Below, in pieces: positions 1 through 64,000 of a DNA stretch of 64,000 bases. The notes under the pieces were generated by a model. That model saw only the letters and a list, made by a program, of their open reading frames with translations. It did not search any database and was not told the DNA's origin. The DNA is from Diphasiastrum complanatum (taxonomy: Eukaryota; Streptophyta; Lycopodiopsida; Lycopodiales; Lycopodiaceae), in the NCBI GenBank assembly GCA_029204225.1, contig CM055104.1:50070182-50134181 (forward strand). Direction: 5' to 3'. The number at the start of each line of letters is the position of its first letter. Position 1 is the stretch's first letter. A program made the translations under genes and the position numbers.

Positions 1-162
1 AGCATTATTACGAAAATTGTTTTTTTCAATTCTAATGAGCTACGTAACGTAAATTTCAAATTTGAGTGTTTTGATCGGTCCATGTGTAAGCAAAATCTGA
101 GAAGAAATATAAAAAGTATCTTTACAAAGGGTCTTTTTTGGATTTAGAACTCCTCTAATGAT
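1..162 (-). repeat. MITE-like element, right-hand part (cut by window edge)
   Basis: This is an inverted partial copy of the small element at 51077-51460. Its terminal inverted repeat lies at about 123-162 and is nearly identical to the terminus at 51077-51113. Interior similarity continues through the stretch around 45-95. The other end lies outside the window. It has no coding capacity. Confidence 0.75.
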
Positions 163-359
163 TGATCAAACAACCAATTTACTCTTAATTGGTTCATAAC
201 AATTTTTAGATCACTAAGACATAAACACTTGTTCTCAAATGAGTCATTACACATCTTATCTTGAACTTCCTTCTTGATGAAGGCCTCAAGTTGCCTCATG
301 TAGTTCTCATAGCATACCTCGGTTTGCCTCATGTATATCTCATAGAAAAATAATTCATG

Positions 360-1115
360 AAGCATTGAAGTAAGAAAAGTGTTGAGAGTGAATGGTTGAG
401 AATCTTCCCCTTGATTACCTTTGCCAAGATAAGTGTGCCTTGAAGGCTCGGCCCTTGCCTTTGTGGATCTTCTTGGAGCACTTGATCTTTGAGGTGGATC
501 CTCAAGATCTCCATCACTTTGTTGCTCCTCTCAATCCTTGCAAGATCATTGACACCAAGGTTGTTGATTTCACTTTCATTCACACAAGATACTAGATGGA
601 TCCAAGCATCTCTTGTATAAAGATCCAAGATGTTTCTTGCATCTTCATCACTACTTGGTACATGAGAAAAAGAGTACATTTGAATGAATGATTTCCTCTT
701 TTTCCATAGCAATTTTGGCATCGAGCTTAAACAAACTACCTTGTTTAACACCATTTGCTATGCAATTATCATTCTTCATGATGGAACAAATTCCATGCTT
801 GAAGTGAACATCTAAACCATCATCCATTAGTTGTCCAACACTAAGCAAGCTCTTGGTAATTGATGGTATAAAAAGGACATTGTCTAGATCCATCCTTTTG
901 CTAGATCCTAGACTTAATGAGATGGTACCAATACCATCTATCTTACACTCTTGATCATTTGCTAAAGAAACAAATTTATTAGCACCATTGAAAGGGTGTA
1001 AGGTTGAGAATGTGTCCTTTTGAAAAGTCATGTGGGAGCTAGCCCTACTATCAATTCACCAAGTGTCATTTGAGTTTGTAGTGGGTTTCTTTCCTTGCCT
1101 ATCCTCAACCCAAGA
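360..1115 (-). pseudogene. Copia family B gag-protease remnant lacking integrase
   Basis: Read on the minus strand, this fragment starts with a retropepsin-type motif (DTWWIDSRASSHMTF, usual DSG changed to DSR). It continues through the protease/linker region (LLSVGQLMDDGLDVHF, LYTRDAWIHLVSCVN) and ends in the linker before reverse transcriptase (TFLTSML). It is collinear with the plus-strand element at 39880-40620, including a junction where GAG-preINT and integrase would be expected but are missing. Frameshifts split it into several frames, so it is dead. The stretch beyond it, down to about 144, has a 73-codon frame that I do not recognise. Confidence 0.8.
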
Positions 1116-1264
1116 TCTAATCAATCTAGCATCAAGGAGATGAAGCTAGTTATCACGCATAGGTTTGTTCCCATGAGAGCAATACAACCAGCACGATCAA
1201 GTGGAAGCCACACTAGACACCCTTAGGGTTGATCATGCTATTTTATATCTCCAAAGTAGATCGA

Positions 1265-2090
1265 CGCCATAGTGCCATAGAGTTTTGAAGCTGAAGATAC
1301 ATTTGAAGAAGAAGAACAAGTAAAACACTATAGGCCAGTTAGCACGATTCCTATCAGAGTTGTTCCTGTTGCTCCTGCTACTGTTGTGTCTCGTATCGTG
1401 CATTATGGTGACACAATGGGTCTTGTTTGTAACCTTGCACGCATGATCCAGATCATGACTGATGAAAAGAAGGACATGTCCAGGTGCATAGCCGATCTTG
1501 GGACAAAGAATACCTTGATTAGCCAGAAGGTTATTCAGATCAACCATGAGCTAACGATTTTCAAGCAACACGAGGCAAAGTCTGATGCTGATTTGAAGAA
1601 GGCCAATGAGTCTGCTCAACGACTAGAAGACTATGTGGCGACCCTTCAGAATGCACTCACCATGGTGCAGGACAAGGTTGACAAGGCAGTCCAAGATTTC
1701 AAATGGTAGGCCTTGTTGCTAGCAGGATAGTTGGACTTAGTAGCATTGCAATGCGAACGACTTCAAGGTGAATTGGATGTGGCCACCCTTGAACACGATT
1801 CCTATTACAGACCCAAGTGTATGACCGTCCAATCACACTGGATGAGATTAGATACTTGTTCCACAAAGTGAAAACCTACCATACTGCACTGGCAGGATTT
1901 GGAGAAAAATTCAATAAATTCAAAAGGATGGCAAGCACTGAGTTAGGCAAGGCCCAGGCCATTATAAAGGATTATGAGAAAGCCACTGCTCAGGTGTTGG
2001 AAGCTGGGCCTCCAATTCCAATTCTATTGATGTCACGGTCTCGCCTCAGCACCAGGATCAGGCAACAATAGATACAGAGTTGGATTTGGG
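1265..2090 (+). pseudogene. Broken coiled-coil protein, unassigned (probably retroelement-borne)
   Basis: An open stretch from about 1277 to 1709 encodes an acidic beginning, a Pro/Val-rich segment and then a long Lys/Glu/Gln-rich region with heptad-like spacing (ISQKVIQINHELTIFKQHEA), typical of a coiled coil. After a stop at 1707 the same frame continues (LQCERLQGELDVATLEHD). A frameshift then leads into a second helical stretch at 1817-2071 (FKRMASTELGKAQAIIKDYE). Three or more breaks make it a pseudogene. No catalytic domain is visible. Its position next to a gypsy integrase end suggests an extra retroelement gene, but that is inference. A 110-codon frame at 2307-2639 follows and resembles nothing I know. 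Confidence 0.4.
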
Positions 2091-2865
2091 CATGGACCAG
2101 GCTAGAGCTCCCGACATCCAAGAAAAATAGCCAGTTCCACAGGAAATGCAGGTAGATCCATCTTCATCAAGGACCACACCATTGTTCAGACGACCAATCA
2201 GCGTTGAGGACCTGATCTAGAGCATTTAGCGGAACATCCTCATGAGTCCTCGTGTGGTGGTTGGGTCATCAAACTTAAAACATCTGAAATTGAGACCGAC
2301 AAAGAATTGGATAAGATACTCACATTAGGAGAAGTGGATCGTTGGAGTTCATCATTGTTTTTTGTCGCACAACCTAGATTTCAACACTGCATTATGGAAA
2401 AGGTGCAGTATCATTTAATAAAGATTAGATGCGATGCAAATAAAAGCCCACAGAAATTGCATCTCGTAGGTGTCCATATTGCTGATCATTCGCCTAACTC
2501 CAAAACAGGTACCAACTGGTGGAAGGAACGTTCGCCCAAACTTAGTGTGGGTATATTTGAGGTCGATCTGGCTTGTGAAAATCCGGCGAATAATTTTAAC
2601 ATAGTTTGTGCAAAAATGACCAAAAAATTAATTTCCTAAGTCATTTTTCCATAAAGATCTGACTACTTTATGATCTGATGACATTTTTGACATTTGCTCA
2701 TCAATCTTCTCTCATTTGTTCTTCGTTTTTTTTTTCCATACCATATTTTCCAAAAGAAAGTAGCAATTAAGTAGTGAAAACAAGAAATTGAAAAAAAATA
2801 AAAAAAATAAAAAATCATTTGGATCATGCTGGCTGATTGGCAGAGTAGGCTGTCAAAACTTGCGT

Positions 2866-2983
2866 AATCGGTTGCCATTCACGGGAGTATCAAAGCGTTT
2901 TCCATCCAAGTGTTCAAGAATCACTGTTCCATAGTTCAATATTTTCTTTACTTCATACGGGCTACAAGGGAAGCTCCGCTAGA
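2866..2983 (-). pseudogene. Ty3/gypsy integrase C-terminal end
   Basis: The minus strand reads SPYEVKKILNYGTVILEH followed by a segment ending VNGNRLRKF and a stop. This is the usual end of plant gypsy (Athila/Tat-type) integrases, where a KLRSRW..GPYEV block precedes a VNGxRLK terminus. Only about 36 codons remain. It abuts the LTR at 2984 on the wrong side for an intact element (LTR upstream of the integrase end), so the arrangement is rearranged. Confidence 0.7.
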
Positions 2984-3393
2984 AGCTTCACCCCCAAGAC
3001 AAGGAATAAGAAACATGAATGTAGAGTGAAACCCTAACAATGAATCAATGATCACAATGAGGAGTAGGGCGAGTTTGGCCTCAATACATAGAGCCAAAAA
3101 ACTTGGGCACATAGCCATGCATAGCCCTAAGTCCCCTATACATAGATTCCCCTAGAATAGAGTCCTAAGCATGGACCACCTATTCATAGAATTGCTATTG
3201 ATAACTCTACACATGCATACACTGTCTCAAACCTTGTCTAAATTCCATTTAGTGTGTTCTGGACCTCACAAGGATATTAGTTACTTTCGGGTCACATCCA
3301 GTATGACGTGGCATAACTAACAGCTTGATTTACTGGAGTACCGTGTATCCAAGCTAGGAGTATACTGAATCCTACTTACTGGCCATGGACATA
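2984..3393 (-). repeat. Gypsy LTR, family G1 (truncated at its 3' end)
   Basis: On the minus strand it begins TGTTATGTCCATGG at 3393, directly preceded by a purine tract (AAGGAGGGAAGAA, 3394-3406) that fits a polypurine tract. Closely related copies lie at 30888-31350 (same orientation) and 13873-14206 (opposite). A TATA-like stretch and a leader rich in pyrimidines lie in the second half. Compared with the copy at 30888-31350 it lacks about the last 50 bases and joins an integrase end instead. Confidence 0.8.
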
Positions 3394-5530
3394 ACATTCT
3401 TCCCTCCTTAAACTGCTTCTATCCTTAGAAGCTGTCTAAACAGGAAAGAATTACAATTCCTTTAACTTTCATATTAACCGAGAAAATCATTATTCTTAGT
3501 CTGACTTTCATATCAAACAAGTACTCAGAGATAAACCTATTTCAAATTGTTGATCTTTGCTTTGGAGTACAACTCAGGTTTGAAAAGTATACTAAGCGAT
3601 AAATTTTTCATCTTGGTTACATTCATCACAATTAGTAACATATCACCTTCATGTAAAATACGTACATGAACACTGGTGAAATAACCTAACTTAAAAGATT
3701 AAAGTTAAAAAAAATAATAAAAATAATTATAATTATAGTCTAAAACTATCCACAACTCTGATAGATAATTCATAAGCTTTCAAGTACAAATATCCATTAG
3801 AATCCAATTCTACGATATGAATTCATTCAATTAGAATCTCTAGGAGAATCATTAAGATATAGAATGATTAAAACTCACTCTAAGTATTCTAGGTACACTT
3901 TTGAGTTTATATGCTCATGTTTCTAGCACCAAATACAAGAAAATAACATTCATTCATCTTAATAGGACTCGTTCTATCTCCTAAGATTATTTGGATATCA
4001 ATCTCAAATGAAGAATCTGTACTCAAGCATCTACAGACCTATAAACTATAGTAGAATAACATTCACTAGATAAATTACATTCTCCACAAATAAAATACTT
4101 ATCTTGTGAGAATATTTGTGAGATCCATAGGTTCTCAAATAATTATGAATTAGAGAGATTCAAAAATTGATCTGAATTCTTACTCAAATAATAGATCAAG
4201 AATTAATCATCACACTTAAGAATCATTACAATTCCTTATAATCTTCTGACAATAATCAAGTATCTATTTATGATTCGTCAACCATAAATATTTAGATTCA
4301 TATGATTCGTCAATCATAATTTCCTGAAATCCAAATCATACTTAGTCATTTACAAGATACTAGAGTATATGTTCCCATAACTCAGAAAAAGTAAGAGTCA
4401 TTTCAAAAATCCTTCCATTAAGAAATACTGGATTTAGGAATACTTCCAAAACATGATTCTTTAACTGAAGTGCAAGATTCAAGTTCTATAAACAACTGGT
4501 TAAAGACTGAACGCATACCAAAATGACAATCATCTTCAACTATAAAAACTTTAGATTACATCTAGATATTCAAAGTCCTGCTGAATATCAATTCAGTTGT
4601 TATTCTTGGATTCATTATAATTCATTATCCATTTGGGCTCTCTGGGATACAATCACTGATGAGCTAAGTCTATTCCTTAACTAAGGAATACTCTGTCCCA
4701 AGAATATTGTATATCCAATGCACATAATTTCAACTGATGAATCGAAATGATTCACTAATCATGTGTCTTACAAGCAATATAAATCAAAACCATAAGTTTC
4801 TGGTGAATCCACATCACACTGATCGTTTACCAATTAAGTTCATCCTGGAGTAACCAACTACTCAAGTTAATTGCCTACGATTCAGAAATCTCAAATGTCT
4901 AGATGAATAATTCAATTATACTAGTATAACACCACATTTAGATCCTTACCCAAATCATTAATAAGTTAATCCATAAATCTTCTATACAAAGATTTGTTAA
5001 CTCTGCAAGTATCTATCAAAACAATACTTGATCATATGTTTATGTTCACCGACTAGGTTAAGTGCACCAGATAACCTTAGTAACTAGGATTACACAGTAG
5101 ATTCATACAAGATTAATCGTGCACATATGAGAATAATCTCACTATGACCCAATACATAAACACATTATTACTTGGCAGAGCAGAATCGACATATGTTACT
5201 CACATATCTCACTGAGATCTTGTAACTCAGCTACAAAATATTTTCATTTCTCATGAGTAAATAACATATCCAAAAAATCTTTGAGACGAATAAAATTCAC
5301 TCTCAACAGTTCAATCCCACTTACTTCTAATTACATAATTTCTCCACTGATTAACCCCTCTCTGATTCTAGTACTTAACTAAGAATAGGTTGATCCAATA
5401 TAGAACTCAGACTTAAATTTTGATCAAACTTATTTCTATTCCACCCAAAATCGTGAGGAATTAGTAACTTGTGACCTTTACTATACTATTTATAGATAAT
5501 GAATCAAATTCCAAACTTGTTCTAGTTCCA
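3394..5530 (-). mobile_element. Gypsy G1 3' noncoding region (AT-rich)
   Basis: A roughly 2-kb AT-rich stretch without coding frames lies upstream of the polypurine tract of the G1 LTR. This fits the long untranslated region found before the 3' LTR in Athila/Tat-type gypsy elements. About 3480-4942 is clearly homologous, in the same orientation, to 57508-58962, and its first part to 31351-31530. Internal short repeats occur, such as TATGATTCGTCAAYCATAA twice at about 4268-4320. I see no gene in it. Confidence 0.65.
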
Positions 5531-5532
5531 GA

Positions 5533-6124
5533 TTGTCCACACAATCCCTAGAGAATTCCTCATTATTCGAAAGTTCAATTATGCACCGTACTCTGGAATT
5601 TATGCAAAAATTCCTTACAGATCCAATCTCATTAATCTATACCCCTAGCTGGTTCTCTATACCGAAAGATATGCAACCAACAATTCCCAATATAGAATTT
5701 ATATCCCACCCACTTCACCCCTCGAATAAAAAAGAAATTATAAATTTCATAAAAGTTAACTGGAAAGATTTGACTATGGGAAAATAGCTACATATCTAAA
5801 TCCATGAAAAGTCAGTAATAAGTGCTTCCACTACAAGGATTCTCATCAGTACAAACAGGTAAAATTTTTCAATATGAGTGATAGAAGCTACTATTCCTAT
5901 TGAAATTACTTTATGCAACAGAGATATTCTAGGTTTAAAATTGAAACATTTAACCTTAGAATTTATCTGAATTTCATGTCTATTCACACAAGTAGTAAGT
6001 TATATGAAATAACAGTCTTTTAGAAGAATAACTTCATCTTGGAAAGAATCATATAAATCAGTCTGATATCCTATATAGGAATAAATCTTCAAGATGCTTT
6101 CAATTTTTCATATATATTATATCC
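5533..6124. other. Stretch with one small unassigned ORF
   Basis: An 84-codon plus-strand frame (5533-5787; includes YTPSWFSIPKDMQP) is open but matches nothing I recognise. It might be the decayed end of a retroelement gene or chance. The rest of the stretch is AT-rich and shows no further feature. Confidence 0.25.
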
Positions 6125-6162
6125 AAACATAAGACTAACATTATGGTTTTTGACATATGCAG

Positions 6163-6352
6163 CACATACTAAGAGATCATACTGTATTTTTGGCAAACTC
6201 ATATGGAAGCTTGAGTGTATGGTCATCACAAGGGATGGAGAAGTCACATTGGCAAGCACGAGCAGCATTTCATCGAAATACACAACATGGAGGAACCAAT
6301 GTAAAATGAAACCACATTGTCAATTGTTTCAGTGGTTCTACCGCAGAGTTTA
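6163..6352 (+). pseudogene. Family E transposon gene, single exon remnant
   Basis: After an acceptor-like pyrimidine/AG stretch (TGACATATGCAG at 6151-6162) the sequence encodes, across frameshifts, LANSYGSLSVWSSQGMEKSH then a segment with WQARAAFHRNTQHGGT and CFSGST/LFQWFYR. The same exon lies at 30648-30830. I recall this KSHxxAR...HGG...FQWFYR signature from large transposon-type proteins of plants, algae and cnidarians, but I cannot name a curated domain for it. It is frameshifted and clearly not functional. Confidence 0.65.
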
Positions 6353-6557
6353 GAATCGACATATAACAAAGTCCACACAATACAACAAGTTTAGAAAAGC
6401 TTGCAAGTTCATACAGGAAGAGAAAATTAGATGATCAAATCATCATTGTCATCAAATCATGACATGTTCATAATTGCTTGCAAATTCATTGAACAAGAGA
6501 GGAGAAATACTCAATGTAAATGTATTGATTGTATTATAACAAAATACAAAGTGTCCA

Positions 6558-8059
6558 CTATTCATCATCAGCTTGTGTGTCAGATTCTATGGCAGTATTG
6601 TCATGAAGAAATCTGCTAGAGTATGCATCTAATAGATGTGCATTATCCTTATTTCCACTAAGTTCAATATAAGTAGAATACATTGAATAATGAGAGCTCC
6701 TTAAAGGAACATTCCCATCAATAAAACCTAAAATGTTCAAAACATAAGATCTTTTGACAAAAATGATCTTATTTGTCTTAACAAATTTATGTCCTCCTAG
6801 ATAAAATGATGAAGCTTTAACTGCCATTATCAGACTCTCCCCAGCTGGGCTCAGCTTCGAATGAGCAATACAGATCTCATTCTTCAGGAAATGCCTAAGA
6901 TAGTGGCCAAGTCCACTATCCCTTTGTAACGAGGATGCATGTTGTCTGAAACCACTTCGTCTCGCAGCAAAATCATCAACTATGAGACCATCTTGCAATA
7001 AGAAATATATTAGAAAAAACACATTCAATGGTTAAGAACATTCTAATGCAAGGAAGTTTAAACACTTACACATTCTCCATCATCATCAGCAACTAGATCA
7101 AGATGATCAATATAATGACCACCTACTGAAGTGGAATCATCAGTGAAATGCATTAATGATGGACGAGGGAAGCCCATTTGGGATTGAAATGTCATGAATT
7201 CTTCATTGGATGGTTTGCCTCGACCATCCTTAGCAATATTTGATAAAGTCTTAGTCAAGCACTCTTCACCAGTCATAAGTCCCTCCTCATCATCAAAATC
7301 AATTCCAGCAACAAGGTCATCTGTTTCAAAATCTACAAAGTCTAAGAATTCAAAAATTGTGCCAGATAATAAAAATAGAATTTTATCTTCACGATAGTCA
7401 AAAAACTGACATAAATCAGCTGTAGTAAAATATACATCGTCATTTATATAATATACAGACAAACTGAAAAGACATTTAGACTCCTCTATAGGGATTGATT
7501 CATCAACGGATGTATTTTGGCCAATAAAAAAATCCCGGAGCACGTCAGTATTTACATCAATAAAGGCACTTTCCTTATCAGGGGTGTCGATTAGGAAGTG
7601 ACTGATATCCTTAATAGATGACTGAACAGAGGATGATGCCATAGAAGGGTTAGCAACAGAAACTTTCTCATCATCCAAAATTTGAACTGACAGGAAAAGT
7701 ACAAAATCAGTCGACATTTCTTGTTGCAAGCAATAAGGACACATTGAATTGCTCTTGAAAAGATCAAACAATTTGGTGAACATTCTATCTAGTCTATGTT
7801 TGAAAGCTGAGAAAAAATGAACAAGATCAATATAATGCATATACGAGAGTGAACCTATGGAGATAACATGCTTATTGAGTATATCCCTGAATCTAACATA
7901 ATGTTTATAAAATACAGCAGAATTTGGTTGTGCAGTCTTGAAAACATGTAAATATGGTCTGAATAGGCTGTGAAAGTAGTCTAGATTTTCAATAATCTCA
8001 AATTCAGTAAAAAATGAACTCAGGCCTGAATCTCCTATAGATCTTGAGGAAGAGGCCAT
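6558..8059 (-). CDS. Unrecognised two-exon gene, 473 aa, divergent partner of the H3-like gene
   Basis: Exon 1 runs 8059-7072 and exon 2 6991-6558, with an 80-bp GT..AG intron (donor GTGTAAGTG). The splice keeps the frame and gives 474 codons including the stop. An ATG at 8059 (start MASSSRSIGDSGL) is preferred to the track's far-upstream start because the upstream part is the repeat-motif promoter and the TTCCATGG context matches that of the histone gene. The protein has hydrophobic/aromatic helices at about 20-110, one CxxC (CPYC), an acidic middle rich in DDE, a linker (GRGKPSNEEFMTF) and a conserved-looking basic C-terminal part (DDFAARRSGFRQHASSLQR). No signal peptide or membrane span is evident. 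I do not recognise the family. It is transcribed away from the histone-like gene across a 729-bp gap, which suggests joint control. Confidence 0.6.
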
Positions 8060-8788
8060 GGAACTACGGCAGATATCGCACTTGTGCGTTAGGGAAAACA
8101 AACAAAACAAAACTAGCTCTAAAGATTGTGCACAAGAGGAATATGTACGGCATGTAGCAATTGAATATCGGACTTGTGCGCAAGTAGGTATCGTTGAATA
8201 AAATGGACAACAAAGCACGCGCACACGAGCGATATGCTGTGAATTTTGAGAAAGAAAAAAGTAAAAAATTAGTCAAGTTTCGTGCCTTTTACACTGAATT
8301 TCCACGTGTGTGGTCAACGATCAATGGGTAGGCACTGGCACGTGTGAGGTGACACCTAGACACGTGTCTCGTGTTCATTCGTCAGTTCGACAACACATGT
8401 TGCTCTCGCATTTGGCCGTGCAAATCTCACACGTGCGACAGGACGTTCTTTTGCACGTGCGAACCGCGATATAAAATCACAAATTCTGATGAATTTTTTT
8501 TAGTTTCTTTTTTTGTTCCGCATATCGCACTTGTGCATCTCCTTCGCAATCGATATTTTGCCTACTGCCTTCCATGCTCACAACTCCGATATTTCTGCCT
8601 ACGTGTCTCCTCATATCAGACTTGTGCGCCTCTCTTCTATACTAATTGATCTCCCTGATATTTGGCTCGCACAGGTCCAATAACCGTACATTCTTTTCGT
8701 ACATATCGGTCCTCTGCGAGGGCTTCATAATCCTTCCATGCTCATCCTAGTCATCACGCACAAGTCCGATATACCATAGTACACTTCC
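8060..8788. promoter_or_regulatory. Bidirectional promoter region with repeated ATATCGsACTTGTGCG motif
   Basis: The gap between the two divergent genes holds at least five good copies of a 16-mer ATATCG(C/G)ACTTGTGCG: at 8073, 8165, 8521 and 8612 (one mismatch, ATATCAGA) on the plus strand and 8757-8772 reversed. A weaker one is at 8219-8235 reversed. The two outer copies lie 13 and 16 bases upstream of the two ATGs, in the same orientation relative to each gene, and both genes start in TTCCATGG. Several CACGTG cores (8304-8460) are interspersed. The core GCACTTGTGC is itself palindromic and contains an E-box-like CANNTG. Confidence 0.65.
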
Positions 8789-9730
8789 ATGGATAGGAGA
8801 AAGCAAACAAAGAGAGACTGCAGCAGGTGGCTCTCTGAAATACGTAAGTATCAGAGATCAACTTCTCTATTGATTCCCAGAGCTCCATTCTACTATGCCG
8901 TCCGAAACATAACTAGAAATGATCTCGGACAGCTGGTTAGATTCACACCCAATGCTCATCAGTGCCTTCAGGAAGCTGCTAAAGATTATATGAGCCTGTT
9001 TTTTGAAGATTCATTTTTGCTTGCAATTCATTCCAAGAGAGTCACCATAATGCCCAAGGACTTTCAGCTACTAATGAGAATGAGGGAGAGGTTTTGCAAG
9101 TTACACTTATCTTAGCCAGTTGCTCCCAGACCTATTCCTCTAGATATGACTGATCTTTCTACCAAGCGTCCTAGGAAGCAGGCAGCCCCCAAGAGAGCTC
9201 CGAAGAAAGTAAGGAGGGTAGATACCACTGAATCTGCGAAGCCTAACCCGGATGCAATTGTAGATAATGCTGCTCTAGATAATGTTGTAAATATAGCTAC
9301 ATCGATTTTGGATACTCCTGTAATTCCTATAGATACTACACATCCACCTCCTTCTACTCCTTCAAATCTTTATACATATATAGATTTCGATGATTAACTT
9401 AAATTTGAGAAGGATATAGCCGATGCTATAGATAGAATTGGTATTCTTTTTTGTTTTAGACTAGAGGAACTTGACTTTAGTATAAACTATAGAGTTGTTG
9501 ATTGTTTGGATCTCAAAAATAGACGAGCTTCTATCAGTGATCCTGTGATAGAGTCTGGGCTTACACTCTTGCAATATGACATTGCAAGAGATTCATCCTA
9601 TGAATTGCTGGTGCTGAGTAACTTTTTGTTTCAGGCCTTCAAGGAGAATAACGACACGTTGTCACAGTGTCTGACTAGTGGATTCACACCAGCAACAAAA
9701 TACCTACTCGTCTCTTATCATACCAAGTAA
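8789..9730 (+). pseudogene. Histone H3/CENH3-like protein with short tail and long C-terminal extension (two in-frame stops)
   Basis: The first 108 codons (8789-9115) are a histone fold of the H3 type: alphaN (SEIRKYQRSTSLLIP), alpha1, loop 1, alpha2 (LQEAAKDYMSLFFED) and the H3 hallmark AIHSKRVTIMPKDFQL. LLIP and a loop 1 one residue longer than in canonical H3 resemble plant CENH3, while MPKD is H3-like. The tail is only about 14 residues: it keeps the positions of R2, K4, Q5, T6 and R8 (MDRRKQTKRD), has Asp at position 9, and lacks everything up to alphaN. After TAG (9113-9115) the same frame continues with a basic NLS-like stretch (KRPRKQAAPKRAPKK), an Asp/Pro-rich region, a TAA (9395-9397) and about 110 more codons of helical character, to 9730. 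Both stops would be undone by a single C-to-T change. The unbroken protein would have about 313 residues. Alternatively the gene ends at 9115 as a minimal histone. Confidence 0.75.
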
Positions 9731-9785
9731 GATATATTAAATGCTTCTTGCTGTTTAATGTTTTTCATTGGCATTGTCAATGAAA

Positions 9786-10016
9786 ATAGTTCTCAGAATT
9801 GCAGCCAAAGAAATTTCAATCTTTTTGCAGTGACCACTGGAGTTTAAACCTGATCTCCATTAAGAGATTTGTAGATAATATCGTTAAAGGTTTTTGTGTA
9901 ATAGTTCTCAGAATTGCAGCCAAAGAAATTTCAATCTTATTTTGCAGTGACCATTGGAGTTTAAACCTGATCTCTATTAAGAGATTTGTAGATAATATCG
10001 TTAAAGGTTTTTGTGT
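9786..10016. repeat. Tandem duplication, two units of about 115 bp
   Basis: The unit beginning AATAGTTCTCAGAATTGCAG at 9786 is repeated at 9900 with only a few differences. It lies just behind the histone-like frame and may be part of its 3' region. It includes frames in both directions that are only by-products of the repeat. Confidence 0.85.
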
Positions 10017-11099
10017 CAAGATGAACTTGGCTAGCAATACGCATAAGGATTAGAATAACATAAACATGTATGAAAACCTCTGTAAAGATGGCCCTCATTA
10101 AGACCTATTATGAATGTTAAAGTCTAAAATCTATAATAGCATGAATCATAATATACTCGTATTATCATGTCTTTAAGTTCTTGCTAGCAGTTATATGTTT
10201 CTCCTTCCTCTTGAAAGCCGCTAAAGAGCAGATCCACCAAACGGGACACAACGATTACTTACTCTCCCATCTAAAAGCTACGCATGATTCTGAAAGATAA
10301 TTTTGCGAGCATTGATGATACTAGACGCTGCATGAGTGTTGAGGACAACGCCATGAACCACTGTGACCTGAGCTTTGGGCTTCATGTGTGGCAATTTGAC
10401 AAAGGAAATAATGATCATGAAGCAAATGATTACCATAGACTGCACAATTTTCTGCCTACATCGATTGATATATCCCTTTTCAGGTTCAGTGACTGTACAA
10501 TGAGGATGTTCGCAATACAAGTTTGAAACAGATGCTGGTTACAACTTCACAATTTGAGAGGGCAAGTATTCCACGCATGTAGATTGAAGAGAATTGTATA
10601 CACATGTTAGGAGTCCTGTGCAAGCTCAGGGCCTAATGCAGAGTTTACTCAAAGATCATTGTTTTAACTATCACAACTCACGAGAACAAGGCCAATACTT
10701 CATAATATCTACGAACATACCTACAAGTATTAAAGACATAAAGATAATACACCTACAAAACAAAGAATCACAGAGTATGATACAACCTCAATATCTTCAA
10801 AATTCAGACTTTCTTGAAATTCACAGGCTCTAGTGTGCTTTGCCCTGCTTTTCTAATATTCGGAACATGAATCCACCACTCGGAATCGCAACATGAACAT
10901 AAATCGTTTCAGCCGAAGAACGCAAGAGAACGACGAGAGAGAGAGAGAGACATATACCTTATTTAAATTCTCAGGGAGACATGCCTGTTGGGAAACTCCT
11001 AGTGTGCATCATCATCGCACAGAAAAAGCAAGCGCATGGAGATCAATCCAACTTGTAGTAGAACCAAAGTGCATGCACAACTGCCCACTACTTTTATCA
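10017..11099. other. Stretch without recognisable gene
   Basis: Short frames on both strands around 10278-10526 overlap each other and look like chance. A short GA run lies at about 10938-10953. I see no further element. Confidence 0.4.
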
Positions 11100-11685
11100 A
11101 GAAAAAAAAAATTGGTAAGAAATCGATGAATGATCATGTATGCCTCATCTACATCCTATAGCTTACTAGGAAAAAAACGTTGTGGTTGCAGTACGTATAC
11201 TCCTGCAGGATCACTTTATGACCTTCCTTCTGAATAAACTCCACCAATTCGATCAGGTGGTCGTGCAAAGGATTGAGAGCTCCAGCTAGCACCTAGCGAT
11301 GGTGGCCACCAGATCATCTTCAGCGGGTCGGGATTCTCTGCAGGTAACATATTAGTTGACAGACTGATCACTAATTGTGTAAACAAAAGCACAGATGAAA
11401 GCACAAAGGTCTAACGTTGCTGAAAAAAACTGGTAAGAAATCGTTGCATGATCATGTATGCCTCATCTACGTCATCCTATGGCTTCCTACTAATTCTAGG
11501 AAAAGAAAGTTGTGGTTGCAGTATGTATACTCCTTTAGATCACTTCATGATCCTTCCGAATAAACTCCACCAATTCAATCAGTGGGTCATGCAAAGGATC
11601 GAGAGCTCCTGCTACCACTACTAGCGATGGTGGCCATTGGATCGTCTTCAGTAGGTCGAGATTCTCCGCAGGTACGAAGGAGCAA
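11100..11685 (-). pseudogene. Tandemly duplicated carboxylesterase-like (alpha/beta-hydrolase) remnant
   Basis: Two direct copies (about 11100-11350 and 11424-11685, offset about 320 bp) each encode on the minus strand a motif of the type PAENLDLLKTIQWPPSLVVV then LDPLHD and LIELVEFIRK. This resembles the C-terminal part of plant CXE/GID1-like carboxylesterases, where a PPTLVVVAGxDPLxD block carries the catalytic Asp. The left copy is frameshifted inside the block and the right one stops soon after (HEVI). No catalytic Ser or HGGG region is present. Confidence rests on one motif only. Confidence 0.45.
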
Positions 11686-11899
11686 TATGGTCGACTTTTG
11701 TTTGCCTTGTGTGGAAGTGAGAGCATCCATAAAGCGTCTGTCAGTTCCAGGGTTACGAGTTCATCGCTTTTTGCATACTTGATATCTGAGCTTGTTCTGG
11801 TTATGTAAAGAAAAGAACGCCTAAGATCAGAGACCACGGATAAATTGCAGATGAACAGAGCTAGCGGCTGCTGCTCTCAGCGCTACAAGATGCACGATA

Positions 11900-12650
11900 A
11901 TGGGGCCAGCGCTGTGTCCATTAAAATTCACTTGGATAAGTGTGCATGAGAAATGCTTCCTTGTACATAACGTCTTAGAATCTTTTGGAATCCTAAGATA
12001 TACCCAGTCATTAACTTTAAAATCTCTTGGAGATCTATTAAGATCGGTATAGTGTTTAGCTCTATCTTGAGCACTTCGGATGCTATCCTTAGCCACTTGC
12101 AACATTTCTTGGATATCATGCAAAAAATCAACAACCTTTTGGATCTTAACAGACTTAGTCTCAATATTCACTGGAGATGTAGGTTGAAAACCGTACATAA
12201 ACATAAAAGGACTGTAACCTGTAGCAGAATGTTTTCTACTATTATATGCAAACTCAACCAGTGGGAGATAATCTTCCCAATGAGATTGTTTGTGAGAAAA
12301 ATATATTCTCAAAATATCTTCCATAGTTTGATTAGTCCTTTCTGTCTAGCCATCTAAATTAGGATGATTAGAAGAACTTAAACTCAAAGAAGTTTCAAGT
12401 TTATGGAATACTGCTGACCAAAAGTGAATTGTGAACTTAGGATCTCTATCACTAACAATGTCACTGGGCAGACCATACAACCAAAATAATCTTTCAACAA
12501 AGATTTGGGCTAAATCAGAAGACTTTATAGTTGACTTGACTGATATGAATGCAACTAACTTAGTTAACCGATCCAGTACAACCCAAAGAGAATCATTTTG
12601 TCGATGGGCTAGCCCTAATGAATGGGATTTTGGAAAAGCATGTGTTGCCT
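11900..12650 (-). pseudogene. Ty3/gypsy integrase core fragment
   Basis: The minus strand encodes the catalytic core in order: LWVVLDRLTKLVAFI (first Asp), IVSDRDPKFT (second Asp), then NHPNLDG-stop-TERTNQTMED with the catalytic Glu, and PLVEFAYNSRKHSATGYSPF. A stop interrupts the usual DGQTER. The C-terminal part (RDFKVNDWVYLRIPKDSKTL) follows in the same frame and ends near 11900. It is the same gypsy lineage as 44860-45800. RT and LTRs are absent here. Confidence 0.85.
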
Positions 12651-13865
12651 CAGCCACATCTTCAACATAAGTCAAAAGATGGCGTTGTTATTTGCGAACA
12701 TCATCTCCCACTCGGCATGCATAAACGTGATGTCTTCAAAACTATAAACACACATCTTAAAAATACGTGTTTTCCAGAAGTTTCAAGATCCACACTCTAC
12801 AAGATGTGGAGACAAGAATTTGGACATGTCAAGACTCCAACAAGACAAAGAATGTCCAAATGCAAAACATGTGACGAGCTTAAAAATGCAATAGAAACAA
12901 CTCTCGACGCTAGGATGTGTGATCGTTATATTGCATTAAGAGGTCATCATCTACATCATGTTTTCAATTCCAGAAAATTGTATGCATATTGGAAAGAAGA
13001 GTCAAGATTCCATCATGAGTAGTCTTTGTGTCTTATCATTGATGGAATTGATCAAAATACAGCAACATTATCCCGTTTCAATAAGACTCCTCCTAGATTA
13101 GAGGGAAATCAATTTTTGAAACACATGTTTGTGGGGTATTGGTTCATGGATTCAAGTTGCTCTGTGATGTTTGGATTGATACCTTGCATGCTCATGATAG
13201 CAATCAAGTTGTCACATCAATAATGCGAGCAATAAGAAAGGTACAAGCATCACGTGATAACTTACCTCCGATCTTACGTATTCAAGTTGACATTTGTTGG
13301 CGGGAGAACAAGAACAAATTTATTTTTGGTCTTTGTTGTATGTTAGTGGCACATAACATCTTTCAAAAGGTAGAAATGGGATTTCTTTTGTTTGGCCACA
13401 CATATGAAGACATACATCAGGTTTTCAGTGTCATATCTAGGGCTTTGAAGTCCAAATCAGTTCACACAATGCCAGATATGCTAGTACGAATTGGTGAAAA
13501 GATAGGTGGTGGTCGAAAGCACTAAATTAAAAATACTGGAACGAATGATAGATTGGAAACAATTTATAGATCCTTCTATTGCTCAAGGAAATGACGACTT
13601 AGAAAGACACACCAATCCTCACTATTTTTATTTTCAAATGATGAATGGTGAGCCAACCATGCAATGGAAATACTATTCTAATGATGGAGACAACGCATGG
13701 AGTGAACCTTTCAACCCGTTGCAGCGTGTACCTTCAAAAGATGAAGCCATCTCTATAACATCCACAAAGGATTTGGATCCTGATGAAATGAAAAGAATAG
13801 TGTCCTTTATTGATTATTTGCGGTTCATGAGTCAGAAAAAAAATGTTATCAGGATCAATGTATAG
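12640..13865 (+). pseudogene. DUF7869-like transposon protein, broken
   Basis: The frame encodes LGMHKRDVFKTIN, a CxxC segment (MSKCKTCDELKNAI), then after an in-frame TAG (13020) CLIIDGIDQN. A frameshift near 13135 follows, then RIQVDICWRENKNKFIFGL and FGHTYEDIHQVFSVISR. I associate the trio IIDGxDQN / LxxDNCWRENKN / VGHTHEDIDQ with DUF7869 proteins, which have a likely RNase-H-like fold with three acidic positions. A last block (13506-13865; MIDWKQFIDPSI, NPHYFYFQM) matches their usual C-terminal part. Here DN has become DI and HTHEDID has become HTYEDIH. One stop and at least two frameshifts make it inactive. Confidence 0.7.
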
Positions 13866-13872
13866 CCAAGAG

Positions 13873-14206
13873 GATATCCTTGTGAGGTCCAAAACACACT
13901 AAATGGAGTTTAGACAAGGTATGAGACAGTGTATGCATGTGTAGAGTTATCAATAGCAATTCTATGAATGGTTGGTCCATGCATAAGACTCTATTCTAGG
14001 TGAATCTATGTATAGAAAACTTAGGGCTATGCATGGCTATGTGCCTAGGATGCTTTTGGCTCTATATATTGGGTCCAAACTCGCCCTACTCCTCATCATG
14101 GTTGTAGATTCATTGTCAGACTCTTATTCTTGTTCCTTGGCTTGGGGGAGAGGCTTCTAGAGTTGATTGGAGGCTTCTACTTGGTTGGGTGGTTTCTCCA
14201 TAGTCC
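13873..14206 (+). repeat. Gypsy LTR, family G1 (lacks its first ~110 bp)
   Basis: It is homologous, in opposite orientation, to 3280-2984, and continues through TTGGTTGGGTGGTTTCTCC, which is shared with 30888-30915. The match starts inside the LTR at GATATCCTTGTGAGGTCC, immediately behind the DUF7869-like gene. A TATA-like CTATATATTGG is at about 14060. Together with the LTR at 2984-3393 it brackets the unusual block in inverted orientation. Confidence 0.75.
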
Positions 14207-15170
14207 ATCAAGTTTGTAGCAGTTTTGACTTCTAGAAATCAAGAATTCATGGTTCTCAACCCATACTGCTTCATAGGATTTGTATGAAGGCTTCTTGGAA
14301 CTCTTAAACACCATTTAAGACTGTTTGGATCATCACTAGGCTTGGTTGAGTGTTTGCACGTTTTTAGGCAGATTGGCCTTGAAAAAGTGCTCCCTCCAGG
14401 TTTTTTGGTTGTTCTGAACACACACATGTGAATCCTAGGTGGCAGGCTGAACGGCAACTGTCTTGTTCACTAGGTCTTCCTCTATACTAGGTTTTATAGC
14501 ACCCAATTTGGTGTCCTGTAGCCAAAGATATGATCATCTAAAGTTTTGCAATTTTGTGAGCAAAATTGGTAAAATTTTGAATTGTTTTGATTGCATGCAT
14601 GACAATTTCCTATTTTGAGGTACTGTACTTGCATGAAATGTCTGCATGTTGGTTCTCAGAGTGATTCTAGCATGCATGAGTGGTTTAGATATGTTTTGAG
14701 TTGTTATACGCATGTACTTTGATTGATAGATACAAAATTCCCATAATTGACAATTTCCGTAGACAATTTTTTGAGTTGACAATTTTCGTAGAACTTGATT
14801 TTACGTGAAATTTCGTAATTGTGAAAATTTAGTTTAATGTTGCATCTTTTGCATGCATGATGGACATTGAAGTAGTAAAACTAAGAATCGAACAATGAAT
14901 TGAATTCTCGGTTTCGTTTGCTTAATAACTGATGGTGGTTTTTTTACGAATTGTTAGGAAACCTAAATTTTTTTTAAAAAAATTAAAAGTGCGAAAACTC
15001 AAAATTTTAGTTTTTTCCAGTTTCTTAAATTATCTATGAAATTGACTTAAAATAGTGATTTGACCATGGTGGAGTCAACTTCAGTCGATTTTTGGTCAAC
15101 TGTACTTCACTATGAGTTAATCTGATATTAACTAAAATTAGTAACTTTCAGGATAGATATATCGAGATGG
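14207..15170 (+). other. Noncoding stretch upstream of gypsy gag
   Basis: No reliable frame is visible. The sequence is rich in GCATG and TTTTCGT-type words and ends directly before the gag ATG at 15167-15180, so it may hold the decayed 5' LTR and leader of the gypsy element that follows. I could not find a clear primer-binding site. Confidence 0.3.
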
Positions 15171-15999
15171 CCGAAGAAACTTCAAATCAAGCTGCAAATC
15201 CAGGTGCGCCATCTTATGTGGTGATTTGTCGGTAGTTGAGTACGACACTCAATGATATGAATAATCGTAATCAGATGAGAGATCAACAAATGGAGGTTCT
15301 GTTGAATCAAGTCAAATTGATGTTTTCACCCAATCTCGGTTTTCAATCGGAGGTTTATGCGGGGGAGAAGAAGGAGAATGAACCTGAGGTCATCGAGGAT
15401 TGGCTGGCCAAGTGGAGTAGTTACCTCAATCTGCACAGTGTTTCTGCTGAAAAGAAAATTGAAAGTGTCGTGTTTTTTTTACACGACAAAGCGTCATCGT
15501 GGTGGCGAGATTTATCGGTGAAGCCAATTACTTGGGATGCGTTTGTGGAAGCTTTAAGAAAGTTTTCGTAGTTTCTGATGATGTGGACTACTATCTAAAG
15601 TTCGTGAACTGTAAAATGGGTACAAAGAGTTTAGACTCTTATATCCAAGAACAAAGTTGGCACTTTGGCAGTTTGTCAGCCAACTATCAGAACGAATGTA
15701 GGCGAAACGTGCTTCAAAACCTTGAGAATGCGTTTCGGATTGCGAAAGCATATGATTCCACAGTGGTGGCATCCAGGAAGCAGTTTGTGCAGATTCCAAC
15801 CACTTTGAAAACCAAGAAGAGTAAGAAGCGCGGTCCAGATGAAGCAAAATATTTTGACGAATTAGATCAAGCAGAATGGGAGCCCAGAAAGCCGAGGAGA
15901 AAGAGATTTAAGAAATCTATGTCCCGAAAAAAAGCTAAGAAAAAGAACTTATGTTCTGTCTATAAGAAGCTTGGACATATGATGAAATTTTGTTCATAA
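15168..15999 (+). pseudogene. Ty3/gypsy gag, frameshifted
   Basis: The start reads MAEETSNQAANPGAPSYV, followed by a stop at 15234. The next frame (to 15571) has the retrotransposon gag core (EVIEDWLAKWSSYL, VVFFLHDKASSWWRDL, ITWDAFVEALRKFS). A frameshift then leads to 15499-15999 with a basic stretch and a decayed zinc knuckle, LCSVYKKLGHMMKFC, whose second Cys is now Tyr. It heads the protease and RT remnants that follow. Confidence 0.8.
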
Positions 16000-16008
16000 A
16001 GGAAGAAA

Positions 16009-16518
16009 GTGTCTGCTCACATGATAGAGATCCCAGGAGGCAATGGTAAAACTTTGGAAATTAACCTGACTGATTGTGATTGTGAATGTTCTTTTAGTAC
16101 TACTTCTTTCTTGCCTAATGAACTTTTTCGCTTAATTGACACAATTAAAGATCAAGAAGTGAGTATTTTATTGGACAGTGGTTCAATTAATAATTTTATC
16201 AATTTTCGTCTTGTGCAGAAACTCAGCTTGGAAACTGAAGCCAATCATAGATATAAAGTTTATCTAGCTTCAGGAGCAAAGTTGGACACTTGGAACGTAA
16301 AAGTCCCAAAGCTCCCAGTTTTGATGCAAGGACACATGGAATTAGTTTATTTTCATGTTTTAGACCTAGCTCGTACTGATTTAATCTTAGGTTATGAATG
16401 GTTATTTAGTAAATCGCCTTCTCTGTTGATTGATTTTGAGAAACATGTTCTCACTTTCAAGGAGGGTGATAAGGTAGTTATATTATTTGGCTCTTCTTAT
16501 CAATTAGTTCTCATATAA
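16009..16518 (+). pseudogene. Ty3/gypsy retropepsin domain
   Basis: A 169-codon open frame holds the aspartic protease signature ILLDSGSINNFIN (DSG active site), the flap region (YKVYLASGAKLDTW) and the DLILGYEWL motif typical of Ty3/gypsy protease. It is separated by a stop from gag and by about 80 bases from the RT start, so the original polyprotein is broken. Confidence 0.85.
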
Positions 16519-16598
16519 TTTTGTCTAAGCATCAAACACTTACGCATATCAATACGTAATTTTGTACGTCCGTTGGATCAGATTTCTACGGTTATGAA

Positions 16599-16934
16599 AT
16601 GGAGACATTGGATTATTCTGAGTATGAAGTTTTTTCAATTTGTGTTATTCCAGTTGTGGATGTTCCTGAAATGAATCTAAATGGTTGTGAATTCTCAGCA
16701 ATTCTTAGCTCAGTGAATTTAGATCATGAACAAGTAGTGGAAGAACAGATCATAGATGAATTTAGAGATGTTTTTCCATCTGAATTACCTCATGGTTTAC
16801 CACCAACTAGGTCAATAGACCACATGATTGAGTTAATTTCAGGAAGTCAACTTGTCTATAGACAACCCTTATAGGTTCTCTCAAAACGTGGAGGCAGAGA
16901 TTTCAAATCAAATAGAAAACTATCTGAGGATGGG
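16599..16934 (+). pseudogene. Ty3/gypsy reverse transcriptase, N-terminal fragment
   Basis: This holds the connector and start of RT: IIDEFRDVFPSELPHGLPPT, RSIDHMIELISGSQLVYRQP, then after a frameshift QIENYLRMGVC. It ends abruptly at about 16934 where the duplicated 3-kb unit begins; the RT palm and the YxDD motif are missing. Confidence 0.85.
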
Positions 16935-17748
16935 GGTTTGCATACTTTTTAAGGATACGTTTTGCTGTCACGATAGCAAGCAGTCTAGAAATGGAATTGG
17001 ATGTGTTTTTTTCAAAGTTGAGCATGTTTTCCTTGGCAGACCGGTGATCAGTACAGAGGTGAAAGGATTTTGCATGCAGTTGTATCAACAGTTTCGCAAT
17101 CAAAACTGACTCCAGCAGAATTGCTGCAGATCAAAGCGATTCACAAAATCACAGTTCTCAAAGTTTTCAAGGTATTTTCTCTCAATTGAACAGCTCATCC
17201 TACCTATGATCTATCATGTCAAGTGTTAATAGGAATCGATGTCCTACGGTAATCGAGTCCGCATGTAGATGATTTCAACAAGTTTTTCTATGACATGTCT
17301 CAAGTGTATTTCTAGCAGAAACTGGTGAACAAACTTTGTAATCGTAATTTGAGTCAGTTGGCGAGCGACACAGGAGCTTGTTGGAACGAATTTTATGATC
17401 CCCTTTTGCAAGTAAAATTGCGATGGCATTGAATTGGAAAGTGTTGTGTTAAGGTTTCTCGAATGCAAGTGGCTTTAGCAGGGACTTGTGTGCTACAGTC
17501 TGATGTTTTTATATACAAGAGTACTCTTGGGTTTAACGTCAAGGGGTTTATGGATTTCTTGTCTTTGGTGTATGTAGTTGCTTCAATTTTATTTTGTATT
17601 TGAGGGTTGTGGAGGGCTATAGAGAGGTTGTGGGCTTTTGCAATGGCATTTGGGGATGAGGGATTCTTGAAATTGGATTGTGGTTTCTTGACAATTGCTA
17701 TGAGAATGAGACTTGTTTTGAAAAATTGATTGGTGACGCAGGAGTACC

Positions 17749-18393
17749 ATGGCCAATCCCCACCTCATCCTAGAGGATTCGGACAGGAGAGCCGCCAGAG
17801 TGAGAAACGACTTTCGGATCCTCGAACTCGAGCGCAGGAGTAACCTGCACACGAAGCTCTTGTTCGGGTTCTTGGAGAGAGATGTCGTACTCGCTGCAGT
17901 AGAGATCCTTCAGTGGAGTATTCAGAAGAAAGGTCAAGAGTCTGGGGATTGCCGGCAATTTTACGACACGAGGCCATCTGTCAAGGCGATGGTGTTGGTA
18001 AGAGATTGTTATTTTGATTCTGTTTGTAGTTCTCTGATTTCAGCATGCTTGTGATTATGTTTGCAGGACTTGTCAAGTTTTTTTGTTCCTGCTAATTTGA
18101 TTTAACTTCTTTATCGGTCTTGTTTGTAGATGGCATGCCGCGCTTATGGGGTCTATGGAGATTCCCCAAGTAGCCGGGACTTGGAGGCTTTCAAAGCTAT
18201 CACTAAGAAGGTCATCAAAGATCGCAATGATACCGCTCATCTGCAAGATATTGGATGCCTTGATCCTCTGGTGAAGAATTGCCAGGTTGGAATTAAGGCT
18301 TGGCCGGAAATCCCCCAGCAATATCCGGAGCATGTGACTATAATCAACAATTACGAGCCCTTTAAGCAGGCTCTACCTGAGTCTTTCCAGTGA
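17749..18393 (+). CDS. Unrecognised two-exon gene, 170 aa, in the duplicated unit
   Basis: Exon 1 is 17749-17997 (83 codons) and exon 2 is 18130-18393 (87 codons and stop). The 132-bp intron GTAAGAG...TTGTTTGTAG is phase 0. The protein starts MANPHLILEDSDRRAAR, has a helical segment (SNLHTKLLFGFLERDVVLAA), a charged middle (SIQKKGQESGDCRQFYDTRP) and a C-terminal half with MACRAYGVYGDSPSSRDLEA and WPEIPQQYPEHVTIINNYE. No catalytic motif, signal peptide or membrane span is obvious, and I do not recognise it. A TATA-like TTTTTATATACAAG lies about 235 bp upstream. The copy at 47397-48037 is similar but frameshifted, so this one is the better preserved. Confidence 0.6.
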
Positions 18394-18721
18394 CTTCTAG
18401 TGTTAATAGTTCATGTAGTTTCAGTCGGTTAGCAACAATTTTTCAAATCCCTCTTTCATTTGGCCTAGAAATTCGGCAAGATTATGGTTTTGATACTGTT
18501 ATTGCCTGCTAGAAATTTTCAACTTGACAAAAGACATGTAAAACACAAGACTCAATAACATTTGTTGCATCATACTTGACATGTTGTGCACAATAGAAAA
18601 ATCATTGTCATTTGCTACTTTAAAAGTTTCTTTGCATGTAAATTTGTGGATTGAAATAGACAATAAAAGCTACATAGTTCATTCTCTTCAAAATATAAGA
18701 ACATCGTGATGAGAAGGTCTT

Positions 18722-18985
18722 TTGCTTATATTATCAATGTTTATGCACCTTAATGTCACTAGTTCGGGATACTTCCCTGCTGAATGGAAAGGTGAACTGC
18801 AGAGTTCAATCTCGGCTCTGGTGTTTCCAAACATTTGCGATGCTGTCTTTCCTTGGTTGCATTATCTTCAGTTCTATCCCACTGTTCCATCATACGTTGT
18901 CAATGTTCCTCAGAAAAGTGTCGTTGCTGATCTTCTGTATTACGTTAGAAAGTCATTAAAAAGCTCGCTCACCCTTGGACAATGA
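18722..18985 (+). CDS. Possible second exon/frame in the duplicated unit
   Basis: An 87-codon frame includes FPNICDAVFPWLHYLQFYP and VPQKSVVADLLYYVRKSLKS. The same peptide, with few changes, is encoded in copy 2 at about 47035-46870 (minus), although there a stop follows early. It has no start context and could be a 3' exon of the preceding gene or a piece of another captured gene. Conservation may simply reflect the recent duplication. Confidence 0.3.
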   Translation: MLILSMFMHLNVTSSGYFPAEWKGELQSSISALVFPNICDAVFPWLHYLQFYPTVPSYVVNVPQKSVVADLLYYVRKSLKSSLTLGQ

Positions 18986-19999
18986 TTGCAGCAATCCCCG
19001 CAGGACATCAGACCGTGCAACTGCAGATTTAGTGAGGGATTTTGATCTGTTCTCTATGAATATCTGATCAGACAACACTCTCTGAACCACTGCTCGCCTC
19101 TCGTCAACTCATTCAAAACCTGCAAGACTGCTAGAGATCGATGACACAACATTTTGGGCAGCCCTCCTTTTCTGTCGACATATCATTTACTAAACATGGT
19201 GGTTGCTCAATCTCCTCAGATAAAGATGCTTTGGCAGCCTTCTTTCGTAATCTACATCTTCGTTGTCTCTCCCTCGCTTGTGCCCGCACATCGTTCCTCC
19301 TCAACTAATCTCTCCCTCTGCCTAGGACCACCCTCTTCACACCTAATTGCCTCTGTGCATGTCTGTTGATGAGTTACAAATCATCAAAGTACTAACATCT
19401 GCGTGCGCGAGCAGCATTCGCAATCGAACATGGAGATAGCTCAACTCACTCAACATTCTCATGTGATCTCGTGTGTTCCCAGACGTTCTCCGGCCAGTTC
19501 CCGAGCTTGTACTCAAATTCTGTTCGAAATTAGGCTGATCACATGTAGCAGGGATTATTACATTAATTTGTATTTTGTATTTCTTTGCCCACCTAGATTG
19601 TACAAGTTTGAGTGTATAGCAAAATTTTTCTTAATGATAATTAAAGAGAAGAATATGGACTTACAAGCCTCTAACATACTAGAAAGTCACTAGTTACTCA
19701 TTTCATAGTTATTTTGAATCTAAATTTACCATAGATTCATCTATCTAAAACTGAGTCATTATTTCTTATATCCAATTTTTATTATATTAAATTGAATCCA
19801 AATTTAAAACTTCGGCAGCACGAAAAGTCCCTATTGTACAAGATGAAAAGTCTTATATTTATATTTCAAACATCTATATATAGAAAGCACAACTTGTATG
19901 TCTTTATAATCAAGTTAGTATGCTCCATACAAATTTTGGTCAAGTGATAACTAGTATTTTATACTCTTACACATTTTGCAATTCAAACCACCTAACAAA

Positions 20000-21640
20000 C
20001 TTGTTGTCCGTGACCAAATATTGGTACACCCAACCATGCATCTACCCATGAGTCTTATCGGGTTTATAAACCATAGTCAAATCACATTCTAGAAATAACA
20101 ATAACCACCGAGCAATTTTTCCCGATACCTTTGGTTTATCTACTAAATTTACCAAAGCCACATGGTCTACATAGAAAGCAAAATTGTTGCCCAATAAACA
20201 ATGGCAAAATTTATTAAATGTGTAAACCATAGCCAATGCTTCCCTTTCCTTGGTGGTGTAATTCCACTCCGCACTGTTCAGTAATCGAGAAATATAGACA
20301 ATCGATTGATCCACCTTACTAGTCGGATTTTGGGCTACCATGGCCCCAACCGCAACATCTAAAGCATCCTTGTGAACGTGAAATTCAAGATCCCACCCTG
20401 GAGGTATACAATTGGGACATCCACGTATTTCTGCTTCAAAATCTCCATGCTTTTTGGCATAGGTTGCTCCAAGAGAATGGTGCATCCTTCTTCATCAATT
20501 TAGTGATCAATGCCATAGTCTTGAATAAAGCAAAGGTTAACTAAACTAAGCAATACCATTAAATACCAAGATGTCATTTGGGTTGCTTGGTTCAGGCATA
20601 TCCAAGACTGCTTTGATCTTTTGAGGGCCAGGGGATTTTTCGGCCTTCGAAACAATGTAACCTATAATCAGTCCTAAAGCCACAAAGAACAAACAGTTTC
20701 TAGGATTAAAGCTAATACCATACTCCCGACGACGTTCAAAACACTTCCGGAGTTTCTCCAAATGGATAGCCAGATCACTGAAAATGCTAAAATCATCAAG
20801 AAAAATCTTCATGGATTCATCCAAATACTCCTTGAACATTTGGTTAACCGCTCATTGCATGTAGGCGGTGCGCTCTTTATTCTGAAAGGCATCTTCATCC
20901 ATACATATGCGCCCCAATCGGTAATAAATGTCATCTTATATCGGTCCTCCTGCGCGATGAAGATTTGACAATACCCTAAATAAGCATCCATGAAGGAGTA
21001 TACCTCGTGCCCGACTACCATGTCCAGGACAGAGTCTGAGAATGGTAACGAGTAGGGTCCTTTTTTGTAGCGTCATTGAGCTTACGATAATCAATGCATA
21101 TACAAAGTTTCCCATTTCTCTTCGATACAACCACGATAAGTGATAACCGGGGGGTCTACTGGTTCAAGAATCCGGCCAGCACTAGTTTATTGATATCCTC
21201 AGCTGCTTTGGCGTAATTGGGATTTGTACAATACCGTGCCTAGTGAGCAAATGGTATTGTACTATCCAATTCAATACGATGTTTATCAAGCAATGCAAGG
21301 ATGGCTTTGAGGTCATGATAGGACCAAGCAAAACATCCTTGAATTTTCGGAATAGCTTCTCGGTGTCCTCTCCCACCTACGTGAGAATATCTGTGTCTAT
21401 CGAAAGGTTTTTTGGCTTGTCATTGGTCCCGATGTTTATGAGGCAAATTTGTTCTCTTTCATTCTGTGTCTAGTGGGCCACTTTCACGTCCTTCACCTTC
21501 TTGCATTGTTGACCGGCATTTCTCAATAGCGTTTAGGGTTTGTGAAAAATCCAGCAAGTTCACACGTGTGGGGATCCACAACAAATGTGTGAATGATCTT
21601 GACCATGCTTTGTGGTGGCACACAGAACACTTGTAGAGCA
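20000..21640 (-). pseudogene. Ty3/gypsy reverse transcriptase-RNase H, decayed
   Basis: Read on the minus strand, the RT palm (VYSFMDAYLGYCQIFIAQED, WMKMPFRIKSAPPT) is followed after a frameshift by the FLDDFSIFS catalytic box. RNase H then follows (WDLEFHVHKDALDVAVGAMV, WNYTTKEREALAMVYTFNKF, FYVDHVALVNLV). Upstream remnants to about 21640 look like the segment before RT. It ends near 20000 where the duplicated unit begins. Several frameshifts and stops are present. It runs opposite to the gypsy element at 15.2-16.9 kb. Confidence 0.85.
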
Positions 21641-22805
21641 ATCCTACAATCTACCAACAGATCTAAGGCTAGAGCACAATCTAGAATGCTACAGATCAAA
21701 GCAAAACTAATTCCTCACAAATAGAAAGAATACATAACCAAAATAATATACGAAGAAGACACCAATCTCGAGTTAGAGAGAGAATATTAAAACAAGCAAA
21801 ATAGCATGAGATCCAATTTTGACATTATGACATTACCAAAGCTTGATTCATCATTAGATATGAATGAGAATGATATGTACGTATATAGGAGAGCCAAAAT
21901 TTGTGGTACTCCTTGCAATCAATGCGTTCCCTAGACCTAATCAAGTGTAAACTATTACCATATTGACACCTAACAGCTTGCATGTTGAAATTGCACCTAA
22001 CTCCTACCTACTTTGCCAAATGTCAAATTCTCAACTATGAACCTACAAAACTACATGCATGTATCAAATAGTGTTTTCATGTCTTGCATGTGACTTCCCT
22101 AGATGACTTGGACATGTGTAGAACATGTATACTGACTTGCATGTTGCATGCATGCACTCTAACTTATTTTGCATGTCATCTAGTTTTATGCATGTCATCA
22201 AATCTAGATCTACCTAACTCAAACTCGCCCTAATCTATAAGGTCATGTGCTCAATTCACATACCTTTGATATATACAATGGAACAAAGTGAAATATGACC
22301 GTGTAGACATTGTGCATGTCATGTAGCTCGAGTTTGTACATTCTAGAAAATAATATTACAACTTGTAAACGCACAAGCAAGATGATTTTCCTCATCAACC
22401 CCTATAGACAAGTTGGATAGCTTTTTATTCTTGACAGGGTTCATGGTCTAGGATTTATTGCTCAAAGTTTAGGGTTTAGGCTTTATCCTTGATGGTCTAG
22501 GGGTTAAGACCTTTTTTGTAGAGCATATTCATAATTTGAAGTTCTTAGACTCTCATTAGCCACTACCTATTCTCAGCCTAAGGACACAATGTCGCAAAAC
22601 TTTAGGCGTCAGAAGCCAAGTACTCAGCTGAAAACTTCTTTGTTCTTTGCATCAAACTATATTCAACTCATTCGGGTTGAAATAGAACGATACTCATCGT
22701 TGAGGGCTCAAGGACTCCAGTAACTCATTACAAATCTAGATAAAACTCAACTCGTTTATCATAGGCATTCTATATATGTTAGACATATCAAGCTCTTGCA
22801 TCAAC
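21641..22805. other. Noncoding stretch, GCATG-rich, no gene seen
   Basis: No credible frame is present. A stretch at about 22040-22210 is strikingly rich in TGCATG/CATGCA words. TAGGGTTTAGG-like fragments occur at about 22430-22500. It may be the decayed noncoding part of the neighbouring gypsy elements. Confidence 0.35.
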
Positions 22806-22809
22806 TCTG

Positions 22810-23050
22810 CCCAACGAGCTTTCCGACCCCAAGCTCAAGTTGATTGCAAAGGTATCTGAGACTTTCATGTTTTTTACTCTCGAACGCAACTAGTCATCCA
22901 CCCTGAGTTAGTACAACACCAACTGCAAAGTCGCTAGCATCTGTTTCGACCACAAATGGCTGATTGGGGTCGATGACTTTTCAAACTGGTGCTGTAGCTA
23001 AGGCTGTTTTGAGAGCATCAAAGCTCTCCTGTGTAGAGTGGGAAAAGGAG
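22810..23050 (-). pseudogene. Ty3/gypsy RNase H fragment
   Basis: The minus strand encodes QESFDALKTALATAPV, a stop, then KVIDPNQPFVVETDASDFAV followed by GVVL and VAFESKKHE. This is the classic junction of gypsy RT and RNase H with the ETDASD catalytic Asp. Only about 75 codons survive, flanked on both sides by unrelated sequence. Confidence 0.8.
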
Positions 23051-23539
23051 GACCAACTTTGCGACTGAATGATTAACGTGCTTGCGGAGATGCAGCACGG
23101 TGAGAAACTACCCACATTGGAAGACTTGGGGCTAACCAATGAATGGGAGGGCTTACCTGGCTTCATTCAGCTGATACAGTCAGCTCACCTGCTCCAAAAT
23201 CGAACTGTAGTTTTAAGGATACCACCCACAGGCTATTACTGATGCACACAAAGTGTTGACCGAAGGTATTCAAAATAAATTTAAAGTTAGTATCGACCAA
23301 CTGATTTGGGTAACACCAAAATTGCAAGTTTGCTTGTCTCCAACAACTGGGCATGATGACGGCGAGGCCACCACCCCAACTATCTCCAAGCACGGCGGAT
23401 TCCTTCATCAGAGGATTACCCCCTCAATATCTATGGAAAGATATTCACAACAAGGGAGAGAGTCTACCAATAAACAACAACACCACTAGTTGTATCGATT
23501 GAAATCGATTAACATATGCCAGAGATCAGTATTATGATT

Positions 23540-23920
23540 GCAAGATAGACGGTCTACAATGTGTTGTTGGACGACGGATCAGTTGTAAACCTGATAACAG
23601 AGGAACGACGACTGGCGTTGGGTTTAGATAAATCCGCTAAATCCCCGTATAATTTAAGGATGGCAGATGGCTTCATAGTAAACAATATTGGGATACTAAA
23701 AAATGCTCGTGCCAAGGTACATGGAATTCCTTACTCAGTATCATTTATCGTCATCAAAAAAGCAACGGATCCATGCTACAACATTCTACAGCTGGGTAGT
23801 ATACCCTGGTCAAGAGATGCCAAGGTTTCCCATGATTGGGAAAACAACAAGGTGACCATCCAAGAAAACAGAAGCGTACAAAGAGTTCACTTGGGTAAAT
23901 GTTTGGGTGCGAACATAAGA
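23540..23920 (+). pseudogene. Gypsy (Tat-like) retropepsin fragment
   Basis: The 144-codon frame contains VLLDDGSVVNLITEERRLAL (DDGS in place of DTGS/DSGS), YNLRMADGFIVNNIGILKNA and DAKVSHDWENNKVTIQE. This resembles the protease of Tat-type plant gypsy elements (LRMADxxxVxPIGxIxxL). No gag or RT follows; after about 23920 the frame runs into the telomere-like block. Confidence 0.7.
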
Positions 23921-23964
23921 AGTAAGAACACCCAATGTGTTGGTGTGTTATGGTTTTTTTTAGA

Positions 23965-24220
23965 AATCTCTCAAACTTTAAACCCTAAATGCTAAATTCT
24001 AAACCATAAACCATAAACCCTAAACTTGAAACCCTACTCTCTAAACCGTACTTCAGAAATCCTAAACTCTAAAACCCTAAACTTTAAACTCGAAACCATT
24101 TACTCTGGGTTTCTAAATCTGAAACCCTTATCTAAAATTTAAAGTCTAAACTCTTTACCCTAATTCCTAAACTCTAAACCCTAGTCCTTGAACTGTAAAC
24201 TGTAAAACAAATACTTTCAA
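23965..24220. repeat. Degenerate interstitial telomere-like repeats
   Basis: About 250 bp are composed of variants of CCCTAAA (AAACCCTAAAC, AAACCATAAAC, AAACCCTACTC, AACTCTAAACCCTAG). Three exact AACCCTAAA units and many one- or two-base variants are present on this strand. CCCTAAA is the common plant telomere unit. It is old and degenerate, not a terminus. Confidence 0.8.
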
Positions 24221-25234
24221 GCGTAAACACTACAGCCTACTTTGCAAACCATATACCCATACACCCTAAATAGAAATTTGTTTTTGGGAAATAAATATAA
24301 TATTTTTTTTTTTTTTGGATTTTGCTAAACATTATAAACCTAACATCATACAAATTGAATATACTATCATCCTCTATTGGTGTACCCATAAATTCAAAAT
24401 AATATTTTCAAAGACTTAATATAAAGCACCAAAACTTTACTAAACTACTTTGATGGCATTTATATACACTTATTATCTTATCACCCAAGGACAATCATCT
24501 CTTAACGAATTAAAGCACCATATTAGAGTACAATTTAAACTAATAGTAGAAGACATAGCTTTCTAGTGTATTATTATATAAACACAAACAAAATGGTGAC
24601 AAAAATAATAATAATATGGAGACTCATTTTTGTAATATTATTTGAAAAACTATATAGTAACAAATATTTTAAAATATTAAAAAAAAATTGCTTGAAATAA
24701 ATTTTTATGAATGCAATATAGATTCAAAATAATTTTTTATAATTTCTAATTTTTTACAATAATAATTTGTACAAACTCAAAAATATTTATGTAATTTAGT
24801 TTTATAACACACAAATTCTAATAAAACAAAAAATTATTTCAATGCACATCTAAAATTACATGAGTTTTGAAAATATTTAAATTTTTTAAAAAAGAAATTT
24901 TTTTCTGAACATCATCATAAGTAGGAACTTGAAATTTTATTAATAAATTTTAATATTTTAAAAGATAAAAAATACTACCAATTTAAATAATATCTATTAT
25001 TTTTGGAGAATATGATTTTAGAATAAACTCAAAATAGTATTGTCATTTCAAAACAACATTCAGTAAAACAAAAATTTATTAAATTTATATTAAAAGAGTA
25101 ACATTGAAAATAAATTTTAAAATATTTGAAAGTATTTCAAGTAGCAAATAATATTTGAAAATATTTCATGCAGCAACTAATATTAAAAAATATAAATGAA
25201 CTTAAAAACTTCATGTCACAAAAGTTTGAAATTC
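24221..25234. other. AT-rich stretch without gene
   Basis: Extremely AT-rich sequence with homopolymer runs (T16 at about 24302). No frame of interest is seen on either strand. Confidence 0.5.
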
Positions 25235-28150
25235 ATATATAATCTTTAAAATGATGAAACAGTCTTTTACATGCTTCCCAAAAATCATCAAGGTGATTGA
25301 CATCTTTGGGCTTCTCTGGAGGAGCCTCAGTAGAGACAATGGTAATCTCTTCGACAGTTTCCTCTATAGTGACAACATTATAATCTTGAACTATGACATT
25401 TGCAAAGTCCTTTGTGTCACCCACTTTTCCACTAGCGGGAGGTTGTGGTTCTTTCGACAATGAAATTTCGTCATCTGTAGACTTCCCTACCTCAATTAAT
25501 TCATTTGACAAATTTTTGCATTTCTACAAATTCTACTAAGCTAGAATCTAATTCTACAACAGCAACATGTCTGTCTTTTTGCAAAGCACATGCACTTGTA
25601 CTACTGCTACTGCTAAACAAATCTAAAATCCAATTTGTTGGGTGTGAAAGAATTTGAATAAGACGATTAATTTATTGTTGTGGCTTTTGATAAGAATAAG
25701 CCATGGAACCTGTCATCAAATTTTTCAATTTTTTTGTTACTGTTGGAAATTGGAACAAGTTTTCAAACTTAGTTAGGCTGGTGGTGTTGTAGTACAGCAT
25801 AGAACGTTTGTCATCCAACGAATAATAAGCAATGATTATGCATTCAATCTCATTGCACAATCGTACACCACCAGCATTGCGAACATTGGGCTTGTACCTA
25901 CAAAAGGAAAAGTAAATTATTATTTTAAACAATAATCTATGCTAAGCATAGAATATATCAAAATTAAAACAAATAAAACTAAGTTTTTAGAAACTTGAAA
26001 ACGTACCACATAGCATTTCCAATCCCAGCATTGCAAAAAGTTAGAAGTGTTTTTTGCTATGAAAGCGATTGCCAATTTGAATGGAATATCACAACTCTCC
26101 AAATAAGAGAAGTTGTGATTTCAAGAAATCTCTGCATCACACTATGGATCTCAGTGAATTTCAATGGACAATCATCATTTAGAGATTCTTTCATTTGAAA
26201 TCCATAGGGAATGTCGGTAACACAAAGAGTGTTTTCTTTAGAAAATTTGCCGAATCTCCCTACAATCTCCTTCTTTCACAGTGTAAAAACACGGTTGATT
26301 ATCGACATATTTTGGGAGGTATGTCTCTGTTGAATTCTCCTCGCAATAGTATAATCTCGTGCCAATCTTTCTTTGTCTTTTTTTTTGGCCTTCGCTTTTA
26401 GAATATGTTGTTTGTACTGCTCTAAAATAACTTTATTTTTCTTGTCTTCAACAGACTGAAAGAAGAGAGAATGCAACTATGCTTAGCAAAGGATACACCA
26501 AATAAATATTAAAAAAATTTCAATGTTAAGCAAGGTAAAATGAAGAATGCACTATGCTTAGCATAGGATGAACATAATAAATATTTAAAAAATTAAATTT
26601 ATGCTAAGTTTGAGATCCTAGCTTAGATAATACAATTCTATGCTTAGCATGAGATATGAATCATTGAAATAAAAAATTAATATGTTTATGTATCAAGCAT
26701 GAGTGAAATGAATATCATATTTCTAAATAATCTAAAAAAAAGAGTGAGGACTTCATTTTTATTGCTCAGAGAATAAAACCTCTAGCACTCCTCAAAATCT
26801 ATGTAGTTCAATCCTATTACCATGGCCTCTTGAACTTTCATAAATAATTTATGTCTGTATTAGAAAACAAATTAGTGATCAATATCACAAAAAAATAAAA
26901 ATAAAAATAACAATTAGTATTAAGAAATGTTATTTAAAAACAAAAAAGAATCTGACCTTTTAAATTCCTTGCCCATTTTAGCAAGGGAGAGTTGACCATC
27001 GGCAACCCTCGAGAGGACATTGATTATTAACTCGGAAGAATTTATTCCCTACATATTTTTCCACTAGAAAATACCCATCTTTGTTGATATGAGTTTTAAT
27101 GTGTGAGTGGTGTTTGGATTTTGAATCTCCTTGAGCTGGCTAGCCCTTTATTTCGAAATTTTGTCATTTGTCAAAGAATTTGATCTCTAATTTTAGAGAT
27201 CTCAAATGAATCCTTCAGAGGTTGGATAGACGCTCTAGGCTAAACGAAAGTGGACTCTTCTATTTTTTTCTACTTTTTTCAGAAGAACTACTATTGGTCG
27301 ATTGGCCATGGATTTGTTTCTAGACTTTGGTTTCTCGGTTGCAGGTTTAGTATGTGAAACAGCCTGAGATCTTTTTTTGGGGGGAAGGGGGCTGATTCTG
27401 AGGGTGCAGATTTAGCAGTTTTATCTGTGTTGAAAGGGACAGTGGAAGAAGCTATTTTGTCACGTGCCACCGCCACTGACTTTGTACTATGGGAAGAATA
27501 GAATGGATTCTTTCCCTCAGCAACAACAAAGAGCACGTTTCTTAGACATTGTTTGAGGTTCTACATAATACAAAATAGAGGAATATTTAGTTGGATTAGG
27601 TCTATTGAACAAGATGAAGTAATGATTTAATTTATGCAACCACTCTTCAATGTCAATGGTATTAAAGTCATTATTGAATTTCTAAATGATAATCTTATCC
27701 TTGTATTCCTGAGCATCAAAGTGATTCTGTTGTTCATGAAACCTCATTGACTGTTGCTCTCATTGTTCCAGTCTCACCGGTTATCTAGTATGACTCTATA
27801 ATATATGTTTTTCCTTGTCCATGTCAATTCTTCGGACATCTTGAAAAGATGTTACATTTTGTGATGGAGACGGTAGTTGGTATGATGTAGATGGCTCAAA
27901 GATGTTTGTCTTGCCCACCAAATAGGCTAGCAAACAATTTTGTCCATTTCACATCATTATCTTGCCTATTTTGATTTATTTCTTGCAACATTCCAACTAT
28001 CAGATCTTGTATTACCTGCAGTTTACCTAGAATGTCTTCTTGTTGGTTCAAAACCTGCAGTTCTTCCATAGCTTCTTCAGTAGGCAAGTTATATTCCCGT
28101 AGAATATCCAAGATATATTTTTCGAAGGGCAGCCTGGTCCCGAAGTTCAC
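25235..28150 (-). pseudogene. Multi-exon transposon gene with DNA methyltransferase (DPPY-type) domain, decayed
   Basis: On the minus strand the end of the gene carries, in order: CVTDIPYGFQMKESLNDD (motif IV, DPPY changed to DIPY), EIHSVMQRFLEITTSLIW, GNAMWY|KPNVRNAGGVRLCNE split by a GT..AG intron (about 26017-25899), and NWILDLFSSSSSSTSACA. The last is motif I, where DLFSGSGS has lost its glycines. Motif IV before motif I is the order of beta-class N4-cytosine/N6-adenine methyltransferases. In-frame stops lie at about 26275, 26054 and 25672. Upstream frames (28150-27896 with VLNQQEDILGKLQVIQDLIV; 27536-27291) look like earlier exons with a coiled coil. An acidic tail follows motif I (25511-25235). 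It is inactive here. Confidence 0.65.
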
Positions 28151-28159
28151 TGGCCATGT

Positions 28160-28163
<4 letters not shown>

Positions 28164-28240
<77 letters not shown>

Positions 28241-28243
28241 GGG
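28164..28243. repeat. (AG)n microsatellite followed by poly-G
   Basis: About 33 AG units (28164-28230) run directly into 13 G (28231-28243). The following 240 bp stay strongly purine-rich and G-rich. The long frames here on both strands are low-complexity artefacts. Confidence 0.97.
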
Positions 28244-29090
28244 CAGGTGGGGGTAGGGTATAGGAGAGGGTACGTAGGCCGTAGGCTAGGGAGCGGGGCA
28301 AAGAATATGTGGGGGCGTGAGAACTGAGGAGGGGAGGCAAAAAATTGGTAGAGGGGGGCAAGAAATAGGGGAGGTTTGGGCGGTGAGGAAAAGGTTAGGA
28401 CAATGCGAGAAATCAGAGAGGAACATGAGAAAAAGAGAAATACGAAAAATAGGGGAGAGCGAGGGGGGCAAGGGAGGGGGCGAGTAAATAAAAAGTTTTT
28501 AAAAATAGTCTTGCGATAAATGAGCGAATAATAGACTTATTACAAATAGAAAGTTTTTAGAAATAACAAGTGCGAATAAATGACGAGTAATAGATTTTTT
28601 TAAAAATAATTTCAGAAATAGTAGGTGTGAGAAATAGAACAAAAAATAAAATTTTAATTTTTAAAAAGTTTTCAAAATTAGTAGACACGAGCAAAAGGAC
28701 GAGTAATAGTTTGCTAAAAATACAGATTTAAAAAAGAACATGCAAACTTCATTCTGAAGGCAGCGAAAAAATTCTACAAAGAAATACAGCTTCAAAATGG
28801 ATAAAAGGTGAAGTGTTTCTCTCTCACTTGTAAAAAACATTTCCAGAATTCTGGCTAGTCTGACCCACCTCCATTAATTTGATCATTACTCTCTCAATAT
28901 CGATCCAAATCACAAAAACTCAGTACCTATGAAAATTCGTTAATTATGGTATAGAGTATATAATATAATAAAAGATAAGTACTTTGATTTGTTTTGAAAA
29001 ATCTGTTTTGAGTACTTTGATGCATTTGATTACTTTCTTGTTTTTTCTGATGTCAACATTGTATCATCTACAATTGGATATCTCTACAGA
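28244..29090. other. Purine-rich then AT-rich noncoding stretch
   Basis: To about 28490 the strand is G/A-rich. From 28500 to 28740 a degenerate repeat of roughly 80-90 bp recurs around the words AAATGAGCGA/AAATGACGAG + TAATAG. I see no gene. Confidence 0.35.
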
Positions 29091-29099
29091 TTTGACACC

Positions 29100-30830
29100 T
29101 ATACAGAGAAGATGAGGCAAAGAAATTTCAATATATGCTGAGTATTGTTCCCATTATAGGAAAGAAGGAAAGAAGAACTTGGATTTGTGGACAAATGGAA
29201 CATTGTATCCTCAAGATCCTAGCACTTTGACTCATCCCACATTCTCTTCAATAACTCATCTAGTTACATGGATATGCAATGGGCATACTGGATTACTAGG
29301 ATATTGTGAGAGATTGGAGAACTATGGAAATCAATTTTCTATGAAAAAAATTCACTTTCTAGAATGTGAGTTGATACGCATATCCTCTTATTGTCATAAA
29401 AGATATTGTCTTGTCGAAAAAACTTCAGAGGAAAATGAAGAACATAAAAGAAATAATGAATCATTAGAGAAGATAACATTTGATATCAAATCTAAACTAG
29501 AGCAAATGCAATCAATCTTGCTATTAGATTTGAAAACTTAAAATTATTGAGGAATGTGAAAGTGGCTAAGAAGAAGGCTAATGATATATGGTGATTGGCA
29601 TCTTTTCAGATAATTTTTCTCATTCTTACATTCAATGGGTAGTATTAGTTCTTATTTAACTAAGTTTGATTTATTCTTTGGATAGGTACTGAAGAAGGAT
29701 CATGATATATTATCATGAATATTCTTTAGGACATATTACCCTAAGATCATCAAGGACCATATGGATGGAGAATTTCTCAACGTTCTAGGAGTTGGAGACT
29801 TCAATGTTGAATAAGCACTTAGCAAGTGATTTGAAAGCATTGAAATGCATGTATAATGTCTCTCATAGTGCTACATCTAAACATCCTTGTTTGTACTGCA
29901 TGAAAATGGCGAAAGATGATACTAGGACTACAGGCATTATGAGAGAAAATGCAGATCTAAACTGGAAGCATATATTGCCTATTCTCGTAAAATGTGTGCA
30001 TGTTTGCACTAGACTTAATGCAAAAGTTAGAATAATAGAGAAACTCATTTATCTTCATATATTGTTTGCTCAGAATACTAAGCCAGCATCATCCTCGAAG
30101 GAATCTATCTCTCAATTAGAAGATGTTCTATAGAAAGCATGACTTCATAAGAGACATGTCAAAATATAGAAAGATAAAAAGCTTTTAGAAAAGTCAAGAA
30201 ATATGCCTACTAAGCCAAGCATAGGAGGAGCAAAAGCACATCAATTTCTATCAAACCACACTCTGTTTGGAAAGATATCATTGCTACCACACATCGATTC
30301 CTATCAAACCACACTGATAAGGCTTCTAATATTCAACACTTTGTTTGAAAAGATATCCTCTTAGGACTTTGAGGTGAGGGGCTCAACTAGATTACTAAAA
30401 ATTGATGTATGGATGAAATTTGACAATATGATTAAAATTTTAAGAAAAGATAAATTTTCTAGATGTGATATTGATAAGAAAGCTCTACAAAAGACTTGTG
30501 TCGAGTTTGTTGATGCAGTATCAAAAGCATGAGGAGCAGATCACATCACTCATTATATGGTTAGTATAAATGATTAGAGCTTCTTTCAATTGAACTATAT
30601 ATATTGATCAAAACATAAGACTGACACTACGATTTTGACATGTGCAGCATATACTAAGAGATCATAAAACATTTTTTGCAAACACATATGGAAGCCTGAG
30701 TGACGGTCATCATAAAGGATGTAGAAGTCACATTGGCAAGCACGGGCAACATTTCATCAAAATACATGACATGGAGGAACCAATGAAAAATGAAACTATA
30801 TTTGTCAATTATTTCAGTGGTTATACCTAT
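29100..30830 (+). pseudogene. Family E transposon gene, several exons, decayed (copy E1)
   Basis: Remnant exons in order: 29179-29541 (FSSITHLVTWICNGHTGLLG, then a Lys/Glu-rich helix); 29683-30133, beginning after a TAG acceptor with VLKKDHDIL and containing IIKDHMDGEFLNVLGVGDFN, DLKALKCMYNVSH, PCLYCMKMAKD and HILPILVKCVHVCTRLNAKV; and 30648-30830 with the HGG exon (QARATFHQNT, HGGT). The first two motifs recur at 61042-61205 and 33138-33320. Stops and frameshifts are frequent. The function is presumably transposition; I know no formal domain name. Confidence 0.6.
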
Positions 30831-30887
30831 AAGAGAAATCTCCTCAAGATCATGCTTACAAGACAAACGCAATGGAAAACACAGTAT

Positions 30888-31530
30888 GGAGAAACCACCC
30901 AACCAAGTAGAAACAACCAATCAATTCTATAAGCTTCACCCCCAAGCCAAGGAATAGAAAGCATGAAAGTAGAGTGAGAGTCTAGCAATGAATCAATCAC
31001 AGTTGTGTGTAGTAGGACAAGTTTGGCCTCCTTATATAGAGCCTAGAACCACATGTGCACTTATTCATGCAAGGTCCTAACTCCCCTATATATAGATTCA
31101 TTTAGAATAGAGTCTCTATGCATGGATCCTCTATTCATAGAATTGCTATTGATAACTCTATACTTGCATTCACTATCCCAAACCTTGTACTAACTCCATT
31201 TAGTGTATTATGGGCCTCACAAGGGTATTAGCTACTTTTGGGTCACGTCCAATATGACATGGCATAACTAACAGCTTGACTTAATGGAGTACCATGTATC
31301 CAAGACTAGGAGTATAATGAATCTTATGTACTAGTCATGGACATAACCTTCTTCCGCCCTTAATTTGGTTTTGTCCTCAAAACAGGAAAAAATCACAAGA
31401 ACAGTCCTTTGAACTTTCATTATTAACCTAGAAAATCATTATCTTTAGTAGGCCTTACACCTCAAACAAGTACTCGGAGATAAACCTAATTTCCAATCTT
31501 CGATCTCTATTTTAGAGTACAAACTCTGGT
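30888..31530 (-). repeat. Gypsy G1 LTR plus 3' noncoding fragment
   Basis: The LTR runs on the minus strand from about 31350 (GGTTATGTCCATG, first T mutated) to about 30888, preceded by a purine tract (AAGGGCGGAAGAAGG) and by 180 bp of the G1 3' noncoding region (31351-31530). It is the most complete of the three G1 LTRs in the window (about 460 bp). A copia C gag begins at the noncoding edge. The other side joins the last E exon. Confidence 0.75.
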
Positions 31531-31539
31531 AAGATGCGA

Positions 31540-32810
31540 CAATGGTACTTCAAAAGGCAATAGACGGAGTTAAAGAGGAAATAGAAGCTCGTGAACGCTA
31601 TGATGATAATGGTGATTCCGAAAATGCTCTATTTACTCAGAAGAATGAATCTTCTAAGAAGTCTAAGTTCAAGAGAGAGTCGTCTAAAAGGAATGAGTCT
31701 AAGACAAATGAACAACAATCTGGTAAACAACAGAAGAATTCTGGTGATAAGAAGATCTGCAACAGATGTAGAAGACTAGGTCACACAGAAGAAAAATGTT
31801 GGTTAAATCCAAAGATTAAATGCATTCATTATCATAAACGGGGTCATGCAGTAGTAGACTATTATCAGAATCCCAAAAACAAAAGAGACCAGAATGAAAG
31901 CGAACCTTCAAATTCAAACTATGTCGAAGAATGCTCTAGAGCAGTAGAAGACAGGGCAACAAGGAACTCAACAATTTATATTAGTGCTGATCAATGCTAT
32001 TCATATAGTTCAATTTGAGAAGTAGTACTTGATTCGGGAGCCACCACATTTTGTTTTCTTGAAACAAATATTGTCTGAGTACAAGAAGACGAACTATTCA
32101 AGATTCATTATACTTGGAGACGGTTCTTAGCACGTGGTTGATGGAACTGGAGTACTATGGCTAGATTGTTATATCTAGCAGACAACACCATATCTGATAT
32201 AACATTTGTAGTATACAAATTGAGCCAATATAATCAGAACCCATGATTGTTGCATTGAAAGTTAGCAAAGAGAGTACCACAATATCTCTAGGAAACGAAA
32301 GACTATGGACTGTATTATTAAAGGAAGCTGGATTTCACATCGAATCTTACAGTGACGCAAGCTGGACATCCATGAAGGATGATAACAAAAGTATTTCAGG
32401 AGGTTGCACTCTAGCATCTGGCGCAGCCATACTCTGGAAAAGCAAGAAGCAAACATCAGTAACTCAATCTTCTTGTGAAGTGAGTAGCCAAGATGGCAAA
32501 CAAGCTGATCTGGATTAAACAGATGTTGGAAGGATTTGATAAATCCATATTTGAACCTTATGTCTTGTCAATGGATAACACTTCAGCAATCTATCTTACG
32601 AAAGATCCTGTATTTCACTCAAAAATAAAGCACATAGCTATCAAATATCATGTGATTCAGGACTTAGTCGAGAAGAATATACTGAAAAAAGCCTTCATAC
32701 CTACAGAGGAAATGACAACTGATATCTTTACGGAGCCAATCAGTAAGGCTTTGTTCGAGAAGCAACGAAGAAGATTGGGGTTAATCCAACTACCCACTTT
32801 GAGAGGGAGC
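31540..32810 (+). pseudogene. Copia family C: gag zinc fingers and RNase H joined, pol mostly deleted
   Basis: The first frame (31542-32018) is a basic gag tail with two knuckles: CNRCRRLGHTEEKCW (intact CX2CX4HX4C) and CIHYHKRGHAVVDYY (cysteines lost). A protease trace follows (VVLDSGATTFCFLE). The sequence then jumps to RNase H (SYSDASWTS, KSISGGCTLASGAAILW, YVLSMDNTSAIYLTKDPVFH, HVIQDLVEKNILKKAF) ending before the LTR. Integrase and RT are absent. Frames are broken several times. Confidence 0.8.
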
Positions 32811-33138
32811 TGTAGAACACCTGATCAGACAGGTCTTGATTCTACTAACAAAGCACGCACTTTACATGACAAAGGATAAGAAACAGAGATGTATACTGAG
32901 TTAGATTCAGAATTATAAATTTGTTTTTGAACAATAGTTTATAATTGTCTAAAAATTGTCTTAAGTTGTCTCTTCTACCGCATACTATTTCCGCACGCAT
33001 ATTCAATCAGAGCAAATACTATTCTATTAGTACATAGATCAAATACAGACCCGATTAAAGACACTGATATTAGTTTGATTTATTCAAACTTTCATCGTGT
33101 TCTCTATGGAAGAATAATTATCTTTTTCCTATAGAACA
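32811..33138 (+). repeat. Copia C 3' LTR (328 bp)
   Basis: It begins TGTAGAACACC directly behind a purine tract (TTTGAGAGGGAGC) and ends TATAGAACA, giving a TG..CA structure. Most of it (from 32892) is repeated, inverted, at 61205-61452. The 5' LTR is not in the window as a recognisable copy. Confidence 0.8.
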
Positions 33139-33910
33139 TGCACTTCAACGACTTCAGGTCTCCAACCAAATGCCATTCCACCTTAAAATCACCTATTCTA
33201 GGAACATTGAGTGATGTGTCGCTGCTATAATTCTTAATTATCTCTAGATAAATTGTTTTACTAAAATCCAAAATAGAATGTCATGATCTTCTTTTAAAAC
33301 CTGTTTGAAATACAAAATCATGAACTATGTTAAGAGAATTGAACAATATTACTCGATCAAGTATATTTAAAACTTAGACCTATAATAGCAAAACGATATC
33401 AGCTTAAAACACAAAACCATAAATTCTCGAAATGAATTAGTTGCTAGTACTCAATAAAATAGATTTAAATCTGGAAAACTGCTAACCACCAGATATTATT
33501 TTCGGACTGCACACTGAAATTAAGACTCTCCGAGTTTATCGTATTGCTTAATGCTCCATTCATAAGTGTAACACTAACCCTTTCTAGCTTTTGTCCCTTT
33601 ATTACTTCTGATTCATCTAACTTGAGAACTAATATCAAATTTTCAACACTTTCACTTGTGATTCCATAAAACTTTACAATAAATTTCAGTAAATGATTCA
33701 AATCTACAAACATATTGTTGGTGGACTCATATGACAAAGTGCCATGTTTTGAGTTATAAATTTCATTGATATGGTAAGGAATACCAATGATGTTTTGCAA
33801 ACCCCTATTTAACACATCCCTTTCTAATTTTATTTGAAATGGCCGAGGAATAGGAGAGTTTTTGTATGTATTTGTCCAAATGCCTCTTTGATAATTTTAA
33901 ACATTGTGTC
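33139..33910 (-). pseudogene. Family E transposon gene, copy E2 part 1 (interrupted by copia A)
   Basis: On the minus strand the exon encodes ERDVLNRGLQNIIGIPYHIN, SYESTNNMFVDLNHLLKFIV, LILVLKLDESEVIKGQ and ENNIWWLAVFQ. After an intron of about 150 bp comes the exon with DHDILFWIF and the SLNVPRIGDF-like block. The 116-codon stretch 33815-33465 is open. It is collinear with 60420-61205 and continues, beyond the copia A insertion, at 37295-37660. Confidence 0.7.
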
Positions 33911-33915
33911 ATATG
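33911..33915. repeat. Copia A target-site duplication, left (ATATG)
   Basis: The five bases ATATG precede the LTR and recur at 37295-37299 behind the other end. The homologous unoccupied site at about 60425 has a single copy. Confidence 0.85.
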
Positions 33916-34652
33916 TGTGAAGAATTGAAAAAGATTATCTATGTTAGATATAGGGGTCTTATGTTTTTTACATCAAGCATCTAGGTGTAGGATGTTGATA
34001 GGAATAAAGTTGGCATAGATGGCAAATTATGCATTTCCACTTGTAATGCCACTATTGAGCCAAAATAGAGTAAGAGGCTAAACACTTGCTAATTAGAGTG
34101 TAGACAAGTGTAAAGTTTTTTTTTGATGTATTCCAAAAGGTCCAATAGGATATATAGGTGGAACCTTGTGAGGTCCAATAGAAAATTGAGGTGTGCTTGA
34201 ATATAGTCCAATAGAATTAAGAGGTGCATAGATCAATGATCCAATAGGATTAAGAGGTGACAAAATATGGTCCAATCATAGTTAAGCATAGTGGTAGCTC
34301 GTGGACCTACTAGTATCATTGTACTCCTTATTTTGAAGTCAATTGATTTGGTGATTTCATGGATTTTGTGAGTTATTGGATTTCTAGCTTTCTCTCTCTA
34401 CCCGAGAGTTCTTGATGCATTTTCTCTCTCTACCTGAGGAGAGCAGCTTGTTTTTACTTAGATTATTTTTTGAATACTTCCCACACGTGTGAGTGAGAGT
34501 TGGAAGTGATTGAATGCATGTAGTAGTGTGTTTTTGCCATAGGATTCAAGATTGATCTTGAATCTCAATCTAGTCTTGATCTTGGTGCATCTACACACCT
34601 TAGGAGATCACAAGTACATGTAGTGGACAGTTCACACGTGTGAAATTCAACA
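33916..34652 (+). repeat. Copia A1 5' LTR (737 bp)
   Basis: It starts TGTGAAGAATTG and ends GTGAAATTCAACA, immediately followed by the primer-binding site. A palindrome CACACGTGTG lies near the end. The related LTR at 53537-54116 is about 160 bp shorter. Confidence 0.9.
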
Positions 34653-34665
34653 TGGTATCAGAGCC
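34653..34665 (+). other. Primer-binding site, copia A1
   Basis: TGGTATCAGAGCC follows the LTR without gap and is complementary to the 3' end of plant initiator methionine tRNA, the usual copia primer. The stretch from here to the gag start (about 680 bp) is an untranslated leader. Confidence 0.92.
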
Positions 34666-35343
34666 TACCTAAGGTTACCATGCATTTTGATCCATCTAAG
34701 TGAAAAAATTTCATCAATCTTGAGCTAGAAGTTGTCAAGGCCCATTTTCCTAGCTATCTTGTTCAATCTTGGATCAAAAGAGATCAAAAGGACATTGATT
34801 GGGTCTGACCTGGTACTGTACGGAATCAGGTGCTCAAACATGTGTGAGGAACATCCAATTTCAGTTTGGAAGTTCTCTCTCATGTTTGATCCATTTATCT
34901 TGCTTGATAGCTTGCTTTGAAGCTATTTTTGTCTAGTTTCTGATGCAATCAGTTTCATTTCATTTGGTTGAGCCAATCAAAAGTTATAAGATTTTGAAGA
35001 GGGTTAGGTAGGGCACCTAGACCTGGGTGGACACATTTGGTTTGGTCAAGATATTGCTTGGTTGATCCAAAATCACAGTTGTATGCTTGCCAATCTCATC
35101 TATATGTGATCTAGGCACTGTTTTGAGATCTTAGCCATTTTGTTTCATGCAATATCATTGTATTTGAGTCAAATTTGATTTCTTAGTGTATTTCACACGT
35201 GCTAAGAGTGTTAGATCATAACTTTGCCTATACCCCATCATTTGATGTGAAATAGATCTAGATTTGAGTAGCTAGTGAGAATCAATTACAAATTGTTGTA
35301 AGATCTTTCATAGGAGGAGATAGTACTCAATTATTGGATCCTA

Positions 35344-37203
35344 TTGAGAGTGTGTAACAACATTTATTGTTCATCATTTGAGTTTTCCTCACTTCAAATG
35401 TCTTCAATGGGTTCATCCTTGTTGGAACCAAGTGAGAGATTGACTACTTCAAATTATTCAATTTGGAAAATGAGGATGGAGTCCATCTTGATCCTTCAAG
35501 ACGTGATGGACATAGTTCTTGGCCCTGAAGAAGAACCACAAGTTCTTCAAGAGGTTCAAAAATACAAAAAGAGAGCTAGGATGGTTCTCCACTACATTAA
35601 GATGAATATCTCTAATGAGATATTGAGGGAGATAGGTACTTGTACAACAGCCAAAGAAGCTTGGGATTGTCTCAAGACTATCTATGAGGCTAAGAATACC
35701 TCTAGGCTTCTCACTCTTAGGAATCAAATCTTTCAAAGTAGCCAAAAGAGTGATGAGAGTGCATCTAGTTATGTTTTGAGAGTAAAAGATATTCATAGAG
35801 AGCTTGCTTGCATTGGTGATTCCATCAATCAAAATGAGATAGTTCAAGTCATTCTCAATGGCTTGAGAAGTGAATTTGATAATCTTGTCCAATCCTATGC
35901 CATTAAGGAGGAGCTACCAAGTTTGGAGGCTCTCCAAAGTGTGCTAATTTCAGAAGAATCAAGACAAGAGTACAAGCTCTTGAGGATGGACAAGCTTTCT
36001 CTCACTCATAATGATGGCAAAGCTCTCTTTGCCAAGGATAAGCACAAAGAGAGGAGCAAGAACCAACATCAACAATCCTCAAGCAAGGACAAAGTCAAAT
36101 CCAAAGACAAAGATGAGGAGGAAGATGATTCCTCTAATGCTTCATCATCCAAGCTCAAGAAGAAGAAGAAGATCAAGTGCTTTTATTGTGGCAAGAAAGG
36201 TCATTATGCCACCAATTGCTTCAAAAAGAAGAATCAACTCAAGCAAGCCAATATAACCAATGAGAAGGAAGACACTATTGCAAGTGATGGAGAGGGATCT
36301 CTTATGGTCTCTAGTTTCTCATCTACTCCTTTCAAGAAGGATGGCCTATGGTATATTGATAGTGGAGCCTCTTCACATATGTGTAGCTCCAAGGACTCTT
36401 TCTCTTCTATTGCACCTTATGATGGAGTGAAGAAATCAATATACACTGCAAATGATTTTGAATGTCCTATTGAAGGCATAGGGAACATTCCCTTGAAGCT
36501 TGCATCCTCTAAAGTTCTTTCTCTCTCTAGAGTTCTTTATATACCTAAGCTTACCAAGAATCTTATTAGTGTTGGCCAATTGCTTGATAATGGCCTTGAT
36601 GTAAAATTCAATGTTGATACTTGCACTATCAAGAAGAATGATGAGATACTTGCATTAGGATCTAGATTTGGTGGCATCTATAAACTAGATCCAAATGAGT
36701 ATGTGAATGCTTGTAATGTTGCTCTTGTGAACAAGCTCTCTATGGAGGAATTATGGCATAGGAGGTTGGGACATCCCAACTACAAATCCATGCTCTCTAT
36801 GATCAAAGAATCCAAAGCTATTGGCTTGCCAAAGTCATTCTCCAAGAAGATAAAGCCTTGTGAGGCTTGTGCTATTGCTAAATCTCACAAAAAGCCATTT
36901 ACAAGATCTCCTATCAAAAGCAATCATCCTTTGGAGTTAATCCACTCGGATGTGCATTTCTCATCAACTACAAGCAAGGGAGGAGCCACTTGTTTTGTTA
37001 CTTTCATTGATGATTACACAAGATTCACTTGGATATATCTTCTTGCTTCAAAATCTATAGTGTTTGATCATTTCCTTATTTTCAAAGCTTATGTAGAGAA
37101 GCAATTCTCATTCAAGATTAAAGCTCTTAGAAGTGATGGAGGTGGTGAATATATCTCCAATAAATTTCAAGATTTTTGTGAGCTTGAAGGCATTAAATCT
37201 TGA
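35344..37203 (+). CDS. Copia A1 gag-protease-integrase polyprotein, open 619 codons, truncated in integrase
   Basis: One uninterrupted frame; the likely true start is the second Met (MSSMGSSLLEP, 35398). Order: gag UBN2/DUF4219-type (SNYSIWKMRMESILILQDVM, about residues 35-210), knuckle CFYCGKKGHYATNC (about 280), protease WYIDSGASSHMCSS (about 338), GAG-preINT with the zinc ligands WHRRLGHPNYKSML and CEACAIAKSHKKPF (about 470-520), then integrase with LIHSDVHF and LRSDGGGEY (first two catalytic Asp). It stops at ELEGIKS where internal sequence joins the 3' LTR remnant. The catalytic Glu, RT and RNase H are missing. Although open, it cannot transpose alone. Confidence 0.9.
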   Translation: MRVCNNIYCSSFEFSSLQMSSMGSSLLEPSERLTTSNYSIWKMRMESILILQDVMDIVLGPEEEPQVLQEVQKYKKRARMVLHYIKMNISNEILREIGTCTTAKEAWDCLKTIYEAKNTSRLLTLRNQIFQSSQKSDESASSYVLRVKDIHRELACIGDSINQNEIVQVILNGLRSEFDNLVQSYAIKEELPSLEALQSVLISEESRQEYKLLRMDKLSLTHNDGKALFAKDKHKERSKNQHQQSSSKDKVKSKDKDEEEDDSSNASSSKLKKKKKIKCFYCGKKGHYATNCFKKKNQLKQANITNEKEDTIASDGEGSLMVSSFSSTPFKKDGLWYIDSGASSHMCSSKDSFSSIAPYDGVKKSIYTANDFECPIEGIGNIPLKLASSKVLSLSRVLYIPKLTKNLISVGQLLDNGLDVKFNVDTCTIKKNDEILALGSRFGGIYKLDPNEYVNACNVALVNKLSMEELWHRRLGHPNYKSMLSMIKESKAIGLPKSFSKKIKPCEACAIAKSHKKPFTRSPIKSNHPLELIHSDVHFSSTTSKGGATCFVTFIDDYTRFTWIYLLASKSIVFDHFLIFKAYVEKQFSFKIKALRSDGGGEYISNKFQDFCELEGIKS

Positions 37204-37294
37204 ATCTCAATCTAGTCTTGATCTTGGTGCATCTACACACCTTAGGAGATCACAAGTACATGTAGTGGACAGTCCACACGTGTGAAATTCAACA

Positions 37295-37660
37295 ATATGC
37301 ATCCATGTTAATACTAGAATAATCACATGCTCCTTGTATCAATTTTCGGTCAATAATCCTGCCGACTTCGCCTATAAGGGCCTCTGCAATCTTGGACTTG
37401 ATTCAAAAATATTGTTGATTTCCGAGTAGACTCGTCTTTGACTTGGCTACAAGTACTGCACTCAAAGACTTCCCAATCATGTCCATGTCTTTCAGATTTT
37501 GATTGGTGACTAAAGTTGATCTACAAAATAAAAATCAGATTTAAAAAAAAACTATTCACAATCATTGATGTGCTAAATGAAACAAAACACATGAATAGTT
37601 CAAAACAAAATCTTACTTGAAAGCATATATTCTTTTTTTCCGTTGACCCCCACTTCATGA
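37295..37660 (-). pseudogene. Family E gene, copy E2 part 2
   Basis: The minus strand continues the E exon interrupted by copia A (GCGAAGTCGGCAGGATTATTG = GEVGRII..., then SSINMDAY) and the preceding intron. It matches 60057-60420 closely. It ends at GAGCTTTCATG where copia B begins. Confidence 0.65.
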
Positions 37661-37666
37661 AAGCTC

Positions 37667-38357
37667 TGTGAAAAATTGCCTACATTGGCAAATCTAGCCA
37701 TGTAGAATATTGTACATTTTGTCAATATTTTTTGTTAGACACTTGAATGGCCAAAGTGCCACTTGTCAATCCACACCTAATGTAGGTTACCACGAGTCAA
37801 GAGGAGTGGTTGTCTCCATTTGGTAGTGATTCCTACTTTGTAGGATCTATAGCATGATTTTTGATGAGATTTGTACTTACCATGCACCTACCAAACATGA
37901 CTATTGGATCTGGGTTAGGGTTTTTACATTAGGGCAAGAAAGTTGAGTCTACTTCCTTATTACATGCTACATTTTTACCTAAATTTGCAAAGGAAGTGTC
38001 TTTTACTGTGTATTCCCATTCTCCATAGTGAAAAGATAGAAACTTTTTGGAGCCTCAAGGAGAAACTCGGATTTTCTCTCTATGTATGGTGATTGTGATT
38101 GATTCCAATGTAGCTAAGCTTTGGCACACTTTAGACTCTATGTACAGGCCATACTACAGCCTCCTTTTCACACGTGTGAAGCCGAATTTCAGTTTATGAT
38201 CAATGTTCTGATTGTCTCTACTTGTTTTCTATCAAGCTACTAAACTAGATCTTGTTTTCTGATGACTAGTATCTAATAGATTGTTTAACAAGCACACAAT
38301 CAACCTTGTGGATCATTCAAAGATCCATTTATGGTCCTTAGTACTGTACTTTTCACA
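37667..38357 (+). repeat. Copia B 5' LTR (691 bp)
   Basis: It begins TGTGAAAAATTGCC and ends ACTTTTCACA, followed at once by a slightly mutated primer site (TGCTATCAGAGCC, 38358-38370). It contains the palindrome TTCACACGTGTGAA. The same LTR, inverted and with an intact primer site, is at 59365-60056, abutting the same E-family sequence. Confidence 0.9.
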
Positions 38358-38991
38358 TGCTATCAGAGCCAAGTACAAGGCTATTGATCAGTGTTTGAAA
38401 CTAATCCAATTTTAGCAAGTTTTTGGTGCAAAAAGCTAATACTGGAAGGGCGAGCTGATATCTTGGAATTGCTGAGGGGATTTGATCCCAAACTTTTTGT
38501 GGATCAAAATCCATACTGTTCACACGTGTAGGCAAATCTGAACCAACATTTAAACCCCCATATTCATTGGATCACTGTAATTTCATCTGGTGTTAGTTTG
38601 ATGTAAGTTTTGGTGCAAATCCTAGAATAAGCTACTAAGATCACTTGCCATTAATTAGTTTTGGATTTGATTCATGATAAATAATTAATCTAGGCTGATT
38701 TCAAACCTTTTTAAAGTGGAAACCAGGTCTAGAAAGTACATCAAAGTGAAAGAGAGAGATAGAGTCATTCTATTGTCCAAAAATAGCCAAGATTGCCAAG
38801 ATTTGCTTGAGAGTAGTTTTCACTTCATCTTATCTTCATTCCAGCTTTGTGAGGGAGTGATAGAACTATGATTACAAGTCCATTTGTTGGATTAGAAGTC
38901 AACATTTGAGTGAAACACTACAAGTTAGAAACCTTTGTGAGTTTCAAGTTCAACCAAATCTATATCTTGTGTGTAGAATCTCACTAGTAAG
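38358..38991 (+). other. Copia B primer site and leader
   Basis: The primer-binding site TGCTATCAGAGCC is followed by an untranslated leader up to the gag ATG at 38992. The leader to about 38757 is also present, inverted, at 58963-59351. It has no gene. Confidence 0.75.
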
Positions 38992-41900
38992 ATGGGATCA
39001 GTGGGAGCCTACCTTCTAGAAGCTAGTGAGAGGTCAAATTCTACCAATTATGCTATTTAAAAAGTGAGAATGGAGTCACTCATGGTGCTCCAGGATCTTT
39101 ATGAGTTTCTAATAGATGATGAAGATGAACCTCTAGGTGCACAGGAATTAGTGAGATACAAGAAGAGGTCTAGGCTTGCACTTCACTGTATTAAGACAAA
39201 TGTAAGCAATGATCTTTTGAGGGAAGTATCATCATGTAAAAGTGCTAAAGAGGCTTGGGAATCTTTAAAATCTATCTATGAGTCTAGTAACACTTCGAGG
39301 GTTCTCATCCTTAGGAATCAGATTCTACAAAGCATGAAGAGGAGTGATGAGAGTGCACAAGATTATGTGTTCAGAATCAAGTCTCTCAATAGGGAGTTAG
39401 CTTCCATTGGAGGAAGATTCAAGATGGTGAGCTTGTTCAGATTGTCCTTAATGGTCTAGGAAGTGACTTTTCAAATTTGGTCCAAATCTTTGCAATCCAA
39501 GACACTTTGCCCACTATAGAAAAGCTTCATAGTATATTAGTGGCTGAAGAGTGTAGGATGATGCATACCAATGCAAGAATGAATTCTATTTCTCTGCAGG
39601 ATGGTGATGAGAAAGCTAATTTCTCATTCAAAAGCAAGAAGAAGACCAATGGAAAGAAGAAACATCCCAAGGAGGCCAAAGAAGAGGATGATGCATCAAT
39701 CTCAAAGGACAAGTCAAAGCAAAAATGCTTCTTTTGTGGAAAGAAGGGGCATTATGCATCCAAATGCTACAAGAGGCTAAGAGAAAAAGAGGAGGAGGAC
39801 AAACAAGGGAACCTTGCATATGAAGAGGATGGAGATGAGGAGGTCTCATCTTTGATGGCATCTACATCCACTCCAACAAGAAAAAGCAACTCAAAGGACA
39901 CTTGGTGGTTTGATAGTGGGGCTAGCTCCCACATGACTTTCCAAAAGGACACATTCTCAACCTTACACTCTTTCAGTGGTGCTAGTAAATTTGTTTCTTT
40001 AGAAAATGATCAAGAGTGTAAGATAGATGGTATTGGTACATCTCATTAAGTCTAGGATCTAGCAAAAGGATGGATGTAGACAATGTCCTTTTTGTACCAT
40101 CAATTACCAAAAGCTTGCTTAGTGTTGGACAACTAATGAATGATGGTTTAGATGTTCACTTCAAGCATGGAGTTTGTTCCATCATGAAGAATGATAATTG
40201 CGTAGAAAATGGTGTTAAACAAGGTAGTTTTTTTAAGTTGGATGCTAAAGTTGCTTTGGCAAAAGAGGAAATCATTCATTCAAATGTACACTCTTTTTCT
40301 CATGTACCAAGTAGTGATGATAAGACACATGAAACATTCTTAGATATTTATACAAGAGATGCTTGGATCCATCTAGTATCTTGTGTGAATTGAAGTGAAA
40401 TCAACAACCTTGGTGTCAATGTTCTTGCAAGGATTGAGGAGGAGCTACAAAGTGAAGAAGAACTTGAGGATCCACCTCAAGATACAAGAACTCCAAGAAC
40501 TCCAAGATGATCTACAATGGAAAGGACCGAGCCATTGAGGCTCACCTATGATGGTCAAGGTGATCAAAGGGAAGGCTCATCATCTTTCACATCTTACACC
40601 TTTCTTACTTCAATGTTAGATGAGCCAACATGCATGAAGATGCTTGTAAATCTAAAAGTTGGATGGATGCTATGCAAGTAGAGTATGATACTCTCATTGA
40701 GAATCATACTTGGGATGTTGTGGATATTCCTCAAGGGAAGAAACCTCTTGATTTCAAGTGTGTATTTAGATTGAAGTATAATAAAGATGGATCAATAAGT
40801 AAGCATAAAGCTAGGCTTGTAGCCAAAGGTTTTTTACATACCAAAGGCATTGATTATGATGAGACTTTTGCTCCTGTGGCTAAGCTTATTACTATCAAGT
40901 TGATCATTAGTATTGCAACAACCTTCAATTGGGAGCTATTCCAACTTCATTTCACAAATGCATTTCTCAATGGTTATTAGGAGGAAGAGATCTACATGAG
41001 GCAACCCGAGGGCAAAGCATGAAGGAGAGGTGTGTTTCTTGAAGAAGAGCCTTTATGGGCTCAAGCAAGCACCTAGAGCATGATACTCTGGGCTAAACTC
41101 TTTTCTCATTTCTATCAATTTTGTAATGAGTGCCTATGATCCATCATTGTACATAATATTTCATGATGGCATGATCATTATTCTTGTTTTGTATGTAGAT
41201 GACATTATCTTGAGTGGTAATGATCTAGATGGAATTAGAGATGTAAAAATTGCTTTAGCAAAAGAGTTTAAGATGGTAGATCTCGGCCTATTAAGCTTCA
41301 TTCTTGGAATAGAGGTTATTATTGTACATTGTTACAAAAGATGCCTGTAAGGGCGTCGACTCCACTGGATGTCAGATGATCAGTGCATTGATGAAGCAAC
41401 ATGTAAAAGCATCTATTGATGGTGATGAAGCATCCTTTGAGGACATCACGTTATATAGAAGGCTTATTGGCTCCTTGATTTATTTAACTATAACTAGACC
41501 TGATCTTAGTTATAGTGTTGGAAAGTTAAGCCAATTCATGCAAAGTCCTCTAGTTTCACATTGGAAGATGGCCAAAGGAGTTCTTAGGTACATCTCATCT
41601 ACTAAGAATTTTGGCAGTTTGTATAGAGGGACTAATCTTGGCTTAAGAGCCTATAGTGACTCGGATTTTGCAGGTGACAAATTGGATAGAAGACCAACAA
41701 TTGCTTTTTCCACCTTTCTATGTGATGGAGTAGTATCATGGCTTTCCAAAAAGCAAGATACCATCTCCTTATCCTCCACAGAATCTGAATACAAGGCCTT
41801 GACATCAACATGCAAGGAGGTCTTGTGGCTCAAATGGCTATTCGTGGAGCTTCATGTCATGGAGGAGGAGATCCCTATCATCTATTGTGACAACCAATCA

Positions 41901-42184
41901 GCCCAATCACTTGCAACTAATCCTACATTCCATGCAAGGAGCAAACACATCGAGATTGCTCATCATTTTGTGAGGGAGAAAGTGCAAGCCAAAGAGATCA
42001 AGCTCCAACATGTGTCATCATCAAGTTCCTTGGCTGATTTGTTTACTAGATCTTTACCTAAAGTTTCATTTGTCAATCTTGGATCTTCAATTGGAGTGAT
42101 TGATAAAAGTTTTGTGGTTTCCAAGGCTAGATTTGAGAAGGAATGTGAAAAATTGCCTACATTGGCAAATCTAGCCATGTAGAA
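38992..42184 (+). pseudogene. Copia B polyprotein, integrase deleted, many breaks
   Basis: Gag (MGSVGAYLLEASERSNSTNY, stop, then RMESLMVLQDLYEF) has a knuckle CFFCGKKGHYASKC. Protease is WWFDSGASSHMTF. A linker (DIYTRDAWIHLVSCVN) leads straight to RT without any integrase. RT has KARLVAKGFLHTKGIDYDET, LHFTNAFLNGY, a frameshift and LYVDDIILSGNDLD. RNase H has AYSDSDFAGDKLDRRPT, LSSTESEYKALTSTCKEV and YCDNQSAQSLATNPTFHARS. Stops and frameshifts occur at about 39058, 39460, 40050, 40393 and 40978, so no product is expected. The same integrase-less junction occurs at 360-1115. Confidence 0.9.
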
Positions 42185-42406
42185 TATTGTATGTTTTGTC
42201 AATATTTTTTGTTAGACACTTGAATGGCCAAAGTGCCACTTGTCAATCCACACCTAATGTAGGTTACCACGAGTCAAGAGGAGTGGTTGTGTCCATTTAG
42301 TAGTGATTCCTACTTTGTAGGATCTAGACCATGATTTTTGATGAGATTTGTACCTACCATGCACCTACCAAACATGACTCTTGGATCTAGGCTAGGGTTT
42401 TCACAT
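42144..42406 (+). repeat. Copia B 3' LTR, truncated
   Basis: It begins TGTGAAAAATTGCC behind the purine tract TTTGAGAAGGAA and matches 37667-37930, then breaks off at TTTTCACAT where copia D sequence starts. The remaining 430 bp of the LTR are missing. Confidence 0.85.
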
Positions 42407-44830
42407 GACGTTGAGTATCCATGATCCTATCTGGTTCATGGGATACAAAAGCAGTCAAATTACCCACAGATTTCTACAAGTGGTATTAGAGCTCTTTACT
42501 GAGATTGCAAATCAAAGAACATGTCTTACATTGTCCACCTTCAATAGAAGTTTACGACTTTTCTTGATGGGCCAGCCAACTACCAAATATAGAAGGCCAA
42601 GATGACAATCATCCTCAAGGGTGAAGGACTTTGGCAATACATGAGCTACGTTCAAAGGAAAGTGCAGCTGGAGAGAAGGAGAGAGCAGATTGGTCTAGGA
42701 GTGATGACAAGTTCAAGACAAAATTTGAGACTAAGTCTCAGAGTGAGGTGCTTTACCTCACAGTGAGGTGCTTTACCTCACAGATATGCTGTTCAACTTG
42801 AAATGGGATGGAGCAGACCTTGAAAGCCATATGAAGGCTATGAAGGAGATCTTCACTCCTTGAAGGCAGCCGGAGATGAGCATGCCATCAAGTCAGAACA
42901 ACAAATTACTCTCTTCCTCAGATCTCTACCGGACTCCTACAGTTCTTTGAGAACTATTTTGAGCAAGACTCTTGAGATGAACTTTGAGGACGCCACCAAA
43001 GCCATTGCCAAAGACATGATGCTGCAAGGGAGATTCAAGACTGAAAAGAATTGCGAGAAGGCATTGCTCGCGAGAGGAGCTTCACACCCCAAAAGTGATC
43101 AACCAAAACCTGGCTTCAAAGGGAAAAGAGCACCTGCCAAACCTGTCAAGAAGAACAAAAACAGGTCTTCCTTGACTTGCACACGATGCAAAAGACAAGG
43201 CCATACTGTGGATAAGTGCTGGCTTAATCCACACATTCCTTGCTTTCATTGCAAGAACTCTAGACACGCAGTTGTGGACTCCATCATAAATCCAAAAAGG
43301 TCGCATGAGGGCCCTAAGATCACAGACACAGCTAACATCACTCGTGTTTCGGATTTAGACCAACCCGAGTCATCCAGGATGAGCTGAAATGCCCGTAGTC
43401 TTCTTCTGCCTTGAAGAGCATTGTCACTCCGCCGTCACCGATATTTTAGCATAATGTGGTTATTGATTCTGGCGCTATAGTGCACATTATTTCCAATAGA
43501 GAAGTTATGGAGAATCTTGCGCCCATACAGATGCCCACCATTGGTGAAGGCTTCTTTCAGCCAAACTCTAACGAAGAATCCTGGGATGTTTTTCCTGGTG
43601 ATGACATTCAGCCATTACAGCATGAAGAGTAGTTGGAACCTGATTTGTAGCATGGAGAGCTCATACTAGAGGGGACCGAAACTCCATTATGACATTCTAC
43701 TCTCACAAGAAAAGCCCCTACGAGGTATGACAATGAGTTCTATTAGTTCACTGAGGAGTTTGAATGTTACTTCGAAACAAAACCTCTCATATACCAAGAG
43801 GCTGTAAACAATGAGGACAACAAACATTAGATCAGTGCCATGAAAGACGAAATCAAGTCTATGTAGGAAAACAAAGTACGGGAGCTTGTACCATTGCCTT
43901 TGGACAAAAAGCTCATTGATAACAAATGGGTTTACAAAAACAAGTATGATTCTATTGGAAACATTGAGCGCTACAAGCAGGCACGATTGGTCGCCAGAGG
44001 TTTCACTTAGAAATTCGGAGTGGACTACCAAGACACATTCTCACCTGTCGTAAAGCAAGCATGTATTCGAATTCTACTTGCATTCATGGCTCAGTACAAC
44101 CTAAATATCCGACAAATTGACAAGAAGACCGCATTCTTGTATGGAGAAATAAAAGAGGATTTGTATATGAAACAGCCAAAAGGATTCGTGAATCCTAAGT
44201 TTCTAAATCACACTTGCCGAATTTTCAGAAGCATTTATGGCTTGAAACAAGGAGCGAGAGAGTGGTACAAGAAGAATAACCGAACTTTGAAGAAAATCGG
44301 CTTTCAGCCACTCATGCCAGACTATAATGTTTACATACTCAGAGATGGCGAAGATTTTGTAATCATGATAGTCTATGTTGATGACTCACTAATGATCGGG
44401 AATAGTCTATCACTTATTGAGAAGGTCAAGGTTGAAATATCTGAGCATTTTCAGATTTCAGACCTGGGAAAGGCCAACAAGTATTTGGGAATCGAAATAG
44501 AGCATGATCGCGAGAAGGGGATCATATTCATCCACCAAGCATAGTACATTCAAAAACTTCTTGAGAAGTTCAACATGCAAGATTGCAAAGAGGCAACAAC
44601 TCCGATGGCAGCATATGCTATTTTATCTTCCGATGACTGTCCAAGCACAGAAGAGGAGCGAGAGTACATGGAAAAATATCCTTACCATACTTTGATCAGT
44701 TTATCTGCAGTAGGGTTGACATTGCTTTTCCTGTTTACAGTCTTAGTCGGTTTTCATCTGACCCAAGTATGCACCATTGGAAGATGGCAAAGAGGATTCT
44801 ACGGTACTCGAAATCTACCATTGATTTCGG
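42407..44830 (+). pseudogene. Copia family D, gag to RT, broken
   Basis: A primer-site-like TGGTATTAGAGC is at 42480. Gag remnants (LDGPANYQIWKAKM) lead to 42860-43387 with the knuckle CTRCKRQGHTVDKCW and a second degenerate one (CFHCKNSRHAVVD). A protease trace (VIDSGAIVHIIS) and a short linker follow; integrase is absent. RT (from about 43840) has NKWVYKNKYDSIGNIERY, GVDYQDTFSPVVKQACIRIL and VYVDDSLMIGNS with DLGKANKYLGIEIE. It ends in a frameshifted RNase H start near 44830. Numerous stops. Gag resembles copia C. Confidence 0.85.
42741..42784. repeat. Short direct repeat with hairpin potential
   Basis: GTGAGGTGCTTTACCTCACA is present twice in a row. Each unit is itself self-complementary around TGAGGT-GCTT-ACCTCA. 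It lies within copia D gag and disrupts it. Confidence 0.85.
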
Positions 44831-44859
44831 GTTATGTTATAGGGACTAGGGTATCTCCA

Positions 44860-45800
44860 ACCCCCAACGAGAATTTCAACTTACTAACGTGGAAAACAGG
44901 ATAAATTCCAACGTTAGCTGGAAGGTCTAGTTTGGATGTGACCTTGTTTATCACTTGGATAACTTTAAAAGGCCTGCAATTCCTAGGCGCCGACTTTGCA
45001 CACATTATAGTTTTCAAGCCCCTAAAGTGACTAGGGACTCTAAAAAGCACCCAGTCGTTGACCATGCCCGTAGTTTTTTCATGCCAACACTCATTGGTAA
45101 TCGAGGTTGAAAACCATACATAAGCATGAAAGGGCTGAATCCGGTTGCTTAATGTTTTGCACTGTTATATGCAAATTCCACCAATGGAAGGTATTGTTTC
45201 CAATCAGACTGCCGATGGCCCACATATGCTCGAAGCATATCCTCCATCGTCTGATTGGTCCTTTCCTTTTGACCGTCTGATTCCGGATGGTCTGTAGAAC
45301 TCATACTTAAAGTTGTTTCCAACTTTTCAAATACTGCTTCCCAAAAAATCCCAGTAAATTTTGGGTCACAGTCACTGACAATATCGCAAGGCAGCCCGTA
45401 TAGTCGAAAAACTTATCAACAAACAATTGAGCTAGTTCTGAAGCTTTAACAGTAGTTTTCGTTGGGATAAATTGAGCAAACATTGTAAGTCTATCAACAA
45501 TGAACCAAACTGAATTGTGGCCCTTCCCTGTACCTCACTTTCCGGTAGGATTATCTAAAGGATGTAATAGGCCACTAGCTTTTATCTTCTCTGCTTTATT
45601 TAACTGGCACTTAGTACATTTAAGTACATAGGCCTCTACCTGACTTTTCATCTTAGGCCACCAAAATTGTCTTTGATCTAAGTCAAGTGTTATTTGTATA
45701 CCCGGATGTCCTGCGTTGTTGTTTGACTCGACCTGGATTTTCACGGAATTCTTTCTTTGCAAACTTCCAATCTAAGACTTCTTTGTGCCTTCATTCGGAT
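44860..45800 (-). pseudogene. Ty3/gypsy integrase, nearly full length, decayed
   Basis: Minus strand: the zinc-binding part (AGHPGIQITLDLDQRQFWWP, VLKCTKCQLNKAEK), then core YGLPCDIVSDCDPKFTGIFW, TDHPESDGQKERTNQTMEDM with the catalytic Glu, VEFAYNSAKH, ATGFSPFMLMYGFQP, and a C-terminal barrel (PFKVIQVINKVTSKLDLP, VFHVSKLK). The stretch carrying the first core Asp is frameshifted. It is the same lineage as 11900-12650. It ends where the inverted 3-kb unit begins. Confidence 0.85.
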
Positions 45801-45861
45801 GGATATTCTAAGGTATATATGGCTTCAAGATATATTTTAACTTCACCTACACGAGTATAAA

Positions 45862-48791
45862 ATGTGTATACACGAGTATAAAATACTAGTTATAACTTGA
45901 CCAAAATTTGTAAGGAGCATAGCATACTAACTTGATCACAAAGACGTATATACAAGACGTATATACAAGTTGTGCTTTCTATATATAGATGTTTGAAATA
46001 TCAATATAAGACTTTTCATCTTGTAGAATAGGGACTTTTCATGCTGCCAAAGTTTTAAATTTGGATTCAATTTAATATAAGAAAAATTGGATGTATGATA
46101 AATTTAGACTTGCATTCCTATTTCCCAAATAACTTTGAAATGAGTAACTAACGACTTTCTAGTATGTTAAAAGTTTGTAAGTCCAAATTTTTCTCTTTAA
46201 TTATGATTTAAATTTTTTTGCTATGCACTCATACTTGTACAATCTAGGTGGGCAAAGAAATACAAAATACAAATTACTGTCATAATCCCTGCTACATGTG
46301 AGCAGCCTAATTTTGAATAGAATTTGAGTACAAGCTCGGGAACTAGCCAGAGAACGTCTGGGAACACACGAGATCACATGGGAATGTTGAGTGAGTTGAG
46401 CTATCTCCATGTTCGATTGCGAATGCTGCTCGCGCACGCAGATGTTAGTACTTTGATGATTTGTAACTCATCAACAGACATGCACAGAGGCAATTAGGTG
46501 TGAAGAGGGTGGTCCTAGGCAGAGGGAGAGATTAGTTGAGGAGGAACGATGTGTGGGCACAAGCGAGGGAGAGAGAGCGAAGATGTAGATTACGAAAGAA
46601 GGCTGCCAAAGCATCTTTATCTGAGGAGATTGAGGAACCACCATGTTTAGTGAATGATATGTCAACTAATAAGGAGGGCTGCCCAAAATGTTGTGTCATC
46701 GATCTATAGCAGTCTTGGAGGTTTTGAATGGGTTGACGATAGGCGAGCAGTGGTTCAGAGAGTGTTGTCTGATCAGATATTCATAGCGAACAGATCAAAA
46801 TCCCTCACTAAATCTGCAGCTGCATAGTCTGATGTCCTGCGGGGATTGCTGCAATCATTGTCCAAGAGTGAGCTAGCTTTTTACTGACTTTCTAACGTAA
46901 TACAAAAGATCAGCGACGACACTTTTTAGAGGAACATTGACAACATAGGATGGAAGAGTGGGATAGAACTGAAGATAATGCAACCAAGGAAAGACAGCAT
47001 CGCAAATGTTTGGAAACACTAGAGCCGAGATTGAACTTTAGGTGCATAAACATTGATAATATAAGCAAAAGACCTTCTCATCACGATGTTCTTATATCTT
47101 GAAGAGAATGAACTATATAGCTTTTATTGTCTATTTCAATCCACAAATTTACATGCAAAAAAACTTTTAAAGTACCAAATGACAATGATTTTTCTATGTA
47201 GCACAACATGTCAAGTATGATGAAACAAATGTTATCGAGTCTTGTGTTTTACATGTCTTTTGTCAAGTTCAAAATTTCTAGCAGGCAATAACAGTATCAA
47301 AACCATAATCTTGCGGAACTTCTAGGCCAAATGAAAGAGGGATTTGAAAAATTGTTGCTAACCGACTGAAACTACATGAACTATTAACACTAGAAGTCAC
47401 CGGAAAGACTCAGGTAGAGCCTGCCTAAAGGCCTCGTAATTGTTGATTATAGTCACATGCTCCGGATATTGCTGGGGGATTTCTGGCCAAGCCCTAATTC
47501 CAACCTGGCAATTCTTCACCAGACGATCAAGGCATCCAATATCTTGCACATGAGTGGTATCATTGCGATCTTTGATGACCTTCTTAGTGATAGCTTTGAA
47601 AGCCTCCAAGTCCCGGCTACTTGGGGATCTCCATAGACCCCATAAGCGTGGCATGCCATCTACAAACAAGACCGATAAAGAAGTTAAATCAAATTAGCAG
47701 GAATCAAAAAACTTGACAAGTCCTGCAAACATAATCACAAGCATGCTGAAATCAGAGAACTACAAACAGAATCAAAACAACAATCTCTTACCAGCACCAT
47801 CGCCTTGACAGATGGCCTCATGTCGTAAAATTGCCGGCAAACCCCAGTCTCTTGACCTTTCTTCTGAATACACCACTGAAGGATCTCTCCTGCAACGAGT
47901 ACCATATCTCTCTCCAAGAACCCGAACAAGAGCTTCGTGTGCAGGTTACTCCTGCGCTCGAGTTCGAGGATTTTCCTATCCGAATCCTCTGGGATGAGAG
48001 GGGGAAAATCGTTTGGGATGAGGTGGGGATTGGCCATGGTACTCCTGCATCATCATAGCAATTGTCAAGAAACCACAACCCAATGCCATCACAAAAGTCC
48101 ACAACCTCTCTACAGCCCTCCACAACCCTCAGATACAAAATAAAATTGAAGCAACTACATACACCAAAGACAAGAAATCCACAAACCCCTTGACGTTAAA
48201 CCCAAGAGTACTCTTGTATATAAAAACATCAGACTGTAGCACACAAGTCCCTGCTAAAGCCACTTGCATTCGAGAAACCTTAACACAACACTTTCCAATT
48301 CAATGAAATCGCAATTTTACTTGCAAAAGGGGATCATAAAATTCGTTCCAACAACCTCCTGTGTCGCTCGCCAACTGACTCAAATTACGATTACAAAGTT
48401 TGTTCACCAGTTTCTGCTAGAAATACACTTGAGACATGTCATAGAAGAACTTGTTGAAATCATCTGCATGCGGACTGGATTAACGTAGGACATCGATTCC
48501 TATTAACACTTGACATGATAGATCATAGGTAGGATGAGCTGGTCAATAGAGAGAAAATACCTGGAAAACTTCGAGAATTGTGCTTTGATCTGCAGCAATT
48601 CTGCTGGAGTCAATTTTGATTGCAAAACGATTGATACAACTGTATGCAAAATCCTTTCACCTCTGCTGCAAACCGATCACCGGTCTGCCAAGGAAAATAT
48701 GCTCAACTTTGAAAAAAACACATCCAATTCCATTTCCAGACTGCTTGCTATCGTGACAGCAAAACGTATCCTTAAAAAGTATGCAAACCCA
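45862..48791 (-). repeat. 3-kb duplicated unit, copy 2
   Basis: It is homologous in inverse orientation to 16935-19975 over its whole length, with small insertions and deletions (for example a short ACGTATATACA duplication near 45950). It joins a gypsy integrase on one side and a CCACCTGCAAACGT repeat array on the other, so its flanks differ entirely from those of copy 1. Confidence 0.85.
47397..48037 (-). pseudogene. Second copy of the 170-codon two-exon gene, frameshifted
   Basis: Exon 1 (from the ATG at 48037) reads MANPHLIPNDFPPLIPEDSD and then the conserved LERRSNLHTKLLFGFLERD. The intron ends are conserved. Exon 2 has lost one base (GAGATCCCC versus GAGATTCCCC in copy 1), so the spliced frame shifts just after MACHAYGVYGD, although the downstream frame (SSRDLEAFKAITKKVIKDRN) is itself intact to the stop at 47397. 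Several residues differ from copy 1. It probably no longer makes the full protein. Confidence 0.6.
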
Positions 48792-48968
48792 CCTGCGAAG
48801 TGCTCGTTATTGTAACCACCTGCAAACGTGCGCGCGCTTTTAACCTTGTGCTCCGTAAAACCCACCTGCAAACGTCCACAGTTCAAAAGAAAAACCACCT
48901 GTAAACGTCCCCTCATGTACTCCACTTGCAAACATCCGCTTCAAAAAACGGCCACCTGCAAACGTACG
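48788..48968. repeat. Array of six CCACCTGCAAACGT-type motifs
   Basis: The 14-mer CCACCTGCAAACGT or close variants occur at about 48789, 48816, 48862, 48895, 48922 and 48952, spaced 26-46 bp, all in the same orientation. The intervening sequence differs. The array begins exactly where copy 2 of the 3-kb unit ends and has no counterpart at copy 1. Confidence 0.8.
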
Positions 48969-48969
48969 T

Positions 48970-50090
48970 GCGCCCGGTGGATGCAAGCCAGGAATCAAGC
49001 AGCAGCAGGATTCTGACCAAATTAGCACTGGAACTAGTGCAGATTCACCTTCTCTTGTCTTGTTAACTCATGCGATGATAGCAGTACATTGCCGATGCGC
49101 GTTCTACTTTGCTGCGTCCCTTCTAATCTCAGAAATTTATAGATCTGCACATGCGATGATGGCAAACTTTCAAAACAGATCAACGCTCCAAACTGTGCCA
49201 AGTGACTGTTGAGTTTCTGATTTCAAACAGATAAAACGCTCCAAGATGAACTCAAATAAAGTGAATCGCCTGGGAGATGAAAAAAATAAAGTGAAGACCA
49301 TGAAGGTGGCCTCTCAAACTGCACTTGGACTATTTGGATGATTAGGGTTCCCACATAATGAGCATGGATTCACAACTACCATCTCCCAAAATTTGAGTGC
49401 TGGTATAGTATTGGTTATGGATCTAGAGTCTAAGCGAAGCTGCCTGGAAGAAACACCCTGGTGCATTTACTCATAGGAAAAAGTAGTAGGTACATTGATG
49501 AAAGACATATATACACCTGGAAGGGAAAGTTTAAACAAAAGAAGGCTCAAACAAGAGTGAAGCTTGCAGCAAAGTTAAGATTAATCTAAATCTTAGCATT
49601 AAAAATAAAATGGCATAAACTATGATGATGTCTGTGGGAGTCTGCCAACTGACTGCAGCAGATCAAAAAAGTGAAGAGGTGGTGAGCCGGCTATGGAAGT
49701 CTTTTGTTTCAAAGACAATTTGAATTTTAAATTAAGATGATTATACAGCTGAAAATAATTCAATAAATTAGACATTTAAAAAACATATAAATATTTATGA
49801 TATCATAATCCCTCAAACTAGGATACCTAGCAAACATAGAGAGCAATTGCTTTCAGGGAGCATACAAGGAAGTGGGAGTTACAAAATACGTGCAACCAAA
49901 TATAGGAGGATCTAGTTAATTTGTTGAAAGAAAGTTTTATAGATATTTTAATTACTAATTACAAGATGTAAAATTAATGACACAAATAATCTTAGATTAT
50001 CACGGTAAGTGCCACTAGATTTAATATAGTATTAGTTTTTTTTTTAAAGGCTTAATTGCACTAGCATATATTCACAAAAATACAAGTACA
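48970..50090. other. Noncoding stretch, nothing recognised
   Basis: I see no credible frame or repeat family. The sequence is AT-rich toward the end. Confidence 0.4.
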
Positions 50091-50097
50091 GAACACA

Positions 50098-50545
50098 TCA
50101 TCCATGGCCGAAAATAGACACAATGACATCATTAGCAAAGAGCTGATGTGAAAGTGACCCCAAAGGAGTTAGGACCGGAGAGATATGGGAGAGCGAGGCT
50201 ACCTCATGAAAAGCACGAGAGAGGGGTTCCGTAGCTATCACAAACAACATGGGAGACAAAGGACAACCTTGGCGAATGCCAGAAGTCGGGGCAAACTTAG
50301 CAGAGAGGCAACCATTGAAGAGGACCTTGGCCGAAGAGGACTGGTAAAGAGCATGCACGAAGTTCAGAAAGGACAATGGAAAACGAAAGGCGTGGCAAAT
50401 GGCCCAAATATAGTCCCAACTGATCTGATCAAAGCCTTATCGAGGTCCAAGCGGAGGATAAGAGAGGGGACGGTGGAGGGAGCAAGAGAATCCGTGGCTG
50501 TCCATACATTGGGGTTGAAATCCATAATGTTATGGCCCTTAACAA
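50098..50545 (-). pseudogene. LINE reverse transcriptase fragment
   Basis: The minus strand encodes LILRLDLDKAFDQISWDYIW, then after about 25 residues SAKVLFNGCLSAKFAPTSGI, RQGCPLSPMLFVIATEPLSR and SHQLFANDVIV. These are RT blocks of plant L1-type LINEs; the catalytic FADD appears as FAND. Only about 150 codons remain and no endonuclease is present. Confidence 0.85.
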
Positions 50546-51076
50546 AACCAAACTATTTTAACTGGGTGAGGGTCTAAAATGTATGGGTAATAGATTGAAA
50601 GGCCATAGATAAACTGATTTCTTGAAGTACCCTCTGGAGACTCCAAATGATCAAAGTACCATAGAGGGCTGTCAATTTCATCCTTTAATGTGCCGACCTT
50701 AAATTCTATGTAGGATTCTATTGGGTCCCATCTAATATAAAAATGGCACGTGGCAAATTTTGAGCCCAGAATAATTGCTTTAGAATGAAATAGAGATTTC
50801 TTTATGCTACTCTTGAAGCAAGCATACATCAACTACTTAGTAGAGTAAGACCTTGAAAATAATAGAATTTGATGAGATAAAGATTTGGAAATACAATTTA
50901 TTAACTCAATCAAGACTAAAACTTTCATATGGAGGGTAGAATACTCACTACTTCAAAATAGACTGTGTAGGAAGTGCTAGAAAACTTCATGCTTCCTATC
51001 ACAATCCAAATGTTAGATACAAGATTGGATGCAATGCACTGACTACACACATCCCAAAGAGGAATACACAATCAAA
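50546..51076. other. Noncoding stretch, nothing recognised
   Basis: A 97-codon minus-strand frame (50832-50539) overlaps the LINE end. I cannot link it to any family. No other feature is visible. Confidence 0.35.
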
Positions 51077-51460
51077 TCATTAGAGGAGTTCTAAATCCAA
51101 AAAAGACCCTTTGTAAAGATTCTTTGTATATATTTTTTTTAAATTTTTCTTACACATGGGCCAATCAAAACACTCAAATTTGAAATCTATGTAATGTAAC
51201 TTTTTGAGTCCACATTTTGATTCCACACTAAAAATGGCATAACTTTTTAGTGGTACGTCCAAATTTAACGGAGTTTGGTGCATTGAAAAGCGCTCAACAA
51301 GGGCTTTCCAGTGATATGTTAGGTGACATACTTTTGAGCTATGATCAAAAAGTTATGGCAAATCAAAAGTATTAGTGATATAACATTTTAATAATATAAA
51401 ATACATCCTGCACGAATTCTTAAAGGGTCTTTTTGGAACTCAAAACTCCCCTAATGTGGG
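51077..51460. mobile_element. MITE-like element, about 384 bp, with 36-bp terminal inverted repeats
   Basis: The left end CATTAGAGGAGTTCTAAATC and the complement of the right end CATTAGGGGAGTTTTGAGTT continue together into CCAAAAAGACCCTTT. The interior is noncoding. An inverted partial copy opens the window (1-162). A clear target-site duplication could not be fixed by eye, so the parent superfamily is unknown. Confidence 0.75.
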
Positions 51461-53536
51461 AAAGGCATATGAAGCTCCCTTTAAGGAATATCAGGGTCAC
51501 TACTATCAATGCTAGTATGGATGTAGAAGGAATCATTTATAGGGCCCTGAAGATAAATTATAAGAATATTTTTTGACTCTATTACTAAATATAATATAAT
51601 ATTACATTTATTTCATAGGGTCAATTTAAACATCTTTTTTTCACATGTACTACTTAGAACATATCAATGCTAGTAGAATCTTAAACATTCCCTCGTCCAA
51701 AATGAATATTGAACGACTTTTGTCAAGTTCTTTCACAAGAACATTGACAAAGCCCTCTTGCTCGTCATCATCATCGAGTTGATCGCCAAGGACTCTACCT
51801 TCTTGCACATGAAATGGACAATCTGCTCTTTCGCTCTTTTTAGAAAATGGATAAACAATTCATCAAGTTTACTGTTGTTTACACCTTTTGTAAAATAAAA
51901 CACGTATTTCTTTTTGTCCTTCAGCCCGGCCTGACAAACGAAAGGAAATTTTTAATATCCTTAAATTCGCTAGAATTTCGCTCTAAGTATGCAAAATACA
52001 GTTATTATTGGCATTTTATTAGAATTTTAACAAAGAAATCCTTCGAAATTCATGTTTGATTGAATAAAATTTGATTAAAAGGTTACGTTTTTGTTATATT
52101 TCTAGGTTTTTTAAACATATTAAATCCAAGCCAAGAAAACGAAAGTTGCTTTTATTTTGCAACTATTGGCTATGCTCAGCCTAGAAACCTTTCTTCCTCG
52201 CCCCCGAGTTTTATGCTGAGCATAAGACCTCTTCAATCTTTAAGTGGTTATGTTGTGCTCAACATTAGATATTCTCTTAGTCTCTCCCGACTTCTATGTT
52301 GAGCATAGCCGTTCTAACTCAACGCATTTATGTTATGTTGAGCATAGGATCTCCTCTTTCGCTCATCCACATTCTATGCTTTTCTCTTGAGATGATTGCG
52401 GTACAATATTGGTCTGCGCTATGCTAAGCATAAGATTTTTATCTTGTTAAATAAACTAAACCTTTGTAATACTATGCTGAGCATAGAGAAAAACTTTTAA
52501 AAAGTACAAAATTACAAATATTACCTGGAAAAAAATTCGATTGTTGATAGCTATGCGCAAGATTACAGAAGGTCGTCGAATGAATGCTTCTATCACTCTG
52601 ATGACAACCTTGAACGCAAATGAGGTGCCATGTCTTACTTATAAATAAAAAAAATTTGACCTTTAAACTTTAACGGGGCCCCTTTTCGGCCGAATACTGG
52701 TAGTATCAAAAAAAAGTTTTCCGATTTATTTTGCGACCAACTTTTTCGATGACTGCCACCGTGTCAAATTTACCAACCTAACCATACTGTTAGAAGAAAA
52801 GCCTGACATAACTTGAACCCTAACCCTAACCTTTTAACATTTAAGAGATGTCTTTTGCAGTTGGAAATTATCTTTGTTATTGTTGACTTTATGTTAAATG
52901 CGCTCTTTGGGAATTTCAGTGTGTAGTTATGCTAGTGTTGGGATGGTCTGTGTAACTTTTTCTATGACTGGCATAGCATAATGTAAATTTTTTGTTTGTT
53001 GTCCTATTTTCACGTTCATATTTTTGTTTCTATCTATGCTTAGCATAGGACTAGAATCAAAATTGTTATATTTTTGCAATGGCAAATAGTTATTCATTTT
53101 TTATTCTTGTAGTTGTAACTCAGTACATAGCCACATTGTCTAACTCTTCCTTGTCTAAGTCATCCTTGTCTGATATTCCTAATGAAAGTTAATATTACGA
53201 AGACACTCCTTCAGGTTCTCATCCTAATACCCTTTGTGTTTCCCCGACAACAATATCATCTGAAATTCCTCATCTAACTACTTTTCATGAAATGACACCT
53301 TTGATACAACCTGTTACAAATTTGAATTCTTTGTCTTCAGATTCAAATAATAGAGAAACAACATTGCAAGATCGTTTTGACGAATTTTAGTTAGTGATGA
53401 TTCATAGCATTCAATTCAATTAGTCATAGATTCAAGTAAATCTACAGATTGTGAGAAATTGGCAAAAATCTAGCTTGGTATTTTTTATGATAGAAGTTTG
53501 TAAGTGAATCTCACATGTGTGGAGGATGTTCCCACG
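51461..53536. other. Noncoding stretch with cluster of CTATGCTnAGCATAG palindromes
   Basis: Between about 52165 and 53050 the near-palindrome CTATGCTnAGCATAG recurs in at least seven variants (52168, 52211, 52299, 52340, 52421, 52473, 53035). The same word occurs at 25935, 26485, 26555 and 26640 inside the methyltransferase transposon gene. From 53100 to 53470 a Ser/Thr-rich, stop-interrupted frame (SLSKSSLSDIPNES; SSEIPHLTTFHEMTPLIQPV) may be a decayed exon of the same kind of element. Confidence 0.5.
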
Positions 53537-54116
53537 TGTGGAGAATTGTAAAGTAAATCAAAATGTTTGATATAGGGGTCTCATAGAATTTCATAGTCAA
53601 GCATTTAGGTGTAGGATGTTGATAGGGTCAAATTTGGCATAGATGGCAAATTATCCATTTCCACTTGTAATGCCAATATTGAGCCAAAATAGAGCCAAAC
53701 TTGTGCCAATTAGAGTGTAGACAAGTGTCATGCTTTTGTTTGATGAAGCTTAAGAGGTCCAATAGGATTTAGAGGTGGAACCTTGTGAAGTCCAATAGAA
53801 AATTGAGGTGTGCTTGAATATAGTCCAATAGAATTTAGAGGTGCATGGATCAATGGTCCAATAGGATTAAGAGGTGGCAAAGTGTGATCCAATCATAGTT
53901 AAGCATAGTGGTAGCTCATGAATCTATTAGTATCATTGTACTCCTCCTTTTGGATCTAATTGATTTTGAGATTGAGAATGCATGTAATAGTGTATTTTTG
54001 CCATAGAATCAAAGATAGATCTTGAATCTCAATCTAGTCTTGATCTTGGTGCATCTACACACCTTAGGAGATCACAAGTACATGTAGTGGACAATCCACA
54101 CGTGTGAAATTCAACA
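53537..54116 (+). repeat. Copia A2 5' LTR (580 bp)
   Basis: It begins TGTGGAGAATTG and ends GTGAAATTCAACA, followed by TGGTATCAGAGCC (54117-54129), the Met-tRNA primer site. It aligns with the A1 LTR except for a segment of roughly 160 bp that is missing here. Confidence 0.88.
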
Positions 54117-54884
54117 TGGTATCAGAGCCTACCTTAGGTTACCATGCATTTTGATCCATCTAAGTGAAAAAAATTTCATCAATTTTGAGCTAGAAGTTGT
54201 CAAGGCCCATTTTCCTAGCTATCTTGTTCAATTTTGGATCAAAAGAGATCAAAAGGACATTGATTGGGTCTGACTTGGTACTGTACAGAATCAGGTGCTC
54301 AAACACGTGTGAGGAACATCCAATTTTAGTTTGGGAGTTCTCTTTCATGTTTGATCCAAAAATCTTGCTAGATAGCTTGTTTTGAAGCTATTTTTGTCTA
54401 GTTTATGATGCAATCAGTTTCATTCCATTTGGTTGAGCCAATCAAAAGTTATAAGCTTTTAAAGAGGGTTAGGTAGGGCACCTAGACCTGGGTGGACACA
54501 TTTGGTTTGGTCAAAAGATTGCTTGTTTGATCCAAAATCACAGTTGAATGCTTACCAATCTCATCTATATGTGATCTAGGCACTGTTTTGAGATCTTAGC
54601 CATTTTGTTTCATGCAATATCATTGTATTTGAGTCAAATTTGATTTCTTAGTGTATTTCACACGTGCTAAGAGTGTTTGATCCTAAATTTGCCCATACTC
54701 CATCATTTGATGTGAAGTAGATCTAGTTTTGGAGAGATTGAGATAGCTAGCGAGAATCATCTCATAGTTTGTTGCAAGATCTTGCATAGGAGATGGTAGC
54801 ACACCATTATTGGATCCTATAGTGAGAGAGAAGCAACATTTTTTGTTCATCACTTTTATTTATCTCCACTTTACATGACTTTAA

Positions 54885-57061
54885 TGAGTTCATACTTGTT
54901 GCAACCAAGTGAGAGATTGTCTACTTCCAATTATTCAATATGGAATTGAGGATGTAGTCCTTTTTGACTCCAAGATGTGATGGACATTGTACTTGGGATT
55001 GAGGAGGAGCCTCAAGTCCTTCAAGAAGTACAAAAATACAAGAAGAGAGATAGGATGGCTCTCCACTACATTAAGATGAATGTCTCTAATGAGATATTGA
55101 GGGAGATTGGTGATTGTTCTACATCCAAGGAAGCTTGAGATTGTCTCAAGTCCATCTATGAGGCTAAGAACACCTCTAGGCTCCTCACTCTTAGAAATCA
55201 AATATTCCAAAGTAGTCAAAAGAGTGATGAGAGTGCATCTAATTATGTTTTGAGAGTCAAGGATATTCATAGGGAGCTTGCATGTATTGGTGACTCAATC
55301 AATCAAAGTGAGCTAGTCCAAGTCATTCTCAATGGCTTGAGAGATGAATATGACAACCTTGTCCAATCCTATGCTAATAAGGAGGAGCTACCAAGTTTGG
55401 AGGACCTTCAAAGTGTGCTTATTTCTGAAGAATCAAGACAAGAGTACAAACTCTTGAGGATGGACAAGCTATCACTCAATCATGATGATTGCAAAGTTCT
55501 ATTTGCCAAGCACAAAGAGAGGAGTAAGAAGCAACACCATCACTTCTCTAATGACAAAGCTAAAGACCAAGATGGAGAGGAGGAGGATACCTCTCATGCT
55601 TCTAATTCAAATATCAAGAAGAAGATGATCAAGTGCTTTTATTGTGGCAAGAAAGGCCATTATGCCACCAATTGCTTCAAGAAGAAGAATCAACTCAATC
55701 AAGCCAACATCACCAATGAGAAAGAATACTATATTGCAAGTGATGGAGAAGGCTCTCTTATGGCATCAAGCTTCTCCTCTTCCACCTTCAACAAGGATGA
55801 CTCATGGTATATTGATAGTGGAGCATCTTCACATATGTGTGGCTCCAAGCACTTTTTTTCATCTATTATGCCTTATGATGGAGTCAAGAAGACCATATAC
55901 TTTGCAAGTAAGCATGAGTGCAATATTGAAGGAGTAGGGATTATTCCCTTGAAGCTTGCATCTTCTAAAGATCTCTTTCTCAACAATGTTCTTTTTGTCC
56001 CAAAGCTTACAAAGAATGTCTTAAGTGTTGGCCAACTTCTTGATAGTGGCTTTGATGTCAATTTCAATATTGACAATTGTGTGATTAAGAAGGATGGTGA
56101 GATCCTTGCATATGGATCAAGATTTGAAGGCATCTACAAATTGGATCCAAGTGAGAGTGCAAACTCTCTTGATGTTTCTTATATTTCCAATATTTCAAAG
56201 GAGGAGGATTACACAAGATGCACATATCTTCTCTCTTCAAGTATTATGGTGTATGATTATTCCTTATTATTCAAAGCATATGTTGAGAAGAAATTCTCAT
56301 TGAAGATCAAAGCTTTGAGGAGTATTGGAGCTCTTGAAGGAATAGAACCATATGAAGTTTTATTCAAGATGAAGCCTAAGGTTGATCACCTTAGTGAGCT
56401 TGGTAGTGCTTGCTTTGCACATATTCCCTTGGAAACAAGAAGGAAGGATGATCCAAGCTCATGGATCATGATTGGACACTCATCCATCAAGGAGGCCTTT
56501 AGTGTCTTTACACTCTCTATTTCAAATGTGATCTTGAATATGGATGTCATATTGCATGAAGATTCAATCTTGGAAGTGGCCGAGATCAAGGCTTCTCAAG
56601 AAGCATCAGAAGTTATCCTTTTTGAAGGTATTCAAGTTATGATGGGGCCAATGTGTGAGGAGGAGTTTCTTCTTCATATGATTTCAAGAAGATCTTCAAG
56701 ATGCATGGCCGAGTCTTTATGGCTCACCTTACATGGCAAAGAGGGGCATCTTTCATGTTGTATCTACTACAACACATTCATATATGCTTCTCTTCCTTTG
56801 CTTGAAATGCTATCTTGCTTCATTGAATTTTTTGGATCTCAAAGTTCAAGAAAAGCTATACTAGTTTTGTTTGATGCTTATGGTATGGACATGTTTCTTG
56901 TCATTATTGACTTAGATGTGTTTCCAATACTTTTTGAAATCAAGATATTGTATTGTCAAAAGTATGCTCTTGGTTCTAGTAAGAACAAGATTGAGCTTGG
57001 TACTCACTTTTTTGAAATCATGTTTTCACATGTTTTGAGGCAAATTGTAAACTCCTCTTGA
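54885..57061 (+). pseudogene. Copia A2 polyprotein with in-frame internal deletions; 603 codons open
   Basis: Gag starts near 54885 but has early stops (after MEYGIG-like WN and at KEA). From 55250 to 57061 the frame is open. It reads late gag, knuckle CFYCGKKGHYATNC, protease WYIDSGASSHMCGS, then a jump to DYTRCTYLLSS (integrase core start), ALRSI, another jump to PYEVLFKMKPKVDHLSELGS and SWIMIGHSS (integrase end), and finally about 180 residues unlike any copia domain (MCEEEFLLHMISRRSS, AILVLFDAYGMDMFLVI). Both jumps keep the frame. Catalytic integrase residues, RT and RNase H are gone. A further 128-codon frame follows at 57058-57444. Confidence 0.75.
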
Positions 57062-57507
57062 GATTAAGTGAAGCATCCAAAGTGGACACTTACATCCTTG
57101 AGAGAGTAACTAGCCTAAAAAATATCAAGATAGTCTTTGATATCAAGATTAGATCCATCATGGATATAGTTCATTGTATGTGGACTAGTCAAGCTAGAAA
57201 GCATAATCTTGATAATCATCATTGTTTCACATCTTATGATCTTGATCTCCATGATCCTTATGAGGCTTGGAAGCCTCAGATTTCTCTATTTATGGTGCAT
57301 CCATCATGCAAGTGGAACTTTCAAGGCAAAGATCATCATCAAGCATGGAGGAAGCCCATGATAATAGTGGCATATTGGTGGAGCACTCTTCAAAGGCATT
57401 GGCAAGAGATCTCTACCAAAGAGATCTTATCATGGATATGGTGAGGGTGATGCTATGATGGATCCCTTGGCTGATCTTCACTTCTTATGCATACCAAAGG
57501 ATCCCCT
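57062..57507 (+). other. Tail of copia A2 (unassigned frame)
   Basis: A 128-codon open frame (with RKHNLDNHHCFTSYDLDLHD and WKPQISLFMVHPSCKWNF) directly follows the A2 frame. It may be noncoding 3' sequence of the element or remodelled pol sequence. The copia-related sequence stops at 57507 where gypsy G1 noncoding DNA begins. No 3' LTR is visible. Confidence 0.3.
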
Positions 57508-58962
57508 TAGTAGGCCTTACACCTCAAACAAGTACTCAGAGATAAACCTAATTTTCAATCTTTAATCTCTATTTTAGAGTACAAACTCTGGTTTGGAAAG
57601 TAGACTAAGCGATAAATTCTCTCATCTGGATTACACTCTCTATAAGTTAGTAACATCACCTTCATGTAAAACACTTACATGAACACTAAGTGAAATATTG
57701 TCTAACTTAGGAGATTAAAGTTAAAGAAATAATAATAATAATAATAACAATTTGAAATTATCCACAAATTTTGGTAAACAATTCAAAAAACTTCCAAGTA
57801 CAAATATTCTTAGAATCCAATTCTAAGATACGATAATTCATTCAATAAGAATCTCTAGGAGAATCATTAAGATATAGAATGATTAGAACTCATCTCTGAG
57901 TATCCTAGATACTCTCTTGAGTTAAATGCCCCTTGTTTCTAGCATCAAATGCAAGAAAATAACATCCATTCAACTTAATAGATTTGTCTATCTCCTATGA
58001 TAACTGGACATCTAATCAAAATAACTGTACACAAGCGTTTGCAGACCATAAACTGTAGTAGAATAGCATCGACTAAATTAGCTAAATTCTCCACAAGTAA
58101 AATATCTTACCTTGTGAGAATGTCTGTGAGATCCATAGGTTCTCAAATAATACACTAGAGTATAGACAATCAAAACATTGATCTAAATTCTTACTCAATT
58201 AATAGATCAAGAATTAATTGTCACACTTCCTTATAATCCTCAGACAACAATTAAGTATCTATTTATGGTCCGTCAATCATAAATATTTAGATTCATATGG
58301 TTCGTGAGTCATAATTCACTAGAATCCAAATCCATGCTCAGTCATTTAAAAATATTGGAGTATATGTCCAACATAACTCAGGAACCAATAAGAACCATTC
58401 TAAAATCTATCCCAACATGAAAATACTGAATTTTAAGAACATTCTCCAAACCGGATTCTCTGACAAAAGTGTTAGATATTCAAGATCCATATGCCACTGG
58501 TAATTAAAGACAGAAAGCATACCAAAATAATAATGACAATCATCTTCACCCACAAAAAACTTTAGATTACTGTCTAGAATCAAATCTAGATATCCAAAGT
58601 CCTACTGAATATCAATTCAATTATTATTCTCGGATTCATTATGATTCATTATCCAATTGAGCTCTCTAGGATACAATCACTAATAATCTGAGTCTATTCC
58701 TTAACTAAGGAATACTCTACCAAGAATATTGTATATCCAATGCACATAATTTTAACTGAAGAATCATGATGATTTACTAACCATGCATCTTACAAGCAAT
58801 ATAAATAAAATCATCAGTTTCTGGTGAATCCACATCACACCTATCGTTTTACCAATTAACTTCTTTAGAAGTAAACCAACTACTCAACTTAATTGCCAAT
58901 TATTCAGAAATCTCAAATGTCTAGGTACAGATCTCAATTATACTAGTATAACACCACATTTA
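57508..58962 (-). repeat. Gypsy G1 3' noncoding fragment, second long copy
   Basis: It is homologous in the same orientation to about 3480-4942, and its first 90 bp to 31446-31530. It lacks the LTR. It ends at ACACCACATTTA, exactly where the inverted copia B leader starts. AAT trinucleotide repeats occur at about 57727-57750. Confidence 0.75.
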
Positions 58963-59364
58963 TCTCTCTCTTTCACTTTGATGTACTTTCTAGACGTGGT
59001 TTCCACTTTAAAAAGGTCTGAAATCAGCCTAGATTAATTATTTATCATGAATCAAATCCAAAACTAATTAATGGCAAGTCATTTTGGTAGCTTATTCTAG
59101 GATTTGCATCAAAAATTACATCAAACTGACACCAGATGAAATTACAGTGATCTAATGAATATGGGAGTTTAAATGCTGGTTCAGAGTTGTCTAAACGTGT
59201 GAACAGTATGGATTTTGATCCACAAAAAGTTTGGGATCAAATCCCCTCACCAATTCCAGGATACCAGCTCGCCCTTCCAGTATTAGCTTTTTGCAAGAAA
59301 AACCTGCTAAAATTGGATTAGTTTCAAACACTGATCAATAGCCTTGTACTTGGCTCTGATACCA
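58963..59364 (-). other. Copia B leader and primer site, inverted copy
   Basis: It is the reverse complement of 38358-38757. The primer site is intact here (complement of GGCTCTGATACCA, 59352-59364). The element body is missing: the copy is cut at 58963 in the untranslated leader. Confidence 0.85.
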
Positions 59365-60056
59365 TGTGAAAAGTATAGTACTAAGGACCATAAATGGATC
59401 TTTGAATGATCCACAAGGTTGATTGTGTGCTTGTTAAACAATCTATTAGATACTAGTCATCAAAAAACAAGATCTAGTTTAGTAGCTTGATAGAAAACAA
59501 GTAGAGACAATCAGATCATTGATCATAAACTGAAATCCGACTTCACACGTGTGAAAATGAGGCTGTAGTACGGCCTGTACACAGCATCTAATGTGTGCCA
59601 AAGCTTAGTTACATTGGAATCAATCACAATCACCATACATAGAGAAAAAATCTGAGTTTCTCCTTGAGGCTCCAAAAAGTTTCTATCTTCTCACTATGGA
59701 GAATGGGAATACATAGTAAAAGACACTTCCTTTGCAAATTTAGGTGAAAATCCATCATGTAATAAGGAAGTAGACTCAACTTTCTTGCCCTAATGTGAAA
59801 ACCCTAGCCTAGATCCAACAGTCATGCTTGGTAGGTGCATGGTAGGTACAAATCTCATCAAAAATCATGGTCTAGATCCTACAAAGTAGGAATCACTACC
59901 AAATGAACACAACCACTCCTCTTGACTCGTGGTAACCTACATAAGGTGTGGATTGACAAGTGGCACTTTGGCCATTCAAGTGTCTAACAAAAAATATTGA
60001 CAAAATATACAATATTCTACATGGCTAGATTTGCCAATGTAGGCAATTTTTTCACA
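59365..60056 (-). repeat. Copia B LTR, inverted copy
   Basis: Full-length LTR (692 bp) on the minus strand, from TGTGAAAAAATTGCC at 60056 to TTTTCACA at 59365. It abuts GAGCTTTCAT, the same flank as the LTR at 37667, so it is the same insertion carried along in a segmental inverted duplication. Confidence 0.9.
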
Positions 60057-61204
60057 GAGCTTTCATCAAGTGGGGGTCAATGGAAAAAAAGAATATATGC
60101 TTTCAAGTAAGATTTTGTTTTGAACTATTCATGTGTTTTGTTTCATCTAGCACATCAATGATTGTGAATAGTTTTTTTTTTAAATCTTATTTTTATCTTG
60201 TAGATCAATTTTAGTCACCAATCAAAATCTGAAAGACATGGACATGATTGGAAAGTCTTTGAGTGCAGTACTTACAGCCAAGTCAAAGACGAGTCTACTA
60301 GGAAATCAACAATATTTTTGAATCAAGTCCAAGATTGCAGAGGTCCATATGGGCGAAGTCGGCAAGATTATTGACCGAAAATTGATACAAGGAGCATGTG
60401 ATTATTCTGGTATTACCAAGGATGCATATGACACAATGTTTAAAATTATCAAAGAGGCATTTGGACAAGTACATATAAAAAAATTTCCTATTCCCTGGCC
60501 ATTTCAAATCAAATTAGAAAGGGATGTGTTAAATAGGGGTTTGCAAAACATCATTGGTATTCCTTACCATATCAATGAAATTTATAACTCAAAACATGGC
60601 ACTTTGTCATATGAGTCCACCAACAATATGTTTGTAGATTTTAAATCATTTACTGAAATTTATTGTAAAGTTTTATGGAATCACAAGTGAAAGTGTTGAA
60701 AATTTGATATAAGTTCTCAAGTTAGATGAATCAGAAGTAATAAAGGGACAAAAGCCAGAAAGGGTTAGTGTTACTCTTATGAATGGAGCATTAAGCAATA
60801 CGGTAAACTCGGAGAATCTTAATTTCAGTGTGCAGTCGGAAAATAATATCTGGTGGTTAGCAGCTTTCCAGATTTAAATCTATTTTATTGAGTACTAGCA
60901 ACTAATTCATTTCGAGAATTTATGGTTTTGTGTTTTAAGCTAATATTGTTTTGTTATTATAGGTCTAAGTTTAAAATATACTTAATCGAGTAATATTGTT
61001 CAATTCTCTTAACATAATTCATGATTTTGTATTTCAAACAGGTTTTAAAAGAAGATCATGACATTCTATTTTGGATTTTTAGTAAAACATATTATCTAGA
61101 GATAAATAAGAATCATATGAGCGACACACCACTCAATGTTTCTAGAATAGGTGATTTTAAGGTGGAATAGCATTTGGTTGGAGACTTGAAGTCGTTGAAC
61201 TGCA
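60057..61204 (+). pseudogene. Family E transposon gene, copy E2' (unoccupied site for copia A)
   Basis: Exon beginning after GATTGCAG at about 60345: MGEVGKIIDRKLIQGACDYS, KDAYDTMFKIIKEAFGQVHI, NRGLQNIIGIPYHINEIYN, then a one-base insertion near 60645 that shifts the frame (copy E2 is intact there). An intron of about 160 bp follows, then VLKEDHDILFWIFSKTYY and IGDFKVE, stop, HLVGDLKSLNCMF. At about 60425 the site ATATG is uninterrupted, unlike copy E2, which holds copia A1. Confidence 0.7.
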
Positions 61205-61452
61205 TGTTCTATAGGAAAAAGATAATTATTCTTCCACAGAGAACACGATGAAAGTTTGAATAAATCAAACTAATATAAGTGTCTTCAATCGGCTCTGTAT
61301 TTGATCTATGTACTAATAGAACAGTATTTGCTCTAATTGAATATGCGTGCGAAAATAATATGTGGAATAAGAGACAACTTAAGACAATTTTTAGACAATT
61401 AGAAACTATTGACCAAAAATGAATTTATAATCCTGAATCTAACTCAGTATAC
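61205..61452 (-). repeat. Copia C LTR, inverted partial copy
   Basis: Reverse complement of 32892-33138. It starts at the same junction with the E gene (GCATG then TTCTATAGG) and breaks off inside the LTR at CAGTATACATCTCT, which marks the outer edge of the inverted duplication. Confidence 0.8.
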
Positions 61453-61649
61453 ATCTCTTGTTGTCTTATCTCGTTGTTGTGTCTCTGAGTTACAATGAGC
61501 AATGTTGTAACAGTAGATATCTTACCGTTTACGATGGTTGATATTCAAATAGACGCTTTGTTTCCAAGGTCGAATAATTTCTTTTCGCGAATTATTCACG
61601 ACAGTCCATCTTCTTCCCATCTTCTTCTCAGTCAGTATCCTGATGATAT

Positions 61650-62414
61650 TATGTTAATGCAAGCAAACATGCCCCGACACAACAACAGGTGGTCCTTGAT
61701 TAGCAGATGCACTACAACCTACCTTGTTTGCTTTGGTTTTTGCAGGCACTCTTTGTACATGTTCTATGTCTGGTTGATGAGAGACATTTTCATTATTATT
61801 ATTCCATTGGTCTACTGGTCTCTTTTCTCTCACATCTATCATTGGTGCATTCACATCTCAGCCTTTTCCTATCAAGTCTATTTTCTCCACGTACTTGTTA
61901 ACGTTGTTAGAAAAGGAACCACCCACTATTGAATTCTCTTGCACTCTGCAAGATTGCATTAGCTAGATCTCCCACAACAGCCTCATAAATTGTCAACTTC
62001 ATGTTGTAGTTGTCCACTCTCTGCCATACATTGTGGACTACCTCGGACAAATTTGTTGTTGGCATTGTCGCTTCATCCTTGTGATCCGTCATCTACAACA
62101 CACTGTGATGTAAGATTTTTTATTTAAAAAAAGGTAATAGCAACAAGAATTACCACAAAATAGATCATCCAATCCAGCACTAATTTGATACATATAGTAA
62201 CCGTAAACTTTTCTTATCGATGGATTCAATTTCTCCACCACGCCAGCCAACTTTCTAGTTCATGCAAACAATTATCATACGCATTGCCAACCTTCCACCA
62301 TGCCGATATTTTGTTGTAAAGCCCGTCTACAGCATCTTGAGTAGTAATTGCATTTCTCCACTGCAAGCATAAAGCAACATGCTCATCTCGTGAAGTAGCT
62401 CCAATCTTATCCAC
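61650..62414 (-). pseudogene. Possible spliced gene of unknown family
   Basis: Minus-strand frames 62414-62226 (RDEHVALCLQWRNAITTQDA, WWKVGNAYDNCLHELESWLA) and 62092-61907 (TTNLSEVVHNVWQRVDNYNM, YEAVVGDLANAILQSAREF) could be two exons. An acceptor-like TGTTGTAG precedes the second, and a third frame (61854-61654) follows. Composition is protein-like but I recognise no domain. It may be the N-terminal part of a transposon gene. Confidence 0.3.
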
Positions 62415-62479
62415 TTATATACTTGCTAGAAATAGCGGCCTCCAAATTAATTTAGACCAACTAGACTAGTTGACATTTT

Positions 62480-63390
62480 TCACACTCCCTCTTCAACTAG
62501 TTTTACCACACAACTTTGATCCATATTAAGAATGATCTCCATTCTAAGAATTAGCCTCCTTTCTATTGTTTTATAATAGCTTTCATAATTGATATAGAGA
62601 ATAGTGTCCATATTGGGTGCTTCACTATTTCTTATATCAATTTTATATATCGAGATGAAAAAACAACATAGAATATAAGATAGAATCATAATGAATGAAT
62701 TCCTCCATGCTTCCACCTTTGATATCTCTGGAAAATAACAGATCAATAAATGTGAGTGATAATCATTTGCTTGCATGTATCCTCCATCTTTGTCCTTTCT
62801 TGATATGTCTCCACCAAGAAAATCCATGAATGAGCCTCCATCTCCATCTTGCCATGATTATGAATGAGTGATATAACGATCCTCCCTTGGCTTCATTTCC
62901 ATCAGCAAAACCAGCCAAGAGTTAGTACAACTCCAACAAAAAAATGATGCAAAACAATGTAACTAGTTTCACCATATCTTGACAATTTGCACACATTCAC
63001 ATGAAATTGCTCACATGAGAGAGAAAGATGGCTTTTTCCTTTGCCTTGAGGATCTTCTTAGAACTTGAATTCGAGAGGCATCTCCATCATCAACATCTAA
63101 AAAAACATCTTCATCACCATCAAAATTGTTGGATTAATCAACATCGACAACATCAAGGTTATACACATTCTCCTCTTTAAAGACAACATCCTTACAAATG
63201 TGAATTTTTTTTGAATTAGGAATGTAAATCCTATAAGCTTTCTTACTTTACTATGTCCAACAAAGATTCTCTTCAAGAATCCAAAAGATGAGTTGACATC
63301 GCAAGTACCACCAAAGATCTTCAAATGCTCCAACCTTGGCTTCTTATTAAAAAGAACTTCAAATGAAGTCTTCCCATGGTACCTCATGTT
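62480..63390 (-). pseudogene. Copia family F fragment: integrase end and possible 3' LTR start
   Basis: The minus strand from 63387 encodes KTSFEVLFNKKPRLEHLKIF and, over a frameshift, FLKRIFVGHSK and KIHICKDVVFKEE. This is the integrase C-terminal/linker region of Ty1/copia, followed by a Ser/Arg stretch of the linker (RRSSRQRKKPSF). After unrelated sequence, a purine tract TTGAAGAGGGAG precedes TGTGAAAAATGTCAAC at about 62492, which may be the start of a 3' LTR. RT and RNase H are not seen. Confidence 0.6.
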
Positions 63391-63621
63391 GGATTAGTCT
63401 ATTATAGGGAGTGATTCATCCAAATAATTGATCTTTAATCTACATCCATTTCATTGATTCAGTTCTATAGTTTTGTACGTGTTTCTACACAATCTACAAA
63501 AATACTCGAGAATCGCTCTAAATGGGTGACAACGCATTGTGGCTAGCTGTCAATTGCGACCTACGACCTAATTAAGCTGACCTAATTGGATAAGCATAAA
63601 TTGCTTTAGTATAAGTAGCTG

Positions 63622-63840
63622 ATCATTATAGAAGAAAGATAAGATAGAGGAATTCAAAGAAGGACTCATAGAGTTCTATTAGTATTCTATTTGAGTATTG
63701 TTGTTTAGCACTTACTGCTTATCAGCAGTAGTTGATCATTATAGAAGAAAGATAAGAGAGAAGAAATCGGAGAAGAAAGCTCATAGAGTTCTATTAGTGT
63801 TCTGTTTGAGTATAGCTATTTAGCGCTTACTGCTTATCAA
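63622..63840. repeat. Tandem duplication, two units of about 107 bp
   Basis: TGATCATTATAGAAGAAAGA at 63622 recurs at 63731, and the units end with CACTTACTGCTTATCA and GCGCTTACTGCTTATCA. Identity is roughly 85 percent by eye. It may belong to a copia LTR or leader running off the window end. The remainder to 64000 shows no gene. Confidence 0.8.
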
Positions 63841-64000
63841 TGGAAGTGCATCAGACAGAGTTATCAATTACTCAGAGATAATATAGAGAATGCAGTTTCA
63901 TTCACTATTGTTTTGTGCTCTCATCATCTGACTTTGTACATGCTATTTACTAAATCAATCCATCTTCTTATTGTGTTCAATATCATGTCAGAATGTATGC

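Follow-up and report, generated by a model that had tools for sequence, protein, structure and literature searches.

Two genes lie head-to-head in the window (the whole 64-kb stretch of DNA that was analysed): one on the forward strand, whose open reading frame (ORF) is matched by histone H3, and a partner gene on the reverse strand, which starts at 8059 and apparently has two exons. The features of the locus are as follows.

6558..6992, reverse strand: candidate exon 2 of the partner gene, about 144 residues, orphan; an open frame after an acceptor-like CAAG.
7070..8059, reverse strand: exon 1 of the partner gene, 330 residues, pI 4.4, orphan; within a 404-codon open frame.
8060..8788, no strand: bidirectional intergenic region, 729 bp between the ATGs; CpG observed/expected (o/e) 1.22, CHG o/e 0.68.
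8073..8235, no strand: left motif array, ATATCGSACTTGTGCG at 8073, 8129, 8165 and 8220 in alternating orientation.
8303..8459, no strand: five CACGTG (G-box) sites between the arrays, within 157 bp.
8470..8477, forward strand: TATAAAAT, candidate TATA box of the histone gene, read from the sequence.
8522..8772, no strand: right motif array, ATATCGSACTTGTGCG at 8522, 8577, 8613, 8668, 8703 and 8757 in alternating orientation.
8789..9115, forward strand: H3-fold ORF, 108 residues with an N-terminal tail of ~10 residues; matched by PF00125 and PDB H3 chains.
9116..9397, forward strand: C1, a 93-codon in-frame continuation of the open histone frame after the TAG, ending with TAA.
9164..9205, forward strand: basic patch KRPRKQAAPKRAPK, resembling H3 K14-K27 (9/14 identities); a plausible nuclear-localisation signal.
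9398..9726, forward strand: C2, a further in-frame coding stretch up to a splice donor, assigned from its open frame and codon score.
9831..10053, forward strand: candidate exon 2 of the histone gene; acceptor TTTTTGCAG at 9822-9830, open frame 9790-10053.

The limits of the histone ORF are exact, with the ATG at 8789 and the TAG at 9113-9115. A first-pass annotation had described its 108 residues as H3-like, with helices alphaN to alpha3 complete and the hallmark motif kept, and had proposed a comparison with PF00125; these statements hold. The Pfam search returned PF00125 (E 9.4e-24, 84.4 bits against the curated cut-off of 26.4), and H3 chains from the PDB were aligned to residues 14-99 down to E 1.1e-20 among the matches listed (the best 60 of 175 distinct sequences). 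All seven candidates of a protein database search reached E<=0.001, with identities of 47-53%. Over the core, identity is 54% (46/85) to plant H3.1 and 52% (44/85) to animal H3.3. The AlphaFold2 model, made for a longer frame of 311 residues, has helices at 11-28, 35-44, 54-82 and 89-106, corresponding to alphaN to alpha3; pLDDT, averaged by block, is 79-89 over residues 31-100 but falls to 54-63 in the first 30 residues, and alphaN is accordingly predicted at low confidence. Foldseek placed a nucleosome chain first for this model (48% identity, probability 1.00, E 1.1e-3); with most of the 311 residues modelled uncertainly, none of its 267 matches came to E<=0.001. The motif KRVTIMPKD is intact, LLIP is present, and loop 1 has one residue more than that of H3. 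Profile matches and the predicted model together show a real H3 fold at 8789..9115, far beyond chance. A literature search of titles and abstract openings found nothing about such a histone among the papers listed.

In fixed register with H3 1-11, the N-terminus MDRRKQTKRDCS is identical at 5 of 11 positions, a score reached by 71 of 20,000 shuffles. H3 positions 2, 4, 5, 6 and 8 are retained and position 9 is Asp, exactly as the annotation had read them (R2, K4, Q5, T6 and R8 kept). Residues 10-13 align with roughly H3 43-46, and the tail is therefore represented by about ten residues; H3 residues ~12-45, about 34 residues, are absent from the N-terminus. The residues before the core resemble only H3 1-8, and no full-length tail with K9, K14, K27 and K36 is found there. 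The annotation had also considered a full tail in upstream exons. As an in-frame TAG lies at 8777-8779, 10 nt upstream of the ATG, and MDRRKQTKRDCS leads directly into alphaN with no space for an intron, the shortening of the tail lies in the gene itself. An internal deletion between about H3 residue 11 and 45 would have removed most of it.

The core was compared with 20 other H3/CENH3-type sequences (14 database hits and 6 reference sequences) over 85 columns. Of the 14 columns invariant in these 20 sequences, 13 are kept; in the remaining 71 columns the count is 34 (Fisher p 0.0015). The test leans to kept columns because the database hits were found by similarity to the query. With the six reference sequences alone, 26 of 35 invariant columns are kept against 19 of 50 others (p 0.0009). 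Changes occur in five columns that agree to at least 90%, namely R69 to Y, L70 to A, A91 to C, A127 to L and R128 to M (H3 numbering taken from the alignment). Among contact positions of H3, 4 of 13 DNA-contacting basic positions are lost (R40, R49, R63 and R69) and 3 of 8 positions of the H3-H3 bundle are changed (C110, A114 and I130), the other five being identical. To judge from these columns, the divergence appears mostly to have obeyed the rules of a working histone, which is a statement about the past only and not about today: the intact frame and the preferential keeping of invariant columns argue for past constraint and are compatible with a recent loss of function.

The annotation had likened the ORF to plant CENH3 on account of LLIP and the longer loop 1. 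The extra loop residue stands, but LLIP is not specific to CENH3 among the 14 database hits, occurring also in P0006, P0007, P0009, P0010 and P0015. Ten core positions are diagnostic, having one residue in both plant CENH3 reference sequences and another in H3.1; the ORF is CENH3-like at five of them, H3-like at three and like neither at two. In a comparison with human CENP-A alone, 2 of 29 positions are CENP-A-like and 10 are H3-like. The proposed tree was built from 21 rows, in which the ORF forms a long branch (1.43) inside no supported group and is thus placed nowhere. By its residues, the ORF is of H3/CENH3 type and is not called a CENH3 here. It shares with plant CENH3 P for R63, A for L65, T for A75, T for Q85 and S for T107, besides LLIP and the longer loop, whereas Y54, F84, R131 and KRVTIMPKD are those of H3. 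The tail of plant CENH3 is long, in contrast to the ~10 residues found here; the C-terminal extension and the lack of grouping with CENH3 in the tree are further differences. From canonical H3 (H3.1/H3.3), to which it is linked by the four predicted helices, the KQT start, KRVTIMPKD and H113/R116/D123, the ORF differs in the absence of residues ~12-45, the one extra loop residue and coding beyond the natural C-terminus.

After the TAG, the histone frame remains open for 93 codons to a TAA at 9395-9397 and then for 110 codons more. C2 ends at a consensus donor (AA/GTAAGA, with GT at 9727), and the apparent stop at this point is part of the donor. Within 9116-9721 (202 codons), the histone frame has one stop as against 19 and 22 in the other forward frames, and none of 5000 mononucleotide shuffles of this stretch had at most one. 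With training on the partner exons and the histone ORF, C1 and C2 together have a codon score of +23.0, the next frame +5.7; training on transposon ORFs lowers the score to -6.9, which no other frame exceeds. C1 alone scores +12.8 with the former training, the best of six frames, and -9.4 with the latter, second to another frame at -6.0. C2 (9398-9721) is free of stops in the histone frame; the two other forward frames contain 8 and 15. Its codon score is +7.1. The single stop in 202 codons, together with the codon score, suggests that the frame is coding-like past the TAG and that a former protein had at least 311 residues. The two in-frame stops suggest in turn that this histone copy has begun to decay. 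Introns by which splicing would bypass the stops were considered and dropped on reading the sequence: a 25-nt intron over the TAG (GT at 9091 to AG at 9115) was rejected as too short, and an intron over the TAA (GTAAGG at 9209 to a TTTTAG ending at 9459) was rejected for an out-of-phase join into a stop.

In the protein database search with the extended frame, 7 of 662 candidates had E<=1, and each of them covers 27-32% of the frame, which is the histone part. A Pfam search of C1, C2 and the exon-2 frame gave no match at E<=0.1; AlphaFold2 confidence is low beyond residue 110, and no second histone fold was recognised in the extension. Candidate exon 2 carries much of a tandem duplication of ~117 bp at 9785-10016, the copies being about 97% identical; the duplication includes the splice acceptor and the start of the exon, and the frame is open through both copies. 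The exon is a weak candidate because its codon score is near zero or negative. Further downstream, an open frame at 10275-10526 has a slightly positive codon score in parts and is possibly another exon.

Within C1, the patch KRPRKQAAPKRAPK shares 9 of its 14 residues with H3 14-27, among them the Lys residues 14, 18, 23 and 27; this match was noticed before being tested. Compared with the H3 tail, C1 is the top of 1118 stop-to-stop frames in the window (score 39, next 30), and among 53 K/R-rich frames it alone reaches 39. This score was reached by 22 of 5000 shuffles of the basic segment, 6 of 3000 of C1 and 87 of 3000 of the H3 tail. Other tails also score against C1, 36 for an H1-like tail and 31 for that of H2B. 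The likeness of KRPRKQAAPKRAPK to H3 K14-K27 is suggestive at the level of residues, and a bipartite nuclear-localisation signal is a plausible plain alternative. The annotation had stated that the region of K14 to K36 is gone, which is correct for the N-terminus but leaves aside this K14-K27-like stretch in frame after the stop.

No relative of the partner gene was found: none of 6931 protein database candidates for the joined partner protein had E<=1, and no Pfam family exceeded its cut-off. Candidate exon 2 has a pI of 8.1, and its codon-position GC is similar to that of exon 1. The strongest donor of exon 1 gives no in-frame join to it, and the partner gene may therefore be damaged or the splice model wrong. 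An H2A-like fold in exon 2, considered from its hydrophobic spacing, was rejected, as no H2A chain is among 29 PDB sequences at E<=10, nothing was found in Pfam, and the spacing would require a shortened alpha2. The AlphaFold2 model of this exon (mean pLDDT 35) is useless. Paralogy of the partner and the histone gene was likewise rejected (best BLASTP E 1.6 in a two-sequence search).

Head-to-head histone gene pairs with shared, element-rich promoters exist. The present pair is like them in its divergent genes and shared element-rich promoter, and differs in that the partner is not recognisable as a histone. At up to three mismatches, all nine ATATCGSACTTGTGCG sites of the window fall inside the intergenic region (shuffles: mean 0.42, largest 2), which is a matter of clustering and not an independent discovery because the motif was defined from this region itself; the site at 8129 is weaker, with four mismatches. 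Spacings are 55/36/56 in the left array and 55/36/55/35/54 in the right array, and the arrays end 13 and 16 nt before the left and right ATGs, respectively. ATATCGSACTTGTGCG is not known as a plant histone-promoter element, and a literature search by its letters gave matches that contained only ATATCGGACTTG. Five of the 21 CACGTG sites of the 64-kb window lie between the arrays, the window being enriched in this motif overall (21 against a shuffle mean of 3.5). The 1-kb interval 8001-9000 has the highest CpG o/e of 64. Arrays of matching order and spacing around a G-box cluster make joint regulation of the pair a natural inference from the sequence. The leaders of the two genes align with a Smith-Waterman score of 34 (maximum of 500 shuffles, 31). 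A common origin of the leaders was rejected, since one shared 16-bp box alone scores ~34 and little else is aligned; only shared boxes are therefore claimed. RNA folds of the leaders at 8515-8788 (forward) and 8060-8240 (reverse) are more stable than those of shuffles (z -3.9 and -2.4), and leader hairpins are not claimed because the predicted folds do not simply pair neighbouring boxes.

The locus had been placed in a transposon-dense block, and this description is borne out by Copia-type domains, a retroviral-type protease, remains of DUF7869 and many repeats. Among ten ORFs tested against Pfam, two have Copia-type domains and one the protease. Depletion of CpG and CHG is a mark of long CG and CHG methylation in plants. 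The two Copia-type ORFs (35344-37203 and 55250-57061) have o/e values of 0.03 for CpG and 0.08 for CHG, much nearby DNA being undepleted, and may be interpreted as a sequence fossil of heavy CG/CHG methylation. Values for CpG and CHG are 0.29 and 1.36 in the histone ORF, 0.47 and 1.11 in C1 and C2, and 0.33 and 1.29 in partner exon 1. In CpG, the gene bodies (o/e 0.26-0.47) are close to the low value of the whole window (0.42), and their CHG is not depleted. By 1-kb intervals, mean CHG o/e is 1.03 in the five of the locus against 0.71 in the other 59 (Mann-Whitney p 0.011, neighbouring intervals not being independent). The repeat to the left of the locus (2979-6342) has a CHG o/e of 0.96, and depletion is just as absent from several further parts of the window; the CHG values therefore argue against long silencing without proving a host gene.

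Apart from the local tandem duplication, 6343-11104 occurs nowhere else in the window by self-BLAST (>80 bp, E<=1e-8), and the gene pair is single within the 64 kb. Repeats framing the pair were seen neither in 6000-10800 nor, at these limits, by self-BLAST of the window. Within the window, neither the mobile or selfish locus proposed in the annotation nor its use in avoiding silencing marks is supported: the unit does not recur, no framing repeats were seen, and the gene bodies are not CHG-depleted like the Copia copies, although other repeats of the window are undepleted too. Scans of viral contigs with the histone, the extension, the partner exon and the histone profile gave 7, 10, 9 and 51 pattern matches, none of which was confirmed as a relative by tblastn; their sensitivity is therefore limited. 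At this sensitivity, the four scans lent a viral origin no support.

The preferred reading, held with about even confidence, is a strongly diverged plant variant gene of H3/CENH3 type that has lost its tail, carries a C-terminal extension, stands in a head-to-head pair and is possibly decaying. The genome is taken as plant-like from its Copia-type elements and the CG/CHG depletion. The coding region of the variant gene would formerly have run into an extension of ~200 residues with the basic patch, and a single bidirectional promoter would drive, or once have driven, both the histone and an acidic orphan protein. The kept residues D106, H113, R116, D123 and L126 point to pairing with H4 and to an H3-H3 contact. 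H3 tails bear marks that silence transposons and define chromatin states. A nucleosome with the short-tailed histone would be without the N-terminal K9, K14, K23, K27 and K36, and by known H3 biology the writers and readers of their marks could therefore not act there; escape from silencing marks would require, besides the missing tail, that the protein is actually produced. The basic patch might act as a nuclear signal or as a substitute tail, and the acidic partner could, speculatively, be a chaperone or loading factor. A nearly tail-less H3-fold protein with an apparent paired promoter would show the capacities of the fold when the tail is missing, and would tell whether nucleosomes free of such marks are retained in a genome for some purpose.

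An ordinary decayed copy of a host H3/CENH3, its tail lost by random deletion and its locus without function, is a serious though unlikely alternative. Such a pseudogene would fit the two stops in the downstream coding frame, the ~117-bp tandem duplication across the candidate exon border, the best donor that gives no in-frame join of the partner exons, and the transposon-rich surroundings. However, the histone part has neither stop nor frameshift though only about half of its core matches H3, invariant columns were kept preferentially, and the intergenic region is still CpG-rich. Even as a relic, the locus would still record an H3/CENH3-like lineage with a C-terminal extension that had no relative in the protein database search.

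A rather improbable reading is that the 108 residues are the whole of a working H3 variant with almost no tail, and that the downstream stretch is a second ORF (ATG at 9146) or yields readthrough products. The TAG about five residues past the natural H3 end, the in-frame stop upstream of the ATG, the predicted fold and the five identical positions among the eight of the H3-H3 bundle agree with such a protein, but the downstream stretch lies in the same frame and is broken by a TAA, unlike a separate working ORF.

Some viral or transposon control regions have divergent genes around arrays of palindromic boxes. The histone doublets of Marseilleviridae have a shorter connector in place of the H3 tail, and H2A-like folds of medusavirus carry lysine-rich C-terminal tails (PMC9145170). 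The histone ORF is like these in being without most of the H3 tail and in the basic C-terminal patch, and differs in that no second histone fold was recognised and no viral relative confirmed. That the pair is a relic of an unrecognised mobile element or DNA virus with its own histone for chromatin refusing silencing marks is nevertheless quite improbable: the orphan partner, the divergent genes around a palindromic box array and the tail-replacing connector known from viral histones (PMC9145170) would suit it, but no relative was confirmed in the viral contigs at the limited sensitivity of the scans, no framing repeats were seen, and the gene bodies are without CHG depletion.

An extension of the preferred reading of a diverged variant gene is very improbable, namely that the modifiable tail has moved, with residues like H3 1-8 before the fold, a K14-K27-like stretch behind it and the acidic partner co-expressed from a palindrome-array promoter. 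If this were true, marks would be shown from the wrong end, and the usual H3K9/K27 machinery would be blind to the nucleosome.

Several observations concern the remainder of the window. Neither Rfam (at gathering score) nor a tRNA scan gave a hit. Coding remains of DUF7869 (PF25273) lie at 13139-13865, with E 2.1e-38 for 13139-13525 and a weak match for 13506-13865. Nearby, on the other strand from these remains, an integrase-like frame at 11827-12675 is Gypsy-like by eye only, and 11827-12324 is without a Pfam match. Inverted repeats that are 90-96% identical and ~20-27 kb apart pair 16934-19977 with 45859-48790, 32869-33915 with 60425-61477, and 37295-38761 with 58961-60429, suggesting inverted or nested copies of elements.
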